This document shows, one piece after another, positions 1 to 64,000 of a stretch of DNA of 64,000 bases. A program made the translations under genes and the position numbers. The DNA lies in the NCBI GenBank assembly GCA_902728285.1, contig CACVBU010000349.1:328347-392346 (forward strand), read 5' to 3'. Each line of letters starts with the position of its first letter. Within the stretch, counting starts at the first letter, position 1. The stretch comes from Clytia hemisphaerica. Taxonomy: Eukaryota > Cnidaria > Hydrozoa > Leptothecata > Clytiidae. A model generated the notes under the pieces. That model ran no database searches and was not told the DNA's origin. It was given only the letters and a program-made list of their open reading frames with translations.

Positions 1-341
1 AAAAGGCTGGATTTATTGTTGATGTGGATTTTGATTTGTCACTTTAAAAGACTTTTGTCATCTAATTGGTTTTCAGTAAGAATGACCTTTATAATACTTT
101 CACGTATATGTACAAATTTCTATTGTTGTATAACAATAAATCCATTGTATTGGAGCCAAAATTCCAGCCTTGTTATGCAAATGAAAGCACGTGTATATAA
201 ATTTAGCAAAACAGAAGGAAGTTATTATTCATAAGGCATAATCAGAGATCTTTTTGGATATCAAAGAGAATATCTTTTCTCTGATATCTATAAATTACTA
301 TCCAACACCTATTTTTTCAAATAAAGGTATTTTCATTCTTT

Positions 342-677
342 AAAGTATGCTTTAAGCATGCTTTTAAAGCCTTCCATATCATTTTCGTAAAATATGCTTC
401 AAGTATGCTTTCCAGTACATTCTTTTCCTTTGTATGAAATATGCTTCAAGTATGCTTTTGATTACATTATTTTCTTTTACATGAAGTATGCTTTAAGTAT
501 GCTTTTTTCCCAAACTAATGTGACTTCAGAAAGTATGCTTAAAGCCTACTAAAAGTGTTCCAAAAATGCACAGCTTTAAGCATGCTTTCAAATGTGCTTC
601 AAGTAGGCTTTTAGTATGCTTATTATGTGCTGCTGAAGTAGGCTTAAAGCCTGAAAAAAACATACTTCAAGTATGCT
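342..677. repeat. Degenerate AAGTATGCTT repeat field
   Basis: About twenty variants of AAGTATGCTT / AAGCATGCTT / AAGTAGGCTT occur at irregular spacing, in both direct and inverted senses. The unit is itself close to palindromic, so the tract could fold into many small hairpins. No coding sequence is seen here. The flanking 1-341 and 678-1040 show no gene and no clear element ends. Confidence 0.6.
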
Positions 678-1040
678 GCATTTTGGTAAGGGTATAACCT
701 TTTTAAACTGAAATTCTATTACTACACATTTTAATGGAACTGCTGTAAACAACGTCACTTCTCAGAGCTAAATGAATTAAAAAATTTTTCTAGCTATTTT
801 CATTGAAAAGTATGAATTCTGGCCCAAATACTTTTAAAAGGCTTTTTCGTGAAGGTGAATGCCTCTTTATTATATTAAGAATTCTTAACAAATTGCAAGA
901 GTTTATGCTTGTATTCTCACATTCAAATTTTTTTTAAATTTGAAAATCTTTGAAGCTGTGAAATCAAAATTTAAAATGTCCCTAGTAGTAAAATCAATCA
1001 TTGCCTTAATTTTAAGACTGACATTTTTAAACATTTTTTA

Positions 1041-1366
1041 GAACTGCTGATAGTGAAAGAACATTGACTGAGAGTGAAAGAACATTGACAGCATTAAACT
1101 TGTCAATACATGATGAAGGAAAAATGAGTGGGTTTTTACAGAAATGGCAATGAATGTGTCAAGGAAATTTATTCAGACAGATAGAGGGAATCAGAATCAA
1201 GTGATGAAGAAAAATCTGCACTAAATGTAGCATCCTTGATGGTGGACAAATAAGTGACTGATAATGAATATGACAAGGATATTGATACATACACAGATAC
1301 TGAAACAGAATCGGAAAGTTCAAGTGATGAAGAAGAATCTGATACGGATCAAATTGAATATATTGG
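1041..1366 (+). pseudogene. Decayed acidic/serine-rich exon remnant
   Basis: After a TTTTTTAG acceptor-like site the sequence codes for a Glu/Ser/Thr-rich stretch containing a duplicated SERTLT phrase. Stops and frame changes follow. It resumes at 1254 as an Asp/Glu/Ser-rich segment (about 38 codons, DTETESESSSDEEE-like) ending at a GTATGT donor at 1367. Two GAATCNGAA..AGTGATGAAGAA copies lie about 120 bp apart. The composition looks coding-derived, but no open reading frame spans the region, so it is either broken or made of several small exons. Function not recognised. Confidence 0.25.
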
Positions 1367-1424
1367 GTATGTTTTGCTTACTTTTTACTTGATCATGATA
1401 TCCAATCTGTTTTTCCACTGGTTC

Positions 1425-1738
1425 CCCGGGGGGGCAGCTGGGCAAAAGGACCGACGGGTATGTGCGGGTCCTAAGGGTACCTTTTCCAATATGTTTAAAA
1501 TGCACTGTAAGGGTCGGAAAAACTAGAGATGCACTGTAAGGGTAGAAATTTCAGAAAATTCTTGAAAAATCTAGATATTTTGACCATTTTTTGCACGAAA
1601 TGGATCGAAAATTTGGGGGGAAATGCACTCTAAGGGTATGATTTTCACTGATTTTTGCTGCACTGTAAGGGTGCAATTTTAGAAGCCAATTTTTGGCCCG
1701 CACATACCGTCAGTCCGCAAACCCAGTGCCCCCCCGGG
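1425..1738. mobile_element. hAT-like MITE, copy 1
   Basis: A 314-bp non-coding element with ends CCCGGGGGGGCA and TGCCCCCCCGGG. It is flanked by an exact 8-bp duplication, ACTGGTTC (1417-1424 and 1739-1746), which is the hAT target-site signature. The interior carries repeats of GCACTGTAAGGGT. A second copy of the family starts at 41426. Confidence 0.85.
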
Positions 1739-1746
1739 ACTGGTTC

Positions 1747-2667
1747 TCAACTTCAATTGAGCTAGAATCTGAGAATGTATGTGTGTTAGTCAGTCAGTAT
1801 GTAACCTCAATAAAACATTTGGACAGACTGGAGACTTCAAAAATGGTCAGATTTGGCTTAAATTTTGCTCACTTGTACTGTACCTTGTGTGAATATCTGG
1901 GGGTGTTTTTGAAAATTTACAATTTTGTACGCAACAACACAATGGCCTTACTTTTTTCTTTCTTTGTTTGGATATGTGACAAAATTATGTGGTTAGCTCG
2001 GTTGAAGTGTGCCAATGATTATAAGATGGTTATCTTTCAATTAGCAAAATGATTTCCTTTCTGATTTGATTTGATACACATGTTATGGATATAGCATGTG
2101 GCTCCCTAGATTTTGTAGAGGAGGAGATCTCCTATAAACAACTATTTTGTTTTAATAGCTAAAAAAAGACATGGGTACAAGCTTTTTGCTTATAGCTACA
2201 TAGGTAAATACTTTTGAAACATGAACAGCCATGTGTCCTACATACAGGTGACAGGGAGAGATTCATCCTCATAATTTGGCTTTGCGTCAAAGTTTTACTA
2301 GCCAAAGGAATATTCTTGCTAAACATAAGATGATTATGTTTATATATTTCCTATTGTCTGGATTTCTGTCTCATTTGAATGGTTTAACTCTTTAAAAAAT
2401 AATACACAAAGAAATAAGAAAATAACATAAGAAATTGATTAAAGTTTATGAAAATGTTTGACTTCATTTGTTGTTTCTATTTATTATCAACACTTGCCTT
2501 TAATTCATGGACATATACCTAAACTTCCACTTACATTTTCATTTGTCAGATATTTTTATGATCAGGCAGACAAAGTCAAGAAAATTGAGATACAAAAACT
2601 AATATTTTGTAGTATGAATGCATAGTGCTTTGTGACTTGGTTTATTGTACACTCAATGATCGATATA
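1747..2667. other. No gene seen
   Basis: AT-rich sequence with one short open frame, which begins inside the preceding MITE and shows no domain or splice support. No repeat or element ends were recognised. Confidence 0.5.
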
Positions 2668-3869
2668 TTTCATATCTAAAAAATTTGGGTTGGGAGACAA
2701 GATACATGGTGACGACGCGCCCCTCGAACTAGCTTATTTTTTCTATTTATTTTTTCATATTTTCATAGATTCCAGAGTTGTTTGCGACTTGCCTGTATCT
2801 TGTGATTTTTTCAAAAACAAAATTGTCTCTCGGGATTGATATGGAGCGACGCGCTCCTTCTTCCAAGGCGTTTGCGAACTACAATACTTTCCCTTTGAGA
2901 TGATTCATGCTAAATGGCATTAATAAGCAAAACGATCATAAGAAAAACCACGACAAAGCATCACAGTGAGTTCATAACCAATACAGTTAGTCAGCGTTTA
3001 ATGAAATATTATTTTGTTAGATCTGGTCAGCTTAGTGGAGTCAGTCTTGGTTTACTTGTGATTTGAAAAATCTAATTTCATATCCTAAAAAATTTGGGCT
3101 GGGAGACGAGATACATGGTGACGACGCGCCCCTCGAACTAGCTTATTTTTTCCTTATATTTTTTTCAAATTTTCTTAACAATATATATATATTTTTAAAT
3201 TTAGTCAGGAATATTTTTTTCCATTTTTATTAGAAATTAGGGATTCCAGAGTTGTTTGCGACTTGCCTGTATCTTGTGAGTTTTTCAAAAACAAAATTGT
3301 CTCTCGGGATTGATATGGAGCGACGCGCTCCTTCTTCCAAGGCGTTTGCGAACTACAATACTTTCCCTTTGAGATGATTCATGCTAAATGGCATTAATAA
3401 GCAAAACGATCATAAGAAAAACCATGACAAAGCATCACAGTGTGCTCATAACCAATACAGTTAGTCAGCGTTAAATGAAATATTATTTTGTTAGATCTGG
3501 TCAGCTTAGTGGAGTCAGTCTTGGTTTACTTGTGATTTGAAAAATCTAATTTCATATCCTAAAAAATTTGGGCTGGGAGACAAGATACATGGCGACGACG
3601 CGCCCCTCGAACTAGCTTATTTTTTCCTTATATTTTTTCAAATTTTCTTAACAATTTATATATTTTTAAATTTAGTCAGGAATATTTTTTCCATTTTTAT
3701 TAGAAATTAGGGATTCCAGAGTTGTTTGCGACTTGCCTGTATCTTGTGAAAAAATTGTCTCTCGGGATTGATATGAAGCGACGCGCTCCTTCTTCCAAGG
3801 CGTTTGCGAACTACAATACTTTCCCTTTGAGGTGATTTATGCTAAGGCATAAATAAGCAAAAAAGATTG
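2668..3869. repeat. Three tandem copies of a 410-473 bp repeat
   Basis: The phrase AAAAAATTTGGGYTGGGAGAC recurs at about 2678, 3088 and 3560. Each copy then carries GACGACGCGCCCCTCGAAC, a GTTGTTTGCGACTTGCC phrase, the perfect stem GGAGCG-acg-CGCTCC (third copy GAAGCG), and CAAGGCGTTTGCGAACTAC. Copies 2 and 3 hold about 60 bp absent from copy 1, and copy 3 is truncated at its right end. The CpG-rich islands stand out against the AT-rich background. No open reading frame spans a unit. Confidence 0.8.
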
Positions 3870-6800
3870 TAACCAAATCAATACCAAGCTACAGTTTATT
3901 TATATACCAAAGACATGAAGTTAGATAACTTATGATGAGAAATAATTTGAGAATGTTTGTCTTTGTTTTTCTCTTCATCTGCATGTCTGTCTGTCTGTAA
4001 CTTCAAAGATGTTTGGTTTTTTTGGGTGAAACCTGGGGTAGTTTTTGTTTTAACCAGTAGGTTTACAGTTTCTCAGGCTTTGTCATTTCAAAATTCCAGA
4101 ATCATTCCAAAATTGCACTCCTAAAAAGTACTTTAGGCATGTGATGAGGAGTGCTATGAATAACTTTAGTAGTAAAATCCAAATTTATGGCCTGTGTTTG
4201 ATCGCACTCCTCAAGAATTTTAGGTGTGTGTGAATCGTTAATTCAAACAACTGCGACCCAAGTTTTTCTTTATACATACCATAGATACAACAGAACATAA
4301 ATTTATCTTTAAAAAGCTCTAAACACTAAAATAAAATCCTCCAAAAGCCAAAGCAAGCTTGGAAACACAAAAATCCTTCCTCTCGCTAAGGGCGTCATCT
4401 TGGTTTGAAAATGTTTAAATCAAAATGTCTCGTGGATTTCAGCAAATGGCAACATTTAGTGAGAAAGAGGATTTGCTGACTATTAAGCAGCCTCTATAAG
4501 AAAGTTTTTCGTTAAACGATGAGCAGAAGCCTAGAGACTTCCAAAGACTTAAAGGGGAGTCTTTTATTTTCAATTTCCTAAAGGGGGTTACCACTTAACA
4601 GGGGGGACTCCCATAAATATCTGTTCTCATGATAATACTTGAAAATAGTATTTCTCAACCAGTACTATTGAATTATTTCCCCTTGATAATGATATTGTCT
4701 AACCTTTTTAACAATAAGCTTGTCATTCAAGGCTTCAGGGGACTGAACAAAAAAATTTAAGGAAGTTTTTATGGGTGTTTTTGAGGAGATGTAAATCTGA
4801 ACCTTTTTCCAAAAATTCAAACCTTCAGACAGAGAGGAAATCTAGTATTATTATTCTGGAAAGATGATTCAAGTTCTTGTTGTTTTTGTTTTGATTTTTT
4901 TTGTTTACTCATGAGGTCTTGGAAATGTTCTCAATCTACACGTTCTATTATTAGTTTTAACAAATTATCAAGATAACTGCTTTTGCAGCATTCTTTGTAA
5001 TGCCAAATTTAAGATGGACTGAAATTAATAATTGAGTTTTAAAAAGAAATCATTTGCTAAAAGAAAACTATTCGAATAATTGATAACCAAATATGAGGCA
5101 CTATTCCTATCACTGTTATCCAACTTGTCAGATTTTCATACTTTGAAATTGAATTTCCTCTATTTAGCTTATTCAATTTCTTACTTAGACAACATTTCAG
5201 AGGAGCCGTGCTTTCAATATGTGAGAGGACCTGGAATATTAGTTGAAAATTCTTCTTGCACTTATGGTAAATGAGAAAGTGAAAAATATGACTTATTGTA
5301 ACTGCTTCTGCTTACTAGTTTGTTTTTAATTTGATTGTCTTGTCTACTTTTAATTGTGATTTGTTACATTCTAGTAAATTTGTGTTCCTTTGAATGAACT
5401 ACTATAGCATTTTTATCTACGTTTTGTTGATACAATATTTTCAAATTGAAGAAAAAGTTTGAATCAAATATTCGTAATCTGATTAATTTTTTTTTCACTC
5501 TAGTGATCAAGTGATTTATTTTGATGGATAATCAGCATTCAAAAGATGTCCAAATTGAAGAAATGGTAAAATTATTGTTTCTTGGGTTTAATGGAATATT
5601 ACATTCTGCTGGGGGTCTCAAATGGGGGTGGCAAATGTTTCATTTCAGGGAGATTTTGAAAAGGAGAAAGAAGGAGAGCATGGGAAAAAAGTTCTGACAA
5701 AGCTCATACCATTTGCAGCAAATTTATTACTTAGCAGTTGAAAAATCGTGCATTATTGGTTAACTTACAAAGGGCTGAATCACTTTCTAAAAAGTATGCA
5801 TATTTTTGGCAAAATTTAAGAATAATGGGCTAAACGTCTCAGAGGGAGGGGCAAAAGATGTTTCCATTTTCTGGTTTGGAAGGTAATTTTATGGTTTACA
5901 GACATTGGAAACCTTTAGACCGGATGATGGAAAAAATTAAAATTAAATTGTTTTTTTTTCCAACTTGAATTAATGGTTGAGAAAATAAAAGAAATGTGTT
6001 TTGAGATACCAGAAAACAACGAAAGTTTTGTAGTAGTTAACTTGTGTTAAGGGTGCCATTAAGGAGAGCATGCAGTATTGGAGAGCTTTTGTTATTCCTT
6101 TCTATCGCATCATACCATTTCATCCGATACGATCAGTTCCATTGATATCCTGTGTGGCATTCTTGGTAGAAAATTAAAACTATCCATCATGACGCCTGCT
6201 TTTAACCATGCAGATCATGGCTTATGATTGAAGCAATTCCCTTTCCATTTTAGCTGTTAACTGGATGCTGGACATTTATGCTGCCATACGTTGAAGTTCT
6301 TGAACGAAATTTGAAATGATAACAACGTGATAATACTTCAAAAGACTGCCATCGGAGAAAGAGTATCGTGCTATTTCGATTGATTGACGGAGAACAAATT
6401 ATGGTAAACGATCGAAAGAGACAATCCAACTTGTAATGGTTATATATTACATGGTTTTTTTTAGAAGCATATAAAAATCCGAAAACAGGCTCAGAGATGC
6501 TTAGGTCGAAAGCTTGATAAGGCTGAAAAATGCTTGAGGGGATGCTTAAATCTAAAGCATAAATTTAGGTAATGCTGAAAATCCGTGAAATTCCAGCCAA
6601 AAAAGCCAAAATCAGAGCTTCAAAAAGCGCAAAAACTGGACAAAATAGCTGTTTCTGGCTGAAAAACACGGTTTTCAAGGGTTAATATCTCGAGTTAGGT
6701 ACAGAAATCACCTATACTTGCAATATATCTCTAATCTTAATTTTTTGAGAGCTTTCCAAAAATATACAACAGGTCTCCGTTTTCTCGAGCTAAAATTTTC

Positions 6801-7132
6801 ATTAATTTTTAACCCTATGATTTTTGCCTGAGACCGTCATATTTGTCCGAAAATCACACCAAAATGTCCGAAAAAAATTGGAAACATAGTAATTTCGATT
6901 CCCCTACCCCTTAGCTTTCCAAAAATGTATAACAAGTGCTTCTAACAAAACAGTCGAGCGATTCCAAAAAATCGAACAAAATTCCCCCTACTATAAGTGC
7001 AATGCTTATAAAAAAAACATGTATTCTGCTTTCACTGAAACTTTAACTTGGTTATTAAAGACTGATTGACAATTGACAATTCAACGCAGACTATTTCATG
7101 AAGGAAGTAATGCATCATAAACTCTCGACGCC
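3870..7132. other. Non-coding stretch, one possible exon
   Basis: Mostly AT-rich and without long open frames. A 66-bp candidate exon lies at 5201-5266 between CATTTCAG and GTAAATG. It reads open in one phase and contains two cysteines, but no phase-matched partner exon was found. The last 130 bp form the left flank of the tandem array that begins at 7135. Confidence 0.4.
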
Positions 7133-7134
7133 TA

Positions 7135-7336
7135 CAATCCTGGCAAAAAGTAAATGGAATTTTACATATTCTAGGGTTTTTTCTTGTCATTTCCCTCCTC
7201 TCCCCCTCCCTACAATGTTGAGTGTCATTTTGCAGTCTGTACTGTGAAATTCAACATTGTAAAAGGGGGGGGAAAGGGGGGAAAGCTTCAAATTTTAACC
7301 AGGAAAAGAAAATTCCATTACTTTTTGCCAGTATTG
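7135..7336. repeat. Terminal block 1 (left end of array)
   Basis: The left end CAATCCTGGCAAAAAGTAAA and the right end AGTAC/AATG-type ACTTTTTGCCAGTATTG are imperfect inverted repeats of about 28 bp. Inside are a C-rich tract, an 11-bp stem TACAATGTTGA (7211-7221) / TCAACATTGTA (7251-7261), then a G-rich tract, so the block is palindromic along most of its length. TA precedes it at 7133-7134, the target dinucleotide of Tc1/mariner transposases. Confidence 0.9.
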
Positions 7337-7531
7337 TCTGGAGGAGTCAGGTGGTCTGGACTTTGAAATTTTTTTTGAAGAATTTTTTTTGATGTCCCCT
7401 CGAGGGACAATACTTTGTGTCTTCTTTTGTTCTGATGGGTTCCTACTACAAGAGTATATTAATCTAAAAGCTATAAAAACTACTAAGGTAAACAACAACA
7501 AATAAACAAGGTCGTAAACTATTATATACAA
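7295..7531 (-). CDS. Possible small membrane protein, unit 1
   Basis: A 78-codon frame with a hydrophobic segment at residues 8-28 and then a Lys/Arg/Ser-rich tail, as in a small single-pass membrane protein. Its start lies in the body and its end inside the terminal block, so it would be cut if the element were liberated at the block's right end. No homology is recognised. It could be a chance frame; presence in three units reflects sequence identity, not selection. Confidence 0.2.
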   Translation of the reverse strand: MYIIVYDLVYLLLFTLVVFIAFRLIYSCSRNPSEQKKTQSIVPRGDIKKNSSKKISKSRPPDSSRQYWQKVMEFSFPG

Positions 7532-7908
7532 GTGGTAAACAATGGGGTTGCGATGACTCTCCGCCGCACACTTTGCGAAAACAGGATAGCTATAAACTTT
7601 TACATCTTATTTTGTTGTTACCGGAGTAGAAAAAAAGGCAAAAAGTATTGAAATGTTCCAAGTTAAATTAGTGTTGGGGGTTACTTGAATGGAGTTCCTT
7701 TGTTGTTGTTCTTCAATCTGCTTGAAGAGACGGGTAATCAAGTTAGAGGATGAAATTTGTTAACGGTATTTTTAAAAGTTCGGCCGCTCACTTTTTCAAT
7801 TATAATTTACAAAAGGTGTCTGTGGTGTGCGGAGAGGTTTTCTTTCCCGGTTTTCCATGATGACTATCAAAATGACTATGATATATTAATGACTTGCCAA
7901 CGCTCTAC

Positions 7909-7930
7909 TATTATATATTAATATATAATA
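7909..7930. promoter_or_regulatory. AT-only perfect palindrome upstream of transposase, unit 1
   Basis: A 22-bp perfect palindrome of A and T (centre ATTAAT) lies about 80 bp before the transposase start. It could be a TATA-type promoter element or an easily melted site. Its role is unknown. Confidence 0.35.
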
Positions 7931-8009
7931 CTAAAATATCAACGTATTTTTATCTTTAAGGATAAAAAATATAACAATAGAAAAAATAAAAAAGTGAAAA
8001 CAGTTTAAA

Positions 8010-9083
8010 ATGAAAGTACCACTTCAAGTATCTATGGTGTTGCGATATTTACATCAGGTGAAAGGCGAAACGTTGAAACAATTACAAGAGGCGTATCCGC
8101 AATACAAACGTACAACTATTAATCGGCACATGAAAAAGACACTTAATGACACTGGGAGTGAGCCCAAAAAACGGACGGGAAGACCACCTAAAGTGACTGA
8201 CCGAGACCGCAGAAAAATATTTGCTGCAATGAGAAAACTAAAAGAGGAGTACGGTACTTTTAATGCAACACACATTCGCCGTGAAGCAGGGGTTTATCAC
8301 CTTGCCCCAAGAACTGTGCGATTTGTTTTGAATGCGGCAGGCTACAAGTATAAACAGTGTAGGAAGAAAGGCATCCTATTGAAGGGAGACCTAAAGAAAA
8401 GAATGAAATTTGCTAAACGGTGCAAAAAACTACCCACAAACTTTTGGAAGGAAGGAATTGGATTTTACTTGGACGGTGTATCCTTCGTACACAAAACTAA
8501 CCCTTGTGATTATGCCAAAACTTGCCGGACAAGGACATACATGAAGAGAGGCGAAGAATTAGACCTGCACAACACCGCCAAGGGCAAAAAGGAAGGAGTT
8601 GGTTCCCGCACTGCCAAATTTTTCTGCGCTATTGCATACGGAAAAGGATTCATGGAATGCCACCATTTTACAGGAAAAGTAAATGGTGAGTTCTGCCAAG
8701 GCTACATTAAAGAACGGTTCCCTGAAATGTTTCAATCGTCAGCAAACCCACGAGGAAAATTGTTTTTGCAAGATGGTGACCCCAGTCAAAATTCAGCAGC
8801 AGCACAGTTGGCCATGGATGCTGTAGGCTGTCGGCTTTTCAAAATTCCGCCCCGTAGTCCAGATCTTAATCCTATTGAAAACGCATTCCATAATATCCGG
8901 AGAAAGTTGAACGAAGACGCATTAGAAGGAAAAATTGAACGCGAGACCTTTGAGGAGTTTTGTCGAAGAGTTCGAAACACGATCTTATCATATAGCCCAG
9001 AAATCATTGACCGCACGATAGACTCAATGCCGAAAAGAATTGATTTGGTCATCAAGAATAATGGGATAAGAACCAAGTACTGA
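8010..9083 (+). CDS. Tc1/mariner (IS630)-like DD34E transposase, unit 1
   Basis: A 357-residue DDE transposase that would bind the inverted ends of the 202-bp block and cut and join them at TA. Residues 1-50 look like an N-terminal helix-turn-helix, followed by an AT-hook-like GRPPK at 57-61 and a second helix-turn-helix around 85-110. Catalytic residues: D155 (YLDGVSF), D255 (LFLQDGDPSQ) and E290 (SPDLNPIEN). The 34 residues between the last two give the DD34E spacing of Tc1-like enzymes. The usual His after DxDP is replaced: the motif reads DPSQNS. The length is normal for the family and no break is seen. It is convergent with rep and separated from it by the 100-bp palindrome. The first Met is used; no in-frame upstream Met is nearby. 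Confidence 0.9.
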   Translation: MKVPLQVSMVLRYLHQVKGETLKQLQEAYPQYKRTTINRHMKKTLNDTGSEPKKRTGRPPKVTDRDRRKIFAAMRKLKEEYGTFNATHIRREAGVYHLAPRTVRFVLNAAGYKYKQCRKKGILLKGDLKKRMKFAKRCKKLPTNFWKEGIGFYLDGVSFVHKTNPCDYAKTCRTRTYMKRGEELDLHNTAKGKKEGVGSRTAKFFCAIAYGKGFMECHHFTGKVNGEFCQGYIKERFPEMFQSSANPRGKLFLQDGDPSQNSAAAQLAMDAVGCRLFKIPPRSPDLNPIENAFHNIRRKLNEDALEGKIERETFEEFCRRVRNTILSYSPEIIDRTIDSMPKRIDLVIKNNGIRTKY

Positions 9084-9212
9084 TAATGGTATGAAAATCT
9101 ATATATAGAAAACATATCTACTTTGGTACAGAATTGAACTCTTTTTTAATTTTTCTTTCCTTTACTTAAGATTTTCAACCAGTTAAACCGAGATATCACC
9201 AATATAACTGGG

Positions 9213-9312
9213 TTTCCAACGGTGTCCGGACCGGACACCGTCAATTATTAAAAATAAATTTTAATTTATTTCTTTTATAATTGACGGTGTCCGGTCCGGA
9301 CACCGTTGGAAA
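9213..9312. repeat. 100-bp nested palindrome between convergent genes, unit 1
   Basis: Two perfect 36-nt inverted arms (9213-9248 and 9277-9312) start and end TTTCCAACGG../..CCGTTGGAAA. Each arm contains its own hairpin, ACGGTGTCCGG-A-CCGGACACCGT. The 28-nt AT-rich loop is also partly palindromic. It can form one long hairpin or a cross of two short ones. It is the most G/C-rich part of the intergenic region, between transposase and rep stop codons. Candidate origin or bidirectional terminator. Confidence 0.9.
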
Positions 9313-9379
9313 TATGCCCATTTCCCATGAAAATTTATTTAAAAGATTTCAATTCTGTAAACAAACTATATTATATACT

Positions 9380-10771
9380 CTAGGACATTATAAATCTGGC
9401 AAAACACTTTCCGCAGGGCTCTATTTTTCGTGTAACTTTTAGCGGTCTGCGAAAGTCAAAATAAACCCAGCGGTTGTCCATCATTTTAGTGTTATCTTTG
9501 TCGATCCTGTGACCCTCCATCTTAACCAATTTATCATCTGACGTTGCAAAGATAGGGGTTCTTGCTTCCCATACAATGTCCTCAGGGTGAGTGTTTTTGG
9601 GGGCTGGTAGATGTATGGGCCATCCTTCCAGAAGGTTGAGGAAATCTGACCACGCAATGAGTTTTTCGCACCAGCGGAGGTCGTTCAAAAGGACAACTTC
9701 AGCTTTTTCTGCACCAACCCAAGCAAAAGTCCCCGTAGCAGGTGACGAAAAGGTTTCAAAAACTGTTAGTAGCGGCTTCAATAGAAAGGTTTTCCCACAA
9801 TTGGAAAGCCCAGTTAGCATAACATTGTTCCCTTTGTCCCGCCCAAACTCAATAGCCTGCAGAATTGCCGCTTTGAATTTGGCAATGTCTACTTCATTTC
9901 TTTCCAAAACTTCTACCGCACAAAGCCTGTATTGATCATTACAAACACACTCCATGTCCCTGGCCTCTCTCAAGATCTGCATCCTACTCATTTTCTTTCT
10001 ATCTGCCTTTCGCTTTGAATCTTTGACGCCCCAAGCTGTCTTTATCAATTCTTTCTTCTTCGTAGCGCTCTGTCTCAGCACAAAACTCAAAAGATCACTT
10101 TTACCTTCATCATACTGAAGCCTGGCTTCCAATAATAGATCGTCCTCAGTTTTAATATCACGCCTAGTTATAATTTCATAAACCGATATCTCATCTAACT
10201 TGACCTTTTCTCTCCTACCTCTCTTTGCTGGTGAATCTTCTCCGCTATCATCATTTTCCCCCTCACTCATTTGCCTGCTGTTATTCATTCTGCTCTCTGT
10301 CGCCTTAGCTGTACGGGGCCTATTTAAAAGATATGGGTGATTGTCTGAAACTACATAGTCTTCGTCTTCCTTTTTAATGTACTCAAAGGCGTCCTCATAG
10401 CACGTGTGAAACTCCCTGAAATGACACTTTAACCCCGGGTAGGCCTCCTCCACTCCATTTTTCTTTTCCACCCAACGAGTGCGCTGCATCAATTTTAACG
10501 CCAGGTGATAGTGGGGGTTACCGTCTTCATGCAATTCCTTACAACAAGCCCAATGATTGACAGCTTTCGGTCCGCCAAATGCGTTTACCCAAATTTCAGC
10601 GAATGACTCCCGCGTTGGCACAATCGATAAGTCCGCTTGGCTGTAGGTGATCAAATATGTCTGTCTTCGGGATTCCTTACCACTATTACTGTTACGCTTC
10701 TTTCCTTTACCATTTTTAGTTGCCATATTATTCAATTTACTTTTTAAAACTGTAAATATAACAAAAGACAT
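9380..10771 (-). CDS. rep: CRESS-type replication initiator (HUH endonuclease + SF3 helicase), unit 1
   Basis: A 463-codon rolling-circle initiator expected to nick the origin, hold the 5' end on tyrosine and unwind the circle. HUH motifs in order: motif I YLITYSQ (39-45), motif II NPHYHLALKL with H87 and H89, motif III EYIKK with Y131 and K134. A charged Ser/Asp-rich linker with a basic patch KRGRR (183-187) follows. SF3 helicase: Walker A GLSNCGKT (321-328), Walker B VVLLNDLRW (359-367) and motif C FATSD (408-412). All motifs are intact and in the order seen in CRESS-DNA virus Reps. The Met at residue 16, before a Lys-rich stretch, is an alternative start. No capsid gene accompanies it. Confidence 0.9.
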   Translation of the reverse strand: MSFVIFTVLKSKLNNMATKNGKGKKRNSNSGKESRRQTYLITYSQADLSIVPTRESFAEIWVNAFGGPKAVNHWACCKELHEDGNPHYHLALKLMQRTRWVEKKNGVEEAYPGLKCHFREFHTCYEDAFEYIKKEDEDYVVSDNHPYLLNRPRTAKATESRMNNSRQMSEGENDDSGEDSPAKRGRREKVKLDEISVYEIITRRDIKTEDDLLLEARLQYDEGKSDLLSFVLRQSATKKKELIKTAWGVKDSKRKADRKKMSRMQILREARDMECVCNDQYRLCAVEVLERNEVDIAKFKAAILQAIEFGRDKGNNVMLTGLSNCGKTFLLKPLLTVFETFSSPATGTFAWVGAEKAEVVLLNDLRWCEKLIAWSDFLNLLEGWPIHLPAPKNTHPEDIVWEARTPIFATSDDKLVKMEGHRIDKDNTKMMDNRWVYFDFRRPLKVTRKIEPCGKCFARFIMS

Positions 10772-10850
10772 TATTTAGAACATATATTCATGTACTTTAG
10801 GATATTTTTAGGCTTCATACAAATTTTATTTTATGTTCTGTCAGTATTTT

Positions 10851-10920
10851 TATGCCCATAGTGAGTGGGATCGGGGTGGGCTTTCTCTCAGTAGTAAAAA
10901 AGGTCACCACTATAGGCATA
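10851..10920. promoter_or_regulatory. Hairpin upstream of rep, unit 1
   Basis: 13-bp arms TATGCCCATAGTG (10851-10863) and CACTATAGGCATA (10908-10920), with one G:T-type mismatch and a 44-nt loop containing a G-rich GGGATCGGGGTGGG. It lies 80 bp upstream of the rep start, where many circular Rep elements have their origin or rep promoter. The canonical NANTATTAC loop is absent. The rest of 10772-11324 shows no convincing gene. Confidence 0.45.
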
Positions 10921-11324
10921 ATAATTCTGATCAGATTTACACAGCTTATAGTCAATGTATATACATAGTTTCTTTATTTACTAGTTTATTTTTGTTTTGA
11001 TAGTATTTTAGTCACACTTTTGTCTTTATTTTACTCTTATAAGCACCACTTTTTAAAAAATTCCAAAGTCGTGGACTTCCTCCTTCAAAAACTGGCTCCC
11101 TGGATCCGTTTTCCACGTTTTTCATGCGAAAAATTCGAATTTTTCCCGCCGCACCGAAACGAGGCTGTCACTTTCGATTTCGCGACTTCAAAATCAAAAC
11201 AAACAAAATGGTAGCCAAAGTAACGTACGAAAGCATGCAGGAGCACTCAGAGAGCTCTTTGAGGTGTTTTTTGGAAAATTTTTGGTCCCCTAATGCAAAA
11301 TTTCTTTCAATTTGAAAATAAAGA

Positions 11325-11526
11325 CAATCCTGGCAAAAAGTAAATGGAATTTTACATATTCTAGGGTTTTTTCTTGTCATTTCCCTCCCCTCCCCCTCCC
11401 TACAATGTTGAGTGTCATTTTGCAGTCTGTACTGTGAAATTCAACATTGTAAAAGGGGGGGGAAAGGGGGGAAAGCTTCAAATTTTAACCAGGAAAAGAA
11501 AATTCCATTACTTTTTGCCAGTATTG
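11325..11526. repeat. Terminal block 2 (internal)
   Basis: Same block as at the array's left end but for one T-to-C change in the C-rich tract. It is preceded by GA and followed by TC, not TA. This shows it is a junction within the repeating unit rather than an independent MITE insertion. Confidence 0.9.
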
Positions 11527-11721
11527 TCTGGAGGAGTCAGGTGGTCTGGACTTTGAAATTTTTTTTGAAGAATTTTTTTTGATGTCCCCTCGAGGGACAA
11601 TACTTTGTGTCTTCTTTTGTTCTGATGGGTTCCTACTACAAGAGTATATTAATCTAAAAGCTATAAAAACTACTAAGGTAAACAACAACAAATAAACAAG
11701 GTCGTAAACTATTATATACAA
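11485..11721 (-). CDS. Possible small membrane protein, unit 2
   Basis: Same 78-codon frame as in unit 1. It reads from the body into terminal block 2. Confidence 0.2.
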   Translation of the reverse strand: MYIIVYDLVYLLLFTLVVFIAFRLIYSCSRNPSEQKKTQSIVPRGDIKKNSSKKISKSRPPDSSRQYWQKVMEFSFPG

Positions 11722-12098
11722 GTGGTAAACAATGGGGTTGCGATGACTCTCCGCCGCACACTTTGCGAAAACAGGATAGCTATAAACTTTTACATCTTAT
11801 TTTGTTGTTACCGGAGTAGAAAAAAAGGCAAAAAGTATTGAAATGTTCCAAGTTAAATTAGTGTTGGGGGTTACTTGAATGGAGTTCCTTTGTTGTTGTT
11901 CTTCAATCTGCTTGAAGAGACGGGTAATCAAGTTAGAGGATGAAATTTGTTAACGGTATTTTTAAAAGTTCGGCCGCTCACTTTTTCAATTATAATTTAC
12001 AAAAGGTGTCTGTGGTGTGCGGAGAGGTTTTCTTTCCCGGTTTTCCATGATGACTATCAAAATGACTATGATATATTAATGACTTGCCAACGCTCTAC

Positions 12099-12120
12099 TA
12101 TTATATATTAATATATAATA
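12099..12120. promoter_or_regulatory. AT-only palindrome, unit 2
   Basis: Second copy of the 22-bp AT palindrome before the transposase gene. Confidence 0.35.
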
Positions 12121-12199
12121 CTAAAATATCAACGTATTTTTATCTTTAAGGATAAAAAATATAACAATAGAAAAAATAAAAAAGTGAAAACAGTTTAAA

Positions 12200-13273
12200 A
12201 TGAAAGTACCACTTCAAGTATCTATGGTGTTGCGATATTTACATCAGGTGAAAGGCGAAACGTTGAAACAATTACAAGAGGCGTATCCGCAATACAAACG
12301 TACAACTATTAATCGGCACATGAAAAAGACACTTAATGACACTGGGAGTGAGCCCAAAAAACGGACGGGAAGACCACCTAAAGTGACTGACCGAGACCGC
12401 AGAAAAATATTTGCTGCAATGAGAAAACTAAAAGAGGAGTACGGTACTTTTAATGCAACACACATTCGCCGTGAAGCAGGGGTTTATCACCTTGCCCCAA
12501 GAACTGTGCGATTTGTTTTGAATGCGGCAGGCTACAAGTATAAACAGTGTAGGAAGAAAGGCATCCTATTGAAGGGAGACCTAAAGAAAAGAATGAAATT
12601 TGCTAAACGGTGCAAAAAACTACCCACAAACTTTTGGAAGGAAGGAATTGGATTTTACTTGGACGGTGTATCCTTCGTACACAAAACTAACCCTTGTGAT
12701 TATGCCAAAACTTGCCGGACAAGGACATACATGAAGAGAGGCGAAGAATTAGACCTGCACAACACCGCCAAGGGCAAAAAGGAAGGAGTTGGTTCCCGCA
12801 CTGCCAAATTTTTCTGCGCTATTGCATACGGAAAAGGATTCATGGAATGCCACCATTTTACAGGAAAAGTAAATGGTGAGTTCTGCCAAGGCTACATTAA
12901 AGAACGGTTCCCTGAAATGTTTCAATCGTCAGCAAACCCACGAGGAAAATTGTTTTTGCAAGATGGTGACCCCAGTCAAAATTCAGCAGCAGCACAGTTG
13001 GCCATGGATGCTGTAGGCTGTCGGCTTTTCAAAATTCCGCCCCGTAGTCCAGATCTTAATCCTATTGAAAACGCATTCCATAATATCCGGAGAAAGTTGA
13101 ACGAAGACGCATTAGAAGGAAAAATTGAACGCGAGACCTTTGAGGAGTTTTGTCGAAGAGTTCGAAACACGATCTTATCATATAGCCCAGAAATCATTGA
13201 CCGCACGATAGACTCAATGCCGAAAAGAATTGATTTGGTCATCAAGAATAATGGGATAAGAACCAAGTACTGA
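12200..13273 (+). CDS. Tc1/mariner-like DD34E transposase, unit 2
   Basis: Encodes the same 357-residue protein as the unit 1 copy, with D155, D255 and E290 intact and the same DPSQNS variant. Exactly 4,190 bp separate the two starts. No disabling change is seen, so the copies are young or homogenised. Confidence 0.9.
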   Translation: MKVPLQVSMVLRYLHQVKGETLKQLQEAYPQYKRTTINRHMKKTLNDTGSEPKKRTGRPPKVTDRDRRKIFAAMRKLKEEYGTFNATHIRREAGVYHLAPRTVRFVLNAAGYKYKQCRKKGILLKGDLKKRMKFAKRCKKLPTNFWKEGIGFYLDGVSFVHKTNPCDYAKTCRTRTYMKRGEELDLHNTAKGKKEGVGSRTAKFFCAIAYGKGFMECHHFTGKVNGEFCQGYIKERFPEMFQSSANPRGKLFLQDGDPSQNSAAAQLAMDAVGCRLFKIPPRSPDLNPIENAFHNIRRKLNEDALEGKIERETFEEFCRRVRNTILSYSPEIIDRTIDSMPKRIDLVIKNNGIRTKY

Positions 13274-13402
13274 TAATGGTATGAAAATCTATATATAGAA
13301 AACATATCTACTTTGGTACAGAATTGAACTCTTTTTTAATTTTTCTTTCCTTTACTTAAGATTTTCAACCAGTTAAACCGAGATATCACCAATATAACTG
13401 GG

Positions 13403-13502
13403 TTTCCAACGGTGTCCGGACCGGACACCGTCAATTATTAAAAATAAATTTTAATTTATTTCTTTTATAATTGACGGTGTCCGGTCCGGACACCGTTGGA
13501 AA
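13403..13502. repeat. 100-bp nested palindrome, unit 2
   Basis: Same 36-nt arms and 28-nt loop as in unit 1. No base differences were noticed. Confidence 0.9.
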
Positions 13503-13569
13503 TATGCCCATTTCCCATGAAAATTTATTTAAAAGATTTCAATTCTGTAAACAAACTATATTATATACT

Positions 13570-14961
13570 CTAGGACATTATAAATCTGGCAAAACACTTT
13601 CCGCAGGGCTCTATTTTTCGTGTAACTTTTAGCGGTCTGCGAAAGTCAAAATAAACCCAGCGGTTGTCCATCATTTTAGTGTTATCTTTGTCGATCCTGT
13701 GACCCTCCATCTTAACCAATTTATCATCTGACGTTGCAAAGATAGGGGTTCTTGCTTCCCATACAATGTCCTCAGGGTGAGTGTTTTTGGGGGCTGGTAG
13801 ATGTATGGGCCATCCTTCCAGAAGGTTGAGGAAATCTGACCACGCAATGAGTTTTTCGCACCAGCGGAGGTCGTTCAAAAGGACAACTTCAGCTTTTTCT
13901 GCACCAACCCAAGCAAAAGTCCCCGTAGCAGGTGACGAAAAGGTTTCAAAAACTGTTAGTAGCGGCTTCAATAGAAAGGTTTTCCCACAATTGGAAAGCC
14001 CAGTTAGCATAACATTGTTCCCTTTGTCCCGCCCAAACTCAATAGCCTGCAGAATTGCCGCTTTGAATTTGGCAATGTCTACTTCATTTCTTTCCAAAAC
14101 TTCTACCGCACAAAGCCTGTATTGATCATTACAAACACACTCCATGTCCCTGGCCTCTCTCAAGATCTGCATCCTACTCATTTTCTTTCTATCTGCCTTT
14201 CGCTTTGAATCTTTGACGCCCCAAGCTGTCTTTATCAATTCTTTCTTCTTCGTAGCGCTCTGTCTCAGCACAAAACTCAAAAGATCACTTTTACCTTCAT
14301 CATACTGAAGCCTGGCTTCCAATAATAGATCGTCCTCAGTTTTAATATCACGCCTAGTTATAATTTCATAAACCGATATCTCATCTAACTTGACCTTTTC
14401 TCTCCTACCTCTCTTTGCTGGTGAATCTTCTCCGCTATCATCATTTTCCCCCTCACTCATTTGCCTGCTGTTATTCATTCTGCTCTCTGTCGCCTTAGCT
14501 GTACGGGGCCTATTTAAAAGATATGGGTGATTGTCTGAAACTACATAGTCTTCGTCTTCCTTTTTAATGTACTCAAAGGCGTCCTCATAGCACGTGTGAA
14601 ACTCCCTGAAATGACACTTTAACCCCGGGTAGGCCTCCTCCACTCCATTTTTCTTTTCCACCCAACGAGTGCGCTGCATCAATTTTAACGCCAGGTGATA
14701 GTGGGGGTTACCGTCTTCATGCAATTCCTTACAACAAGCCCAATGATTGACAGCTTTCGGTCCGCCAAATGCGTTTACCCAAATTTCAGCGAATGACTCC
14801 CGCGTTGGCACAATCGATAAGTCCGCTTGGCTGTAGGTGATCAAATATGTCTGTCTTCGGGATTCCTTACCACTATTACTGTTACGCTTCTTTCCTTTAC
14901 CATTTTTAGTTGCCATATTATTCAATTTACTTTTTAAAACTGTAAATATAACAAAAGACAT
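13570..14961 (-). CDS. rep: CRESS-type Rep, unit 2
   Basis: Encodes the same 463-residue Rep as unit 1, with the HUH motifs (H87, H89, Y131) and SF3 Walker A/B/C intact. Convergent with the unit 2 transposase. Confidence 0.9.
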   Translation of the reverse strand: MSFVIFTVLKSKLNNMATKNGKGKKRNSNSGKESRRQTYLITYSQADLSIVPTRESFAEIWVNAFGGPKAVNHWACCKELHEDGNPHYHLALKLMQRTRWVEKKNGVEEAYPGLKCHFREFHTCYEDAFEYIKKEDEDYVVSDNHPYLLNRPRTAKATESRMNNSRQMSEGENDDSGEDSPAKRGRREKVKLDEISVYEIITRRDIKTEDDLLLEARLQYDEGKSDLLSFVLRQSATKKKELIKTAWGVKDSKRKADRKKMSRMQILREARDMECVCNDQYRLCAVEVLERNEVDIAKFKAAILQAIEFGRDKGNNVMLTGLSNCGKTFLLKPLLTVFETFSSPATGTFAWVGAEKAEVVLLNDLRWCEKLIAWSDFLNLLEGWPIHLPAPKNTHPEDIVWEARTPIFATSDDKLVKMEGHRIDKDNTKMMDNRWVYFDFRRPLKVTRKIEPCGKCFARFIMS

Positions 14962-15040
14962 TATTTAGAACATATATTCATGTACTTTAGGATATTTTTA
15001 GGCTTCATACAAATTTTATTTTATGTTCTGTCAGTATTTT

Positions 15041-15110
15041 TATGCCCATAGTGAGTGGGATCGGGGTGGGCTTTCTCTCAGTAGTAAAAAAGGTCACCAC
15101 TATAGGCATA
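15041..15110. promoter_or_regulatory. Hairpin upstream of rep, unit 2
   Basis: Second copy of the TATGCCCATAGTG / CACTATAGGCATA hairpin. Confidence 0.45.
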
Positions 15111-15514
15111 ATAATTCTGATCAGATTTACACAGCTTATAGTCAATGTATATACATAGTTTCTTTATTTACTAGTTTATTTTTGTTTTGATAGTATTTTA
15201 GTCACACTTTTGTCTTTATTTTACTCTTATAAGCACCACTTTTTAAAAAATTCCAAAGTCGTGGACTTCCTCCTTCAAAAACTGGCTCCCTGGATCCGTT
15301 TTCCACGTTTTTCATGCGAAAAATTCGAATTTTTCCCGCCGCACCGAAACGAGGCTGTCACTTTCGATTTCGCGACTTCAAAATCAAAACAAACAAAATG
15401 GTAGCCAAAGTAACGTACGAAAGCATGCAGGAGCACTCAGAGAGCTCTTTGAGGTGTTTTTTGGAAAATTTTTGGTCCCCTAATGCAAAATTTCTTTCAA
15501 TTTGAAAATAAAGA

Positions 15515-15716
15515 CAATCCTGGCAAAAAGTAAATGGAATTTTACATATTCTAGGGTTTTTTCTTGTCATTTCCCTCCCCTCCCCCTCCCTACAATGTTG
15601 AGTGTCATTTTGCAGTCTGTACTGTGAAATTCAACATTGTAAAAGGGGGGGGAAAGGGGGGAAAGCTTCAAATTTTAACCAGGAAAAGAAAATTCCATTA
15701 CTTTTTGCCAGTATTG
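15515..15716. repeat. Terminal block 3 (internal)
   Basis: Matches block 2 and, like it, is flanked by GA and TC instead of TA. Confidence 0.9.
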
Positions 15717-15911
15717 TCTGGAGGAGTCAGGTGGTCTGGACTTTGAAATTTTTTTTGAAGAATTTTTTTTGATGTCCCCTCGAGGGACAATACTTTGTGT
15801 CTTCTTTTGTTCTGATGGGTTCCTACTACAAGAGTATATTAATCTAAAAGCTATAAAAACTACTAAGGTAAACAACAACAAATAAACAAGGTCGTAAACT
15901 ATTATATACAA
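15675..15911 (-). CDS. Possible small membrane protein, unit 3
   Basis: Third copy of the 78-codon frame. Block 4 has no body after it, so the frame is not complete there. Confidence 0.2.
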   Translation of the reverse strand: MYIIVYDLVYLLLFTLVVFIAFRLIYSCSRNPSEQKKTQSIVPRGDIKKNSSKKISKSRPPDSSRQYWQKVMEFSFPG

Positions 15912-16288
15912 GTGGTAAACAATGGGGTTGCGATGACTCTCCGCCGCACACTTTGCGAAAACAGGATAGCTATAAACTTTTACATCTTATTTTGTTGTTA
16001 CCGGAGTAGAAAAAAAGGCAAAAAGTATTGAAATGTTCCAAGTTAAATTAGTGTTGGGGGTTACTTGAATGGAGTTCCTTTGTTGTTGTTCTTCAATCTG
16101 CTTGAAGAGACGGGTAATCAAGTTAGAGGATGAAATTTGTTAACGGTATTTTTAAAAGTTCGGCCGCTCACTTTTTCAATTATAATTTACAAAAGGTGTC
16201 TGTGGTGTGCGGAGAGGTTTTCTTTCCCGGTTTTCCATGATGACTATCAAAATGACTATGATATATTAATGACTTGCCAACGCTCTAC

Positions 16289-16310
16289 TATTATATATTA
16301 ATATATAATA
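16289..16310. promoter_or_regulatory. AT-only palindrome, unit 3
   Basis: Third copy of the 22-bp AT palindrome before the transposase gene. Confidence 0.35.
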
Positions 16311-16389
16311 CTAAAATATCAACGTATTTTTATCTTTAAGGATAAAAAATATAACAATAGAAAAAATAAAAAAGTGAAAACAGTTTAAA

Positions 16390-17463
16390 ATGAAAGTACC
16401 ACTTCAAGTATCTATGGTGTTGCGATATTTACATCAGGTGAAAGGCGAAACGTTGAAACAATTACAAGAGGCGTATCCGCAATACAAACGTACAACTATT
16501 AATCGGCACATGAAAAAGACACTTAATGACACTGGGAGTGAGCCCAAAAAACGGACGGGAAGACCACCTAAAGTGACTGACCGAGACCGCAGAAAAATAT
16601 TTGCTGCAATGAGAAAACTAAAAGAGGAGTACGGTACTTTTAATGCAACACACATTCGCCGTGAAGCAGGGGTTTATCACCTTGCCCCAAGAACTGTGCG
16701 ATTTGTTTTGAATGCGGCAGGCTACAAGTATAAACAGTGTAGGAAGAAAGGCATCCTATTGAAGGGAGACCTAAAGAAAAGAATGAAATTTGCTAAACGG
16801 TGCAAAAAACTACCCACAAACTTTTGGAAGGAAGGAATTGGATTTTACTTGGACGGTGTATCCTTCGTACACAAAACTAACCCTTGTGATTATGCCAAAA
16901 CTTGCCGGACAAGGACATACATGAAGAGAGGCGAAGAATTAGACCTGCACAACACCGCCAAGGGCAAAAAGGAAGGAGTTGGTTCCCGCACTGCCAAATT
17001 TTTCTGCGCTATTGCATACGGAAAAGGATTCATGGAATGCCACCATTTTACAGGAAAAGTAAATGGTGAGTTCTGCCAAGGCTACATTAAAGAACGGTTC
17101 CCTGAAATGTTTCAATCGTCAGCAAACCCACGAGGAAAATTGTTTTTGCAAGATGGTGACCCCAGTCAAAATTCAGCAGCAGCACAGTTGGCCATGGATG
17201 CTGTAGGCTGTCGGCTTTTCAAAATTCCGCCCCGTAGTCCAGATCTTAATCCTATTGAAAACGCATTCCATAATATCCGGAGAAAGTTGAACGAAGACGC
17301 ATTAGAAGGAAAAATTGAACGCGAGACCTTTGAGGAGTTTTGTCGAAGAGTTCGAAACACGATCTTATCATATAGCCCAGAAATCATTGACCGCACGATA
17401 GACTCAATGCCGAAAAGAATTGATTTGGTCATCAAGAATAATGGGATAAGAACCAAGTACTGA
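16390..17463 (+). CDS. Tc1/mariner-like DD34E transposase, unit 3
   Basis: Third intact copy, same protein as units 1 and 2, 4,190 bp downstream of the unit 2 start. Confidence 0.9.
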   Translation: MKVPLQVSMVLRYLHQVKGETLKQLQEAYPQYKRTTINRHMKKTLNDTGSEPKKRTGRPPKVTDRDRRKIFAAMRKLKEEYGTFNATHIRREAGVYHLAPRTVRFVLNAAGYKYKQCRKKGILLKGDLKKRMKFAKRCKKLPTNFWKEGIGFYLDGVSFVHKTNPCDYAKTCRTRTYMKRGEELDLHNTAKGKKEGVGSRTAKFFCAIAYGKGFMECHHFTGKVNGEFCQGYIKERFPEMFQSSANPRGKLFLQDGDPSQNSAAAQLAMDAVGCRLFKIPPRSPDLNPIENAFHNIRRKLNEDALEGKIERETFEEFCRRVRNTILSYSPEIIDRTIDSMPKRIDLVIKNNGIRTKY

Positions 17464-17592
17464 TAATGGTATGAAAATCTATATATAGAAAACATATCTA
17501 CTTTGGTACAGAATTGAACTCTTTTTTAATTTTTCTTTCCTTTACTTAAGATTTTCAACCAGTTAAACCGAGATATCACCAATATAACTGGG

Positions 17593-17692
17593 TTTCCAAC
17601 GGTGTCCGGACCGGACACCGTCAATTATTAAAAATAAATTTTAATTTATTTCTTTTATAATTGACGGTGTCCGGTCCGGACACCGTTGGAAA
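17593..17692. repeat. 100-bp nested palindrome, unit 3
   Basis: Third copy between the convergent genes. Arms and loop as in unit 1. Confidence 0.9.
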
Positions 17693-17759
17693 TATGCCCA
17701 TTTCCCATGAAAATTTATTTAAAAGATTTCAATTCTGTAAACAAACTATATTATATACT

Positions 17760-19151
17760 CTAGGACATTATAAATCTGGCAAAACACTTTCCGCAGGGCT
17801 CTATTTTTCGTGTAACTTTTAGCGGTCTGCGAAAGTCAAAATAAACCCAGCGGTTGTCCATCATTTTAGTGTTATCTTTGTCGATCCTGTGACCCTCCAT
17901 CTTAACCAATTTATCATCTGACGTTGCAAAGATAGGGGTTCTTGCTTCCCATACAATGTCCTCAGGGTGAGTGTTTTTGGGGGCTGGTAGATGTATGGGC
18001 CATCCTTCCAGAAGGTTGAGGAAATCTGACCACGCAATGAGTTTTTCGCACCAGCGGAGGTCGTTCAAAAGGACAACTTCAGCTTTTTCTGCACCAACCC
18101 AAGCAAAAGTCCCCGTAGCAGGTGACGAAAAGGTTTCAAAAACTGTTAGTAGCGGCTTCAATAGAAAGGTTTTCCCACAATTGGAAAGCCCAGTTAGCAT
18201 AACATTGTTCCCTTTGTCCCGCCCAAACTCAATAGCCTGCAGAATTGCCGCTTTGAATTTGGCAATGTCTACTTCATTTCTTTCCAAAACTTCTACCGCA
18301 CAAAGCCTGTATTGATCATTACAAACACACTCCATGTCCCTGGCCTCTCTCAAGATCTGCATCCTACTCATTTTCTTTCTATCTGCCTTTCGCTTTGAAT
18401 CTTTGACGCCCCAAGCTGTCTTTATCAATTCTTTCTTCTTCGTAGCGCTCTGTCTCAGCACAAAACTCAAAAGATCACTTTTACCTTCATCATACTGAAG
18501 CCTGGCTTCCAATAATAGATCGTCCTCAGTTTTAATATCACGCCTAGTTATAATTTCATAAACCGATATCTCATCTAACTTGACCTTTTCTCTCCTACCT
18601 CTCTTTGCTGGTGAATCTTCTCCGCTATCATCATTTTCCCCCTCACTCATTTGCCTGCTGTTATTCATTCTGCTCTCTGTCGCCTTAGCTGTACGGGGCC
18701 TATTTAAAAGATATGGGTGATTGTCTGAAACTACATAGTCTTCGTCTTCCTTTTTAATGTACTCAAAGGCGTCCTCATAGCACGTGTGAAACTCCCTGAA
18801 ATGACACTTTAACCCCGGGTAGGCCTCCTCCACTCCATTTTTCTTTTCCACCCAACGAGTGCGCTGCATCAATTTTAACGCCAGGTGATAGTGGGGGTTA
18901 CCGTCTTCATGCAATTCCTTACAACAAGCCCAATGATTGACAGCTTTCGGTCCGCCAAATGCGTTTACCCAAATTTCAGCGAATGACTCCCGCGTTGGCA
19001 CAATCGATAAGTCCGCTTGGCTGTAGGTGATCAAATATGTCTGTCTTCGGGATTCCTTACCACTATTACTGTTACGCTTCTTTCCTTTACCATTTTTAGT
19101 TGCCATATTATTCAATTTACTTTTTAAAACTGTAAATATAACAAAAGACAT
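17760..19151 (-). CDS. rep: CRESS-type Rep, unit 3
   Basis: Third intact Rep copy with all HUH and SF3 motifs. It lies nearest the right end of the array. Confidence 0.9.
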   Translation of the reverse strand: MSFVIFTVLKSKLNNMATKNGKGKKRNSNSGKESRRQTYLITYSQADLSIVPTRESFAEIWVNAFGGPKAVNHWACCKELHEDGNPHYHLALKLMQRTRWVEKKNGVEEAYPGLKCHFREFHTCYEDAFEYIKKEDEDYVVSDNHPYLLNRPRTAKATESRMNNSRQMSEGENDDSGEDSPAKRGRREKVKLDEISVYEIITRRDIKTEDDLLLEARLQYDEGKSDLLSFVLRQSATKKKELIKTAWGVKDSKRKADRKKMSRMQILREARDMECVCNDQYRLCAVEVLERNEVDIAKFKAAILQAIEFGRDKGNNVMLTGLSNCGKTFLLKPLLTVFETFSSPATGTFAWVGAEKAEVVLLNDLRWCEKLIAWSDFLNLLEGWPIHLPAPKNTHPEDIVWEARTPIFATSDDKLVKMEGHRIDKDNTKMMDNRWVYFDFRRPLKVTRKIEPCGKCFARFIMS

Positions 19152-19230
19152 TATTTAGAACATATATTCATGTACTTTAGGATATTTTTAGGCTTCATAC
19201 AAATTTTATTTTATGTTCTGTCAGTATTTT

Positions 19231-19300
19231 TATGCCCATAGTGAGTGGGATCGGGGTGGGCTTTCTCTCAGTAGTAAAAAAGGTCACCACTATAGGCATA
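19231..19300. promoter_or_regulatory. Hairpin upstream of rep, unit 3
   Basis: Third copy of the 13-bp-stem hairpin upstream of rep. Confidence 0.45.
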
Positions 19301-19704
19301 ATAATTCTGATCAGATTTACACAGCTTATAGTCAATGTATATACATAGTTTCTTTATTTACTAGTTTATTTTTGTTTTGATAGTATTTTAGTCACACTTT
19401 TGTCTTTATTTTACTCTTATAAGCACCACTTTTTAAAAAATTCCAAAGTCGTGGACTTCCTCCTTCAAAAACTGGCTCCCTGGATCCGTTTTCCACGTTT
19501 TTCATGCGAAAAATTCGAATTTTTCCCGCCGCACCGAAACGAGGCTGTCACTTTCGATTTCGCGACTTCAAAATCAAAACAAACAAAATGGTAGCCAAAG
19601 TAACGTACGAAAGCATGCAGGAGCACTCAGAGAGCTCTTTGAGGTGTTTTTTGGAAAATTTTTGGTCCCCTAATGCAAAATTTCTTTCAATTTGAAAATA
19701 AAGA

Positions 19705-19905
19705 CAATCCTGGCAAAAAGTAAATGGAATTTTACATATTCTAGGGTTTTTTCTTGTCATTTCCCTCCCCTCCCCCTCCCTACAATGTTGAGTGTCATTT
19801 TGCAGTCTGTACTGTGAAATTCAACATTGTAAAAGGGGGGGAAAGGGGGGAAAGCTTCAAATTTTAACCAGGAAAAGAAAATTCCATTACTTTTTGCCAG
19901 TATTG
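19705..19905. repeat. Terminal block 4 (right end of array)
   Basis: One G shorter in its G-run than the other blocks. It ends with GCCAGTATTG directly followed by TA (19906-19907), matching the TA at the left end of the array. Its presence makes the array n+1 blocks for n bodies. Confidence 0.9.
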
Positions 19906-19970
19906 TAGATATTTTTCAATTTATTGTACTCTTATTAGATCAATATAATTCTATGATTATTTTGTAAAAA

Positions 19971-20239
19971 TGGGCTCTCCCAGAAAAAAAATTGTACATG
20001 GGGGGGGGGGTGGAGGATATTTTGTCCGGGGGTAGCAAAAAATCATCAAAATTTGCCTTGTCCGGGGGGGTAAATTTGCTCTGTCCGGGGGTAATTTGGG
20101 GTGTCCGCAGATGCTTGTCCGGGGGGGTAAACCTATTGTCCGGGGGGGGGGGGCAAAAGTCACCCTGTTCGGGGGATAAATCACTAAAAATTGTCATATC
20201 CTCCACCCCTCATGTACAATGTTTTTCTGGAAGAACCCA
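19971..20239. mobile_element. MITE with GTCCGGGGG repeats
   Basis: Inverted ends of about 45 bp: TGGGCTCTCCCAGAAAAA..GTACATG and its imperfect complement ending GGAAGAACCCA, followed inward by GGGGTGGAGGATAT / ATATCCTCCACCCC. The interior has seven or more TGTCCGGGGG units. No coding capacity. The target duplication is unclear. It sits 65 bp from the array's right end. Confidence 0.65.
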
Positions 20240-20265
20240 ATACATGGAAAAGATAAACCTTAATT

Positions 20266-20580
20266 AGTCCAACCGAAAATAAACCCTTAGAGAGGTAAAA
20301 TTTTCTTTTTTTGGGAACCCTTGGAAAGACTTCCTAAATTTTGGTAGATTTTCCCCAAATTTTGGTTGATTTTCACCAAGTTTTGTTCGAAATTTCTGGG
20401 AATTTTGACCCTTTCTGAGGGAAACTCTCGATTTTCGTGATTTTGGAACTTCTTCTTCAGAGACTAACTTATAAATCTACACCCTATTCGAGAGACTTTT
20501 GAGGCGTGAAAAGGTATTCTTATGCCTCGCACATACCCGTCCTGTTTTGATCGAGTGCACCCGGTGGGCTCTTTTGCTAT
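20266..20580. mobile_element. MITE fragment related to 21135-21455
   Basis: Shares the CCCTTAGAGAG phrase and the GCACATACCCGTCC right-hand phrase with the element at 21135-21455, but lacks a recognisable G-run left end. Probably an eroded copy. Confidence 0.4.
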
Positions 20581-20669
20581 ACTATCAAAATGTTCGAATA
20601 GTGCCTTCAAAAATCCCAATATCCAGAACATTCGGATTTGGAGAATTTAAATAGACTTTTAAAGTACTT

Positions 20670-21018
20670 TAATCGTAGAAATTTTAGCGAGACTAATTTT
20701 AGTGTTTTAGCGAGTTTTCCCTATTTTCGCTAAAATAAATCTCGCCAAAACACGCTGAATCATCAGATCGCTAAAATTTATCCACGCGAAATTTCTGGTT
20801 ATATTGCCTTGATACATTTTTATCAATATGAAGGGTTTCTGTGCAAAGAAATGCTATAAAACGAATTCAATCAATGATGTAATACGAGTACTCGCTAAAA
20901 TTTATCCACGCGAAGTTTTCTGAAATGATGATTCGCTAAAATAAATCCAAAAAAAATCAAGATTTTCCTGGCTCGCTAATATACGCTAAAATTAGTCTCG
21001 CTAAAATTTCTATGATTA
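20670..21018. mobile_element. TA-flanked MITE with TTTTAGCGAG ends, copy 1
   Basis: 349 bp with long inverted ends TAATCGTAGAAATTTTAGCG../..CGCTAAAATTTCTATGATTA and several internal CGCTAAAAT repeats in both senses. If the outer TA is the duplicated target, it is a Tc1/mariner-type non-autonomous element. A second copy lies at 49041-49415. Confidence 0.8.
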
Positions 21019-21134
21019 AAGTAGTGTTTTCTCCGCAGAAGGGCCTTTAGCGAACTTTCTACTTGATTTTCGACCTTTGAATAAGTATACGCATGTGATA
21101 GATTCTCATGGCGTTATACTCTGTAACTATCGTC

Positions 21135-21455
21135 CCGGGGGGGGTAGGGTACTAGGGTTGGTGAATGAGGGGTATGTGCGGACGGGACCTCCGAAAAACC
21201 AACCCTTAGAGAGACTTTTTGAATTGTTTTATTTAGACTTTTGAAAAAAGTGATACCCTTAGAGAGACTTTATTACAATTTTTTCTCTGGAAATCAAAAA
21301 ATTTCCTAAAAATCTTGAATTTTCCGACCCTTAGAGAGACTAATTTAAAACTTTCTGATTTTCCCCTTAAAGAGACTTTGAAAGGTGAAAAAACCGACCC
21401 TTACCGTCCGCACATACCCATCATCCATTTTTGCCTAAGTACCCCCCTCCCCGGC
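21135..21455. mobile_element. hAT-like MITE with CCCTTAGAGAGAC repeats
   Basis: Ends CCGGGGGGGGTA and TACCCCCCTCCCCGGC, flanked by an 8-bp duplication CTATCGTC (21127-21134, 21456-21463). The interior has repeated CCCTTAGAGAGACT and the near-terminal pair TATGTGCGGACGG / CCGTCCGCACATA. Non-coding. Confidence 0.8.
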
Positions 21456-21517
21456 CTATCGTCACTTGAAGGACTGCCAAATGCCTGAGCTAAGAGTGCT
21501 ACATTTTCACTTCTTTT

Positions 21518-21990
21518 CAGCTGGAAATACAGTGCCGTTCCCATTAAATATTGTAATCATTCTAGGCAATTTTGGGACAGTAATTTTTGCATTTTTATTT
21601 CCAGCTGGAAATAGAGAGCCGTTCCCATAAAATATCTATATTGCTCTAACATTTTTCCTTTTTTATCTCCAGCTGGAAATAGAGAGCCGTTCCCATAAAA
21701 TATCTATATTGCTCTAACATTTTTCCTTTTTTATCTCCAGCTGGAAATAGAGAGCCGTTCCCATAAAATATCTATATTGCTCTGACGTTTGCTACCTTTA
21801 TTTTCCTTTTTGATCTCCAGCTGGAAATAAAGAGCCGTTCCTATACATTTGTATATCTCCTCCTGGCAAATGTGAACGGCTATTTTAAGGAAAAGGTCAA
21901 AACTTTTTTTTTGAGAGCTGTTCCCGTGCAGTTTGTTCCATTTTCCTGGCATATTTTTCTTTTCCAGCTGGAAATTTGGAGCCGTTCCGG
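21518..21990. repeat. 68-bp minisatellite, CAGCTGGAAATNNAGAGCCGTTCC
   Basis: CCAGCTGGAAATAGAGAGCC recurs at 21601, 21669 and 21737 (period 68), with diverged copies near 21520, 21817 and 21964. The unit contains the palindrome CCAGCTGG. It abuts the 5' truncation of the following LINE. Confidence 0.8.
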
Positions 21991-22085
21991 ACAACCCAAT
22001 TATGTTCATTTTATAGAAATTTTCTCCTGGCTGGCAAAAAGGAACGGCTTTTTCGTGTTTTGCCTCAGTGGCTGCTTCTGTCTGT

Positions 22086-23760
22086 AATCAAACAAGTAAG
22101 TGACCTGATCTCTCCAGTTTTGAGTCATATCATCAACCATTCGATTACCACTTCAAATTTTCCAAGTAAGTTAAAACTTTCAAAAGTAATTCCTCTTTTC
22201 AAAAACGGTGCTAAGAATGACATCAAAAACTACAGACCAATATCCATATTGCCAATTTTTGACAAGATTTTCGAAAAGATTGTTCACAAACGTTTAATGA
22301 AATTTTTCACTGATTTCGAAATATTAGCTCCAAACCAATATGGTTTTCAAAAATCTAAATCCACCTCTCATGCAGTACTCGACTTAACATCGAAAATCAG
22401 TTCTGCACTAAAAAACAATAAATCTTGCTGTGCAATTTTCTTAGACCTGGCAAAAGCCTTCGACACTGTCAACCACTCCATTTTACTAGGAAAGCTTTCT
22501 AAGGTTGGTATCAGAGGTCCTATGCTAGGATGGCTTGAGAGCTATCTCAGTCATCGACAACAGTGTGTCAGTGTACATGGTAAGTTATCTAGTCCTGTCC
22601 ATATGAAATATGGAGTACCACAAGGCTCTGTCCTAGGCCCACTTCTGTTCCTTATTTACATCAATGACATTCCTGATGCTTCTAAAATCTTCTCGTTTAC
22701 CCTTTTTGCTGACGATACGTGTCTTCTAGCAGAACATGAGAGTTTAAAAGACTTAGAAACTCTTGTAAACCACGAAATCAAAGAAATAGAAACTTGGTTG
22801 AAAAATAATAGGTTATCTTTGAATGTGAAAAAATCTTGCTATCTTCTTTTTACAGGGAAAAAGAATACAGAGGACTTCAATATTATCATGGGTAATGATG
22901 CTCTTACCAGGCTTAACGCAGCAAAATACTTAGGAGTAATGATTGATGACAGGCTAAAGTGGAAAGAACAGGTAAACAGTGTCCTATCGAAAATCAAACA
23001 AGGGTCAGGTATAATGAGGAAGGTAAGTTATCTAGTCCCCAACTATGTCAGTCGTTCGCTATACTATAGTTTCATTCAATCTCATGTTCAATATTCCATT
23101 ACATCCTGGGGATCTCCTTTAACTAAGGGATTATCAAGGATAAATGACGTAACTAATAAAATAATCAACAAAATCAATAAATACAAACACCATGATGAAG
23201 AAATTTTTGCACCGCTAACTCTAAACCAATTATATAAATTACAATGTTGTAAATTAATATATAGTTACATTAAACTTAATAATATTCCATCTTCACTTAA
23301 ATCTTTGTTTAATGAACCTGATCATGAACATAAAACCAGACTCGTAAATAACGGAGGTATGGAGGTGATACACTTCGACGTTGCTGCCCATCCAATTATG
23401 TTTTACGGTCCTCATTTCTGGAATGCTTACGGTGTCCAAATAAAAGATCTGAATCCATTCAGTAGCTTTCTATCATCTTTGAAACAAAAAATTATTTCAT
23501 AGTTATCTTATAACCATTTCTTATTATTTAGTAGTAATCATATGTATATATTCTCCATTTTCGCGCCAAACCCACGCCATTCTTGTAGCTAAACATATAG
23601 CTATTTTTAAATGTACATAACGTTCCTTTATTTACCACAGTACTTTAACTGCCTGATGGCTTTGTAAACCTATTAAAGGTTGTTTCATCAGGTTGATTTT
23701 GTAAATTTTTCTAGTTAAAGTTTAGAGAAAAGAAATCTCATTCATTCAAAAAAAATTAAA
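22086..23760 (+). mobile_element. 5'-truncated CR1/L2-like LINE (reverse transcriptase fragment)
   Basis: Coding sequence runs open from about 22086 to the stop at 23502, about 470 residues of the reverse transcriptase half of ORF2. Motifs seen in order: LPIFDKIFEKIVHKRL, FLDLAKAFDTVNH, GVPQGSVLGPLLFLIYIND, LFADDTCLL with the catalytic Asp pair, and the C-terminal MFYGPHFWN phrase shared with the LINE at 35811-40509. The endonuclease and ORF1 are missing, as expected from incomplete reverse transcription. The 3' UTR runs to an A-rich end near 23760. No stop interrupts the fragment, so it is fairly young. Clade assignment is by resemblance only. Confidence 0.85.
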
Positions 23761-24161
23761 TAAAACTAGAGAAGCCTTTCTAAGAATAATGTTACATTTC
23801 TCAGCGGCGGATCTGAGGGGGTTCAAATGGTTCAGCTGAACCACCCCAACCCTTTTAGTAAATAAAAAATACAAAGACCCTTTCTTCAAGTGAAATCTAG
23901 TTTTCTGATCGGAGCTGATTTTTCTTCTTGGTCATATCTCGATATTATAGGGCTCTTCCAGTTAAAATCCGTTACCTATGGCGTACGAGATGAACATCAA
24001 AAAGCATAAACTTGGTTTTGCTGCTTAAACCAGGTTTCAGTGTATATTTTGTTCATCTAGTACATCAAAACATGAAATTTCCCGAATTAGTCTAGCTTAA
24101 ACCATGTTTAAAATAGACATGTGATGATGCGCGATGAAAGAAGCATGAAGATGATCACAAA
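23761..24161. other. Upstream region of the integrase gene
   Basis: No coding frame. Contains GGTTCAAATGGTTCAGCTGAACC, a near-palindromic phrase near 23820, and two GCTTAAACCA phrases near 24027 and 24094. A promoter is expected here but no clear TATA site was picked out. Confidence 0.35.
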
Positions 24162-27068
24162 ATGGCTGATGTTCGAAGTCGAACCAAAGGTACAGATGAA
24201 TTGTATGATGATATCAAAAACCTTGTTGAAGGACTTAGTAGGTCAGATGTAAATTCACGAGATGAAAGCTTTTATAAACGTGTAAATCTATCCCTTCGAA
24301 ATCTTGATAGATTAAAAGATGTAATCACTGATGAGCAATATGCACGAGTTAAAAGTCAGATTGACTCGATTAGCAGTCTAGTAATTGATGACTGCGAAAA
24401 TCAACTGTTAGATGTTAAATTGGCCAAGAAAAGAAATGGAAAAAGAGGAAATGATGCTTATATTATCAATAAAGACCTTTTAGAGCAGCTACTCTCACTA
24501 GGTACCTCTGTGGTCAAGATAGCCACTGATGGTTTGCTAGGGGCAAAGGTCCATCCAAATACAATACACAACTTCATAAGAAGGAATAATATGATTGGAG
24601 TAAGGAAACGATACACTATTATCGCAGACGATGACCTTACCCTTCAAATCAAATCAATTAACTTGAAGTATCCAAACTCTGGAATAAGGGAGGTCAAGGC
24701 CATGCTAATGAATTTAGATCCACCTATTAAAGTTCAAAGGGACCGAGTTGCAAAGTTACTTGCTGAGGTAGACCCTGTTGGTACAACAAGAAGATGGGCC
24801 AAAATCATCCCAAGACGTGTTTATAGGTTTCATCTTTTTATATACAGATTTAGTTTTTGAATTAATTTTTTTTTACTACAATAATGACAGATACCGTGGA
24901 GTCGGGTAACTTGCATCAGTGGAGGCTAACATGCATAGCCCTCAAATGACTGCCCAATCAAAGCAGCAAAATTTCAAAACAAATGAACTACGGAGCTCCG
25001 CTCGCTCGCAGCTCTACCATTTTTGTTTTGATTTAACTTTGTATTTTAAGGACCAGCCAGGTCATCCATTTGAGGGCTATGCATGTTAGCCTCCACTGAT
25101 GCAAGTTACCCAACTTCACGGTATATATTACATATCTTCACTATATACCCATGAGAGGTATTTTTTGGCCAATCATTGAAATCATCATCAAAAGGGGGCG
25201 TACAGGGTTTGCATTCCGAAATACCAAACAATTTTGCTAAAAATATTTGAAATTCCGATACCAATTTTTTGGGGAAATCTTTCCTTGTTTTGACTAATAT
25301 TTTTTCAATTTCCATTTTTTATGGACGAATTCCGAAAATAGGGGGATAAAAACTATATACTAACGAAATCCCAAAGCAAAAATTCATGGATTTCTGATAC
25401 CGAAACAATTCCAGTATTCCGAAATATTTTAAAGTCAGGCTCAGATTTTTCAGACACAAAAAGACAACAATTGCATTATAATAACGACTTCTGTACTAAC
25501 ACACTTTGTAATAACGCCACACTTTGTAATACCTGATGCACTTTGTAATACACCTTGACGCACTTTGTAATACCTGACTCACTTTGTAATAAAAACTGAC
25601 GCACTTTGTAATAAACAAACTAATGCACTTTGTAATAAAAATTTATGCACTTTGTAATAAAAATTAACGCGCTTTGTAATACCAAAAGATGACCCACTTT
25701 GTAATAACATCTGACACACTTTGTAATGATTTAGAGAATTTTAAACGTTTTTAGCACCTGATAATGTCATCCATTTTGCCACCGCTTAAAAAAAGGACTC
25801 CTCTAAATTTTTACCACTTTAATATGCAAGTTAATTTTTTTTTCAAATTATTATTTTACAGAGTTGCAAGCCCAAATTCTCTTTGGCATATTGACACCCA
25901 TCACAAACTCATCAGGTAATAACTTAAACATAGTGTGCACTCCCCCTAACTAGGATTTATTGATTTCGGTCCCAAATCTTTAGGTGGAACTTTGGATTTT
26001 TTGGATTTCAGTGGGGATTACAGTGATCGAAATAGTGGTCGGTTATCGGTTAAAACCGACCAGAAATAAGAAATCACCGAGCGATAGATTTTCTGATTTT
26101 AAGAAAATAACTGACCAATAATTTAAAGTAATTTTCCTGCTCATTTAATGGTGTTCATTGATTTCTATCAAGAATTGTTGATAATATTTTTTAGTTTATC
26201 TCATCCGTCTACTTACCTAGATTAACGCTATTTTTTAGAAGATTATGTAGGCTAATTGCCTCCCCGGGTGCCTCCTGTACCAATTTCTTTATTTGATTGC
26301 AGGTGGAACTTTGTGGTCAATGGATGTATTGATGGCTATAGTAGACTCATAGTTGTTCTTCAACTTCACACTAATAATCTTGCTGCATCTATGCTGTCTG
26401 ACTTTTTAAGTGGTATAAATCAATACGAAATTCCTAGTCGTGTTAGAGCTGACAAAGGAAGTGAATTCGTCCATATCAACAAATTGATGGAAGAAATCAA
26501 TGGAGTAGATCGCGGTAGTTTTATAACAGGAAAATCAGTCCATAATATTCGTATAGAGCGTCTCTGGAGAGATGTTTTTATAAAAGTGTTGGAAAAGTTT
26601 TACAATTTGTTCACCTTAATGGAAGGATGGCATATCTTAGATATCAATAATGAAATTCACTTGGCATGTTTGCATCATGTTTATGGGCGACGTATACAAA
26701 AATCCCTCACATTCTGGAAAGAAGCTCATAATATTCACGCAGTCCGGTCAGAAGGAAGCCAAACTCCCAAACAAATGTGGTTTAATGCCTCACTTATTAA
26801 TTCAAATAGATCTTTAACAGCCATGAACAATATATTTAGAAGAGATCCTGAAGATTACAATAACATCATTCAAAAATATAGAAGCACTAAATCCTTAACT
26901 GAACCTGATTCCATTAAAGTGGTGTTGCCACGTTTTGAGCTACCTCTCACTGACCAGGATATACAAGAGTTGGATGACTCTATTGATGTTTTGAGGGAAA
27001 GTCCAAATGATGGTTTAGATATTTATGGCGAAGTAATGCAATTTGTTTTTGAGAGACTTGCTAAATGA
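24162..27068 (+). CDS. Integrase-core (DDE, rve-type) protein, three exons
   Basis: Exons 24162-24826, 25862-25915 and 26303-27068 join in phase through GT-AG introns to 494 codons. The N-terminal 220 residues hold helical, DNA-binding-like sequence. The catalytic core follows: NSLWHID with D233 (exon 2), GCIDGYSRLI, RADKGSEF with D290, and NIRIERLWRD with E325. Exon 2 alone supplies the first catalytic Asp, which strongly supports the splicing. The RxER.WRD phrase is characteristic of an animal family of integrase-core genes of transposon origin. It may be an active element gene or a domesticated one; no terminal repeats were found around it. The start is in good context (AAAATGG). Intron 1 contains a MITE and a minisatellite. 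Confidence 0.85.
24894..25121. mobile_element. MITE in intron 1 of the integrase gene
   Basis: 228 bp with about 57-bp inverted ends, CCGTGGAGTCGGGTAACTTG../..CAAGTTACCCAACTTCACGG, flanked by TA on both sides. Tc1/mariner-like by its TA flank. The interior has GAGCTCCGCTCGCTCGCAGCTC. No coding capacity. Confidence 0.85.
25499..25730. repeat. CACTTTGTAAT interspersed short repeat
   Basis: Eleven copies of CACTTTGTAAT(A) separated by 6-14 bp of changing sequence, in intron 1 of the integrase gene. Irregular spacing, 17-25 bp start to start. Confidence 0.8.
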
Positions 27069-27572
27069 ACCATCAATTACATTTGTTGAATTTCAGGACA
27101 AGAATTTTAAATTATGTAATATGGGTCTAAATTGTACCATTACTAGAAATTTTCATGTAGAACATAACATTTTTTTAAAGCTCATAGGTTTATCTAGATG
27201 TTTTGTGTTTTTTTTTTTTGAATTTGAATTTATACATCTTCTGAAAGCTCATAAAATTATTCAATCGTATTTTTCTCAATTTAAATGGAAATACTGACAA
27301 TAATTAATCGGAAGCTAAATTTAGACCTGGGTGCTTTTAAAAGGTTTAAAGTCACCCATAGCATTGCTTGTTTGGACGCGTCGATGATGGCCAAAGACGC
27401 TGGAAGTTAAAATTATTTATGTATATGTCAGCAATTTTGAGACAATATCTGAGTGTATGTATCAAAATAACAAAAATCCACTTGATATGTACCGCAAGCA
27501 AATGGTATTTTTAGGTTCCTGTTTTCCAGCAATGTTTTTTTTTTCATTTCAGTGTAAAGTAAAATTATAAGA

Positions 27573-30500
27573 ATGATTATTGATGAAATATTCGAAAAGT
27601 CAAAAGTAGTATTGGATGCCCTGCCAGGCAGATACAAAAAAAAAACAATTAATCGCTTGAAGAAAACGTTACCAGTAAGTCTTCTATTTCACCATTTTTA
27701 CCTTAATTGAATTATTTTTGGTTGGAGTTTGTTGTGTTCAGGGGGACAGGCAGTTAGCACATGACACTAATGGGGCCCCCCCAGCGGACCCTAAATTCAC
27801 GCATTCACGCAAAGTTTTTTCGCAATTCACGCATTCACGCAAGTTTTTCTCGAAATTCACGCAAACCCGATTTTTTGGGAAATCGGGGAAATTTTCGGAA
27901 AAATCGGGGAAATTGTCAAACATTTCTACACATTTGGGTGAAAAGCCAGTTTGCAGAGTCTGAATTATCAGAGAAGTCGTTTGTTTTTGTTAAGTATTCG
28001 AGAGTGGGGCAGACGTTAGACATTGCAATCTAATATAAATGGTAGAATGCCCTCGTATACGAGGCGCCCCAGCGGAACCAAAATGGCAAGGCTGCTACAC
28101 TCGAGATTTTTCGACCGGATCTGGTCATGCACTTGAGAAAAACTTAACTCAGTAGTGATTTTTTCCTGTACACCTGACTATAAGCACATTAGCTTAATAA
28201 AGTGCTACGTAAGTTTTTAACTTTAATCACATGCCATCACGCAAAATATTTTATTCTTCTAACATGTCACTGTCGTTTAGAAAAGGTGATTTTTGTACAA
28301 AAAATATCTTAATCATTATCAAAAATAGGTCAAACAAACTCCAGGGTGACACCATAATGCTTAGCTAAGGGGTAAGGAGGCGCAACCATGGTTTGCGCAG
28401 AGAGGAAATTTTTTGCATTTCTGTCACCTCGCGGTTGGCTAAAAATGCTATCTTTAACACCATTGAAAAAGAATGTAGTCTAAATTCATTAAGAGGCGAG
28501 GTACGATCGCTTGATAGAGTGCAAAATGAGGTAAAAGGATGAACATTTGTTCATCAGGGGTCGCGTCTTGATTTCCTAACGTGGAGGGGCCGAAAACATA
28601 GCGACTAAGGGAGGCGCAACCATGGTTTGCGCCGACAGGGGAAAGTTTCTATTTTCACACTCTGATGTGCTTAAATACGACTCCATTTCAGACTGATTTT
28701 GCCAAGAAATGAGGTTCTCAAAAGTCTGCATCGTGGGTATTAAATATTTCTTTGAATTAAAGATTTGTGGTGAGGGCTGACTAAACTATACATGTTTTTT
28801 TTTTTATAAGCAAGTGTCTGCCCCTACATCAGGCTCATCACATTATGCTTAGCATTCTATTGTTCTCAAATAATAGAGCCATTGTTTAGTGACCAAAAAC
28901 TGAGCCTGCATATGCTTATAAACGTTATGCTTATAAAAGAAAAAATATGTACTTGCACTCGACTTTTGGCGGGTGCTGCACTCAAAATCTCGAACAAACG
29001 TGCCACGTTCTGCAAACTGGGTGAAAAGGGAAATTCCCCGAGTTCACGTAAAAAACAGGGCAGATTCACGCATTCACGCAATAGAAAATGGATTTTCACG
29101 TTCACGCAAGTTTTTTTAATTCACGCATTCACGCAATTTTTTTTCAATCTTCACGCATTCACGCAACCAAAAAAGCCCATTCACGCATTCACGCAAACCG
29201 CTGGGGGGGCCCCACTAATGACATTTAGTACTGCAGTGGTCCACTTGTCAAATTTGGATAATGCAGTTATTCACCAAGTGTACTAAGTGAAAAGCAGGTG
29301 GTATTTAGATAAAAACAAAATTTGTGTACTAAGAAAATGTGCGGACCGCCAAATATTTTGAAACGGACTTTAAAAATTATAAATATGATTTTTATCTATC
29401 AATTTATAGAAACAGATAGTTGAATTGCTGAAAGAAAAAAGCGAAGCTGAAGTTGTTGAAATCAAATCCTTGGAAATCATTGAAAAGTATTCCTTCAAAA
29501 ATAATAGAAAGGTTTGTGTTTTTTAGCAAAGAATTAACTTCTTTACTGGATTTTTAATTTAAATAAGATTAATTATCTTGTATGACATAAATTAGAGATA
29601 CAATTTCAAAACAGGTTGGGGTATTACCTTTTAGTACTCATTTATGTCTTGGATTTTTGTACTGACCCCCTAAAAAATCCTCATAAATTATATTATATAA
29701 TTTATGTGAACATATAAAGAGAATAAAAAGAATAAAGAACATAAAAAGAGAAACACCAAAACATCAAATTTAACGGCTTTGTGAATGGCTTTCAAGTTTA
29801 TGAACACACATTAAATACATCCCATATGAAATAATTTATGGGGGCTTTTTGTTTACCATTTTCCACTTTTTAAGGACTGTAGACTAATAAATTGGTTTGT
29901 AATACTCTTACGTTGTGTGTATACGGTGAATTTTTGTGTACTTTTATGTAACTTTATTTATTTTTTTGTTTTGTTTTCAGGAAAACCTTGACAAACAGGA
30001 TAATTCAGTTGCAGCAAGATGGGGTTCATTAAGGCAAAAAGGGGTCGCTTATGATTCTCGTCATGCTGTTAAAGTGGATAAGGAAAAGGAAGAACTCAGA
30101 ATAGATAATGCGAAACTACTTGTCAAAAACCACTACCTTACAACTCGAAGCTTTGAGTTAGGTAGATTAAAGCTGGAAAAATCTCTGAAACAACGAACCA
30201 TCCGTATTAGTGATTCGGCATTGTTCTCAGACCATATAGGCTATTGTGATGAAGTCTTGCTTGATACTGATATTGACTTCGTTGAAGTTGAAAATTTGAA
30301 AGATAAGTTGTTTGTTTATAGCGATGGTGAGTTTGAATACTTTAAATTGTCAATAAAAGATGGGGAGATGATCAATTTAAAGAACTTGAAAAAAAAGGTT
30401 TCCAAAGAACAGTCGCTCGTTATTTTGAGCCATGAACTGAAATTGCTGCGAACAATTGACAAACATAAAAATATTATAAGCCCTTTGGGGATAACATGCA

Positions 30501-30997
30501 CGGATGATGCATTTTTTCATTCTGTGTTTCGGTTCAGCTCAAATGTACCCTTGTCGTCGTTTTTGAAAAAAAAGTCGTCCCTAACTTCAAACTTCGTTCG
30601 TAGTTTTATTGTTGGACTCGCAGATGGTTTGACCCACATACATCAAGAAGGTGTCATTCACAACCTCATAAACACGTCAACTGTCCATGTAAACTATAAC
30701 GCGATTCCAATAATAACAAATTTTTCCTGGGCTTGTCGAATCGTATCAGTCAAAGAATTGACTTTCAAACAGAAGAACATGAATGAATGGAACCATTTAC
30801 CGGAGGTGGTGCGAAAAGGCTTACAACCACCTTCTACAGTGTCAGATAAATTTAGTTTTGGTTTGCTTTTAAGGACATTCAATCGCTACGTTTCAAAAGA
30901 CTCTTGTTTGTCGAGAGACATTGCTGAGACTATTAGCATTTGTATGGCTATGAGAGAACAATTTAATCTTTGGATCCATGTCCAAGACTTTTTTTAA
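27573..30997 (+). CDS. Pseudokinase-like protein, three exons
   Basis: Exons 27573-27674, 29410-29511 and 29981-30997 join without phase change into 406 codons (34 + 34 + 338). The first ATG is preceded by an acceptor at 27552, so a 5' non-coding exon is likely. The N-terminal half is charged and helical. Residues from about 190 on resemble a TKL/tyrosine-kinase-like fold: HELKLLRTIDKHKNI (helix C and beta 4), GLADGLTHIHQEGVIHNLIN (helix E and catalytic loop) and KFSFGLLL (helix F). The catalytic loop reads HNLIN without the HRD Asp, and the DFG position reads TNFS. Both catalytic Asp residues are missing, so it should be inactive as a kinase. It starts 505 bp after the integrase stop on the same strand. 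Family identity is tentative. Confidence 0.7.
27772..29213. mobile_element. Non-autonomous element with TTCACGCAT repeats in intron 1
   Basis: 1,442 bp with 16-bp perfect inverted ends GGGGCCCCCCCAGCGG, flanked by ACTAAT (27766-27771, 29214-29219). Both subterminal regions carry clusters of TTCACGCATTCACGCAA. Two internal copies of a near-palindrome, GGCGCAACCATGGTTTGCGC, lie near 28380 and 28613. No long open frame. The 6-bp target duplication is unusual for hAT; superfamily unknown. Confidence 0.8.
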
Positions 30998-31053
30998 AAC
31001 ATATAAAAAATCGACGGGTACATAATGCATAAAACATAATAGTATTGTGTAAT

Positions 31054-31340
31054 TTACAGAACGATTTTATATTTTCTAAAACTCTCCTTTGTAGAGGCTA
31101 AAACCTCGAAAACCTCTTTAGAAGAGTTTCTTAAGTAAACATTCCAATCAGAAGGATTTCCCCAGACATGATATTTACTTTTCGAATCCGAACGAATAAG
31201 AAAATTCGAATCAATAACAAAGGGTTTTCCGTCAGCATAAATAATAAGAAGATGCAAAAGATCAGATTGATCAGAAAGGTTTCCCCCTTTTTCTTTCTCA
31301 AACAAAGGTAAACACATAAACATTCGAATGTAAAAAGATT
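31054..31340 (-). CDS. Possible terminal exon, unknown protein
   Basis: On the minus strand an acceptor-like AACTTAG precedes an open stretch of about 94 codons ending in TAA. It has a balanced composition, with IIYADGKPFVID and WGNPSDWNVYL phrases that look like real protein. It is convergent with the pseudokinase gene, 57 bp from its stop. No upstream exon was identified and no family is recognised. Confidence 0.3.
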
Positions 31341-31349
31341 CTAAGTTTA

Positions 31350-33433
31350 TTTTCTTTGATCTAGCTTTTGCATGAAGCTCTTTAATTTATATTGACTTAT
31401 CTAACAAAAAGCATTCACATGGTTAATGACCCTAATGATTTGTAAGATAGGGAAAACCAGTTGATTATATTAGGAATTGTTCGAAAAGATCTCTGATAAA
31501 ACCCAGAATAAAGATCTTGCAATAAAATTTACGTTTTCGAGTAAGAAAAGTAATATACGGAGGAGATATTTTTGTGTTTTTTCTACACTATACTACGCTC
31601 TGTAAAATACAACTATGCCCCTATGAAAATCAAAATGGCAACAAGCATTTTCAGTGGATCGTGGATTTTCTTCATCATCCAAAATTCAAATTTACAGCTT
31701 TCTACCTTTTATTTTCTGGTAGAAAATGGTATATTTGTTTTGTTGAAAGTATTATCTCTCCAATTATCCTTATTATAGCCTCTAAAATTCAAATTTTTCA
31801 AATATTATGCATTATGCATTATGCAATATGCATTATGTTTTATGCATTTTGTACCCGTCGTATAAAAAATATACATGTTATTTTGAACTTATTTTCAGAT
31901 TACTAATTATTTTGGAAAATCCGTTTTCTCAGCTTTTTTATTTGTTTCAATTTCGGTAAAAACAGGGTTGGTCTGCCCCGTAGAACAACCTTGAAGAACA
32001 TACTTAACCATCAGCTCAAGTTATTTTTGTTGATTTTGAGCAAGCTTTGAGAGCTGCAGGGTCTTTCTTTTCTTTCCTGTTACTTTTACTTTAAAGTTTT
32101 AATCCCTTTTAATCTTATATTTCGAAGCAAAAAAAGTAAATGATCCACTATTTGTTTTTTTGCTTGATGCTTTAACCAGTACTTTCAGAAAACGATAAGC
32201 CTATAAACATATTCTTTTTTGGTTTAGTATGTCGATTGATAAGATAAATACAAAGGAATTTTCGATTAAGTCCGATTAAGTCCTTTAATGCAGAGAGACG
32301 ACAATAAATGACTCATCGTGTATCAGGGAGAAATGAATTTAATCCCAGTATTTGAATTCTATTTCACTTTTTTCCGGACACTCTATAGAGGAAGAGGAGA
32401 AGTAACTCAGTGATCTAGTTAAGATTATTAGAGTTAAAATAATTTCAGGGTAATTTTCTGTTACATTTTAAATACGCCAAGATTAAAGGTCTCGTAAAAT
32501 ACATATCATGTTTTCGTGCTGTCTCTTCACTCGTCGACTCTCTTTCTTCAGAACAAAATGTTTACAACTTCGACTTTTCTACACGGTCCATGCGTAAACG
32601 AAAATAACCGTTTAGTATGTCGATTGGATAACTTTTGTTTGACTGGTAAATACAATGTAACCTCAGATAAGTGTCAATTTTTTTTAGTCAATAAATAATA
32701 ATAATGGATAATACCACTGCATTTATTGTTTGTTGGTTTATTTGCCACAAATGGTAAGTCTAATGATATACCTTAAGGCAATCAATTTTTGCGGAAATTT
32801 GCAAGGTTTTTCTAAAAACTCACGAAATTTAGTCTTAAAATTAGTCTTTCATAGTTTGTCCAGGATTGTCTCATAAAATCTCAAAAACGTTAAAAAGTCT
32901 TTTAATAAAAAAAAATGTACATGTATTTAAAATTCATTCTGTATATCATTGAGTGGACTTTTGAATTTGTATCATTTAAAGCCGAAAAGGTGTTTTTATC
33001 ATTATGTTTTGATGCCATAATCCTACCTAAAATATTGTCATAACTTATTTATTACGTTTTCAGTCTAACAGATTCAGATGATCGTGATGAACAGGATCAA
33101 CCCCACAGTAAGTCGATTCCGAGGAAAACTTTTTGTTGCTATTACTTTACATTTTTGAAGCCTTTGGGGAAAGAGGTGCCAAAGCAAGTTATCATTTTCC
33201 TTAAAGTTCATTAAATTTACTTGAGTAAAGCCAAATACATAGGGTTCGAATTATAAATTTTAGGAGCTTCGCTAAAAAGATTCAAGCAAACCGAGCACGA
33301 TAGCGCCGCAGGCGAAAATTCTTTTACATTATTTATGTTATTTTAGTAGAATAAGTAATCATTTGCTTTTTATTTCATTATTCAGATTGGAATCATACGG
33401 AAGTTTAGAAGTTTAGATGGATGACTTTTTTTA
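31350..33433. other. No supportable gene
   Basis: A short (GCATTAT)n-like run lies at 31799-31850. Splice-bounded candidate exons at 32552-32645 (three Cys) and 33064-33107 (acidic) are open, but their phases do not match each other. TAGTATGTCGATTG occurs at 32226 and 32613. Confidence 0.4.
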
Positions 33434-34735
33434 TTGGCCCAGCGCTAGCGAGTGGGCCTTTAATGAAAGTCTCGCTATTTTTTGTCCGTGTTTCCTTCTG
33501 TCTGTCCATTTTGGTAGAAACAGCGCTTAATACCAGTACCACACTTTTTGCCGTCTGGACAGGGAAAAGCTTGCTAAAGTTGGGTACTGGCTAAAAAAGA
33601 TATATTTTCTGATTTCGCGCTCCTTAAACAACAAATGTTTTTCAAAACAAAACAAGATGACGGTTGAAGCGAGGAAATTGATTCGTGTTGATTCATACTT
33701 TCTTGAACATTTTCTTTGCTTTAGAGACTTTCAAACCAAAGAAACCTTTTAGTGATTTTTCTTTGTAAACCTTTTTCAACATTCTCTCAAATCTTATAGT
33801 TTTTGCTCAAGTTTTCATAAAGCTTTAGGACTGAAAATTCTACGTTAAACCACTGTCATTTTAAGTTTCTTGTTTTCAAAAAGACTTTATTTTTAGGAAA
33901 TAATTGCTTTTAATATAGAAATAAATAAACTGAAATGTGTAAATTTAAATAAGACACAATGTTGCTTCTGGATCTGTCGCTGTTAAACAACGGTCAGTAC
34001 AGTGACAGTGGGACGTGGCATGATTTTCAAACTCGACAACGTACTCGACACAGAAATATTTCAAGTAAACTGATTCTGGAATTTGTTAATGGACACTAAA
34101 ATGGAGTTAATGTGTAAATTGGAACAAGATTGGAACTTTTTCCCTGATGCTACGTGTGAAAATGGTTATTTCTGGATCTGTCTCGTTTAACGATTGGTGG
34201 CTTGATTTTTCAAACACTACACAGAATTATTTCAAATACCAATTATTAATGGATTATGGCAATGGAGACTAAAATGCAGCTCATGTGTAAATTTGAACAA
34301 GATTGGAACTTTTTCCATGATGCTACGTGTGAAAATGGTTGTTTCTAGATCTGTCTCGTTTAACGAATTGGTGGTTTGATTTTTCAAACTCGCAACACAG
34401 AATTATTTCAAATACCGATTATTAATGGATTATGGCAATGGAGACTAAAATGCAGCTCATGTGTAAATTTGAACAAGATTGGAACTTTTTCCATGATGCT
34501 ACGTTTCCCTGTTCTAAGAAATGAAGAAAGGGAGAATTATCCTTGTTGACTAATTTTTCATTGTGTTTTGTTCGATCGCAGTAAAATTTTAAATCCTTTG
34601 GCCATCCCTTTCCTGGGGGAAATTTGAAATCTTGTTAAACATTTTTTGGAATATTTAGAAATTCCGAAATTCGCGAAAATCGCGCGCAAAAATTTCACTT
34701 TTGCTCGGCCTTCACGCCCAACGGGCTTCTTGTTT
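33434..34735. repeat. Repeat-rich block with 174-bp tandem unit
   Basis: GATGCTACGTGTGAAAATGG recurs at 34145 and 34319 and in part at 34493 (period 174), with a diverged unit from about 33960. The block opens with GGCCCAGCGCTAGCGAGTGGGCC (a near-palindrome) and closes with TTCACGCCCAACGGGCTTCTTG. It may be one decayed mobile element; no coding frame remains. Confidence 0.6.
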
Positions 34736-34879
34736 TTTTTTTATTTATGTAGTTTTGTAGTTTTTATATATTTTTTTATCAGAAAAAGTGAAAGTAGATG
34801 TGAGTTGTTGTGATGAAAGGAAAGTTCTACTTATTGATTATCTTTGATTTATCCTTTAATTACTTGACACTATGTTATT

Positions 34880-35225
34880 TTTTGCACAGCGGATTGCTAA
34901 ACTTGTCCTTTTTATGCTTTCCACAAAACGTACCGTGTCTTTATAACTTTTGATTGAGCGTTAATTACAGGCTGAAATTTCATATAAAGGTTCATTTTAG
35001 TATTATCTAACTACTTTTATAGTATTCAGTTGAGCGTTGAAAATTTTTTTTGCACAGCGGACCGCTAAACTTATCATTTTTATGCTTTCAGCAAAAAGTG
35101 TTGTGTCTTTTATAACTTTTGTTAGACCGGGAAATACAATGCAATTTTTTTGCGCACTTTTACTTAAGCAATATCTACCTTCTTAAAAAGTTTTGAGTTG
35201 AGCGTTGAAATAATTTTCAAGTCAG
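34880..35225. repeat. Diverged duplication, about 170-bp period
   Basis: TTTGCACAGCGGAYYGCTAAACTT occurs at about 34886 and 35050, each followed by TTTTTATGCTTTC and AGTTGAGCGTTGAAA-like phrases. Non-coding. Confidence 0.6.
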
Positions 35226-35810
35226 GAAAGAGTAAGCACACAAAAGGCAAAAAAGGTAACTCATAGTTTTGTTAATTTTTTTACCTTTAAAAGTATCGAA
35301 ACCAGATCTAACCACGTACCGTAGCTTATGTAGCTGTGTATTTTATATCTTTTGTTTGACCATTTAAATAACAGATTCAAATCTCATATATAGCTTCCTT
35401 ATAGTATTACGTCTAGCGGTGCTCCATTGAAAATTTTTCTGAAAGCTCAATTCAAAACTTCAAAAGCGATAAGAATGGTGAATTTTATGAATAATTATAT
35501 TTAATAGCTTTAGAGTGGAGTTTGTAGAGTTCTTGCCAATCGACATACTGAATGAAAATGAAAATTGTTTTTATCTGAAAAAGCTAATTAAAATTCAGAA
35601 AACGCGTGTCAAACTAAAAATCAAAAACATTCAAACTGAGCGAGAAATCATTTTCACCAACTTAACGCGTTAAGTGGTGGACAAAAGTTGAAAACAAACA
35701 AAGCAAAACAGCGACAAACCTTAAAACTAACAACAATAACAAAATAAAAACAAAGAACCAAAAAGTAACAACCCACAAATAAACAAATAAATAAACGTAA
35801 ACTTGATGCC

Positions 35811-36542
35811 ATGGGCAGTAAACTTAAACTTGCATTTGAAGCCATGAAAATACTCAAAGACGAAGTCCACGGTATTCAAAAATCTCAGGGCTTCCTGAAC
35901 GACAAGTTTGATAATCAAACCAAAGAGATTAAAAACATTCAAACTAAATTGAAAAATATATCAATTGAAAACAAAACCAAAGAACAGCAGCTAGACCAGT
36001 TGAAAGAGAGACTCCGTAAACATGAAGAAAAAATGAAACAAAATGAGAACAAAATGAATGAATTAGAACAGTACGGCCGCAGACAAATGCTCAATATATT
36101 TGGAGTGCCAAGGAGAAACGATGAAGACACAGATGAAATAGTCCTGAACATTGCCAGCCAATTAGGTTTTGACTTGTATCGTGAAGATATTGAAGTGAGT
36201 CATAGAACCTCGTCCAGACAGAATGCACCAATTATTGTTAAATTCAACAGTAGGAGAGTTAGAGATCTTTTATATGATGCCAGGTGGGATTTGAAACACT
36301 TCTCAACAAAGGATGTTGGATTTGATGTTAGTGAACAGATATTTTTTAATGAGAGTCTCACTGAGACCAATCGTGACATTTTTAAAGAAGCCTGGAGGGC
36401 ACTCAAAAAATCAGGACTATATGAAAAGGTCATCACTGTAAATGGGGTCACCTATGCATGGAAGAAATATTCCAGAAACTCTAAATCTGAAAAGCAAATT
36501 GTACTCTCAAAAAGTGATATCATTAGACTTGCTGCTAACTAA
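35811..36542 (+). CDS. LINE ORF1 protein (coiled coil + RNA-binding domain)
   Basis: 243 residues, start in strong context (GCCATGG). Residues about 10-85 are a heptad-rich coiled coil that would trimerise or dimerise the protein. The phrase EQYGRRQMLNIFGVP (about 84-98) then opens an RRM-like RNA-binding region, as in many LINE ORF1 proteins. The C-terminus is basic. The frame is undamaged, unlike ORF2. It is expected to coat the element's RNA as a nucleic-acid chaperone. Confidence 0.75.
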   Translation: MGSKLKLAFEAMKILKDEVHGIQKSQGFLNDKFDNQTKEIKNIQTKLKNISIENKTKEQQLDQLKERLRKHEEKMKQNENKMNELEQYGRRQMLNIFGVPRRNDEDTDEIVLNIASQLGFDLYREDIEVSHRTSSRQNAPIIVKFNSRRVRDLLYDARWDLKHFSTKDVGFDVSEQIFFNESLTETNRDIFKEAWRALKKSGLYEKVITVNGVTYAWKKYSRNSKSEKQIVLSKSDIIRLAAN

Positions 36543-36619
36543 GACGTTCTTTTCAGACTTTTTTTCTATTGCTATTATTTTCTTTGTTATTCTGTTATTA
36601 ATACTTTTTCGCATGCTTT

Positions 36620-39600
36620 ATGATGGCCGCTAACGATTACAAAGCTCTTTTTGAATCCTCTGTATGCTATGTTTGCTCGCTGAACGTCAATAACAGTGGG
36701 GTTTTCTGTGAGATCTGTAACACCTGGCTTCATATCAAATGCATCAAGGTTACCACAAGGCATTATAACCAATTAGCTAATTCACCACTACCATACTTTT
36801 GTCAAAAATGCATTTCAAATACACTTCCTTTCTCAAACATCACCAATCATAACCTAAATACTCACGAGACGTTTAACTCTAACATTACTAAACTTAATTC
36901 CAACGTGTGTAAGGAATGCAATAATACCATTGGTCTTGATAAACACATTCATTGTAAACTGGGTAATCACTCCATTCACCTCAAGTGTCTTGGCACTAAT
37001 TCTAAAAATCTTGAATTAAACCATAAAATCTGGTCTTGTAACGACTGTCTTAATTTTCCATTTCAATCCCTTGACTTTCCCTTTGAAGAATTTAAAACTG
37101 CTAACAAACTAACCAAATCAATTAAATTTGATAATAATTTTGAAGACTTTAATCATCTTCCTGTACTTAACATAAATCTAAATGAAGACTGTGAGGATAG
37201 CCTAATAAATTTTAATTACTATGACATGAAGAACTTTTTATCAACTACCAAAAATACTTCATCAGATTACATTTCCTTTCTTCACACAAACATCAGATCC
37301 CTCAATAAAAATTTTGATCCTCTTGTTAACTTATTAACAATCTTGAAGTATGAGTTTGACGTTATAGGTATCTCTGAAACCTGGGATAGCGACAACAGCC
37401 CAGTTTCTAAACCCACACTGGATGGCTATCACCCACTTGAAGCCAAAAGTGGGAAAAGTCAAAATGCAGGTGTTGGTTGGATTGTACATCAAACATAATT
37501 TGAACTACAAAGAAAGAAATGACTTGACAATTTCATCATCAGGTAAGAACTCTGATTTTGAGTGTCTCTTTATAGAACTTGACAGTAAGATTCTTGTTGG
37601 CGTTGTTTATAGACATCCAAATAGTGACATTCTGAAGTTCACCAATGAATTTGAATCTTCTATCTTACAAAAAATCAGCAAAGAAAACAAAAAGACTGTC
37701 ATTATGGGAGATTTCAATATTAATTTAATGAACTGTGACTCCCACCGTCCTACAAACACTTTTTTTGATACAATGATGTCTAGCTGTCTTCTTCCTTATA
37801 TTGTTCAACCAACAAGATTTAATGAAACTTCTCACACACTCATCGATAATATTTTTTACAATGACATATCCAATGAATGTATCAGTGGTAACCTTATTCC
37901 ACACATCACTGATCATTTACCCAACTTTTTATTTGTGCCTCACCCTAAACAAACTATTCAAAAAACTAGAAAAAAGAGAAGAGATTTTTCCAAATTTAAC
38001 ATTAAAGACTTCAGAGAAGATTTTTCAAACATTGACTTTGTTAACATCTTTCAAAGTGCAACGAATATTAACCAAATGTACAACTTTTTCCACACAGGTC
38101 TTAATTTACTTTTTGACATGCATGTACCAATCAAATCTCCATCCAAACAACAACTTTAAAAAGAAAAAAATTCTTGGATGACTCCAGCAATCTTGGAAAA
38201 AACAAAAATTAAGAACTGCCTCTATGGTAAATGGATGTAGGAGAAAGATCCACTGGTTCATAGAGAGTACAAGCTTCTATTGCATGAAATCAACAAAGAT
38301 ATTCGCAAACAAAAATTTATCTATCTTAAGAACAAATTTATCCTGTCGAAAAACAATATCAAGAAATTCTGGAAGAACATCAAGTCTTTTCTTGGTAAAG
38401 ATAAAAAAAACCATTTTCCAAATTCCATGAATCTTCAAAATAAAGTCTACACAGGATCTCATCAAATATCGGAAGGGTTCAATAAATACTTCTCTGAAGT
38501 GGCACCCAACCTTCTTAAAAAAATTTCCAAACATCATAATCTAAATTCTTATCTAAATAAAATTAATTATAACAACTCCAGCTTCTTTTTTCGACCAACA
38601 AATGATTATGAGGTGCTTACACATTTGAATAATCTTAACTCAAAGAAGGCCAAGGACATTTACAATTTCCCCATAAACATCATCAAAGGTACTGCTGATT
38701 TAATTTCCAATCCACTTGCAATACTAATCAACAAATCTCTGTCCACAGGTGTCTTCCCGGAACTTCTGAAACATGCAAAAGTTACACCTCTTTTCAAAAG
38801 TGGGAATAAGACGGATATAAAAAACTACAGACCGATATCATTCCTTCCATTATTCGATAAGATCTTTGAGAAAATTGTCCATGAGAGAATTACCGAATTT
38901 CTAGACAAGAACAAAATTTTATTTGATGGTCAATATGGGTTCCAGAAAGGTAAGTCTACCTCTGGTGCAATCCTACATCTCACAAATTTTATCTACAAAT
39001 GCAAAAAAAACAAAGAGACTGGTGGTGCAATCTTCCTCGATCTGGCAAAAGCCATTGATACAGTTAATCATGCAATACTGCTAAAAAAAATCGAAAAAAT
39101 TGGAATAAGGGGTCCTGTTCTATCATGGTTTCGAAGTTATCTTGCAAACAGAAAACAAAGCGTTTACTGCAACGACGCTAATTCAACACCCTTACCCATG
39201 TCTCACGGGGTCCCCCAAGGTTCAGTGCTTGGTCCCCTTCTTTTCTTGATTTATATTAATGACCTGCCATTGAATTCATCATTCTCACAGACGTTGTTTG
39301 CTGACGATACGTGTCTTTTTATGAGTCATAAAAACCCTGAAGCTCTTCAAAATCTTATTAATGTTGAGGTTGGCAAGATTTCAGACTGGCTAGGAGCTAA
39401 TCAACTTACTCTAAATATCTCTAAATCCAACTATATGATCTTCAGTGAGCACAAACAAACTAATTTCAACATTTCTATTTCAGGTCAGACTCTGAACCAT
39501 GTCAATGAAGCTAAATACCTCGGAGTAATCATTGATCATAAACTGAGCTGGAGAGAACATCTCAAGAGACTGCACACAAGAATTAAGCAGAATATAGGTA

Positions 39601-40100
39601 TTCTACACAAAGTTGGCTGGTTTCTTCCTAGAAAGAATATGATATCTCTTTTTTATGCCTTAGTGAACTCACATCTGACATACGGTATAACTTCATGGGG
39701 TTCCCCTGTAACCAATGGCTTGGGTAAAATTAATGAATCCATACTTAAATGTAAAAATTATATTAACAAGGTCTGTCCTCCTATGGAGGATGAGATCATC
39801 TTTAACCCACTTAATATAGATCAACTATATGAGCTTGAATCATGTAAACTCATACATAAATTCCTAAACAATCATCTTCCATCTCCATTGATTTGTCTCT
39901 TCCAAAGATCTCAAACTGGCAATATGATCGCTAGGAAAAATTCTAAAAACAATGTTGGTACTATTCATTTTGACCAAGCTCTCTGTCCGCTGATGTTCCA
40001 TGGGCCTCAGTTCTGGAACCATAGGAATTGTTATAAATTAGCTGAGTACTCTTCTACAACTCTCTCTACTCATTTGAAGAAAGATTTGAAAAATGAGTAA
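36620..40100 (+). pseudogene. LINE ORF2: PHD finger, AP endonuclease, reverse transcriptase (broken)
   Basis: The N-terminus has a Cys/His-rich PHD-like finger (CYVC..C..C..WLHIKC..C..C) and a second Cys cluster. The endonuclease follows: HTNIRSLNKN, DVIGISETW, VVYRHPNS and MGDFNIN. The reverse transcriptase has LPLFDKIFEKIVHERI, FLDLAKAIDTVNH, GVPQGSVLGPLLFLIYINDLP and LFADDTCLF. One frameshift lies near 37475, and two in-frame stops at 38157-38159 (TAA) and 38238-38240 (TAG) separate the endonuclease from the reverse transcriptase. The C-terminal MFHGPQFWN phrase matches the fragment at 22086-23760. Not expected to be active. Confidence 0.85.
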
Positions 40101-40509
40101 ATAATCTCTTATATTTCTAGACATTTTTGATTTATATAGACATTTTTGATTTATATATAATTTTAATTGACACCTTGTGGTTGTTGAACCTTGTGGAGCT
40201 TTTTATCCACATAACATATAGTATTTCTAAATTCACATTTTATTGGTGAAATGCTTTTTTTTCTCTTAGTTGTTTCATGGGACAATCTATATAGTCCTTC
40301 GTCCCTGTTTATATTTTGTTTTTAATAGTAAACTGTAAAATAACGTATATAGTATGTTTTTCCTTGTAACCTATATTCCATAATAGATTATTTTTACTGT
40401 GAATAGCTTTGAAATCCTCTTATAGGATATTTTTATTCATGGAATTGTATCTTTTAGCTCATTTTTAACTGTTATAAAAAGATATTGAAATTGAAATTGA
40501 AATTGAAAT

Positions 40510-41417
40510 CTTACGATAGACAATAAATATAAATTTACAAATTTGGCGGAGAGAAAACCGGTAAGTGAATTTAAAGAAAGTTGAGAAATAAATGGAAAGC
40601 GGATAGATGAAGACCAAAGTCTGGCATCAGGGGTGGCCATGAGTAAGCTTGCCCTGCTACTCTCGAGTCACCCGTCATCTAACCAAAGGTTAGAAAGTGT
40701 TGCAAGCACAACCTAGAAAAGAAAAGATTTAAAAGAAAGAGGTATAATCGAAAAGTCGGCCCAGAGCCCGGTTCGGCGTGCCGTATCCGAGACGATAGAA
40801 AATGAATTGAATTGAATGTTTTTTTTTTCTTGAATTGAATGTTTTCTTGTCATGCATGACAGGAAGGGATTAGTCTGGAGATCCATACTCTCTATTCAAA
40901 CTTACACCACATAAGAAATAATCCCATAAGAAGCTACTCATTGAGAGTATGGTATTTTTGACCCAGTTTGAATTTGTTTACATTTGGTTTGAATTTCGTG
41001 CCAAGAAAGCCGTTGATAAGGTTAGCCAATCAGGTTTGCGCACTTCCAATCAAAACAATAATATGACGTGATTTCATCAATTGTTTAACAGCCAATAGAA
41101 TTCTGCGACCAGATTTGGCATCTACAAAAATACCCGGCTACTCTGTTATTTCTATATTATTATTCGTTTTGACTAAATGCTATACTTTGAAATTACACAA
41201 ACAGAGTAGAAGGGTCTCCCAGCTAGGAAGGGATATGAAGAGCTGCCTGGTATTGTTCCAACCGGAGTGAAATTCCATACGGAGTTGAACTCCGAATAGC
41301 CCTGTGGAACCGGAGTAAGACATTGTATAGTCTTTTGTTCAACTCCGGTTAGTAATAGTGACTCCATCGCAGATGGTAATAAGAAAACGAAAGTAACAAA
41401 AATGGTGCATTTTATAG
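40510..41417. other. Non-coding; possible SINE or LINE 3' fragment
   Basis: About 40630-40825 is more G/C-rich (CGGCCCAGAGCCCGGTTCGGCGTGCC) and ends in TGAATTGAATTGAATG repeats, like the tail of a short retroposon. 41190-41360 contains repeated CCGGAGT phrases. No gene. Confidence 0.35.
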
Positions 41418-41425
41418 ATAAAGTC

Positions 41426-43102
41426 CCGGGGGGGGGCAGCTGGGCAAAAGGACCGACAGGTATGTGCGGGTCCTAAGGGTACCTTTTCCAATATGTTTAA
41501 AATGCACTGTAAGGGTCGGAAAAACTAGAGATGCACTGTAAGGGTAGAAATTTCTGAAAATTCTTGAAAAATCTAGATATTTTGACCAAAAATGCTAGAA
41601 TTTTGACCATTTTTTGCACGAAAGGGATCGAAAATTTGGGGGAAAATGCACTCTAAGGGTATGATTTTCACTGATTTTTGCTGCACTCTAAGGGTGCAAT
41701 TTTAAAAGCCAATTTTTGGCCCGCACATACCGTCAGTAGGAAAACCCAGTGCCCCCCCCGGGGGGGGCACTGACCTTGACGACCGACGGGGACGTGCCGC
41801 TGGAGTTTCAAAAATCGATCCTGTCAGAAATGAAATTTGATGAAAAATAGACCCTGTCAGAAGAAAAATTCGATGAAAAACCTACCCTGTCAGATTCTAC
41901 TGTGAAAACCTATACCCTGTCAGATTCTTCCCTGAAAAACCTACCCTGTCAGATTCTATGTTAAAAACCTACTCTTTATACACGTTTTTCGCGTTTTTCG
42001 TAAAGTATAACGTGATATCAACATTTCCAGGCTAAAAAACTACAGCATTGCATAAACATTAAACCTCAAAACCCACCAAAAGAATCGACGACGACAGTTA
42101 TGAAATTACAAAGTATCCAGTGGCGTTGTGGGAAATTTTTTCTGGAGGGGCCAAAGTCAATTTTTTTTAAATGGCGCCCCCCTTCCCAATTTTCCAAAGT
42201 GGTGCCCCCACCCACCAGTTTCTAAACTTTTACTAATTCATTTTCCTAGGTATAATGAGGAAGGAAATATTTAGTGGAGAAGAGTAGATATATCTTTGAT
42301 GAATGGAAAAGGGAAAAACAGACCCGACCATGGTTGGGACCGACTAGAAAATTTTTAAAAATCGAGTGAAAATAAACTTAAAGAAACAGAGTGTAATGCG
42401 GCGAAGCGAGCAAAAAAATTTATGTTTTATGATTTCAATATTGTTGTCAGCAAATTGGTCTTGGGGCGCAGTTAGATTTTCATTAAATAATGCTATATTG
42501 TACAAAAAACAACTTATAAAATGTTTTCAAGTGGCAAGTGGAATGTTATAGCAGGAATCGGAATCTTATGTGATCCTCCTACAGTAAGGGTCTCCAAATC
42601 AGAACTGGTGAAGTCTAGGTTTGAAAGGACTATTTTGCAAGTATAAGCTTTAAAACGACGCTTTTACAAAGAGGACGAGAGGATGTCAAGGGAGTAATAC
42701 AGAAGAGTCGAGAGTATTGTTCTGTTCTACAGCTGTTCTAAGCCTACAGCGGAATGTCTCAACGATATGGGAAGAAACAAAATATAACAGTTGAAATAAA
42801 AAATCTGAATCAAAATCTACAATAAAGTCTTGCAAAATCTAGTAAAATCTGTTTACCCCTCACAGGGGTCTGCTCACCGCCGCGTCAAAACGATTTGCAA
42901 AATAATTCTACATGCAAAAACGGCAAAAACAGACCCTGTCAGACACACATCATGAAATAGCACCCCTGTCAGATTAGGATTTTGCAATTTTAGATACCCT
43001 GTCAGTAATTCTGCAACACTGAAAAAGGTACCCTGACCAGCGGCACGTCCCCGTACCTATTTTTGCCTAAGTGCCCCCCCCCGGGGTGCCCCCCCCCCCG
43101 GG
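41426..43102. mobile_element. hAT-like MITE, copy 2, split by a nested element
   Basis: Same family as 1425-1738 (CAGCTGGGCAAAAGGACCGAC.., GCACTGTAAGGGT repeats), flanked by ATAAAGTC at 41418-41425 and 43103-43110. Its right-terminal C/G run is interrupted by the inner element. Without the insertion it would be about 340 bp, close to copy 1. Confidence 0.85.
41758..43086. mobile_element. Nested hAT-like element with CCCTGTCAGA repeats
   Basis: Ends CCGGGGGGGGCACTGACC and a complement ending AAGTGCCCCCCCCCGGGG, with subterminal CGACGGGGACGTGCCGCTGG against CCAGCGGCACGTCCCCG. Flanked by TGCCCCCC at 41750-41757 and 43087-43094, a weak duplication because it is low-complexity. ACCCTGTCAGA is repeated near both ends. 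The middle (42110-42840) has no long open frame. Confidence 0.75.
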
Positions 43103-43110
43103 ATAAAGTC

Positions 43111-44388
43111 CACGAAGATATATTGCAGCAATAGTCCAGGCAATATGGGGCATGAGGTACCACCTTGACGGCGAAAAAGGTTTGAAACTGTTTTTGGGTT
43201 CAAACACATCTATATTTTGAGAATCGCGATGGTTTTCAGGCTAACCAGGGGGCAATAGCTTTTCAGAGGGGGTGTTTCGAGGGTACGTGGCAATCGTTTT
43301 TGGAGCCGATTTGCCTGGGGTAGGGTACTGCATTTCAAGATATCTCATGAACTACATATCAAAACCTATTGAAACTTTGCAGGGTTTTAGATAAAGCATC
43401 AAAGATTGTGTGTCAAAAATTCCAAGATGGTAGCACGAATAATGTGTATTTTACTGACCCGAATATCAAAATTTTGTGAAAATATCTAATCTAAAAAAAA
43501 AAAAAACTTTTCAATTTCACACAGGGCCAAATTCTTCCATGAAATAGATGTTAATGCCTTCATTGCTCGCAGTCGGTATAGTTGTAGCATTGTGGAAAGT
43601 TTGATGGATTTTAGACGACTATTTTTTTATTTACAGTCCATTTATTTTGAAAAATTCGGTCAAAACTGCCCCAAAATACAAGAAAAAATTTTGACGTTTT
43701 TCTTTATAGCTCAGCAAAAGGCCAAGTAAACCTCATTAAAATTCCACAGATGTTAGTTTTTAAGGCCAGGAACATTCAAGTAAAGTTTCGAGATGGTGGG
43801 ATGAAAAATGTGTATTTTACAGACCAGAATATTGCGAATTTTTCATAAAAATTAAGATCTCTCTTTAGTTTTGACACCTCAAACGTTGTCTGAGACTCAT
43901 ATTTTCAATCAATTGAAGAATTTTTGTTGATAATATTTATAACTTTATATACATTTTTAGTTTAGAAGTCTGACTTAACAGTTGTTAAGTGCCTTTGGTA
44001 TTTTACAGACCACTTTTCTGGCTACTTTTGATTTAAATAAAATTGACTCAATTTGAAATATCTCACTTGTCATCAAGTCATGTAAATCAAAGTTGAAACG
44101 CTTTTAAAATTGTCATGTGTTGAAAATGCGTTTCTGCTTATTTTGAATTAGATGAAATTGGGAAAATGTAATAATTTACAGACCAGAAAATATAAGGCAT
44201 TTTCCATCAATAAAACTTTAAATAGTGAAATGATAATCGTAAGCATACATTTGACTTCATCAAGCTTACCAAAAATACATATCCCGAGCAGTTGATGCTG
44301 GTCACCTAAAGCACTTTATATTTTTGGCAAGCAAATTTAGGCTAAAAGTGCTCGCTATCTCTAACACTCGTCATCTCGAAACTTCCCT
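43111..44388. other. Diverged repeats, no gene
   Basis: TGTATTTTACWGACC..AATAT phrases recur near 43445 and 43812, and TTTACAGACCA near 44010 and 44171, with similar preceding context (AAGATGGTAGCACGAA / GAGATGGTGGGATGAA). Probably an old tandem duplication with a period of about 360 bp. No open frames of note. Confidence 0.45.
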
Positions 44389-44396
44389 ATCTGGAT

Positions 44397-44849
44397 CCCG
44401 GGGGGGGGGGCTACTCGATTTCGAAACGACGGTATGTGCCGCGCAAAATCTGCTTTTCAAAATCATACCCTTACAGTGCAGTTCAATATGGCTGAAAAGG
44501 TACCCTTTCAGTGCATTTTCTCATGATTTACCCAACCCTTATAGTGCTGTATATTTTTAGCTGTAAATATGCGTAAACAAAGAAGCTTGGGTAATTTTCT
44601 GTTTTAAAGAAAAACTGAGAAAATTGTTCTTGTCAGCTGTAATTGTCAGACAATAGAAACTTTTCAAACAAACGAGAAGTAAAAACTTTTCTTTTTATCA
44701 ATTATCTTGAATTTGTGTTAAAATTCGACCCTTGCAGTGCAATCTCACAGAAACACACCCTTACAGTGCATTTTGGAATGCTGAAAAACCCCACCCTTAA
44801 GCGCGGCACATGACGTAGGCCAGATCATATGAGTACCCCCCCCCCCGGG
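44397..44849. mobile_element. hAT-like MITE with CCCTTACAGTGCA repeats
   Basis: 453 bp with ends CCCGGGGGGGGGGCTACTC and GAGTACCCCCCCCCCCGGG, flanked by the exact 8-bp duplication ATCTGGAT (44389-44396, 44850-44857). Internal ACCCTTACAGTGCA repeats, plus subterminal GTATGTGCCGCGC against GCGCGGCACATGAC. Non-coding. Confidence 0.85.
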
Positions 44850-44857
44850 ATCTGGAT

Positions 44858-47051
44858 CTTAATCTTGATTCCTTGAGGTGTTTTTCACTGTTACAAAAAA
44901 TATGCCAAAAATAATGTAGAAAACAAACAGTAGAGTGTATCCGGAAAAAAGGGGAACAGATTGGTACAAAAAAATCCTCAGGATCTGTTGCTTCAACGGA
45001 TTTTTCTAATAGAAAACTGAGGAACTTGAGGATTTGTTATTCTACTATCCTCCGGACACACTGTAGGATAGATATGACCAATAATATCATTATTCACCCA
45101 ATTTTGTAAATTTTCAGTTACCTTTTTTCGATTCAAAAGACCTACGGCGATCCTTTGTGCTTGTCTCGTTATGTCAATATTTCTACCGTGCACGTGAATC
45201 ATCTAAAACATCTGCTTTCTCTTTTAGCCTTAAGAAATACAATCTTAAGTTTAAACATACCAAGAATAATGTTGCGCTACAATCATGGTTGAAATATGAT
45301 GAGAATTCCGGTTATTTTAACGTTTTTCAAGATTTAAAGTTCAGGCGAGAAAGTCGATTTTTGGCTATCTCTTTAATTTAATGGAATATTTCAATTAGGG
45401 AGGGGTTGGCAGACTTCCAGGCTATATTCTGAGCCTTATTGGACTATTTTTGAACTTTTGAATCCTCAGATCCTATGGTCCTCCTAAGTCTTAAGTCTAG
45501 CGTTAAAACACAGCGAACGTACTTTAGAACACTTCCCGGTGGATTTCCCTTTTTTCTCAAATATTACGACCTTGATTGTATCAATGTTGGTACTCGCTAT
45601 TATTTTTACAGGGAAACAAGAGACAATCGTCTTCAATGCAAGTTGAATGGTTTTAAAGAACCAAAATTGAATATCATTTTAGATTTGATCATTAGAAGAT
45701 CCCTGTCTCAACGACCCATTGAATCTGTGGGAATAAGGTTAAGAAAAGTATCCAATGGGATTGACTATCTCTTGCTTTTAAGGGGTATTTTAAGACTTGG
45801 TGGCTATGGTTAGCTTAGTGGTTGTTAGCTCAGTTGGTTTGGTGTGTAGGGGTGAGTCATAGTACAGGTTAACGCCTTGACCGCTACTACCGAATTCTCC
45901 TCATCGCTCGCCTGGGAAGATAATGTTTTAGAAAAAAGCACATCTCAACGTTGTCTCAAGGAGTTCGGCGATCAGATGCATAGTAGTCATCAGTAAATGT
46001 GATTCAGCAATGTAGGTCTAAGGTGGTCGTATAAAAGTTGGAGGTAGCCATTACACAGTTTAGCGTAAGCAACATCCCATCCCGTCCTGGTTAAATTGAT
46101 TCGAATAAAAAGACCTGAGTGAGAATCAACCGCATAACCTAGCGTAGACTGGAGCTACTTTCTTCTTTAGATTTTTATGCTAAAAATTGAAAACCTTTTA
46201 AAAACCAGCACAAAAAAGGTTTTTTAGACAAGTTCCCAGATAAATCTCTCATATCAGATCGCCATTTCAACCCTCTAATCTAAAGTGATGTTGCGAATGT
46301 GATCTCTCGTACAACTTAGTGGATCAACCAGGGTCTGTTCGGAGATAACCGATAAATGCAAAAAAAAAAAAATTATATCTGATGTAGTATAAGGCCCCAA
46401 GTAAAAATTTTACTGATCTTTCTGGGTTACGGATACCACCATACTCTCTTTAAGTTGATACAGTAAAATCTTCATTAGCAGTGTCTTAAAGATATCGACG
46501 AAAAACTGTATTACTTTAGAACTAGGAAAAGGTTTTAAAGCCTAGAAAGTAATGTCAAGCTTGACTTAACGTGCCGATACCGATGGCTTTGATCTGTAAC
46601 TTAGATTAGGTACTGTACGCCACCTTGAATGTTGCATGTATCCTACTAATCTAGGCTGTCCTACTAGTACTAATACAAGCTTAATAGTTATCAAGATTAT
46701 TAAACTTAAAAGTTTTCTTTTTAAATAAGAGTGATATCGTTTACTTACTCATCAATTTTAATTCACAAGCTTTCTCCCATTGGATTGACACGTATGTGGA
46801 GCAAGATTGGTCAAAAAGAGGAATAGAAAAACATTGTTTGCTTATATCAGCATAAAAGAACAATAGGCAGACACTGTCTCGTTATGAAATATGTGTCTGA
46901 TATGAAATGGGAACACTTGTGTAAAAATAAAATCTTTAACGTTTGAGTCGTTATTAAGACTTTTCCACTACAATGTAAACACAGGTCAACCGTGTCAGTC
47001 TTGTTTGATAGTGCAGCATAATACTTTAAATATATTCATTTTCAGCTACTT
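44858..47051. other. No recognised gene
   Basis: Two open stretches at 45157-45381 and 45475-45813 (+) resemble ordinary protein in composition but have no domain or splice support. A tRNA A-box-like TAGCTCAGTTGG occurs at 45827 without a matching B box. 45820-46660 is less AT-rich and stop-rich. 46700-47050 is the 3' flank of the next gene. Confidence 0.35.
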
Positions 47052-48127
47052 TTATACCAGACCATCTAAGCTTTCCTTGAACGGGTCGATGCATTTTTCT
47101 AGTGTTTTTCTGATACCGGATCGGTCGGTCTCGTCACTTTTGACTCTTCCTTTGGATTCCTCCTTGTGAAAGTTTTGAGATTTAGGCGTTGATTTCTCCC
47201 TCATATCATCAAGATCCGACAAGATTTGGGTTGTTATGTGAAGACTGTTGGCCCACTTCTTAACAACAGTTGGCTTGAGTGTGACACCGACGATTCCGCC
47301 TGGACCTTTCCCATACCGCATGAACGTTGTTTCGATAAACATATCTGACCAAATTCCGTTCCAAAATCCCTCTTGATGCCTCATGACGTGTTCCTTCTTC
47401 ATAAATCTTTGTAGAATCTCCTTTGGTATACTTTCCATGTTCAATAGATAATACGAAGCGTATCTAGCATAGTTTTGGTGGCCCGCTGCAAAGAAGTATG
47501 GTATCATATCTTTAACTGCTGATAGATGAAGCAACCACTCTCCTTCTCTTTCAGCACGCACGAAAAGGAGGCAAAGAAAAACTGGTTTGATAAGGTTGTT
47601 CACCCAATGTTTTGCTGTCGAACTTCTCTCAGATACTGTCTCCAAGAATTCCGAAAGTTTGGTGCTATCAGAAATTTCTGTGATAACATTCCGAAACAGT
47701 TCCTCCACCACCATTCTCAAGGCTCGAAGATTCATAGGGAACTTTTTGCCAGATAGCATCTTTTTGACACCAGAAAAGCTTTTTTCTAAGATTTCTTCAA
47801 GCCCGCTATTTGCCATAAGAGTTCCTATACATCCGATAAAGCTCATGAGAAGATGCATACCACCAAGTCTAGGAATAAAGTTCGGGAAGATTTCTGGATA
47901 AACCCACATAATATCTACCATGATTTTGTAGAGTTGTTGGTCACAGGTCATTATTGTGTGCTTCTGGCCGGTTGCATTAGTGATTCTCTTTGTCTCAGAC
48001 ATTGCTGTATAAATGGTTGTGTGATCGGATGGCTTTTGATCAATGAGAGGAGTGTATACAGCGATAGTTTTCTTTGATTTTAGAACTCCACTTTCACGAA
48101 CTTCACGGGTATTGAAGCCAGAGTACA
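47052..48127 (-). CDS. Last exon of an unrecognised, probably transposon-related protein
   Basis: An open minus-strand exon of about 357 codons begins after a TTTCATGCAG acceptor at 48128 and ends in TAA. Notable phrases are TCDQQLYKIMVDIMWVYP, LGGMHLLMSFIGCIG, FFAAGHQNYARYASYYLLNM and FWNGIWSDMFIETTFMRYGKGPGG. The D-Q..H-L-L-M-F arrangement and the later GH-x-NYA phrase resemble multicopy proteins seen in cnidarian and other invertebrate genomes, possibly with an RNase H-like core. I do not know a function. The C-terminus is charged and disordered-looking. Upstream exons were not found; 48131-49040 on the same strand is not open. Confidence 0.5.
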
Positions 48128-48130
48128 CTG

Positions 48131-49040
48131 CATGAAATGTATATCTAGCGGAAATCGGAATTCAGATTTGTTAGCATTTTCGGATTAACGTATTCGAAAA
48201 CCTAGCTAGCAGTCTCCGTATTCAGATATTTAAGATTTTCGTAGATGGCCTAATCCGTTTTTTTGAAATTTTCGGTCAATACGTTATTTTCACTAATCGG
48301 GAAAACGAAAATGTTCGAAAATCTGAGAAAAACGCAAAACCGTTTAAAGTCAACTGCGAGCTTTGAAAAAAGTAGACTTTAGACTGTTCAGAAAGTGTTG
48401 ATATTCACATTTTTTATCATAATTTTTTGTTTATAAAGTTGAAAGATTTTAGCCAATTCCTCACCTCTTTCTCTCACGTGAGCTTCCGCCATGTTGTTTT
48501 TGTTTTGCTTTCGTTTTTCGAACGCCCGAGGCGTTATACTCAGCAGGATGAGGGACCCAAATAACCCATATAGCGCCGCCTGTGCAAGGCGTTTTAAGCG
48601 TTTGTCTTCTCTGCTTTTAAAGACGGGGGTACACGGAATCAGATAAACACTTTGAAATTTTTCTAGTTTTTTTGAATTTGCTTTTATAATATGAGGTGTT
48701 TACAGTTTAGACGATACCAATTTGTTTGTTCCAAACTCTACCGCCACTATTTTTCCCCGTAAACCGCCCTGACGCCCTGACTCCTGCGCATGCATATACT
48801 TTAAAGGTCCCCCCGTTTATTAATCTCTAAGAATATTTTCAGCTGTCAAAGAGAAGACCCCTTATTTTGCTCTAAATAGCCTGATTTTAGCCTATTTTTA
48901 CCTTATTTTTGGGTTTCAGAAGTACAATTTCCAACCCCCCCGGTAATTAGGCCCCCCCCCCTTTATTAAAATCTAGAAAATTTTCCAACCCCCCCCCCGT
49001 TTATTCGAACCCCCCCCCCGTTTATTTTGGAACCTAAGAG
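48131..49040. other. No gene; G/C-run debris
   Basis: 48930-49020 holds several CCCCCCCCC runs separated by TTTATTAAAAT / GTTTATT phrases, like an eroded MITE with C-run ends. Nothing else recognised. Confidence 0.4.
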
Positions 49041-49415
49041 TAATCGTAGAAATTTTAGCGAGACTAATTTTAGCGAGACTAATTTTAGCGTTTTAGCGAG
49101 TTTTCCCTACTTTCGCTAAAATAAATCTCGCTAAAACACGCCGAATCCACTGATCGCTAAAATTTATCCGCGCGAAATTTGATGTTTTATTGCCTTGATA
49201 CATTTTTATCAATGCGAAGGGTTTCCAGTGAAGAGAAATACTAGAAAACGAACTCAGTCAATAATGTAATACGAATAAATATTCGCTAAAATTTATGCAC
49301 GCGAAATTTTTTGAAATCGTGATTCGCTAAATAAAATAAATTCAAAAAAATCAAGATTTTCTTGACTCGCTAATATACGCTAAATAAATTAGTCTCGCTA
49401 AAATTTCTACGATTA
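49041..49415. mobile_element. TA-flanked MITE with TTTTAGCGAG ends, copy 2
   Basis: 375 bp; second copy of the family at 20670-21018, with perfect outer ends TAATCGTAG / CTACGATTA. It contains a short internal duplication, TTTTAGCGAGACTAA, near its left end. Confidence 0.85.
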
Positions 49416-50226
49416 AAAAAGTATATTTTCCCACGTGTTGCCCCTCCTAAACGGACGATAGCATCGTCTAGGTACAATATCATGAAACAGAATTAGAAAA
49501 TGGGATTAGCACCTAAATGAACCTTAGTTGGAGAAAAGTTTCTGGGGCGGGCGGATATATTTTAATCTTTTTTCTGAGCCTTTTTTCTCAGATAATTGTT
49601 TCAACACTTACCGTCTTCTATCTAATCTAATGAATTAGTTCGTTCCTTTCATTCCACTTGGTCAACCATTCAGACATCTCTAACCATGCTACACAAATCA
49701 TGTAGATACTTCATTAGTGATAATTGACGTTTTGTTTTACCGCTAAGATTTTATTGTCTTAAGATGGTATTGGGCGAGAATTGATTTATTCTGTTCTACG
49801 GGCCCGACCGACCCGCCCCAAGCTTAAAAAAGTGTAAATTCATCCCAGAACTTATATGAATTCAAAATGTCACAATGGCGGAAAAAAGTTTGCTGCTTCA
49901 AAACGTCTCAAATTATACTTAGATCTTTATTTCTGACATTAGATTTTAAGATTATTTTTATTATACCGACGGACCACCATAATTTTCTGAAGTTCTTCCC
50001 GTAGAACAATGAATTAAATTTGTCAGCCTCGGTCCCGTACCCTATTAATTAATCTTAAACATTGGAGCATTTTTCTACATTTAGTTTACTTTTTGGCACC
50101 AGTCACTACTATGTACACCCAGCCAACTCTGTCTTGTGTTTTCGAATTGGAATGTCAGATTCCATCTGCTTTTGGATTTTGAAATATAATTTCTTTCATC
50201 GTAATGTAAAAACACGCTTTTTTATA
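49416..50226. other. No gene seen
   Basis: AT-rich, with no long frame and no recognised element ends. Confidence 0.5.
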
Positions 50227-50592
50227 CAGTAGAGCCTCTTTAACTCGAACCTCTATATAACTCAAATTTATTTAACTTAAGGGAAGAAATTTTCGCGGAA
50301 TTTAATAATTTCACGAATATTCTCAGAATTAAAAAAAAATCACCCCTAAATTTTAGGGCAAAAAAAAGCCATATTTTATACAAAAAAATCTCTCAACCAA
50401 TCACGAAAGTAAATTCCGCGAAAATTTCTTCCCGTTAAAATTTCTTCCCTTTAAGGTAACTCGAACAAGTTTTCTCGTCCCTTCAGTTGTTGCCTTTATA
50501 ATAAACCTATTTCTATAACTCGAAATTTCCTTAACTCGAACTAAATTTATTTTCTCCGTGTGGCGTGTTTGAGTTATGGAGACTTCCACTTG
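50227..50592. mobile_element. Pogo/Tigger-like MITE with inner palindrome
   Basis: Ends CAGTAGAGCCTCTTTAACTC and a diverged complement, GAGTTATGGAGACTTCCACTTG, flanked by TA (50225-50226, 50593-50594), with further AACTCGAA repeats inside. A second inverted pair, GAAGAAATTTTCGCGGAATT / AAATTCCGCGAAAATTTCTTC, lies at about 50283-50430. This suggests a nested element. Confidence 0.7.
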
Positions 50593-51889
50593 TATAAATA
50601 TTCACCCTAAAAAAATCCTTCTCAAATCATACGCAAACTATACCTTTCGCTTCCGACGGTCATCCTTTTACTTAGCGAAGTTTCTTATAGATCAGAGGAA
50701 TCATAGAATCATAGGCCAATGAATCAGGCGAAATACTTTTACTTATATTCAACACACCTGCGTCGAGCTATAACTTTGGGGGGGGACTTCGAGAGTCAAG
50801 TTGAGTTTGTACTTACAGATTGTTGAAGAGAGGCAGTGCGTAACACACCTGATACTTCTCACCTCAGTCCATCAGTAACATGAATCTTGGATACAACGGG
50901 GATGAGGTTGCGTAGATTATGCATATAAGCTGTAGAGTCCCGCTTCTACAGTAGACATAAGCACCACGGTCTATCTAAATCGTGTCCGTCTTGTCTGGGT
51001 GCAGGCCAACCTCGTTCGTTCCCTACGTATTATCAGCTTTTTGATGCTTACTGATAGCGGTAGATAACCCTGGTGTTGTCTGGTTTAGCGCGTAAGATTA
51101 CGTAATGACCCAAAGCAAATAAATTCAGCTTTCGGCACTTTCGTTCGTTTCATCGTGAAAACCAAACAGTTCTTTTCATCAATGTATGCATAAAAACTTG
51201 AAATTATTTAATACTTGTCAAGAATATATTTTCCATAACAAAACCAGGGAAATTCAATGTCTTTGATTAAACCAGGTGTAACGAGGGATTTTTGTAAAAA
51301 ATCTCTCGTGTCTCTCCCAATCTTCCACAAAACTGTGTCTTTGTTTTGACTTTTCAGCATCAATTCTTCAACAATCAACATTTCTTACTTCGAAAATTCG
51401 ACACGTTTACAGCTTGACGATAATTGAAAGTCGAGAAGTTCGCCCCAATTAGTTTTTGTTGTAAAAATGTTGTTTCAGACCATTCATAGCTTAAACCAGC
51501 ATGCATTTTCTCATCTATGCATCGAAACAAAAACATCGAAAAGTGTTATCAATCCGATAGAGAAACGCAATAATGAAGAATTTCTTCTCAATCGAAAAAA
51601 TACAATACATCTTCTTTTTCTGTGTATAGTAATGTATAGCCATTTCACATCTCTGAAAAAGCTGCTGCATTTATTTTGAAGCTTCGGGATCGAAAAATTT
51701 TTTCTTTATTTTGATGTTTATATTTTCGGCGGGAACTTGTCGAATTTTTTTGTTCGAATCTAACATTTAACAAGATTTTCGAACAAAGACATTCGAAATT
51801 ATAGAGACCCGGGATTCCGAGTTATTTTTTTCCGAGTTACGAAAAAACTGAGTTATCCCGAGTGATGACGTCATTTTTGGAATAAAGTT
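50593..51889. other. No recognised gene
   Basis: 50815-51115 is less AT-rich and stop-rich in all frames, with no tRNA, rRNA or snRNA pattern recognised. The 70-codon frame at 51467-51679 has no supporting feature. Confidence 0.4.
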
Positions 51890-52076
51890 TCATAACTCGG
51901 TTTATTTTGCTTCCTTTAACTTTCCAAGTTATTTTTCATTTGTAACTCGTGATTTTTGCTTCCTTTAGCTTTCGAGTTATTTTTTATTTTCTAACTCGGG
52001 AAATTGTGCTTCCTTTAACTATCCGAGTTATTTTTCCTTTTTTAACTCGGGAATTTTTGCTTCCTTTAACTTTCTG
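51890..52076. repeat. Tandem repeat TAACTCGGG..TTGCTTCCTTTAACTTTC
   Basis: About four units of roughly 57 bp containing (A/C)TAACTCGGGAATTTTTGC and TTCCTTTAACTTTCCGAGTTATTTTT. AACTCGG and CCGAGTT give each unit internal complementarity. Confidence 0.75.
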
Positions 52077-52829
52077 TAAGTAGATTTACGTTACACTGAT
52101 TGGCCTCATAAAAAGGCTCGCCTCGTAAAATATTTCTCGTATTGCACTCAAAGTTTTAGGGCCAAAGCAAATGACGTCATCGTCACAAGATTCGCAGTAT
52201 TTTGAGTTTTGATCCGTTTTAAGTTGTGATTTTCGGGAAAAAAGTACGATATTCTTTTGAGCAGCAGATTGATAGCCTCCACCTCTTCTTATATAACTAG
52301 TGGGCTCTATAGAATCCCTTTCGCTTTGCGAACACGAGACTCGTTCTCAGTGCGTAACCCCTTTTACGATTGATGTTGTCATCCCTCTTCTATAAAGATA
52401 GGAAGGATAAGAATTGGTCGGGATCAATGACAGAAAAAGTTTTTTAATGCTGTTTGCTCGGCGTTCCTATTATTCCTCTCTAAAGAAGGGTGTCAAAAAC
52501 AGAAAGGGCTGTCCAAATAAGACCAATCTATGATAAGACTAGCCTAGTTTCTAAGCCTGATATAGGAGTTTAAGTCTAGACTGCCTAATGAAGCACTTAA
52601 AGTTGAATAAAATTTTTAAGCACATAAGATATTCTTTTATAACCATGACATGCCCTTCATGGTCCACCACAGGTGTTTTGACGTTTCCAGCCAAAGCAGC
52701 AAGGGCTTTTGTCGTTTCGCAGCTCTCCATCAATTTTTAGTGGAATTCATTTGCCTATTAAAGGAGTTGGCAAACTTCCCGCTCCCTCTATGTTTTGACT
52801 CTAACCAGACCTGTCCCAAACCACTATGA

Positions 52830-52940
52830 AAACAACTATCAACATTCATAGGTAAAAACTCTGTATGTGACAGACAACTATCAACATGTCACCAGAGGGT
52901 GGAAACAACTTTCAACATCCACTTTTGATGGAAACAACTA
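52830..52940. repeat. AACAACTATCAACAT repeats left of the Helitron
   Basis: Five variants of GAAAACAACTATCAACATCC lie about 500 bp downstream of the Helitron coding 3' end (its strand is minus). They may belong to its 3' terminal region, but no defined terminus was found. 52941-53444 and 52077-52829 hold no gene. Confidence 0.5.
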
Positions 52941-53444
52941 TCAACATCCATCAATCATCAACTTAAAGTCATTTGCAGCTTGACAGACAGAACAGCCTTG
53001 ATTTAAACTAATGATAGTGAGACAAATTCAATTACATGTTTTAACAGTTCCTTTTCAAAAGAAGAAAAATTGAGCTTAGATGATTCATAGCCTTCAAAAT
53101 ACTGCCGAATTAACGTTTGTTTGAGTTGATTTAGAGCCTTCATTTTCCCATGTTTAATTGTTTTAATAGTTCCTTGATTGAAATACTCAGAATTCTATCT
53201 TTGAGCTGCTGTTCCATTCATAACAGTAACATTTGAAAATGTCATGCATTGCCAAAAGATCTTACATCTCTGTTTTAATGTAGAATAAATTAAGTTATAA
53301 TTGTTGTCTTAACTTTTTAAGGTTTTATCAGTCTTATTTATAAAACATGTAATTGAAAACGCCTTTCTATGCTAAGCAGAAAATTTAACAATTGCATATA
53401 AAAAAAGCATTACGATGCCCTGAAACGATGTTGAGGCAATGTGA

Positions 53445-56400
53445 TCAAGGGTCTTCAAAACATGTTAGACCATCATTGACAAAGCGATCAAATTCACATA
53501 ATAGTTCTCTGTAGGTATTCAAATCGCTGTAATGGCCATATGTTTGAAGAGTCTCGCCACTCAAAATTTTCAATCTTTCTTCTACTTCCCTTCTTCGTGG
53601 CATCCATGGATGGTTATTGATATAATTTAGCCTATCATATGGCACTTTTTCGACCAAAGCAACATTTTCTAGCTTAGATGCCCTACTGAGGGCTGTATAA
53701 GTTATGCCAAGGTTAAGTTTCTCCATAAAAATCTCTTTATTTAACTTTATCCGAATATGAGTACATGGTTCATTAGGACCTATTGTCATACCTTGGCTTT
53801 TTGATATAGGTATACAATAACCAGGCATCAAGGGAAACCCCCTTCTAGAGCAACAGTTAGTATCACAACGTGCTTCATTGACAGGTATAGGAACCCATGT
53901 TGGGTGTTCTGGAAGCCAGCTTGGGCCTTTGTATCTTGGAAAATCTACAACAACTGCTTCTGGAAATGATGGAGGTGCTTCTCCCTCAGCATATAATATT
54001 GCAATCACTTTCCCAATTGCTCCATTATTCAATCCAAGAGGTGTTAAGCTGAGCTGATTTTTAGTCAAAAGCACACGACTTCCAACAGCAATGTGAGAGG
54101 TTGCAGGAATTTGACCCATCTGATTAACAGATTGAGTGTGATGACGTCCTTTTCCTTTGCTTGGTATAGTAGCAACAGGGATCCCCAAATCAGCTAGTTT
54201 GTTGTGGTTCTCAACATTTACCTCTTGCCACGTTTCCATAACGGTCAAACATGTGTCTGATCTAAATCCCTCTTTGGCACTTTCAGGAAGCTCACCTTCA
54301 TATCTTGAATTTATTGTCTTCCAGTCATTCAAATTGAGTTTGCCCTCTCTGATTCTCAGCAACATTTCCAAAAAAGACAACTGATCTGGGCCTTGTCGCA
54401 TAGTTTCATTTAACAGAATACAATGTGAAAATGTACGATAGATTCCATAACCGGTAAGCTTATCTGGGGCGTCTGAGGATAATGGCTCAACATGCAAATC
54501 ATGAGAATCAACTGGACCTAGCTGCCCTAAATCTCCAAAAAAATTGACAGTTGGTATTGCACCAAAGTTGTTGAAAAAATCACATGTTGCCTCCTTAAAA
54601 CGTTGGCTACACCATGCTAACATACGGTGACTATACATACCTCTTTCATCTAAATTCAAGGTCATCAATTTCATAGAATTACCTTCCAGAGTGCTACCAG
54701 TTAGTTCACGTAAGGCAGTGAGAGATATGCTATTCAATGGCTTATCAGTTAACTGCAATGTTTTGGATTCTTTTCTCTTCACTCTTGGGATGTTTGTTGT
54801 TGAGTGAACAGTTCGTCCTAAGGGTAGGAGAATAGATGCTGCTCCAGTAGGTGCTAAATTCATTACAGCATTGTTTCGATTGCAAATTCTTCGCGACAAA
54901 TAGGTCAAGGCAACAATTGTAAATGTTTTACCACTTCCAGCTGTCCCCTGCACTAAGAGACGCACTTTATTTTGGTGTTCATTATTCACAACAGACATAA
55001 TATTAAAAATGTTAATAGCTATTATTACTCTTTGAAGAGCATTAGCCTTCAATAAATCAATATTTGGTGGCAAATCACAATTCTGATTTCGAGCCTGTTG
55101 CTGTGCAGCTGCCACCTTTGAGATGTTTTCTAGCCAATCTGAAGCATTATCAGGCCAAGCACCTCCAAAAGATTCAATTGCATACTGATGCCAATCAAAA
55201 CCTTCTCCACCATCAGGCAGATCTCTAAAAGCATTCAAATCTTCAAAATCTTGGGGTCTATTTTCAGCCAAGTATCTTAAAAATTCATGTTCGTTTCTGA
55301 TTTCATTCTCAAACTCATCTTCAGATCCAGATTCGTGGTCAATAGAACTATCATCAACATCAAGGTTTTTCCTCTTTTTTGCTCTTTGACGATCCCTTTC
55401 TAGTTTTTTGTCATGCTCTAATTTTTTTTTTTTGACAAGTTCTTTCACAATCATAGGACATAGGTCACTTTCTAAAAACTCCATGAATGATTCTAAATAA
55501 GAGTCTTTTCCGTTCTTAAGGTCATTTACATTTTCCCATGTTCCCAACGAGTGAATCATTAATTGACCCTTACAATAGTCCTCTTCTAGTGGCCATATGG
55601 GAAGAGTTGGAATTCCAGTAAAAACAGGAACATGGTTTTTAGCACACTTAGGGGTGCAAACACAAATTTGAGCCCAATTATACAAAGTCATATTGGGATA
55701 ACGTATTCGACGTTTTTCACTCAAAAACTTTTCTAGAGGTGTTTCTTTTGTTGCATCCCCATCAGAAAACTTTGAATTTATTGCACGAAAACCACTAAGA
55801 CCTATTCTCCTGAACTGTCGAGTGCAATGAAACAAACGACCCCCACAATTCAGAAAATCAACAGCAGCTGCTGGCATATCAATCAATCCTATAATTTTCA
55901 AAATTAGTTGTTGGGCAATACTTCTTACAGATGCAACATCACTATTAACATCTAATAAATGTTTATATAGACGAATGAAATCGTCTGTAGATTTGGCACC
56001 CTTGCAGGCATACTGAGTGATGTATCTTAACAGAGCCATTAAGTCTTGATCAATGATGGCTTGCGTGTCTGAGTTGGCTAACCATGTTAACAGGCGTGTT
56101 TTGACATGAGATATCAGAAAAGAATGATCTCTGTTGCCTTCAAAACGTGGATGTTCTCCTGGTTTTATTAGTGAATGGAAAGGATGAGTTTCTTTTCCTT
56201 CTGAAGTTCTATTTTCGATATCAAACTTACCAAAATGGAAACGACAATATTTTGTTTTAGCACCATCAGACTTCTCATTTAAGCAAGTATTATTACACTT
56301 ATGCAAGCCCACCTTATTTGTCAAAGCAATATGAAAATCTCTCATGGATTCTTGGCTTGAGTGGTCAGAGAGGTTTTTCTGACAATGGATTATAATCTGG

Positions 56401-56582
56401 AGGTTCATAATCTCCATCAGGTTTGGGCCATTCAGATTTGTTGGGGATCCAGACCCTTTTGCCATTCTCGTCAATTTCTTCATGGCCACCTGCAGGGTGC
56501 ATAGATACAAAATTAGGAGAGTGAAAATCTTCTGTATTTTGTAAATCAGTCTGAAGTAAACTATGAAGTTCAAATGCTGCAT
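53445..56582 (-). pseudogene. Helitron RepHel, C-terminal part (Tyr motif + PIF1-like helicase)
   Basis: The true frame enters at about 56375 (after a shift in AAAAA) and runs to TAG at 53445. LRYITQYACKGAKS carries the two tyrosines (Y187, Y191 in this frame) of the Rep nuclease; the usual Lys between them is Gln. The helicase follows from about residue 510: Walker A GTAGSGKT (546-553), then APTGAAS, FFGDLGQLGPV, ISKSQGMTIG and TYTALSRAS, which are the PIF1/RecD-like motifs in order. A Lys-rich run near 383-406 separates the nuclease from the helicase. The first 65 residues of the open frame before NLSDHSSQES are out of frame and not part of the protein. Confidence 0.85.
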
Positions 56583-57215
56583 CAGATGTATTTACATTAC
56601 CTTTTCCATCATCGGTAATCAGAGCCATTGCATTTTCTATTTTCTTTGCGTGTGATTCACTAAAAACAATAGCGTGACTATGAATCTCACCACGACCTTT
56701 TGCAAACTCATACCTAATCCACATGTCAGATGTTTGAAATAGTTCTTTCCCGACAGTTTTGTAATAATTAAGGGTCCTTCTCTCAAAGTACTTGGTGACA
56801 ATATGGAGATTTGACAAAACTAATTTACGATGGTATGAAAAATCATTATTAATGCACTCAAGGACGGTCTCGACGGGTACCCCTTTAACAACAAATTCAT
56901 ACTTGGCAAGCAATTGCTTAAGGGGATCCCAGTGGTATTCAGCCATACAGTTTGTGTCAAAGTAGGCTGGAAGGTCCCCATATCCAATCTTTCTAAACAA
57001 AGCAAGGTTGTCAAGTTCAATTTTCCTGTCTCGCCAATATGGATCACTATTAGCAAACTTAGCACCAACACTTATCAATTTTCTTGGTACAGAAGTATCA
57101 TTATTCTCTAAATTTTCACGTAATTCTTCAACAGAAAGATGTGCGTCATGAAGTTGTTGTGCAACAATAAATGAACCTTGGTTTAAAGCCCTTTCCCTTA
57201 GGCCAAGATTTAAAA
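56365..57215 (-). pseudogene. Helitron Rep HUH domain
   Basis: In-frame sequence begins at about 57215 with LLNLGLRERALNQGSF, upstream of the Met at 57078. It contains GDLPAYFDTNCMAEYHWDPL, a Helitron signature, and EFAKGRGEIHSHAIVFSE with the metal-binding His pair (H133, H135 counting from that Met). It ends with DYNPLSEKPL and shifts frame in an A5 run at about 56375 into the Tyr-motif segment. This places the HUH and Tyr motifs of one enzyme in two frames. Confidence 0.85.
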
Positions 57216-58231
57216 GAAAAATCGAAGTGTTGGATGGGAGCTCACACGGTTGTCACCGCAGTGGTAGATATGATCCACCCACTCTTGATAATCAGGGGTT
57301 GTTAGTTGAGGAATGGTGATGTCTGCTGAACCATTGATAAATATTGTTGGAAAAGCCATTGCAAAAAAACCACATGTTTTCCTTTCGGGCACAAGTTCAC
57401 GTTTTTCACTTGTTATTTCGGCCACCCCAACTCTTTGAAGGCGTACAAGATCTTGTACAGTCTCTTCATCATCTACAATTTTCTGTAAAAGTTTCTCAAG
57501 ATTCTTATCAACATCATTAGGTTCAAGTGGTGAGACAACACCTGAATGTGTATTTTCCAAATCTGAGGATCCTGGTTGACCTTCAGATAAATTCTTATTC
57601 AAGTTGGGAACCTTTGTTTTGTATTCAAGATTTGGAACACCTGGACAAATTTGTCGGCCATCATTAGGCAAATTCTCTAATCTTACATGGTCAATTATAA
57701 CATCAAAATAAAAAGGGTTGGGAAGCCATAGAAAAAACCTGCCTTTTAGAGGTGTGTTAATATGATCTGGTCCATCATAAACTTTAGAACTAGGAAAGGC
57801 AGTAACCATTCCACCATGTGGAAAACCAAAGACGAGCCCTTTCAAAGCCTGTTCAACATTATCTCGTTTGACAATAAAGTCTTTCAAAACTTCCCCATTC
57901 TCGCCTTTCTTTCGAACCAATATAATTCCTACTTCTTGGGGAGGCTTGGCAAAGTCTTTGCAATTTTCATGTCATGTGGAACTGCAATAGAATGGCCGCG
58001 TCCTTTCAGCATGCCGTATTTAAGGATGGTAATATTAGTTATTATGTTGATTTTTGAAATCATGGCCGTTTCCAGAATACTCAGATTTTTCAGGTATGGG
58101 GGAATTTCTTCAAAATGCATATTATTATGTAATGTCCCATCTCCATGACTACTACTATCATCATTCCCGTACATGGAAAAAATACCAGAAAATTTGGGGG
58201 CGGCAGGTGGATTTTTTCTTCTTGGCGACAT
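57210..58231 (-). pseudogene. Helitron pre-Rep conserved region
   Basis: Two open segments, 58231-57929 and 57920-57210, shift at a CCTCCCC run near 57940. The first has LKNLSILETAMISKINI..GRGHSIAVPHD, the conserved block found before Rep in Helitrons (DUF6570-like). The second has VRKK..VEQALKGL..GGMV and MAFPTIFINGSAD..EWVDHIYHCGDNRVSSHPTLRFF, the usual lead-in to Rep. It ends in a T-rich run, where the next shift occurs. Confidence 0.75.
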
Positions 58232-59636
58232 CTAATGCACTTACCATCCTCCCCTACTGACCATGAAGCTGGGGAAAACAAATCATTGTTGTTCAATTCA
58301 GGCTCAACATGAACAGTTTCATGAAAAACAGGTCTAACTTCATTACAAATTTTACATCGATCGATGTTGTGTTTTAACTCCCCTTCCTCAAAAATGCTCG
58401 CTGCTTCAACTACCCTAGGATTAGAATGTAAACAACTGTTATTACTGAGAGGTCTTTCTTCAGCATTATGAACAGATTCTGCTGCTTCAACAACCCTAGG
58501 ATTTGAATGTAAACAACTGTTGTTACTATCAGACCTTTCTTCAGCATTATGAATAGATTTTTCTCTCATAACACGATTCATTCTATTTCTACGATTTCTT
58601 TGCTCGCGAACAGTTTGATTATTAGAAGGTGCAATGTATGCGATACCATCACGAGCACATAATAATTTAAGTTCTTCTTCTACATTGCTCTTTTTCTTTG
58701 CACTTGTTATCTTACTTCTAAGAGATCTTCTTCTTTTCCGCTTGTCTGAAACAGACTCTTCAGCAGAAGGCTCAATATATTTCAAACCATAAAGGGTACA
58801 CTTTGCCTGTATTTCTATTTCAGGGTCAACAGACACCTTTTGTAAAGGAGGTTTTCGTATTTTATTTTTTTTGCTGGGAGGAGCTGCTTGATCTTTCTCA
58901 CCTTGAGACTCTCGTTTTCTTATTATCTCTACATTTTCAATCGAGAAGTCAACAGTTTCTTGCTGGTTAAAATTGGCTAAAATCCCCCCATCACCAGGTA
59001 ACAATGATTGGAAATGATTATTGTTAATTCCGGCCAAAAGAAAGTAAGAACTGACCGGCATATCTACATGAAATTCTAAGTGAGGAGAATCCCGGAAACA
59101 ACTTGTAACCTTTAGGGGATTATTTACGCTGCAGCTTTCAGAATTGATGCATATATTTCTACCAAGCAAGATAGCTGCAGCATTGATAAAGACCTCTGTG
59201 GTGTACACTGCTCCCAAGAAAATCCTTCAGCCCTGCGAATATCAATTGCCCCCTGTTCAAAGAAAGTTCTATATCCAACAATGTATGGAGACTCCTCTAC
59301 AGTTAGACGACTTTGATCCCGCACAAAATTGACGACTGCCTGGCGTAAGATAAGATGGTTTGGATACTGTAACCTTAAGGCTGAAACATCACCAAAATCT
59401 GTACGATCGTTAAGTTGCTCTACAATGGTGTGATAAAAGCAATTACCATCTCCGGGGGTTTCACTCACACAAAAAACATTTAAGCCATGGCTACGGGCAG
59501 TTCTTAAAATCTGGGGAACACAACTATACCTGGGCCAGACTGTTCTTGGAAGTTTTCTAAAATTCCCAACAAGAGTTCTTCTGGTACTCCCAATTAAGTT
59601 TCTAATATTATCAACATTAAGGCTGGGGATAAACAT
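58090..59636 (-). pseudogene. Helitron OTU-like cysteine protease and linker
   Basis: 59636-59124 opens with an OTU domain: ETPGDGNCFYHTIVEQL carries the catalytic Cys66 in the DGNC motif. The domain continues after a one-base shift near 59212 in the second frame (59217-58090) as GAVYTTEVFINAAAILLGRNI, with the catalytic His in NNNHFQSLLPG (H68). The linker has two related YGLKYIEPS / DGIAYIAPS blocks followed by Arg-rich stretches, and a duplicated NNSCLHSNPRVVEAA segment. Two CxxC pairs (CKICNEV, CIRCRQ) near the end suggest a zinc site. The last shift is in a C5 run near 58195. Confidence 0.8.
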
Positions 59637-60002
59637 TTCAAATTATATGTATATATCTTTGAGACGAAAATAATAATACTTATCTAAATCTTGTAATGTT
59701 CAAATGATTACACTTCTGCATACACTTTTTTACACTTCTGCATACACTTTTCTTCTTGAAATACTTTTCAACATTCAAAATTGTGATTTGTTTGTGAAAT
59801 TACAACTGGAGGGTTGGATCTAACATAATCTCGCTAATTTGGACCGGCGGGAAAAAATGAAACAATTTACATCACAAAAAGTCGCACTTGATTGGATAGT
59901 CAAACTCGATATAACTTTTATTTAATAAGATAATGAAAAGTCTACTTTGCTCGGGTTTTTTTCGTGAACCAAATCGGTAGCATTTCTTGAACATATACAA
60001 AT
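59637..60002. other. 5' flank of the Helitron coding region
   Basis: A perfect direct repeat of TACACTTCTGCATACACTT at 59709 and 59731. It may belong to the Helitron's 5' terminal region. No gene. Confidence 0.4.
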
Positions 60003-60248
60003 TTACGTCCCGCGTACGCAGATCTTGCCAAAGGATGCGGAACGCAGACCAGTAGTTTCATTACTCTTGTTAGCCTTAGGTCCAACATTGATATTTTTGA
60101 AATCTTCAAGGAACGAGGGTGTTTCTGTAGAAGGGGCTACAGGCTCTGCACCAGTCTCGATGTCAGGTGTGACACAGACAGTTTGATCTGGTGTAACCAA
60201 ATCACTTGATTTTGAAGGATTTTCTTGGGAGTAGTTTTTTTTGATCAA
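60003..60248 (-). CDS. Possible exon, Ser/Thr/Pro-rich
   Basis: About 75 open codons ending in TAA, with repeated VTPD and STETPS phrases. It follows the coiled-coil exon series on the same strand and would make a plausible terminal exon. However, its only nearby acceptor (CTCCCAAG) gives the wrong phase for the exon at 60395-60445. It starts without an ATG. Confidence 0.3.
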   Translation of the reverse strand: MIKKNYSQENPSKSSDLVTPDQTVCVTPDIETGAEPVAPSTETPSFLEDFKNINVGPKANKSNETTGLRSASFGKICVRGT

Positions 60249-60394
60249 ATAATTATTTAAATGTCACACAAGTTGAATTTTCGTGTGAGGATTCTATGAA
60301 AGTGATGTGATTTAAATAGAAAAATAATGATTTGATTATATCATGCCTCCCCTTTTAAGTTCAGAATTCAAAATAGAATATATGATAGTCATAC

Positions 60395-61729
60395 CATGGT
60401 GGTGGAATTATTCTCTTTGTTGGCGTCAGTATTAGTTTGTTTGGACTTCATGAAAGAAAAAAAGAAAGAAAAGAATCATTTATTTGTAGGGTGTCCTTGA
60501 AATTCATCGGAATACTTCAATTAAAGTTTGATTCAATGCAACTTACTTTGACAGTGCTACTCTTGAGATCATTTTGTAATTGCTGAATTTTGTGAGGAAG
60601 TAGCAATGATCGCTCTCTAGGTTAGGTTAAGAAATAAAGGAAAGTGTAACTGCAATTTGCCATGAAGCTAGAAAGATTAAGAAGTTATTTTCAATTTTGT
60701 CACTATCAAATGATAAGCATATTTACCGATTGCATTGTGATGATCTCGTCTTTTTCAAGAAGGGCAGTATCCACTAAAATTTTAACAACATTTTTTAATT
60801 CTAATTTATAATTCCTAAGAAATGCATGGTTATAGAGTTATATGTATTTTTTGTAAAAAGATTGGATATTACCTGAGGGAAATGATGTCCATAATGATTA
60901 AATAGTACTTCAAAGGAAAAAAGAATTCCAGCTCAATTTCCTTAATAAATTAAAACAAAGTTTTTTCCTGATGAAAAAATAAGTGAAAAAATAGTTACAA
61001 TCTTCGATTCTCTGATTGAGTAAATAAATTTCCGAGTCTTTGACTGAGCACTCAAGACATTGCATGTTTGATTTCCTGAATTATAAAATTATGAGTAAAA
61101 TTTACAGTTTTCTTATTGTACATGAAAATTGAAAATAAAGAAAGTAGTTGGAACAAAAATATCGAAGAAAAATCAAATTCATAATACATTTAACTACCTT
61201 GTTAAATTGGTAAATGTCTTAATTGTTTCTCTTCCATCTAAAAGAAAAAGTAATATTTTCATTCTTTAGATAGAATAAACTTTGCAAAACATAGTGAACC
61301 ATACTGAACAAGTTTTGCATTTACCATACCTAGAGAAATAATTTAAATAAATCTTCAGTCATTATAAAACAGGCACTTCATAAAATTACCTGCTTCTTTT
61401 ACTGTTGTTGCAGTTTTAACCATGTTCCTGAAAGATAAAAGTGAAAATCTCGTTAATAAGGGAAGAAATTTTTGGGGAAAGAAAATTTAACAAATTTTGG
61501 GAGGTTTGCCAAAATTGATTCATCAAGGAAAATTACTTTTCCATAATGATAAAAGAGGTGCAGACATATTTGAGGTAAAATAATTATTAAAAATTTCATG
61601 GAATGGTAGCAAACATTACTAACAGCAACTTTTGTTTGCTCTGAGCATCTTTCTTGGCTGCCTCATCCTTCTTTTCTTTTCGAAATTGTTGTTCCTCTAT
61701 TTGCAAATCTGGCTTATCATTGTTCGAAA
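60395..61729 (-). CDS. Seven-exon coiled-coil protein fragment
   Basis: Minus-strand exons 61630-61729, 61390-61427, 61198-61237, 60999-61075, 60727-60773, 60547-60612 and 60395-60445 (100, 38, 40, 77, 47, 66 and 51 nt) each sit between AG and GT. They join in one continuous phase into about 139 residues. The first exon is Lys/Glu-rich (EEQQFRKEKKDEAAKKDAQ). Exons 4-6 give a heptad-like coiled coil (LLNQRIEDLDTALLEKDEI..LLLPHKIQQLQNDLK), and the last is polar (NTDANKENN). The 5' end lies further right (exon 1 starts mid-codon) and the 3' end is unresolved. The phase agreement across seven short exons is the main evidence. No family recognised. Confidence 0.6.
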
Positions 61730-61740
61730 CTGAAAATAGA

Positions 61741-62666
61741 AAAAGAGAACCATTATCAAATGATTATATGATGAGAAAAGAGCAAGACGGCAAATAGCAA
61801 GGGAGATTTTAGCAATAACGGTTGGCATTATAAGTTGATATAAAGTATATATAAACTCCCATTATAACGGCAATATAAGTCTTCACGGCAGACGAAGCGA
61901 TCGAGGCAGGTCACTCGATTCGCAAGTTGCAAGCAAAATATTCATAGGGTCGTGGAGGGTGTCTATCTAAAAAATCCTGCATTACTAAAAGTTGGTGAAA
62001 AGTTGACAAAACAACGACAAATTTCATAAAGAACGGCAGAAAAAAACAAAAAAAAAAACACGGTAAAAACAGCTAAAACAGCTAAAATTCCATATTGTGA
62101 CCCTGAAAAGCCTAAATTTTAGGTATAATGGTCTTAATAGGGAAATAATGAAAACACTAAAATGTGGGTTTTTCCACGATGTAAGTCCCTAATAAGTCCA
62201 TTTAAGTGTCCGTTTCGCTCCCCACCATAAAAGGCCCGCCAAAAACCGCGGGCGGCACATTATCCCGCAAACCTAGTGCCCTCTGCTCCCCGGGAATTTA
62301 TAATGAATTTACAAAGAAAAATGTTATCCACGGTGAAATTATAAAGGTACCGGGTCACTGAAACAGGCGTGCATTCTTTGCTTTTTTCTAAGAACAATTG
62401 ATTGAGTGTATAAATACAGTAATGCAGAAATGGCATCTGTTCGACTCGAGAAGTGTCACTCTTATTAAATATTTGACATCTAGTCCTTTCGATACGGAAA
62501 GGCAAATATATTTTTTGACATCTTTTTACTTAAGGAAGAAATTTTAGTGTATTGCTTGGAAATTTTCCAATAAAGTGCAGCCAGAACATTCTTTTGGGAA
62601 AGTCGTTAAAAATACTCTCGGTAAAGCAGACTGTAACCATCAAAACGACAAATAATGCTATACTAT
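61741..62666. other. No gene; eroded MITE end
   Basis: 62215-62295 has GCGGGCGGCACATTATCCCGC and TAGTGCCC..CCCCGGGA, like the right end of a hAT-like MITE whose left end is missing. The rest is AT-rich. An 81-codon minus frame at 62260-62505 has no support. Confidence 0.35.
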
Positions 62667-62931
62667 GGGGGGGGTTTGTACTTTTACGGTGTGACGGGAT
62701 TGGCCCTCTTTTAGTACGGTATTACGGGATTTGACGAGAAAAAAAAACGGGAAAACGGTATTTTAAAATCAGACGGTGACGGTATTTGGCCTTATTTTTT
62801 GTCATTATGCCGGTATTTGAACCTGTACAAACCGGTGTGACGGTGTTATTACCTTTTTCAATTTTCGGGATTCCGGGATTCAACTAAAATTTTGACGGGA
62901 AAACGGTATTTCGAACCACTACAAACCCCCC
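62667..62931. mobile_element. MITE with GGGGGGTTTGTA ends and ACGGTATT repeats
   Basis: Ends GGGGGGGGTTTGTAC and a complement, ACTACAAACCCCCC, flanked by TACTAT / TACTGT (an imperfect 6-bp duplication). The interior repeats GACGGGAAAACGGTATT, GTGACGGT and similar. Non-coding. Confidence 0.65.
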
Positions 62932-64000
62932 TACTGTATGCTATATACTATCAACTGAAACACACTCTGTAACACTTAGGGTATTCTTGCGGAGAAAAAT
63001 TGTCCTCGCTTACTTAAAAAAAAAAGTGAAAAAGTTGAAAAGAAAAGAAAAAGAAAAAGGAGAAGTAAAGAAGAAAGATATTAGAAATGACATGTGTCTC
63101 ATTCATACAACCTAGCAACGCTTAACATATCAAGCAAAAACATCTGCTGCTCTTTCAAGTAATGCTTTTATTTGTATGCGAATATACGTTTATTGAAAAA
63201 AAGTTTTCTCTTGTCTTTATTCATCACTATTGATGAATCATACCGTACATGATTTTCTATCCTGGTGAGATATGAGCAAATTTATTCTAACTTTCATCTC
63301 CCGACAATAGCGAGTTTTATATTGAATAAATTTCCCCAAGAATCCTCTATCAAACTATTCATCGTCGTCTTGATGTCAGCCAGCCCAAAACTTAAGGTTG
63401 TCAATTGATAAACTGATTTTAGAAGGAAGAGTTTTTCCTTTGATAATTGTTACTTTATCCTTATGGAAAAGCAACGATAGAAATGACGTCAGGTGTATCA
63501 TACATTCATTATAAATTTCTGCAACAAACATCAACTTCAAGTTAGCATTATCAGGTATATTGTCTAGAAAATCTTTTTCTTCTAGCTTTGTTGCTCTACA
63601 GGTCATATTTCCACGCATAACAAAGAGTCTTTCAATGGAAAAATCATGTTTCAAAAATTACGTCTAATCGAAGTCAAAGTATTCCGAAAACAAAGGGAAA
63701 AGGGAGACTAAATAACGCACTCATTGTGCTCAGAGGAGCTTTAGTGACTTTTAAGGCAATTTCGCCACTTTGCAAAGATATTTTATCATTGTCATTTTGC
63801 AATTGACAAAGGGGAACTTGGTCATTTCTCCTGAAAGGAGCTCTATCTCATCACCGAATCACTATTGTTACCGAGGATCAACTATTGTTGCTCGTTATTC
63901 TGGAACCTTCCGCAATATCAATTCAAAAAACTTGATAAGCTTCTATGTCGAATCGCATCCTTTGTAACGCTAAAGTATTCAACAACTGAGGATGTAATAA
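62932..64000. other. Right edge; one weak open frame
   Basis: A 92-codon minus frame at 63376-63654 has protein-like composition (NMTCRATKLEEKDFLDNIPDNA) but no recognised domain or phase-matched neighbour. A purine run (GAAAAGAAAAAGAAAAAGGAG) lies near 63035. Nothing else seen. Confidence 0.3.

Follow-up and report, generated by a model that had tools for sequence, protein, structure and literature searches.

Three tandem units in Clytia hemisphaerica pair a rolling-circle-type Rep with a Tc1/mariner-type transposase inside outer TA-flanked ends

Two described systems provide the closest points of comparison for the locus examined here. In the available sections of its description, KolobokP (Kojima and Bao 2022) comprises: an interior that encodes a DDE transposase and a second nuclease; long terminal direct repeats, each with its own inverted ends, on either side of that interior; and tandem multimers of the form (LTDR-INT)n-LTDR, whose outer ends bear target duplications (PMC9587614). 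These repeats are called "unlike any other DNA transposons" in the same source. Teratorn, as presented in the accessible part of PMC10175614, is a 180 kb piggyBac-herpesvirus fusion, in which rolling-circle concatemers are proposed to let the virus unit between two transposon copies integrate.

The window is a 64,000-nucleotide stretch of C. hemisphaerica DNA (contig CACVBU010000349.1). It contains three 4,190-bp units in tandem that differ by one substitution among all three, for an array of 12,771 bp (3 x 4,190 + 201). When the sequence is compared with itself at a 4,190-bp offset, identity is uninterrupted across 7134-15651 with the sole exception of one base at 7199, placing the array at 7134-19841 in fixed register; allowing a 1-bp indel in a G-run extends this register to 19905. 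A first-pass annotation had described a tandem array of three units with identical proteins, and both this and its coordinates (7135-19905) prove exact. The overall structure is (hairpin-interior)x3-hairpin, with a 202-bp imperfect hairpin between units and 3,988-bp interiors at 7337-11324, 11527-15514 and 15717-19704.

The hairpins are direct repeats on the forward strand. The outermost left copy (7135-7336, 202 bp, fold z -12.0) begins with CAATCCTGG and ends with CCAGTATTG; the two inner copies (11325-11526, fold z -11.4, and 15515-15716) are flanked by GA/TC; and the outermost right copy (19705-19905) has one G fewer, giving 201 bp. Each 202-bp hairpin carries its own 28-bp inverted ends, which are 82% complementary, and folds along its full length, with none of 200 shuffles equally stable (z -12). 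These inverted ends delimit the array as a whole and every 202-bp hairpin, rather than each 4,190-bp unit.

The array edges are exact, reading TA-CAAT at 7133-7138 and ATTG-TA at 19902-19907. At this one locus, TA adjoins only the two outermost hairpin edges. The flanks at 7133-7134 and 19906-19907 presumably represent a target-site duplication made by the array as a unit, and at the TA frequency of the window the chance of TA at both edges is ~0.0055. Terminal inverted repeats with a presumed TA target duplication, as in Tc1/mariner elements, are thus present at this locus. As TA occurs at these two edges alone, the trimer behaves as a single insertion, and its three units seem to have entered the chromosome as a block. 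A further possibility is that the gene pair is real but the assembler created the threefold copy number from a one-unit insertion or from extrachromosomal circles; near-identical units (one difference) are the usual condition for such errors. However, both inter-unit differences, the substitution and the indel, fall in the outermost hairpins, which is unexpected from a plain walk round a circle; this is not decisive, and an artefact is considered very unlikely.

Each unit contains two convergent genes. The first encodes a 357-residue Tc1/mariner-type DD34E transposase on the forward strand, with identical proteins at 8010-9083, 12200-13273 and 16390-17463. D155, D255 and E290 are invariant in all 24 aligned transposases, with 34 residues separating the last two, and the window protein matches DDE_3 at E=1e-9, which passes the cut-off; the earlier description of an intact DD34E transposase therefore stands. 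HTH_Tnp_Tc3_2 falls below the cut-off in the window protein; among family members at E<=0.01, it is found in 24/24 and DDE_3 in 23/24. The transposase fold model is matched by Mos1 and Sleeping Beauty. This enzyme is predicted to insert element DNA at TA.

The second gene encodes a 463-residue Rep on the reverse strand, again with identical proteins (9380-10771, 13570-14961 and 17760-19151), that combines an HUH endonuclease and an SF3 helicase. H87, H89, Y131 and K134 do not vary among 30 aligned Reps, and neither do the Walker residues. This is in agreement with the intact HUH (H87/H89/Y131) and SF3 protein reported in the first pass, and the HxH and YxxK motifs of CRESS-DNA virus endonucleases are both present. 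One relative (P0001, 89% identical) begins at the residue aligned to M16 of the window Rep. Between the convergent stop codons lies a 3' hairpin with 40-nt arms that are 98% complementary (9213-9312, fold z -14.2; unit 2 and 3 copies at 13403-13502 and 17593-17692). Its loop contains AATAAA on both strands (9253 on the forward strand, 9265 on the reverse strand).

The affinities of the Rep differ between its two domains. The endonuclease matches geminivirus and redondovirus Reps, with its CRESS versus parvovirus likeness judged from comparison of the whole Rep; the helicase is best matched by AAV Rep, papillomavirus E1 and parvovirus NS1. The fold model is correspondingly matched by AAV Rep68, papillomavirus E1 and geminivirus Rep, a structural reading that rests on single-domain matches of a whole-protein model and in which Z gaps under 1 are ties. 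The top Foldseek match is AAV-2 Rep68 (E 2.3e-13), and whole-Rep TM-scores by query are low across the 50 matches listed in that comparison (0.21-0.43); a separate list of 50 viral models includes many parvovirus NS1 proteins and also Reps of circular viruses. At the sequence level, a single-sequence PDB search recovers geminivirus Reps weakly, at E 0.04 and above; the Rep alignment profile has no match to PDB sequences at E<=0.1; the window Rep has no match to the Parvo_NS1 Pfam family; and PIF1 is absent among 25 of the 26 families listed for 30 Rep members. The original label of a CRESS-like Rep holds for the endonuclease but may not extend to the helicase. In evolutionary terms the Rep may be a hybrid, its endonuclease of CRESS type and its helicase of parvo/papillomavirus type, a tentative proposal that forms part of the joint reading of an unnamed class developed below. 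The presence of a geminivirus-like endonuclease and a parvo/papillomavirus-like helicase in one Rep bears on kinship among small DNA viruses.

Do the two genes belong together? Relatives were compared as proteins, and equal contig size was used as a proxy for the same contig. Eleven equal sizes are common to the Rep and transposase match lists, and the 8 above 2.5 kb were counted, as compared to a shifted control with a mean of 0.97 and a maximum of 5 in 2,000. The main contig-size peak is near 1.25-2.5 kb for both lists; a second, smaller peak, which is uncontrolled, lies at 3.5-4.5 kb for Rep and 3.75-4.75 kb for the transposase, or approximately one unit. Of 5 splits, 4 are common to the paired Rep and transposase trees (p=0.0028, permutation), and one conflicts. 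The c4250 pair (P0053/P0214) was left out of this test because its transposase is on a long branch and its size match is possibly chance; when it is included, 4 of 6 splits are shared. Across 36 pairs, Rep and transposase identity on paired contigs correlates weakly (r=0.36). The co-occurrence and tree comparisons proposed with the first-pass annotation thus both favor a recurrent pairing.

The distribution of inverted ends bears on whether one gene is a late insertion into the other, as would follow if a Tc1/mariner element had landed by chance in an endogenous repeat carrying a Rep, or such a repeat in a Tc1/mariner element. Animal genomes commonly contain endogenous Reps as well as Tc1 elements, and an A/T-rich inverted match does surround the transposase (16/18, near 7977 and 9158) that only 3 of 100 shuffles reach at length 18 (10 at length 14 and 4 at length 24). 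Yet this match is low-complexity, whereas the hairpin ends reach 17/18 and none of 100 shuffles does; no inverted ends around Rep alone exceed shuffles; and the hairpin ends recur nowhere else in the unit. Together with the recurrent pairing and the largely congruent trees, this makes chance nesting extremely unlikely. The data support Rep and transposase as forming one element, with both genes inside the outer TA-flanked ends. The initial reading of a chimeric element accordingly survives in its central point, the joining of Rep and transposase, and is revised in helicase affinity, architecture and place of the ends.

The combination of viral Rep modules with hairpin repeats raises a separate question of whether this is an integrated, capsid-dependent ssDNA virus or satellite, which captured a Tc1/mariner transposase for integration and obtains its capsid from a helper or second segment. 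AAV has hairpin repeats and head-to-tail concatemers, and the array recalls both. Nevertheless, the first unit has no other ATG-started, unspliced ORF of at least 110 residues, and the array has no other ORF of at least 120 residues with an ATG, GTG or TTG start. The earlier statement that there is no capsid gene therefore holds for unspliced ORFs of those sizes, and a capsid of the type carried by CRESS-DNA viruses, or the VP of Parvoviridae, is lacking among them. Nor were Rep relatives found in IMG/VR with the single Rep or the Rep alignment under the patterns used, in GTDB genomes with the Rep alignment, or in phage and plasmid sets with the Rep; the transposase alignment has two distant matches in IMG/VR (27%). 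Moreover, some Rep clusters sit on contigs up to megabases, and those listed have up to 286 members (116 for an Acropora millepora protein), indicating that some Reps are multicopy. A virus or satellite origin is considered unlikely.

Several short sites are candidates for recognition by the two enzymes. GGCAAAAAGTA is found in the hairpin ends (7142 on the forward strand and 7319 on the reverse strand), and a third copy at 7637-7647 on the forward strand is a candidate inner transposase-binding site. At its right foot, the hairpin has AGTATTGTC (7330-7338, forward strand), a candidate Rep nick or binding site; a second copy (7406-7414, reverse strand) is beside a small GTCCC/GGGAC palindrome. 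A possible second hairpin at 7390-7670 was rejected because its fold is no better than that of shuffles (z -0.71). A CRESS-type NANTATTAC origin is unsupported, as the exact form, which was the form searched, is absent from the intergenic DNA of the unit and occurs once per unit inside the Rep gene (e.g. 10682).

Taken in aggregate, the presence of a Rep and a transposase suggests an element able both to multiply its DNA and to insert it. If this is a composite-like mobile element, with a 3,988-bp interior encoding both proteins and 202-bp direct repeats, with both transposon ends present in each, the process likely involves: nicking of the element by Rep, perhaps at the hairpin foot; extrachromosomal copying into circles or head-to-tail concatemers; and pairing by the transposase of a left end with any right end that lies downstream of it, with insertion of the stretch between them at TA. 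The outcome would be insertions with zero interiors (a 201-bp solo hairpin), one, two, or three as in the window. If Rep copies the DNA and the transposase inserts any stretch bounded by outward-facing hairpin ends, this would be a replicating transposon without a capsid, a proposal that seems evenly poised between right and wrong. The fuller reading is plausible but falls somewhat short of even: an unnamed eukaryotic class in which one and the same hairpin serves as transposon end and as the origin from which a hybrid Rep makes head-to-tail concatemers, insertion by the transposase at TA delivers n units together with one hairpin, and lone hairpins spread as MITEs, yielding a capsid-less, virus-like replicon with its own integrase. 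It predicts insertions that have TA on both sides and measure 201 + n x 4,190 bp.

Consistent with this concatemer model, the outer edges abut TA while inner hairpins abut GA/TC, the units differ by a single substitution, the hairpin folds from end to end, the catalytic residues of both proteins are invariant in their alignments, and the gene pair recurs. The model is weakened by the absence of NANTATTAC from intergenic DNA, and by the weak identity correlation and the conflicting tree split. Tc1/mariner transposases usually excise from TA, and the model is further weakened because hairpins in a concatemer donor would have GA/TC flanks. The main rival is in-place growth, in which a monomer (hairpin-interior-hairpin) inserted at TA and later multiplied through unequal crossing-over, or through break repair, involving its direct repeats; Rep nicking may stimulate this, and concatemers would be unneeded. 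The hairpin direct repeats are suitable substrates, the lone substitution between units fits a recent expansion, and in-place growth has been put forward as one model for the multimers of KolobokP, in which outer target duplications are likewise kept (available sections of PMC9587614). In-place growth leaves unexplained, however, why a catalytically intact Rep stays with the transposase in diverged relatives, and is considered possible but rather doubtful.

Transposons of the cut-and-paste type lack replication machinery of their own, and a dedicated integrase is usually missing from rolling-circle replicons; an element with Rep and transposase would supply each missing half. The first-pass annotation knew of no named class with both genes. 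A Rep plus Tc1/mariner element is indeed undescribed among the literature matches listed, a scope outside which lie subscription journals, Repbase and preprints, and in the accessible portions of PMC6668415, PMC10175614, PMC9587614 and PMC12220107.

Among known systems, the Helitrons and Helentrons of eukaryotes likewise encode an HUH Rep. Theirs is a Rep-Pif1 helicase, unaccompanied by a DDE transposase, whereas the helicase of the window Rep is SF3-type rather than a Pif1-type fusion. CRESS-DNA viruses (Geminiviridae, Redondoviridae) share the Rep endonuclease, but the window element is without an exact intergenic NANTATTAC or an unspliced capsid-sized ORF. Parvoviruses and AAV appear to share the helicase fold, and they have hairpin repeats as well; unlike them, the window element is without a capsid gene, and its integration would use a DDE transposase. 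The likeness to Tc1/mariner (IS630-Tc1-mariner) elements comprises the DD34E triad, HTH_Tnp_Tc3_2 and DDE_3, TA flanks and inverted ends, and the end sequence presumably resembles Tc1's own ends; the Rep, the presence of both ends in each 202-bp hairpin and the tandem composite structure set the window element apart. Teratorn, in the available text of PMC10175614, similarly joins a cut-and-paste transposase to separate DNA replication machinery, but there these are piggyBac and a whole herpesvirus at 180 kb, and here a Tc1/mariner-type transposase and a single Rep at 4.2 kb, which would make the window element a small counterpart.

The architecture, a repeat-flanked interior in multimers with outer target duplications, is that of KolobokP in the accessible part of PMC9587614. 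The components differ. KolobokP has a Kolobok transposase and a His-Me finger endonuclease, neither of which is found in the window element, with 3-5 bp target duplications and repeats of ~450 or 660 bp; the window element has a Tc1/mariner-type transposase and an HUH-SF3 Rep, with TA and a 202-bp full-length hairpin. The window element would represent another way of arriving at the composite-like plan known from KolobokP.

Taken together, the sequence features of positions 7135-19905 define a real and well-bounded array: three 4,190-bp tandem units followed by an extra 201-bp piece. The three units differ from one another at a single base, at unit position 65, and the final piece has a G-run shorter by one G. 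Each unit carries a 357-aa Tc1/mariner-type transposase on the forward strand and a 463-aa Rep (HUH endonuclease plus SF3 helicase) on the reverse strand, both intact and convergent. The first-pass annotation had described a three-copy array with intact copies of both genes, as found here; its statement that there is no capsid gene holds for unspliced, ATG-started ORFs of at least 110 aa in the first unit, where none was found besides Rep and transposase. A 3′ hairpin with 40-nt arms that are 98% complementary (fold z -14.2) separates the two stop codons, and its loop contains AATAAA on both strands (9253, +; 9265, -). This arrangement suggests a two-way transcription terminator. In the helicase part of Rep (9380-10771, -), cysteines 453/456 are invariant and 275/277 are conserved in at least 90% of 30 sequences; these pairs might bind metal.

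The first 202 bp of each unit form an imperfect hairpin along their whole length (-54.6 kcal/mol, against a shuffle mean of -20.5, sd 2.8); none of 200 shuffles was equally stable, and an inner copy of the hairpin gave a fold z of -11.4. The hairpin termini are 28-bp inverted repeats, 82% complementary without gaps. As these repeats lie at both termini, each hairpin alone constitutes a miniature element with its ends facing outward, and the 3,988-bp interior sits outside the ends of each such element. The order of the whole array is thus hairpin-interior-hairpin-interior-hairpin-interior-hairpin. A TA dinucleotide adjoins the outermost edges only (7133-7134 and 19906-19907); the inner hairpin edges are flanked by GA and TC. 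Outside the array TA has a frequency of 0.074, so that two TAs would fall there by chance with a probability of ~0.0055. The tandem homology begins and ends at the hairpin edges, to within one base common to both kinds of flank. The simplest reading is that the array arose from a single insertion, with or without later expansion in place, and has transposase-type ends as its boundary. The end sequence is, we presume, similar to that of Tc1, a nematode element. GGCAAAAAGTA occurs in both ends of the 202-bp hairpin, with a third copy in the unit at 7637, and is absent from the remaining 51 kb of the window; the copy at 7637 is perhaps an inner transposase site. AGTATTGTC is present at the right hairpin foot (7330) and, on the opposite strand, at 7406, and is absent from the rest of the window. 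Its use as a Rep nicking or binding site would be conjecture.

The lack of TA flanks at hairpins within a concatemer argues against simple cut-and-paste. If the two proteins act as their enzyme families do, Rep would copy the element DNA and the transposase would insert it. Unequal crossing-over in place would also generate a trimer, with no need for Rep, and this weakens the concatemer reading. A role for Rep is nevertheless favoured by diverged relatives, in which its catalytic residues are kept intact beside the transposase.

The first-pass annotation had also raised the possibility that one gene is a late insertion into the other. Inverted ends bracketing Rep alone did not exceed shuffled sequence, and the best match bracketing the transposase alone was A/T-rich (16/18, reached by 3 of 100 shuffles). 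In the same comparison, the 202-bp hairpin ends scored 17/18, reached by none of 100 shuffles. The search for one-gene ends therefore gives no convincing hint that a transposon sits inside a Rep element, or the reverse.

Co-occurrence of the two genes elsewhere, a further question of that annotation, was assessed among relatives at E ≤ 0.001 (224 proteins for Rep, 933 for the transposase; best 120 of each examined). Eight contig sizes above 2.5 kb were common to both sets among the matches listed (3945, 4156, 4250, 4335, 4365, 7842, 15355 and 16119 bp), against a mean of 0.97 and a maximum of 5 in 2,000 draws of a shifted-set control (119 Rep, 120 transposase sizes). In both partner trees, for which equal contig size was taken as the same contig, the window copy is sister to c4365 (contigs are named by size), c3945 to c16119 and c15355 to c7842, and the clade with c4156 is likewise shared. 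With the doubtful c4250 pair left out, the trees agree at four of five splits, a level matched in 112 of 40,320 relabelings (0.0028), but conflict at one. Pairwise identities of the two proteins correlate weakly (r 0.36); c4365 is 89% identical to the window copy in transposase and 65% in Rep. The conflicting split and weak correlation leave room for partner exchange or unequal rates. Overall, the pair apparently recurs. Among the matches listed, the largest Rep cluster has 286 members, another, with 116, takes its name from an Acropora millepora protein, many other clusters are single-member, and contigs with Rep relatives reach megabases. The large clusters and long contigs indicate that at least some Rep relatives are multicopy and chromosomal; searches of IMG/VR, GTDB genomes, phages and plasmids yielded no Rep relative.

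The window holds further features. A ~360-bp dispersed repeat has two copies, 86% identical, at 20680-21034 (0.8 kb right of the array) and 49066-49431. A 68-bp tandem repeat (21583-21790) shortly precedes a reverse-transcriptase ORF (21976-23502, +; RVT_1, E 2.8e-38), and the ORF at 26256-27068 (+) matches the Pfam 'rva_4 integrase core' (E 4e-68). A run of ORFs at 35811-40100 (+), whose matches are to a coiled-coil-like region, a PHD finger, an Exo_endo_phos_2 endonuclease (just under cut-off) and another reverse transcriptase, is probably a non-LTR retrotransposon in which one ORF bears the PHD finger. The region 53445-59636 (-) looks like a Helitron/Helentron-type element: it holds a 1,045-aa ORF that matches PIF1-like helicases (E 4e-12), and among the ORFs ahead of it one weakly matches OTU proteases (E 0.0028). 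Also present are a protein-kinase ORF (29936-30997, +), for which a search with the kinase part found just one relative (42% identity), and an ORF with a weak DUF6589 match (47052-48128, -; E 1.3e-4, under cut-off).

Within the literature searched, the pairing of Rep with a Tc1/mariner-type transposase is apparently undescribed, and excerpts of the survey of HUH replicons by Kazlauskas et al. 2019 (PMC6668415) contain no mention of such a partner. Specialists would not expect this combination, nor the life cycle that may go with it, a replicon joined to an integrase. The array element is nonetheless better seen as a composite-like DNA transposon than as something categorically new, since precedents exist for every module and for the ground plan. 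Excerpts on KolobokP, composite-like transposons with a Kolobok transposase and a His-Me finger nuclease, describe an interior flanked on both sides by long terminal direct repeats, each with inverted ends of its own; the repeats also occur solo, and multimers usually have target duplications at the flanks. Of these repeats the authors write 'unlike any other DNA transposons' (PMC9587614). As far as these excerpts go, the array shares this ground plan, in its inverted-ended direct repeats and its multimer, but differs in transposase superfamily, second enzyme and TA target, so that it is not a KolobokP, though it may move like one. A second parallel is Teratorn, a piggyBac-herpesvirus fusion, for which the excerpted review proposes that rolling-circle concatenation allows a virus unit with a transposon copy on either side to integrate by transposition (PMC10175614). 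Set against that proposal, the array element would be a minimal counterpart, in which a single Rep is all that remains of the replication machinery.
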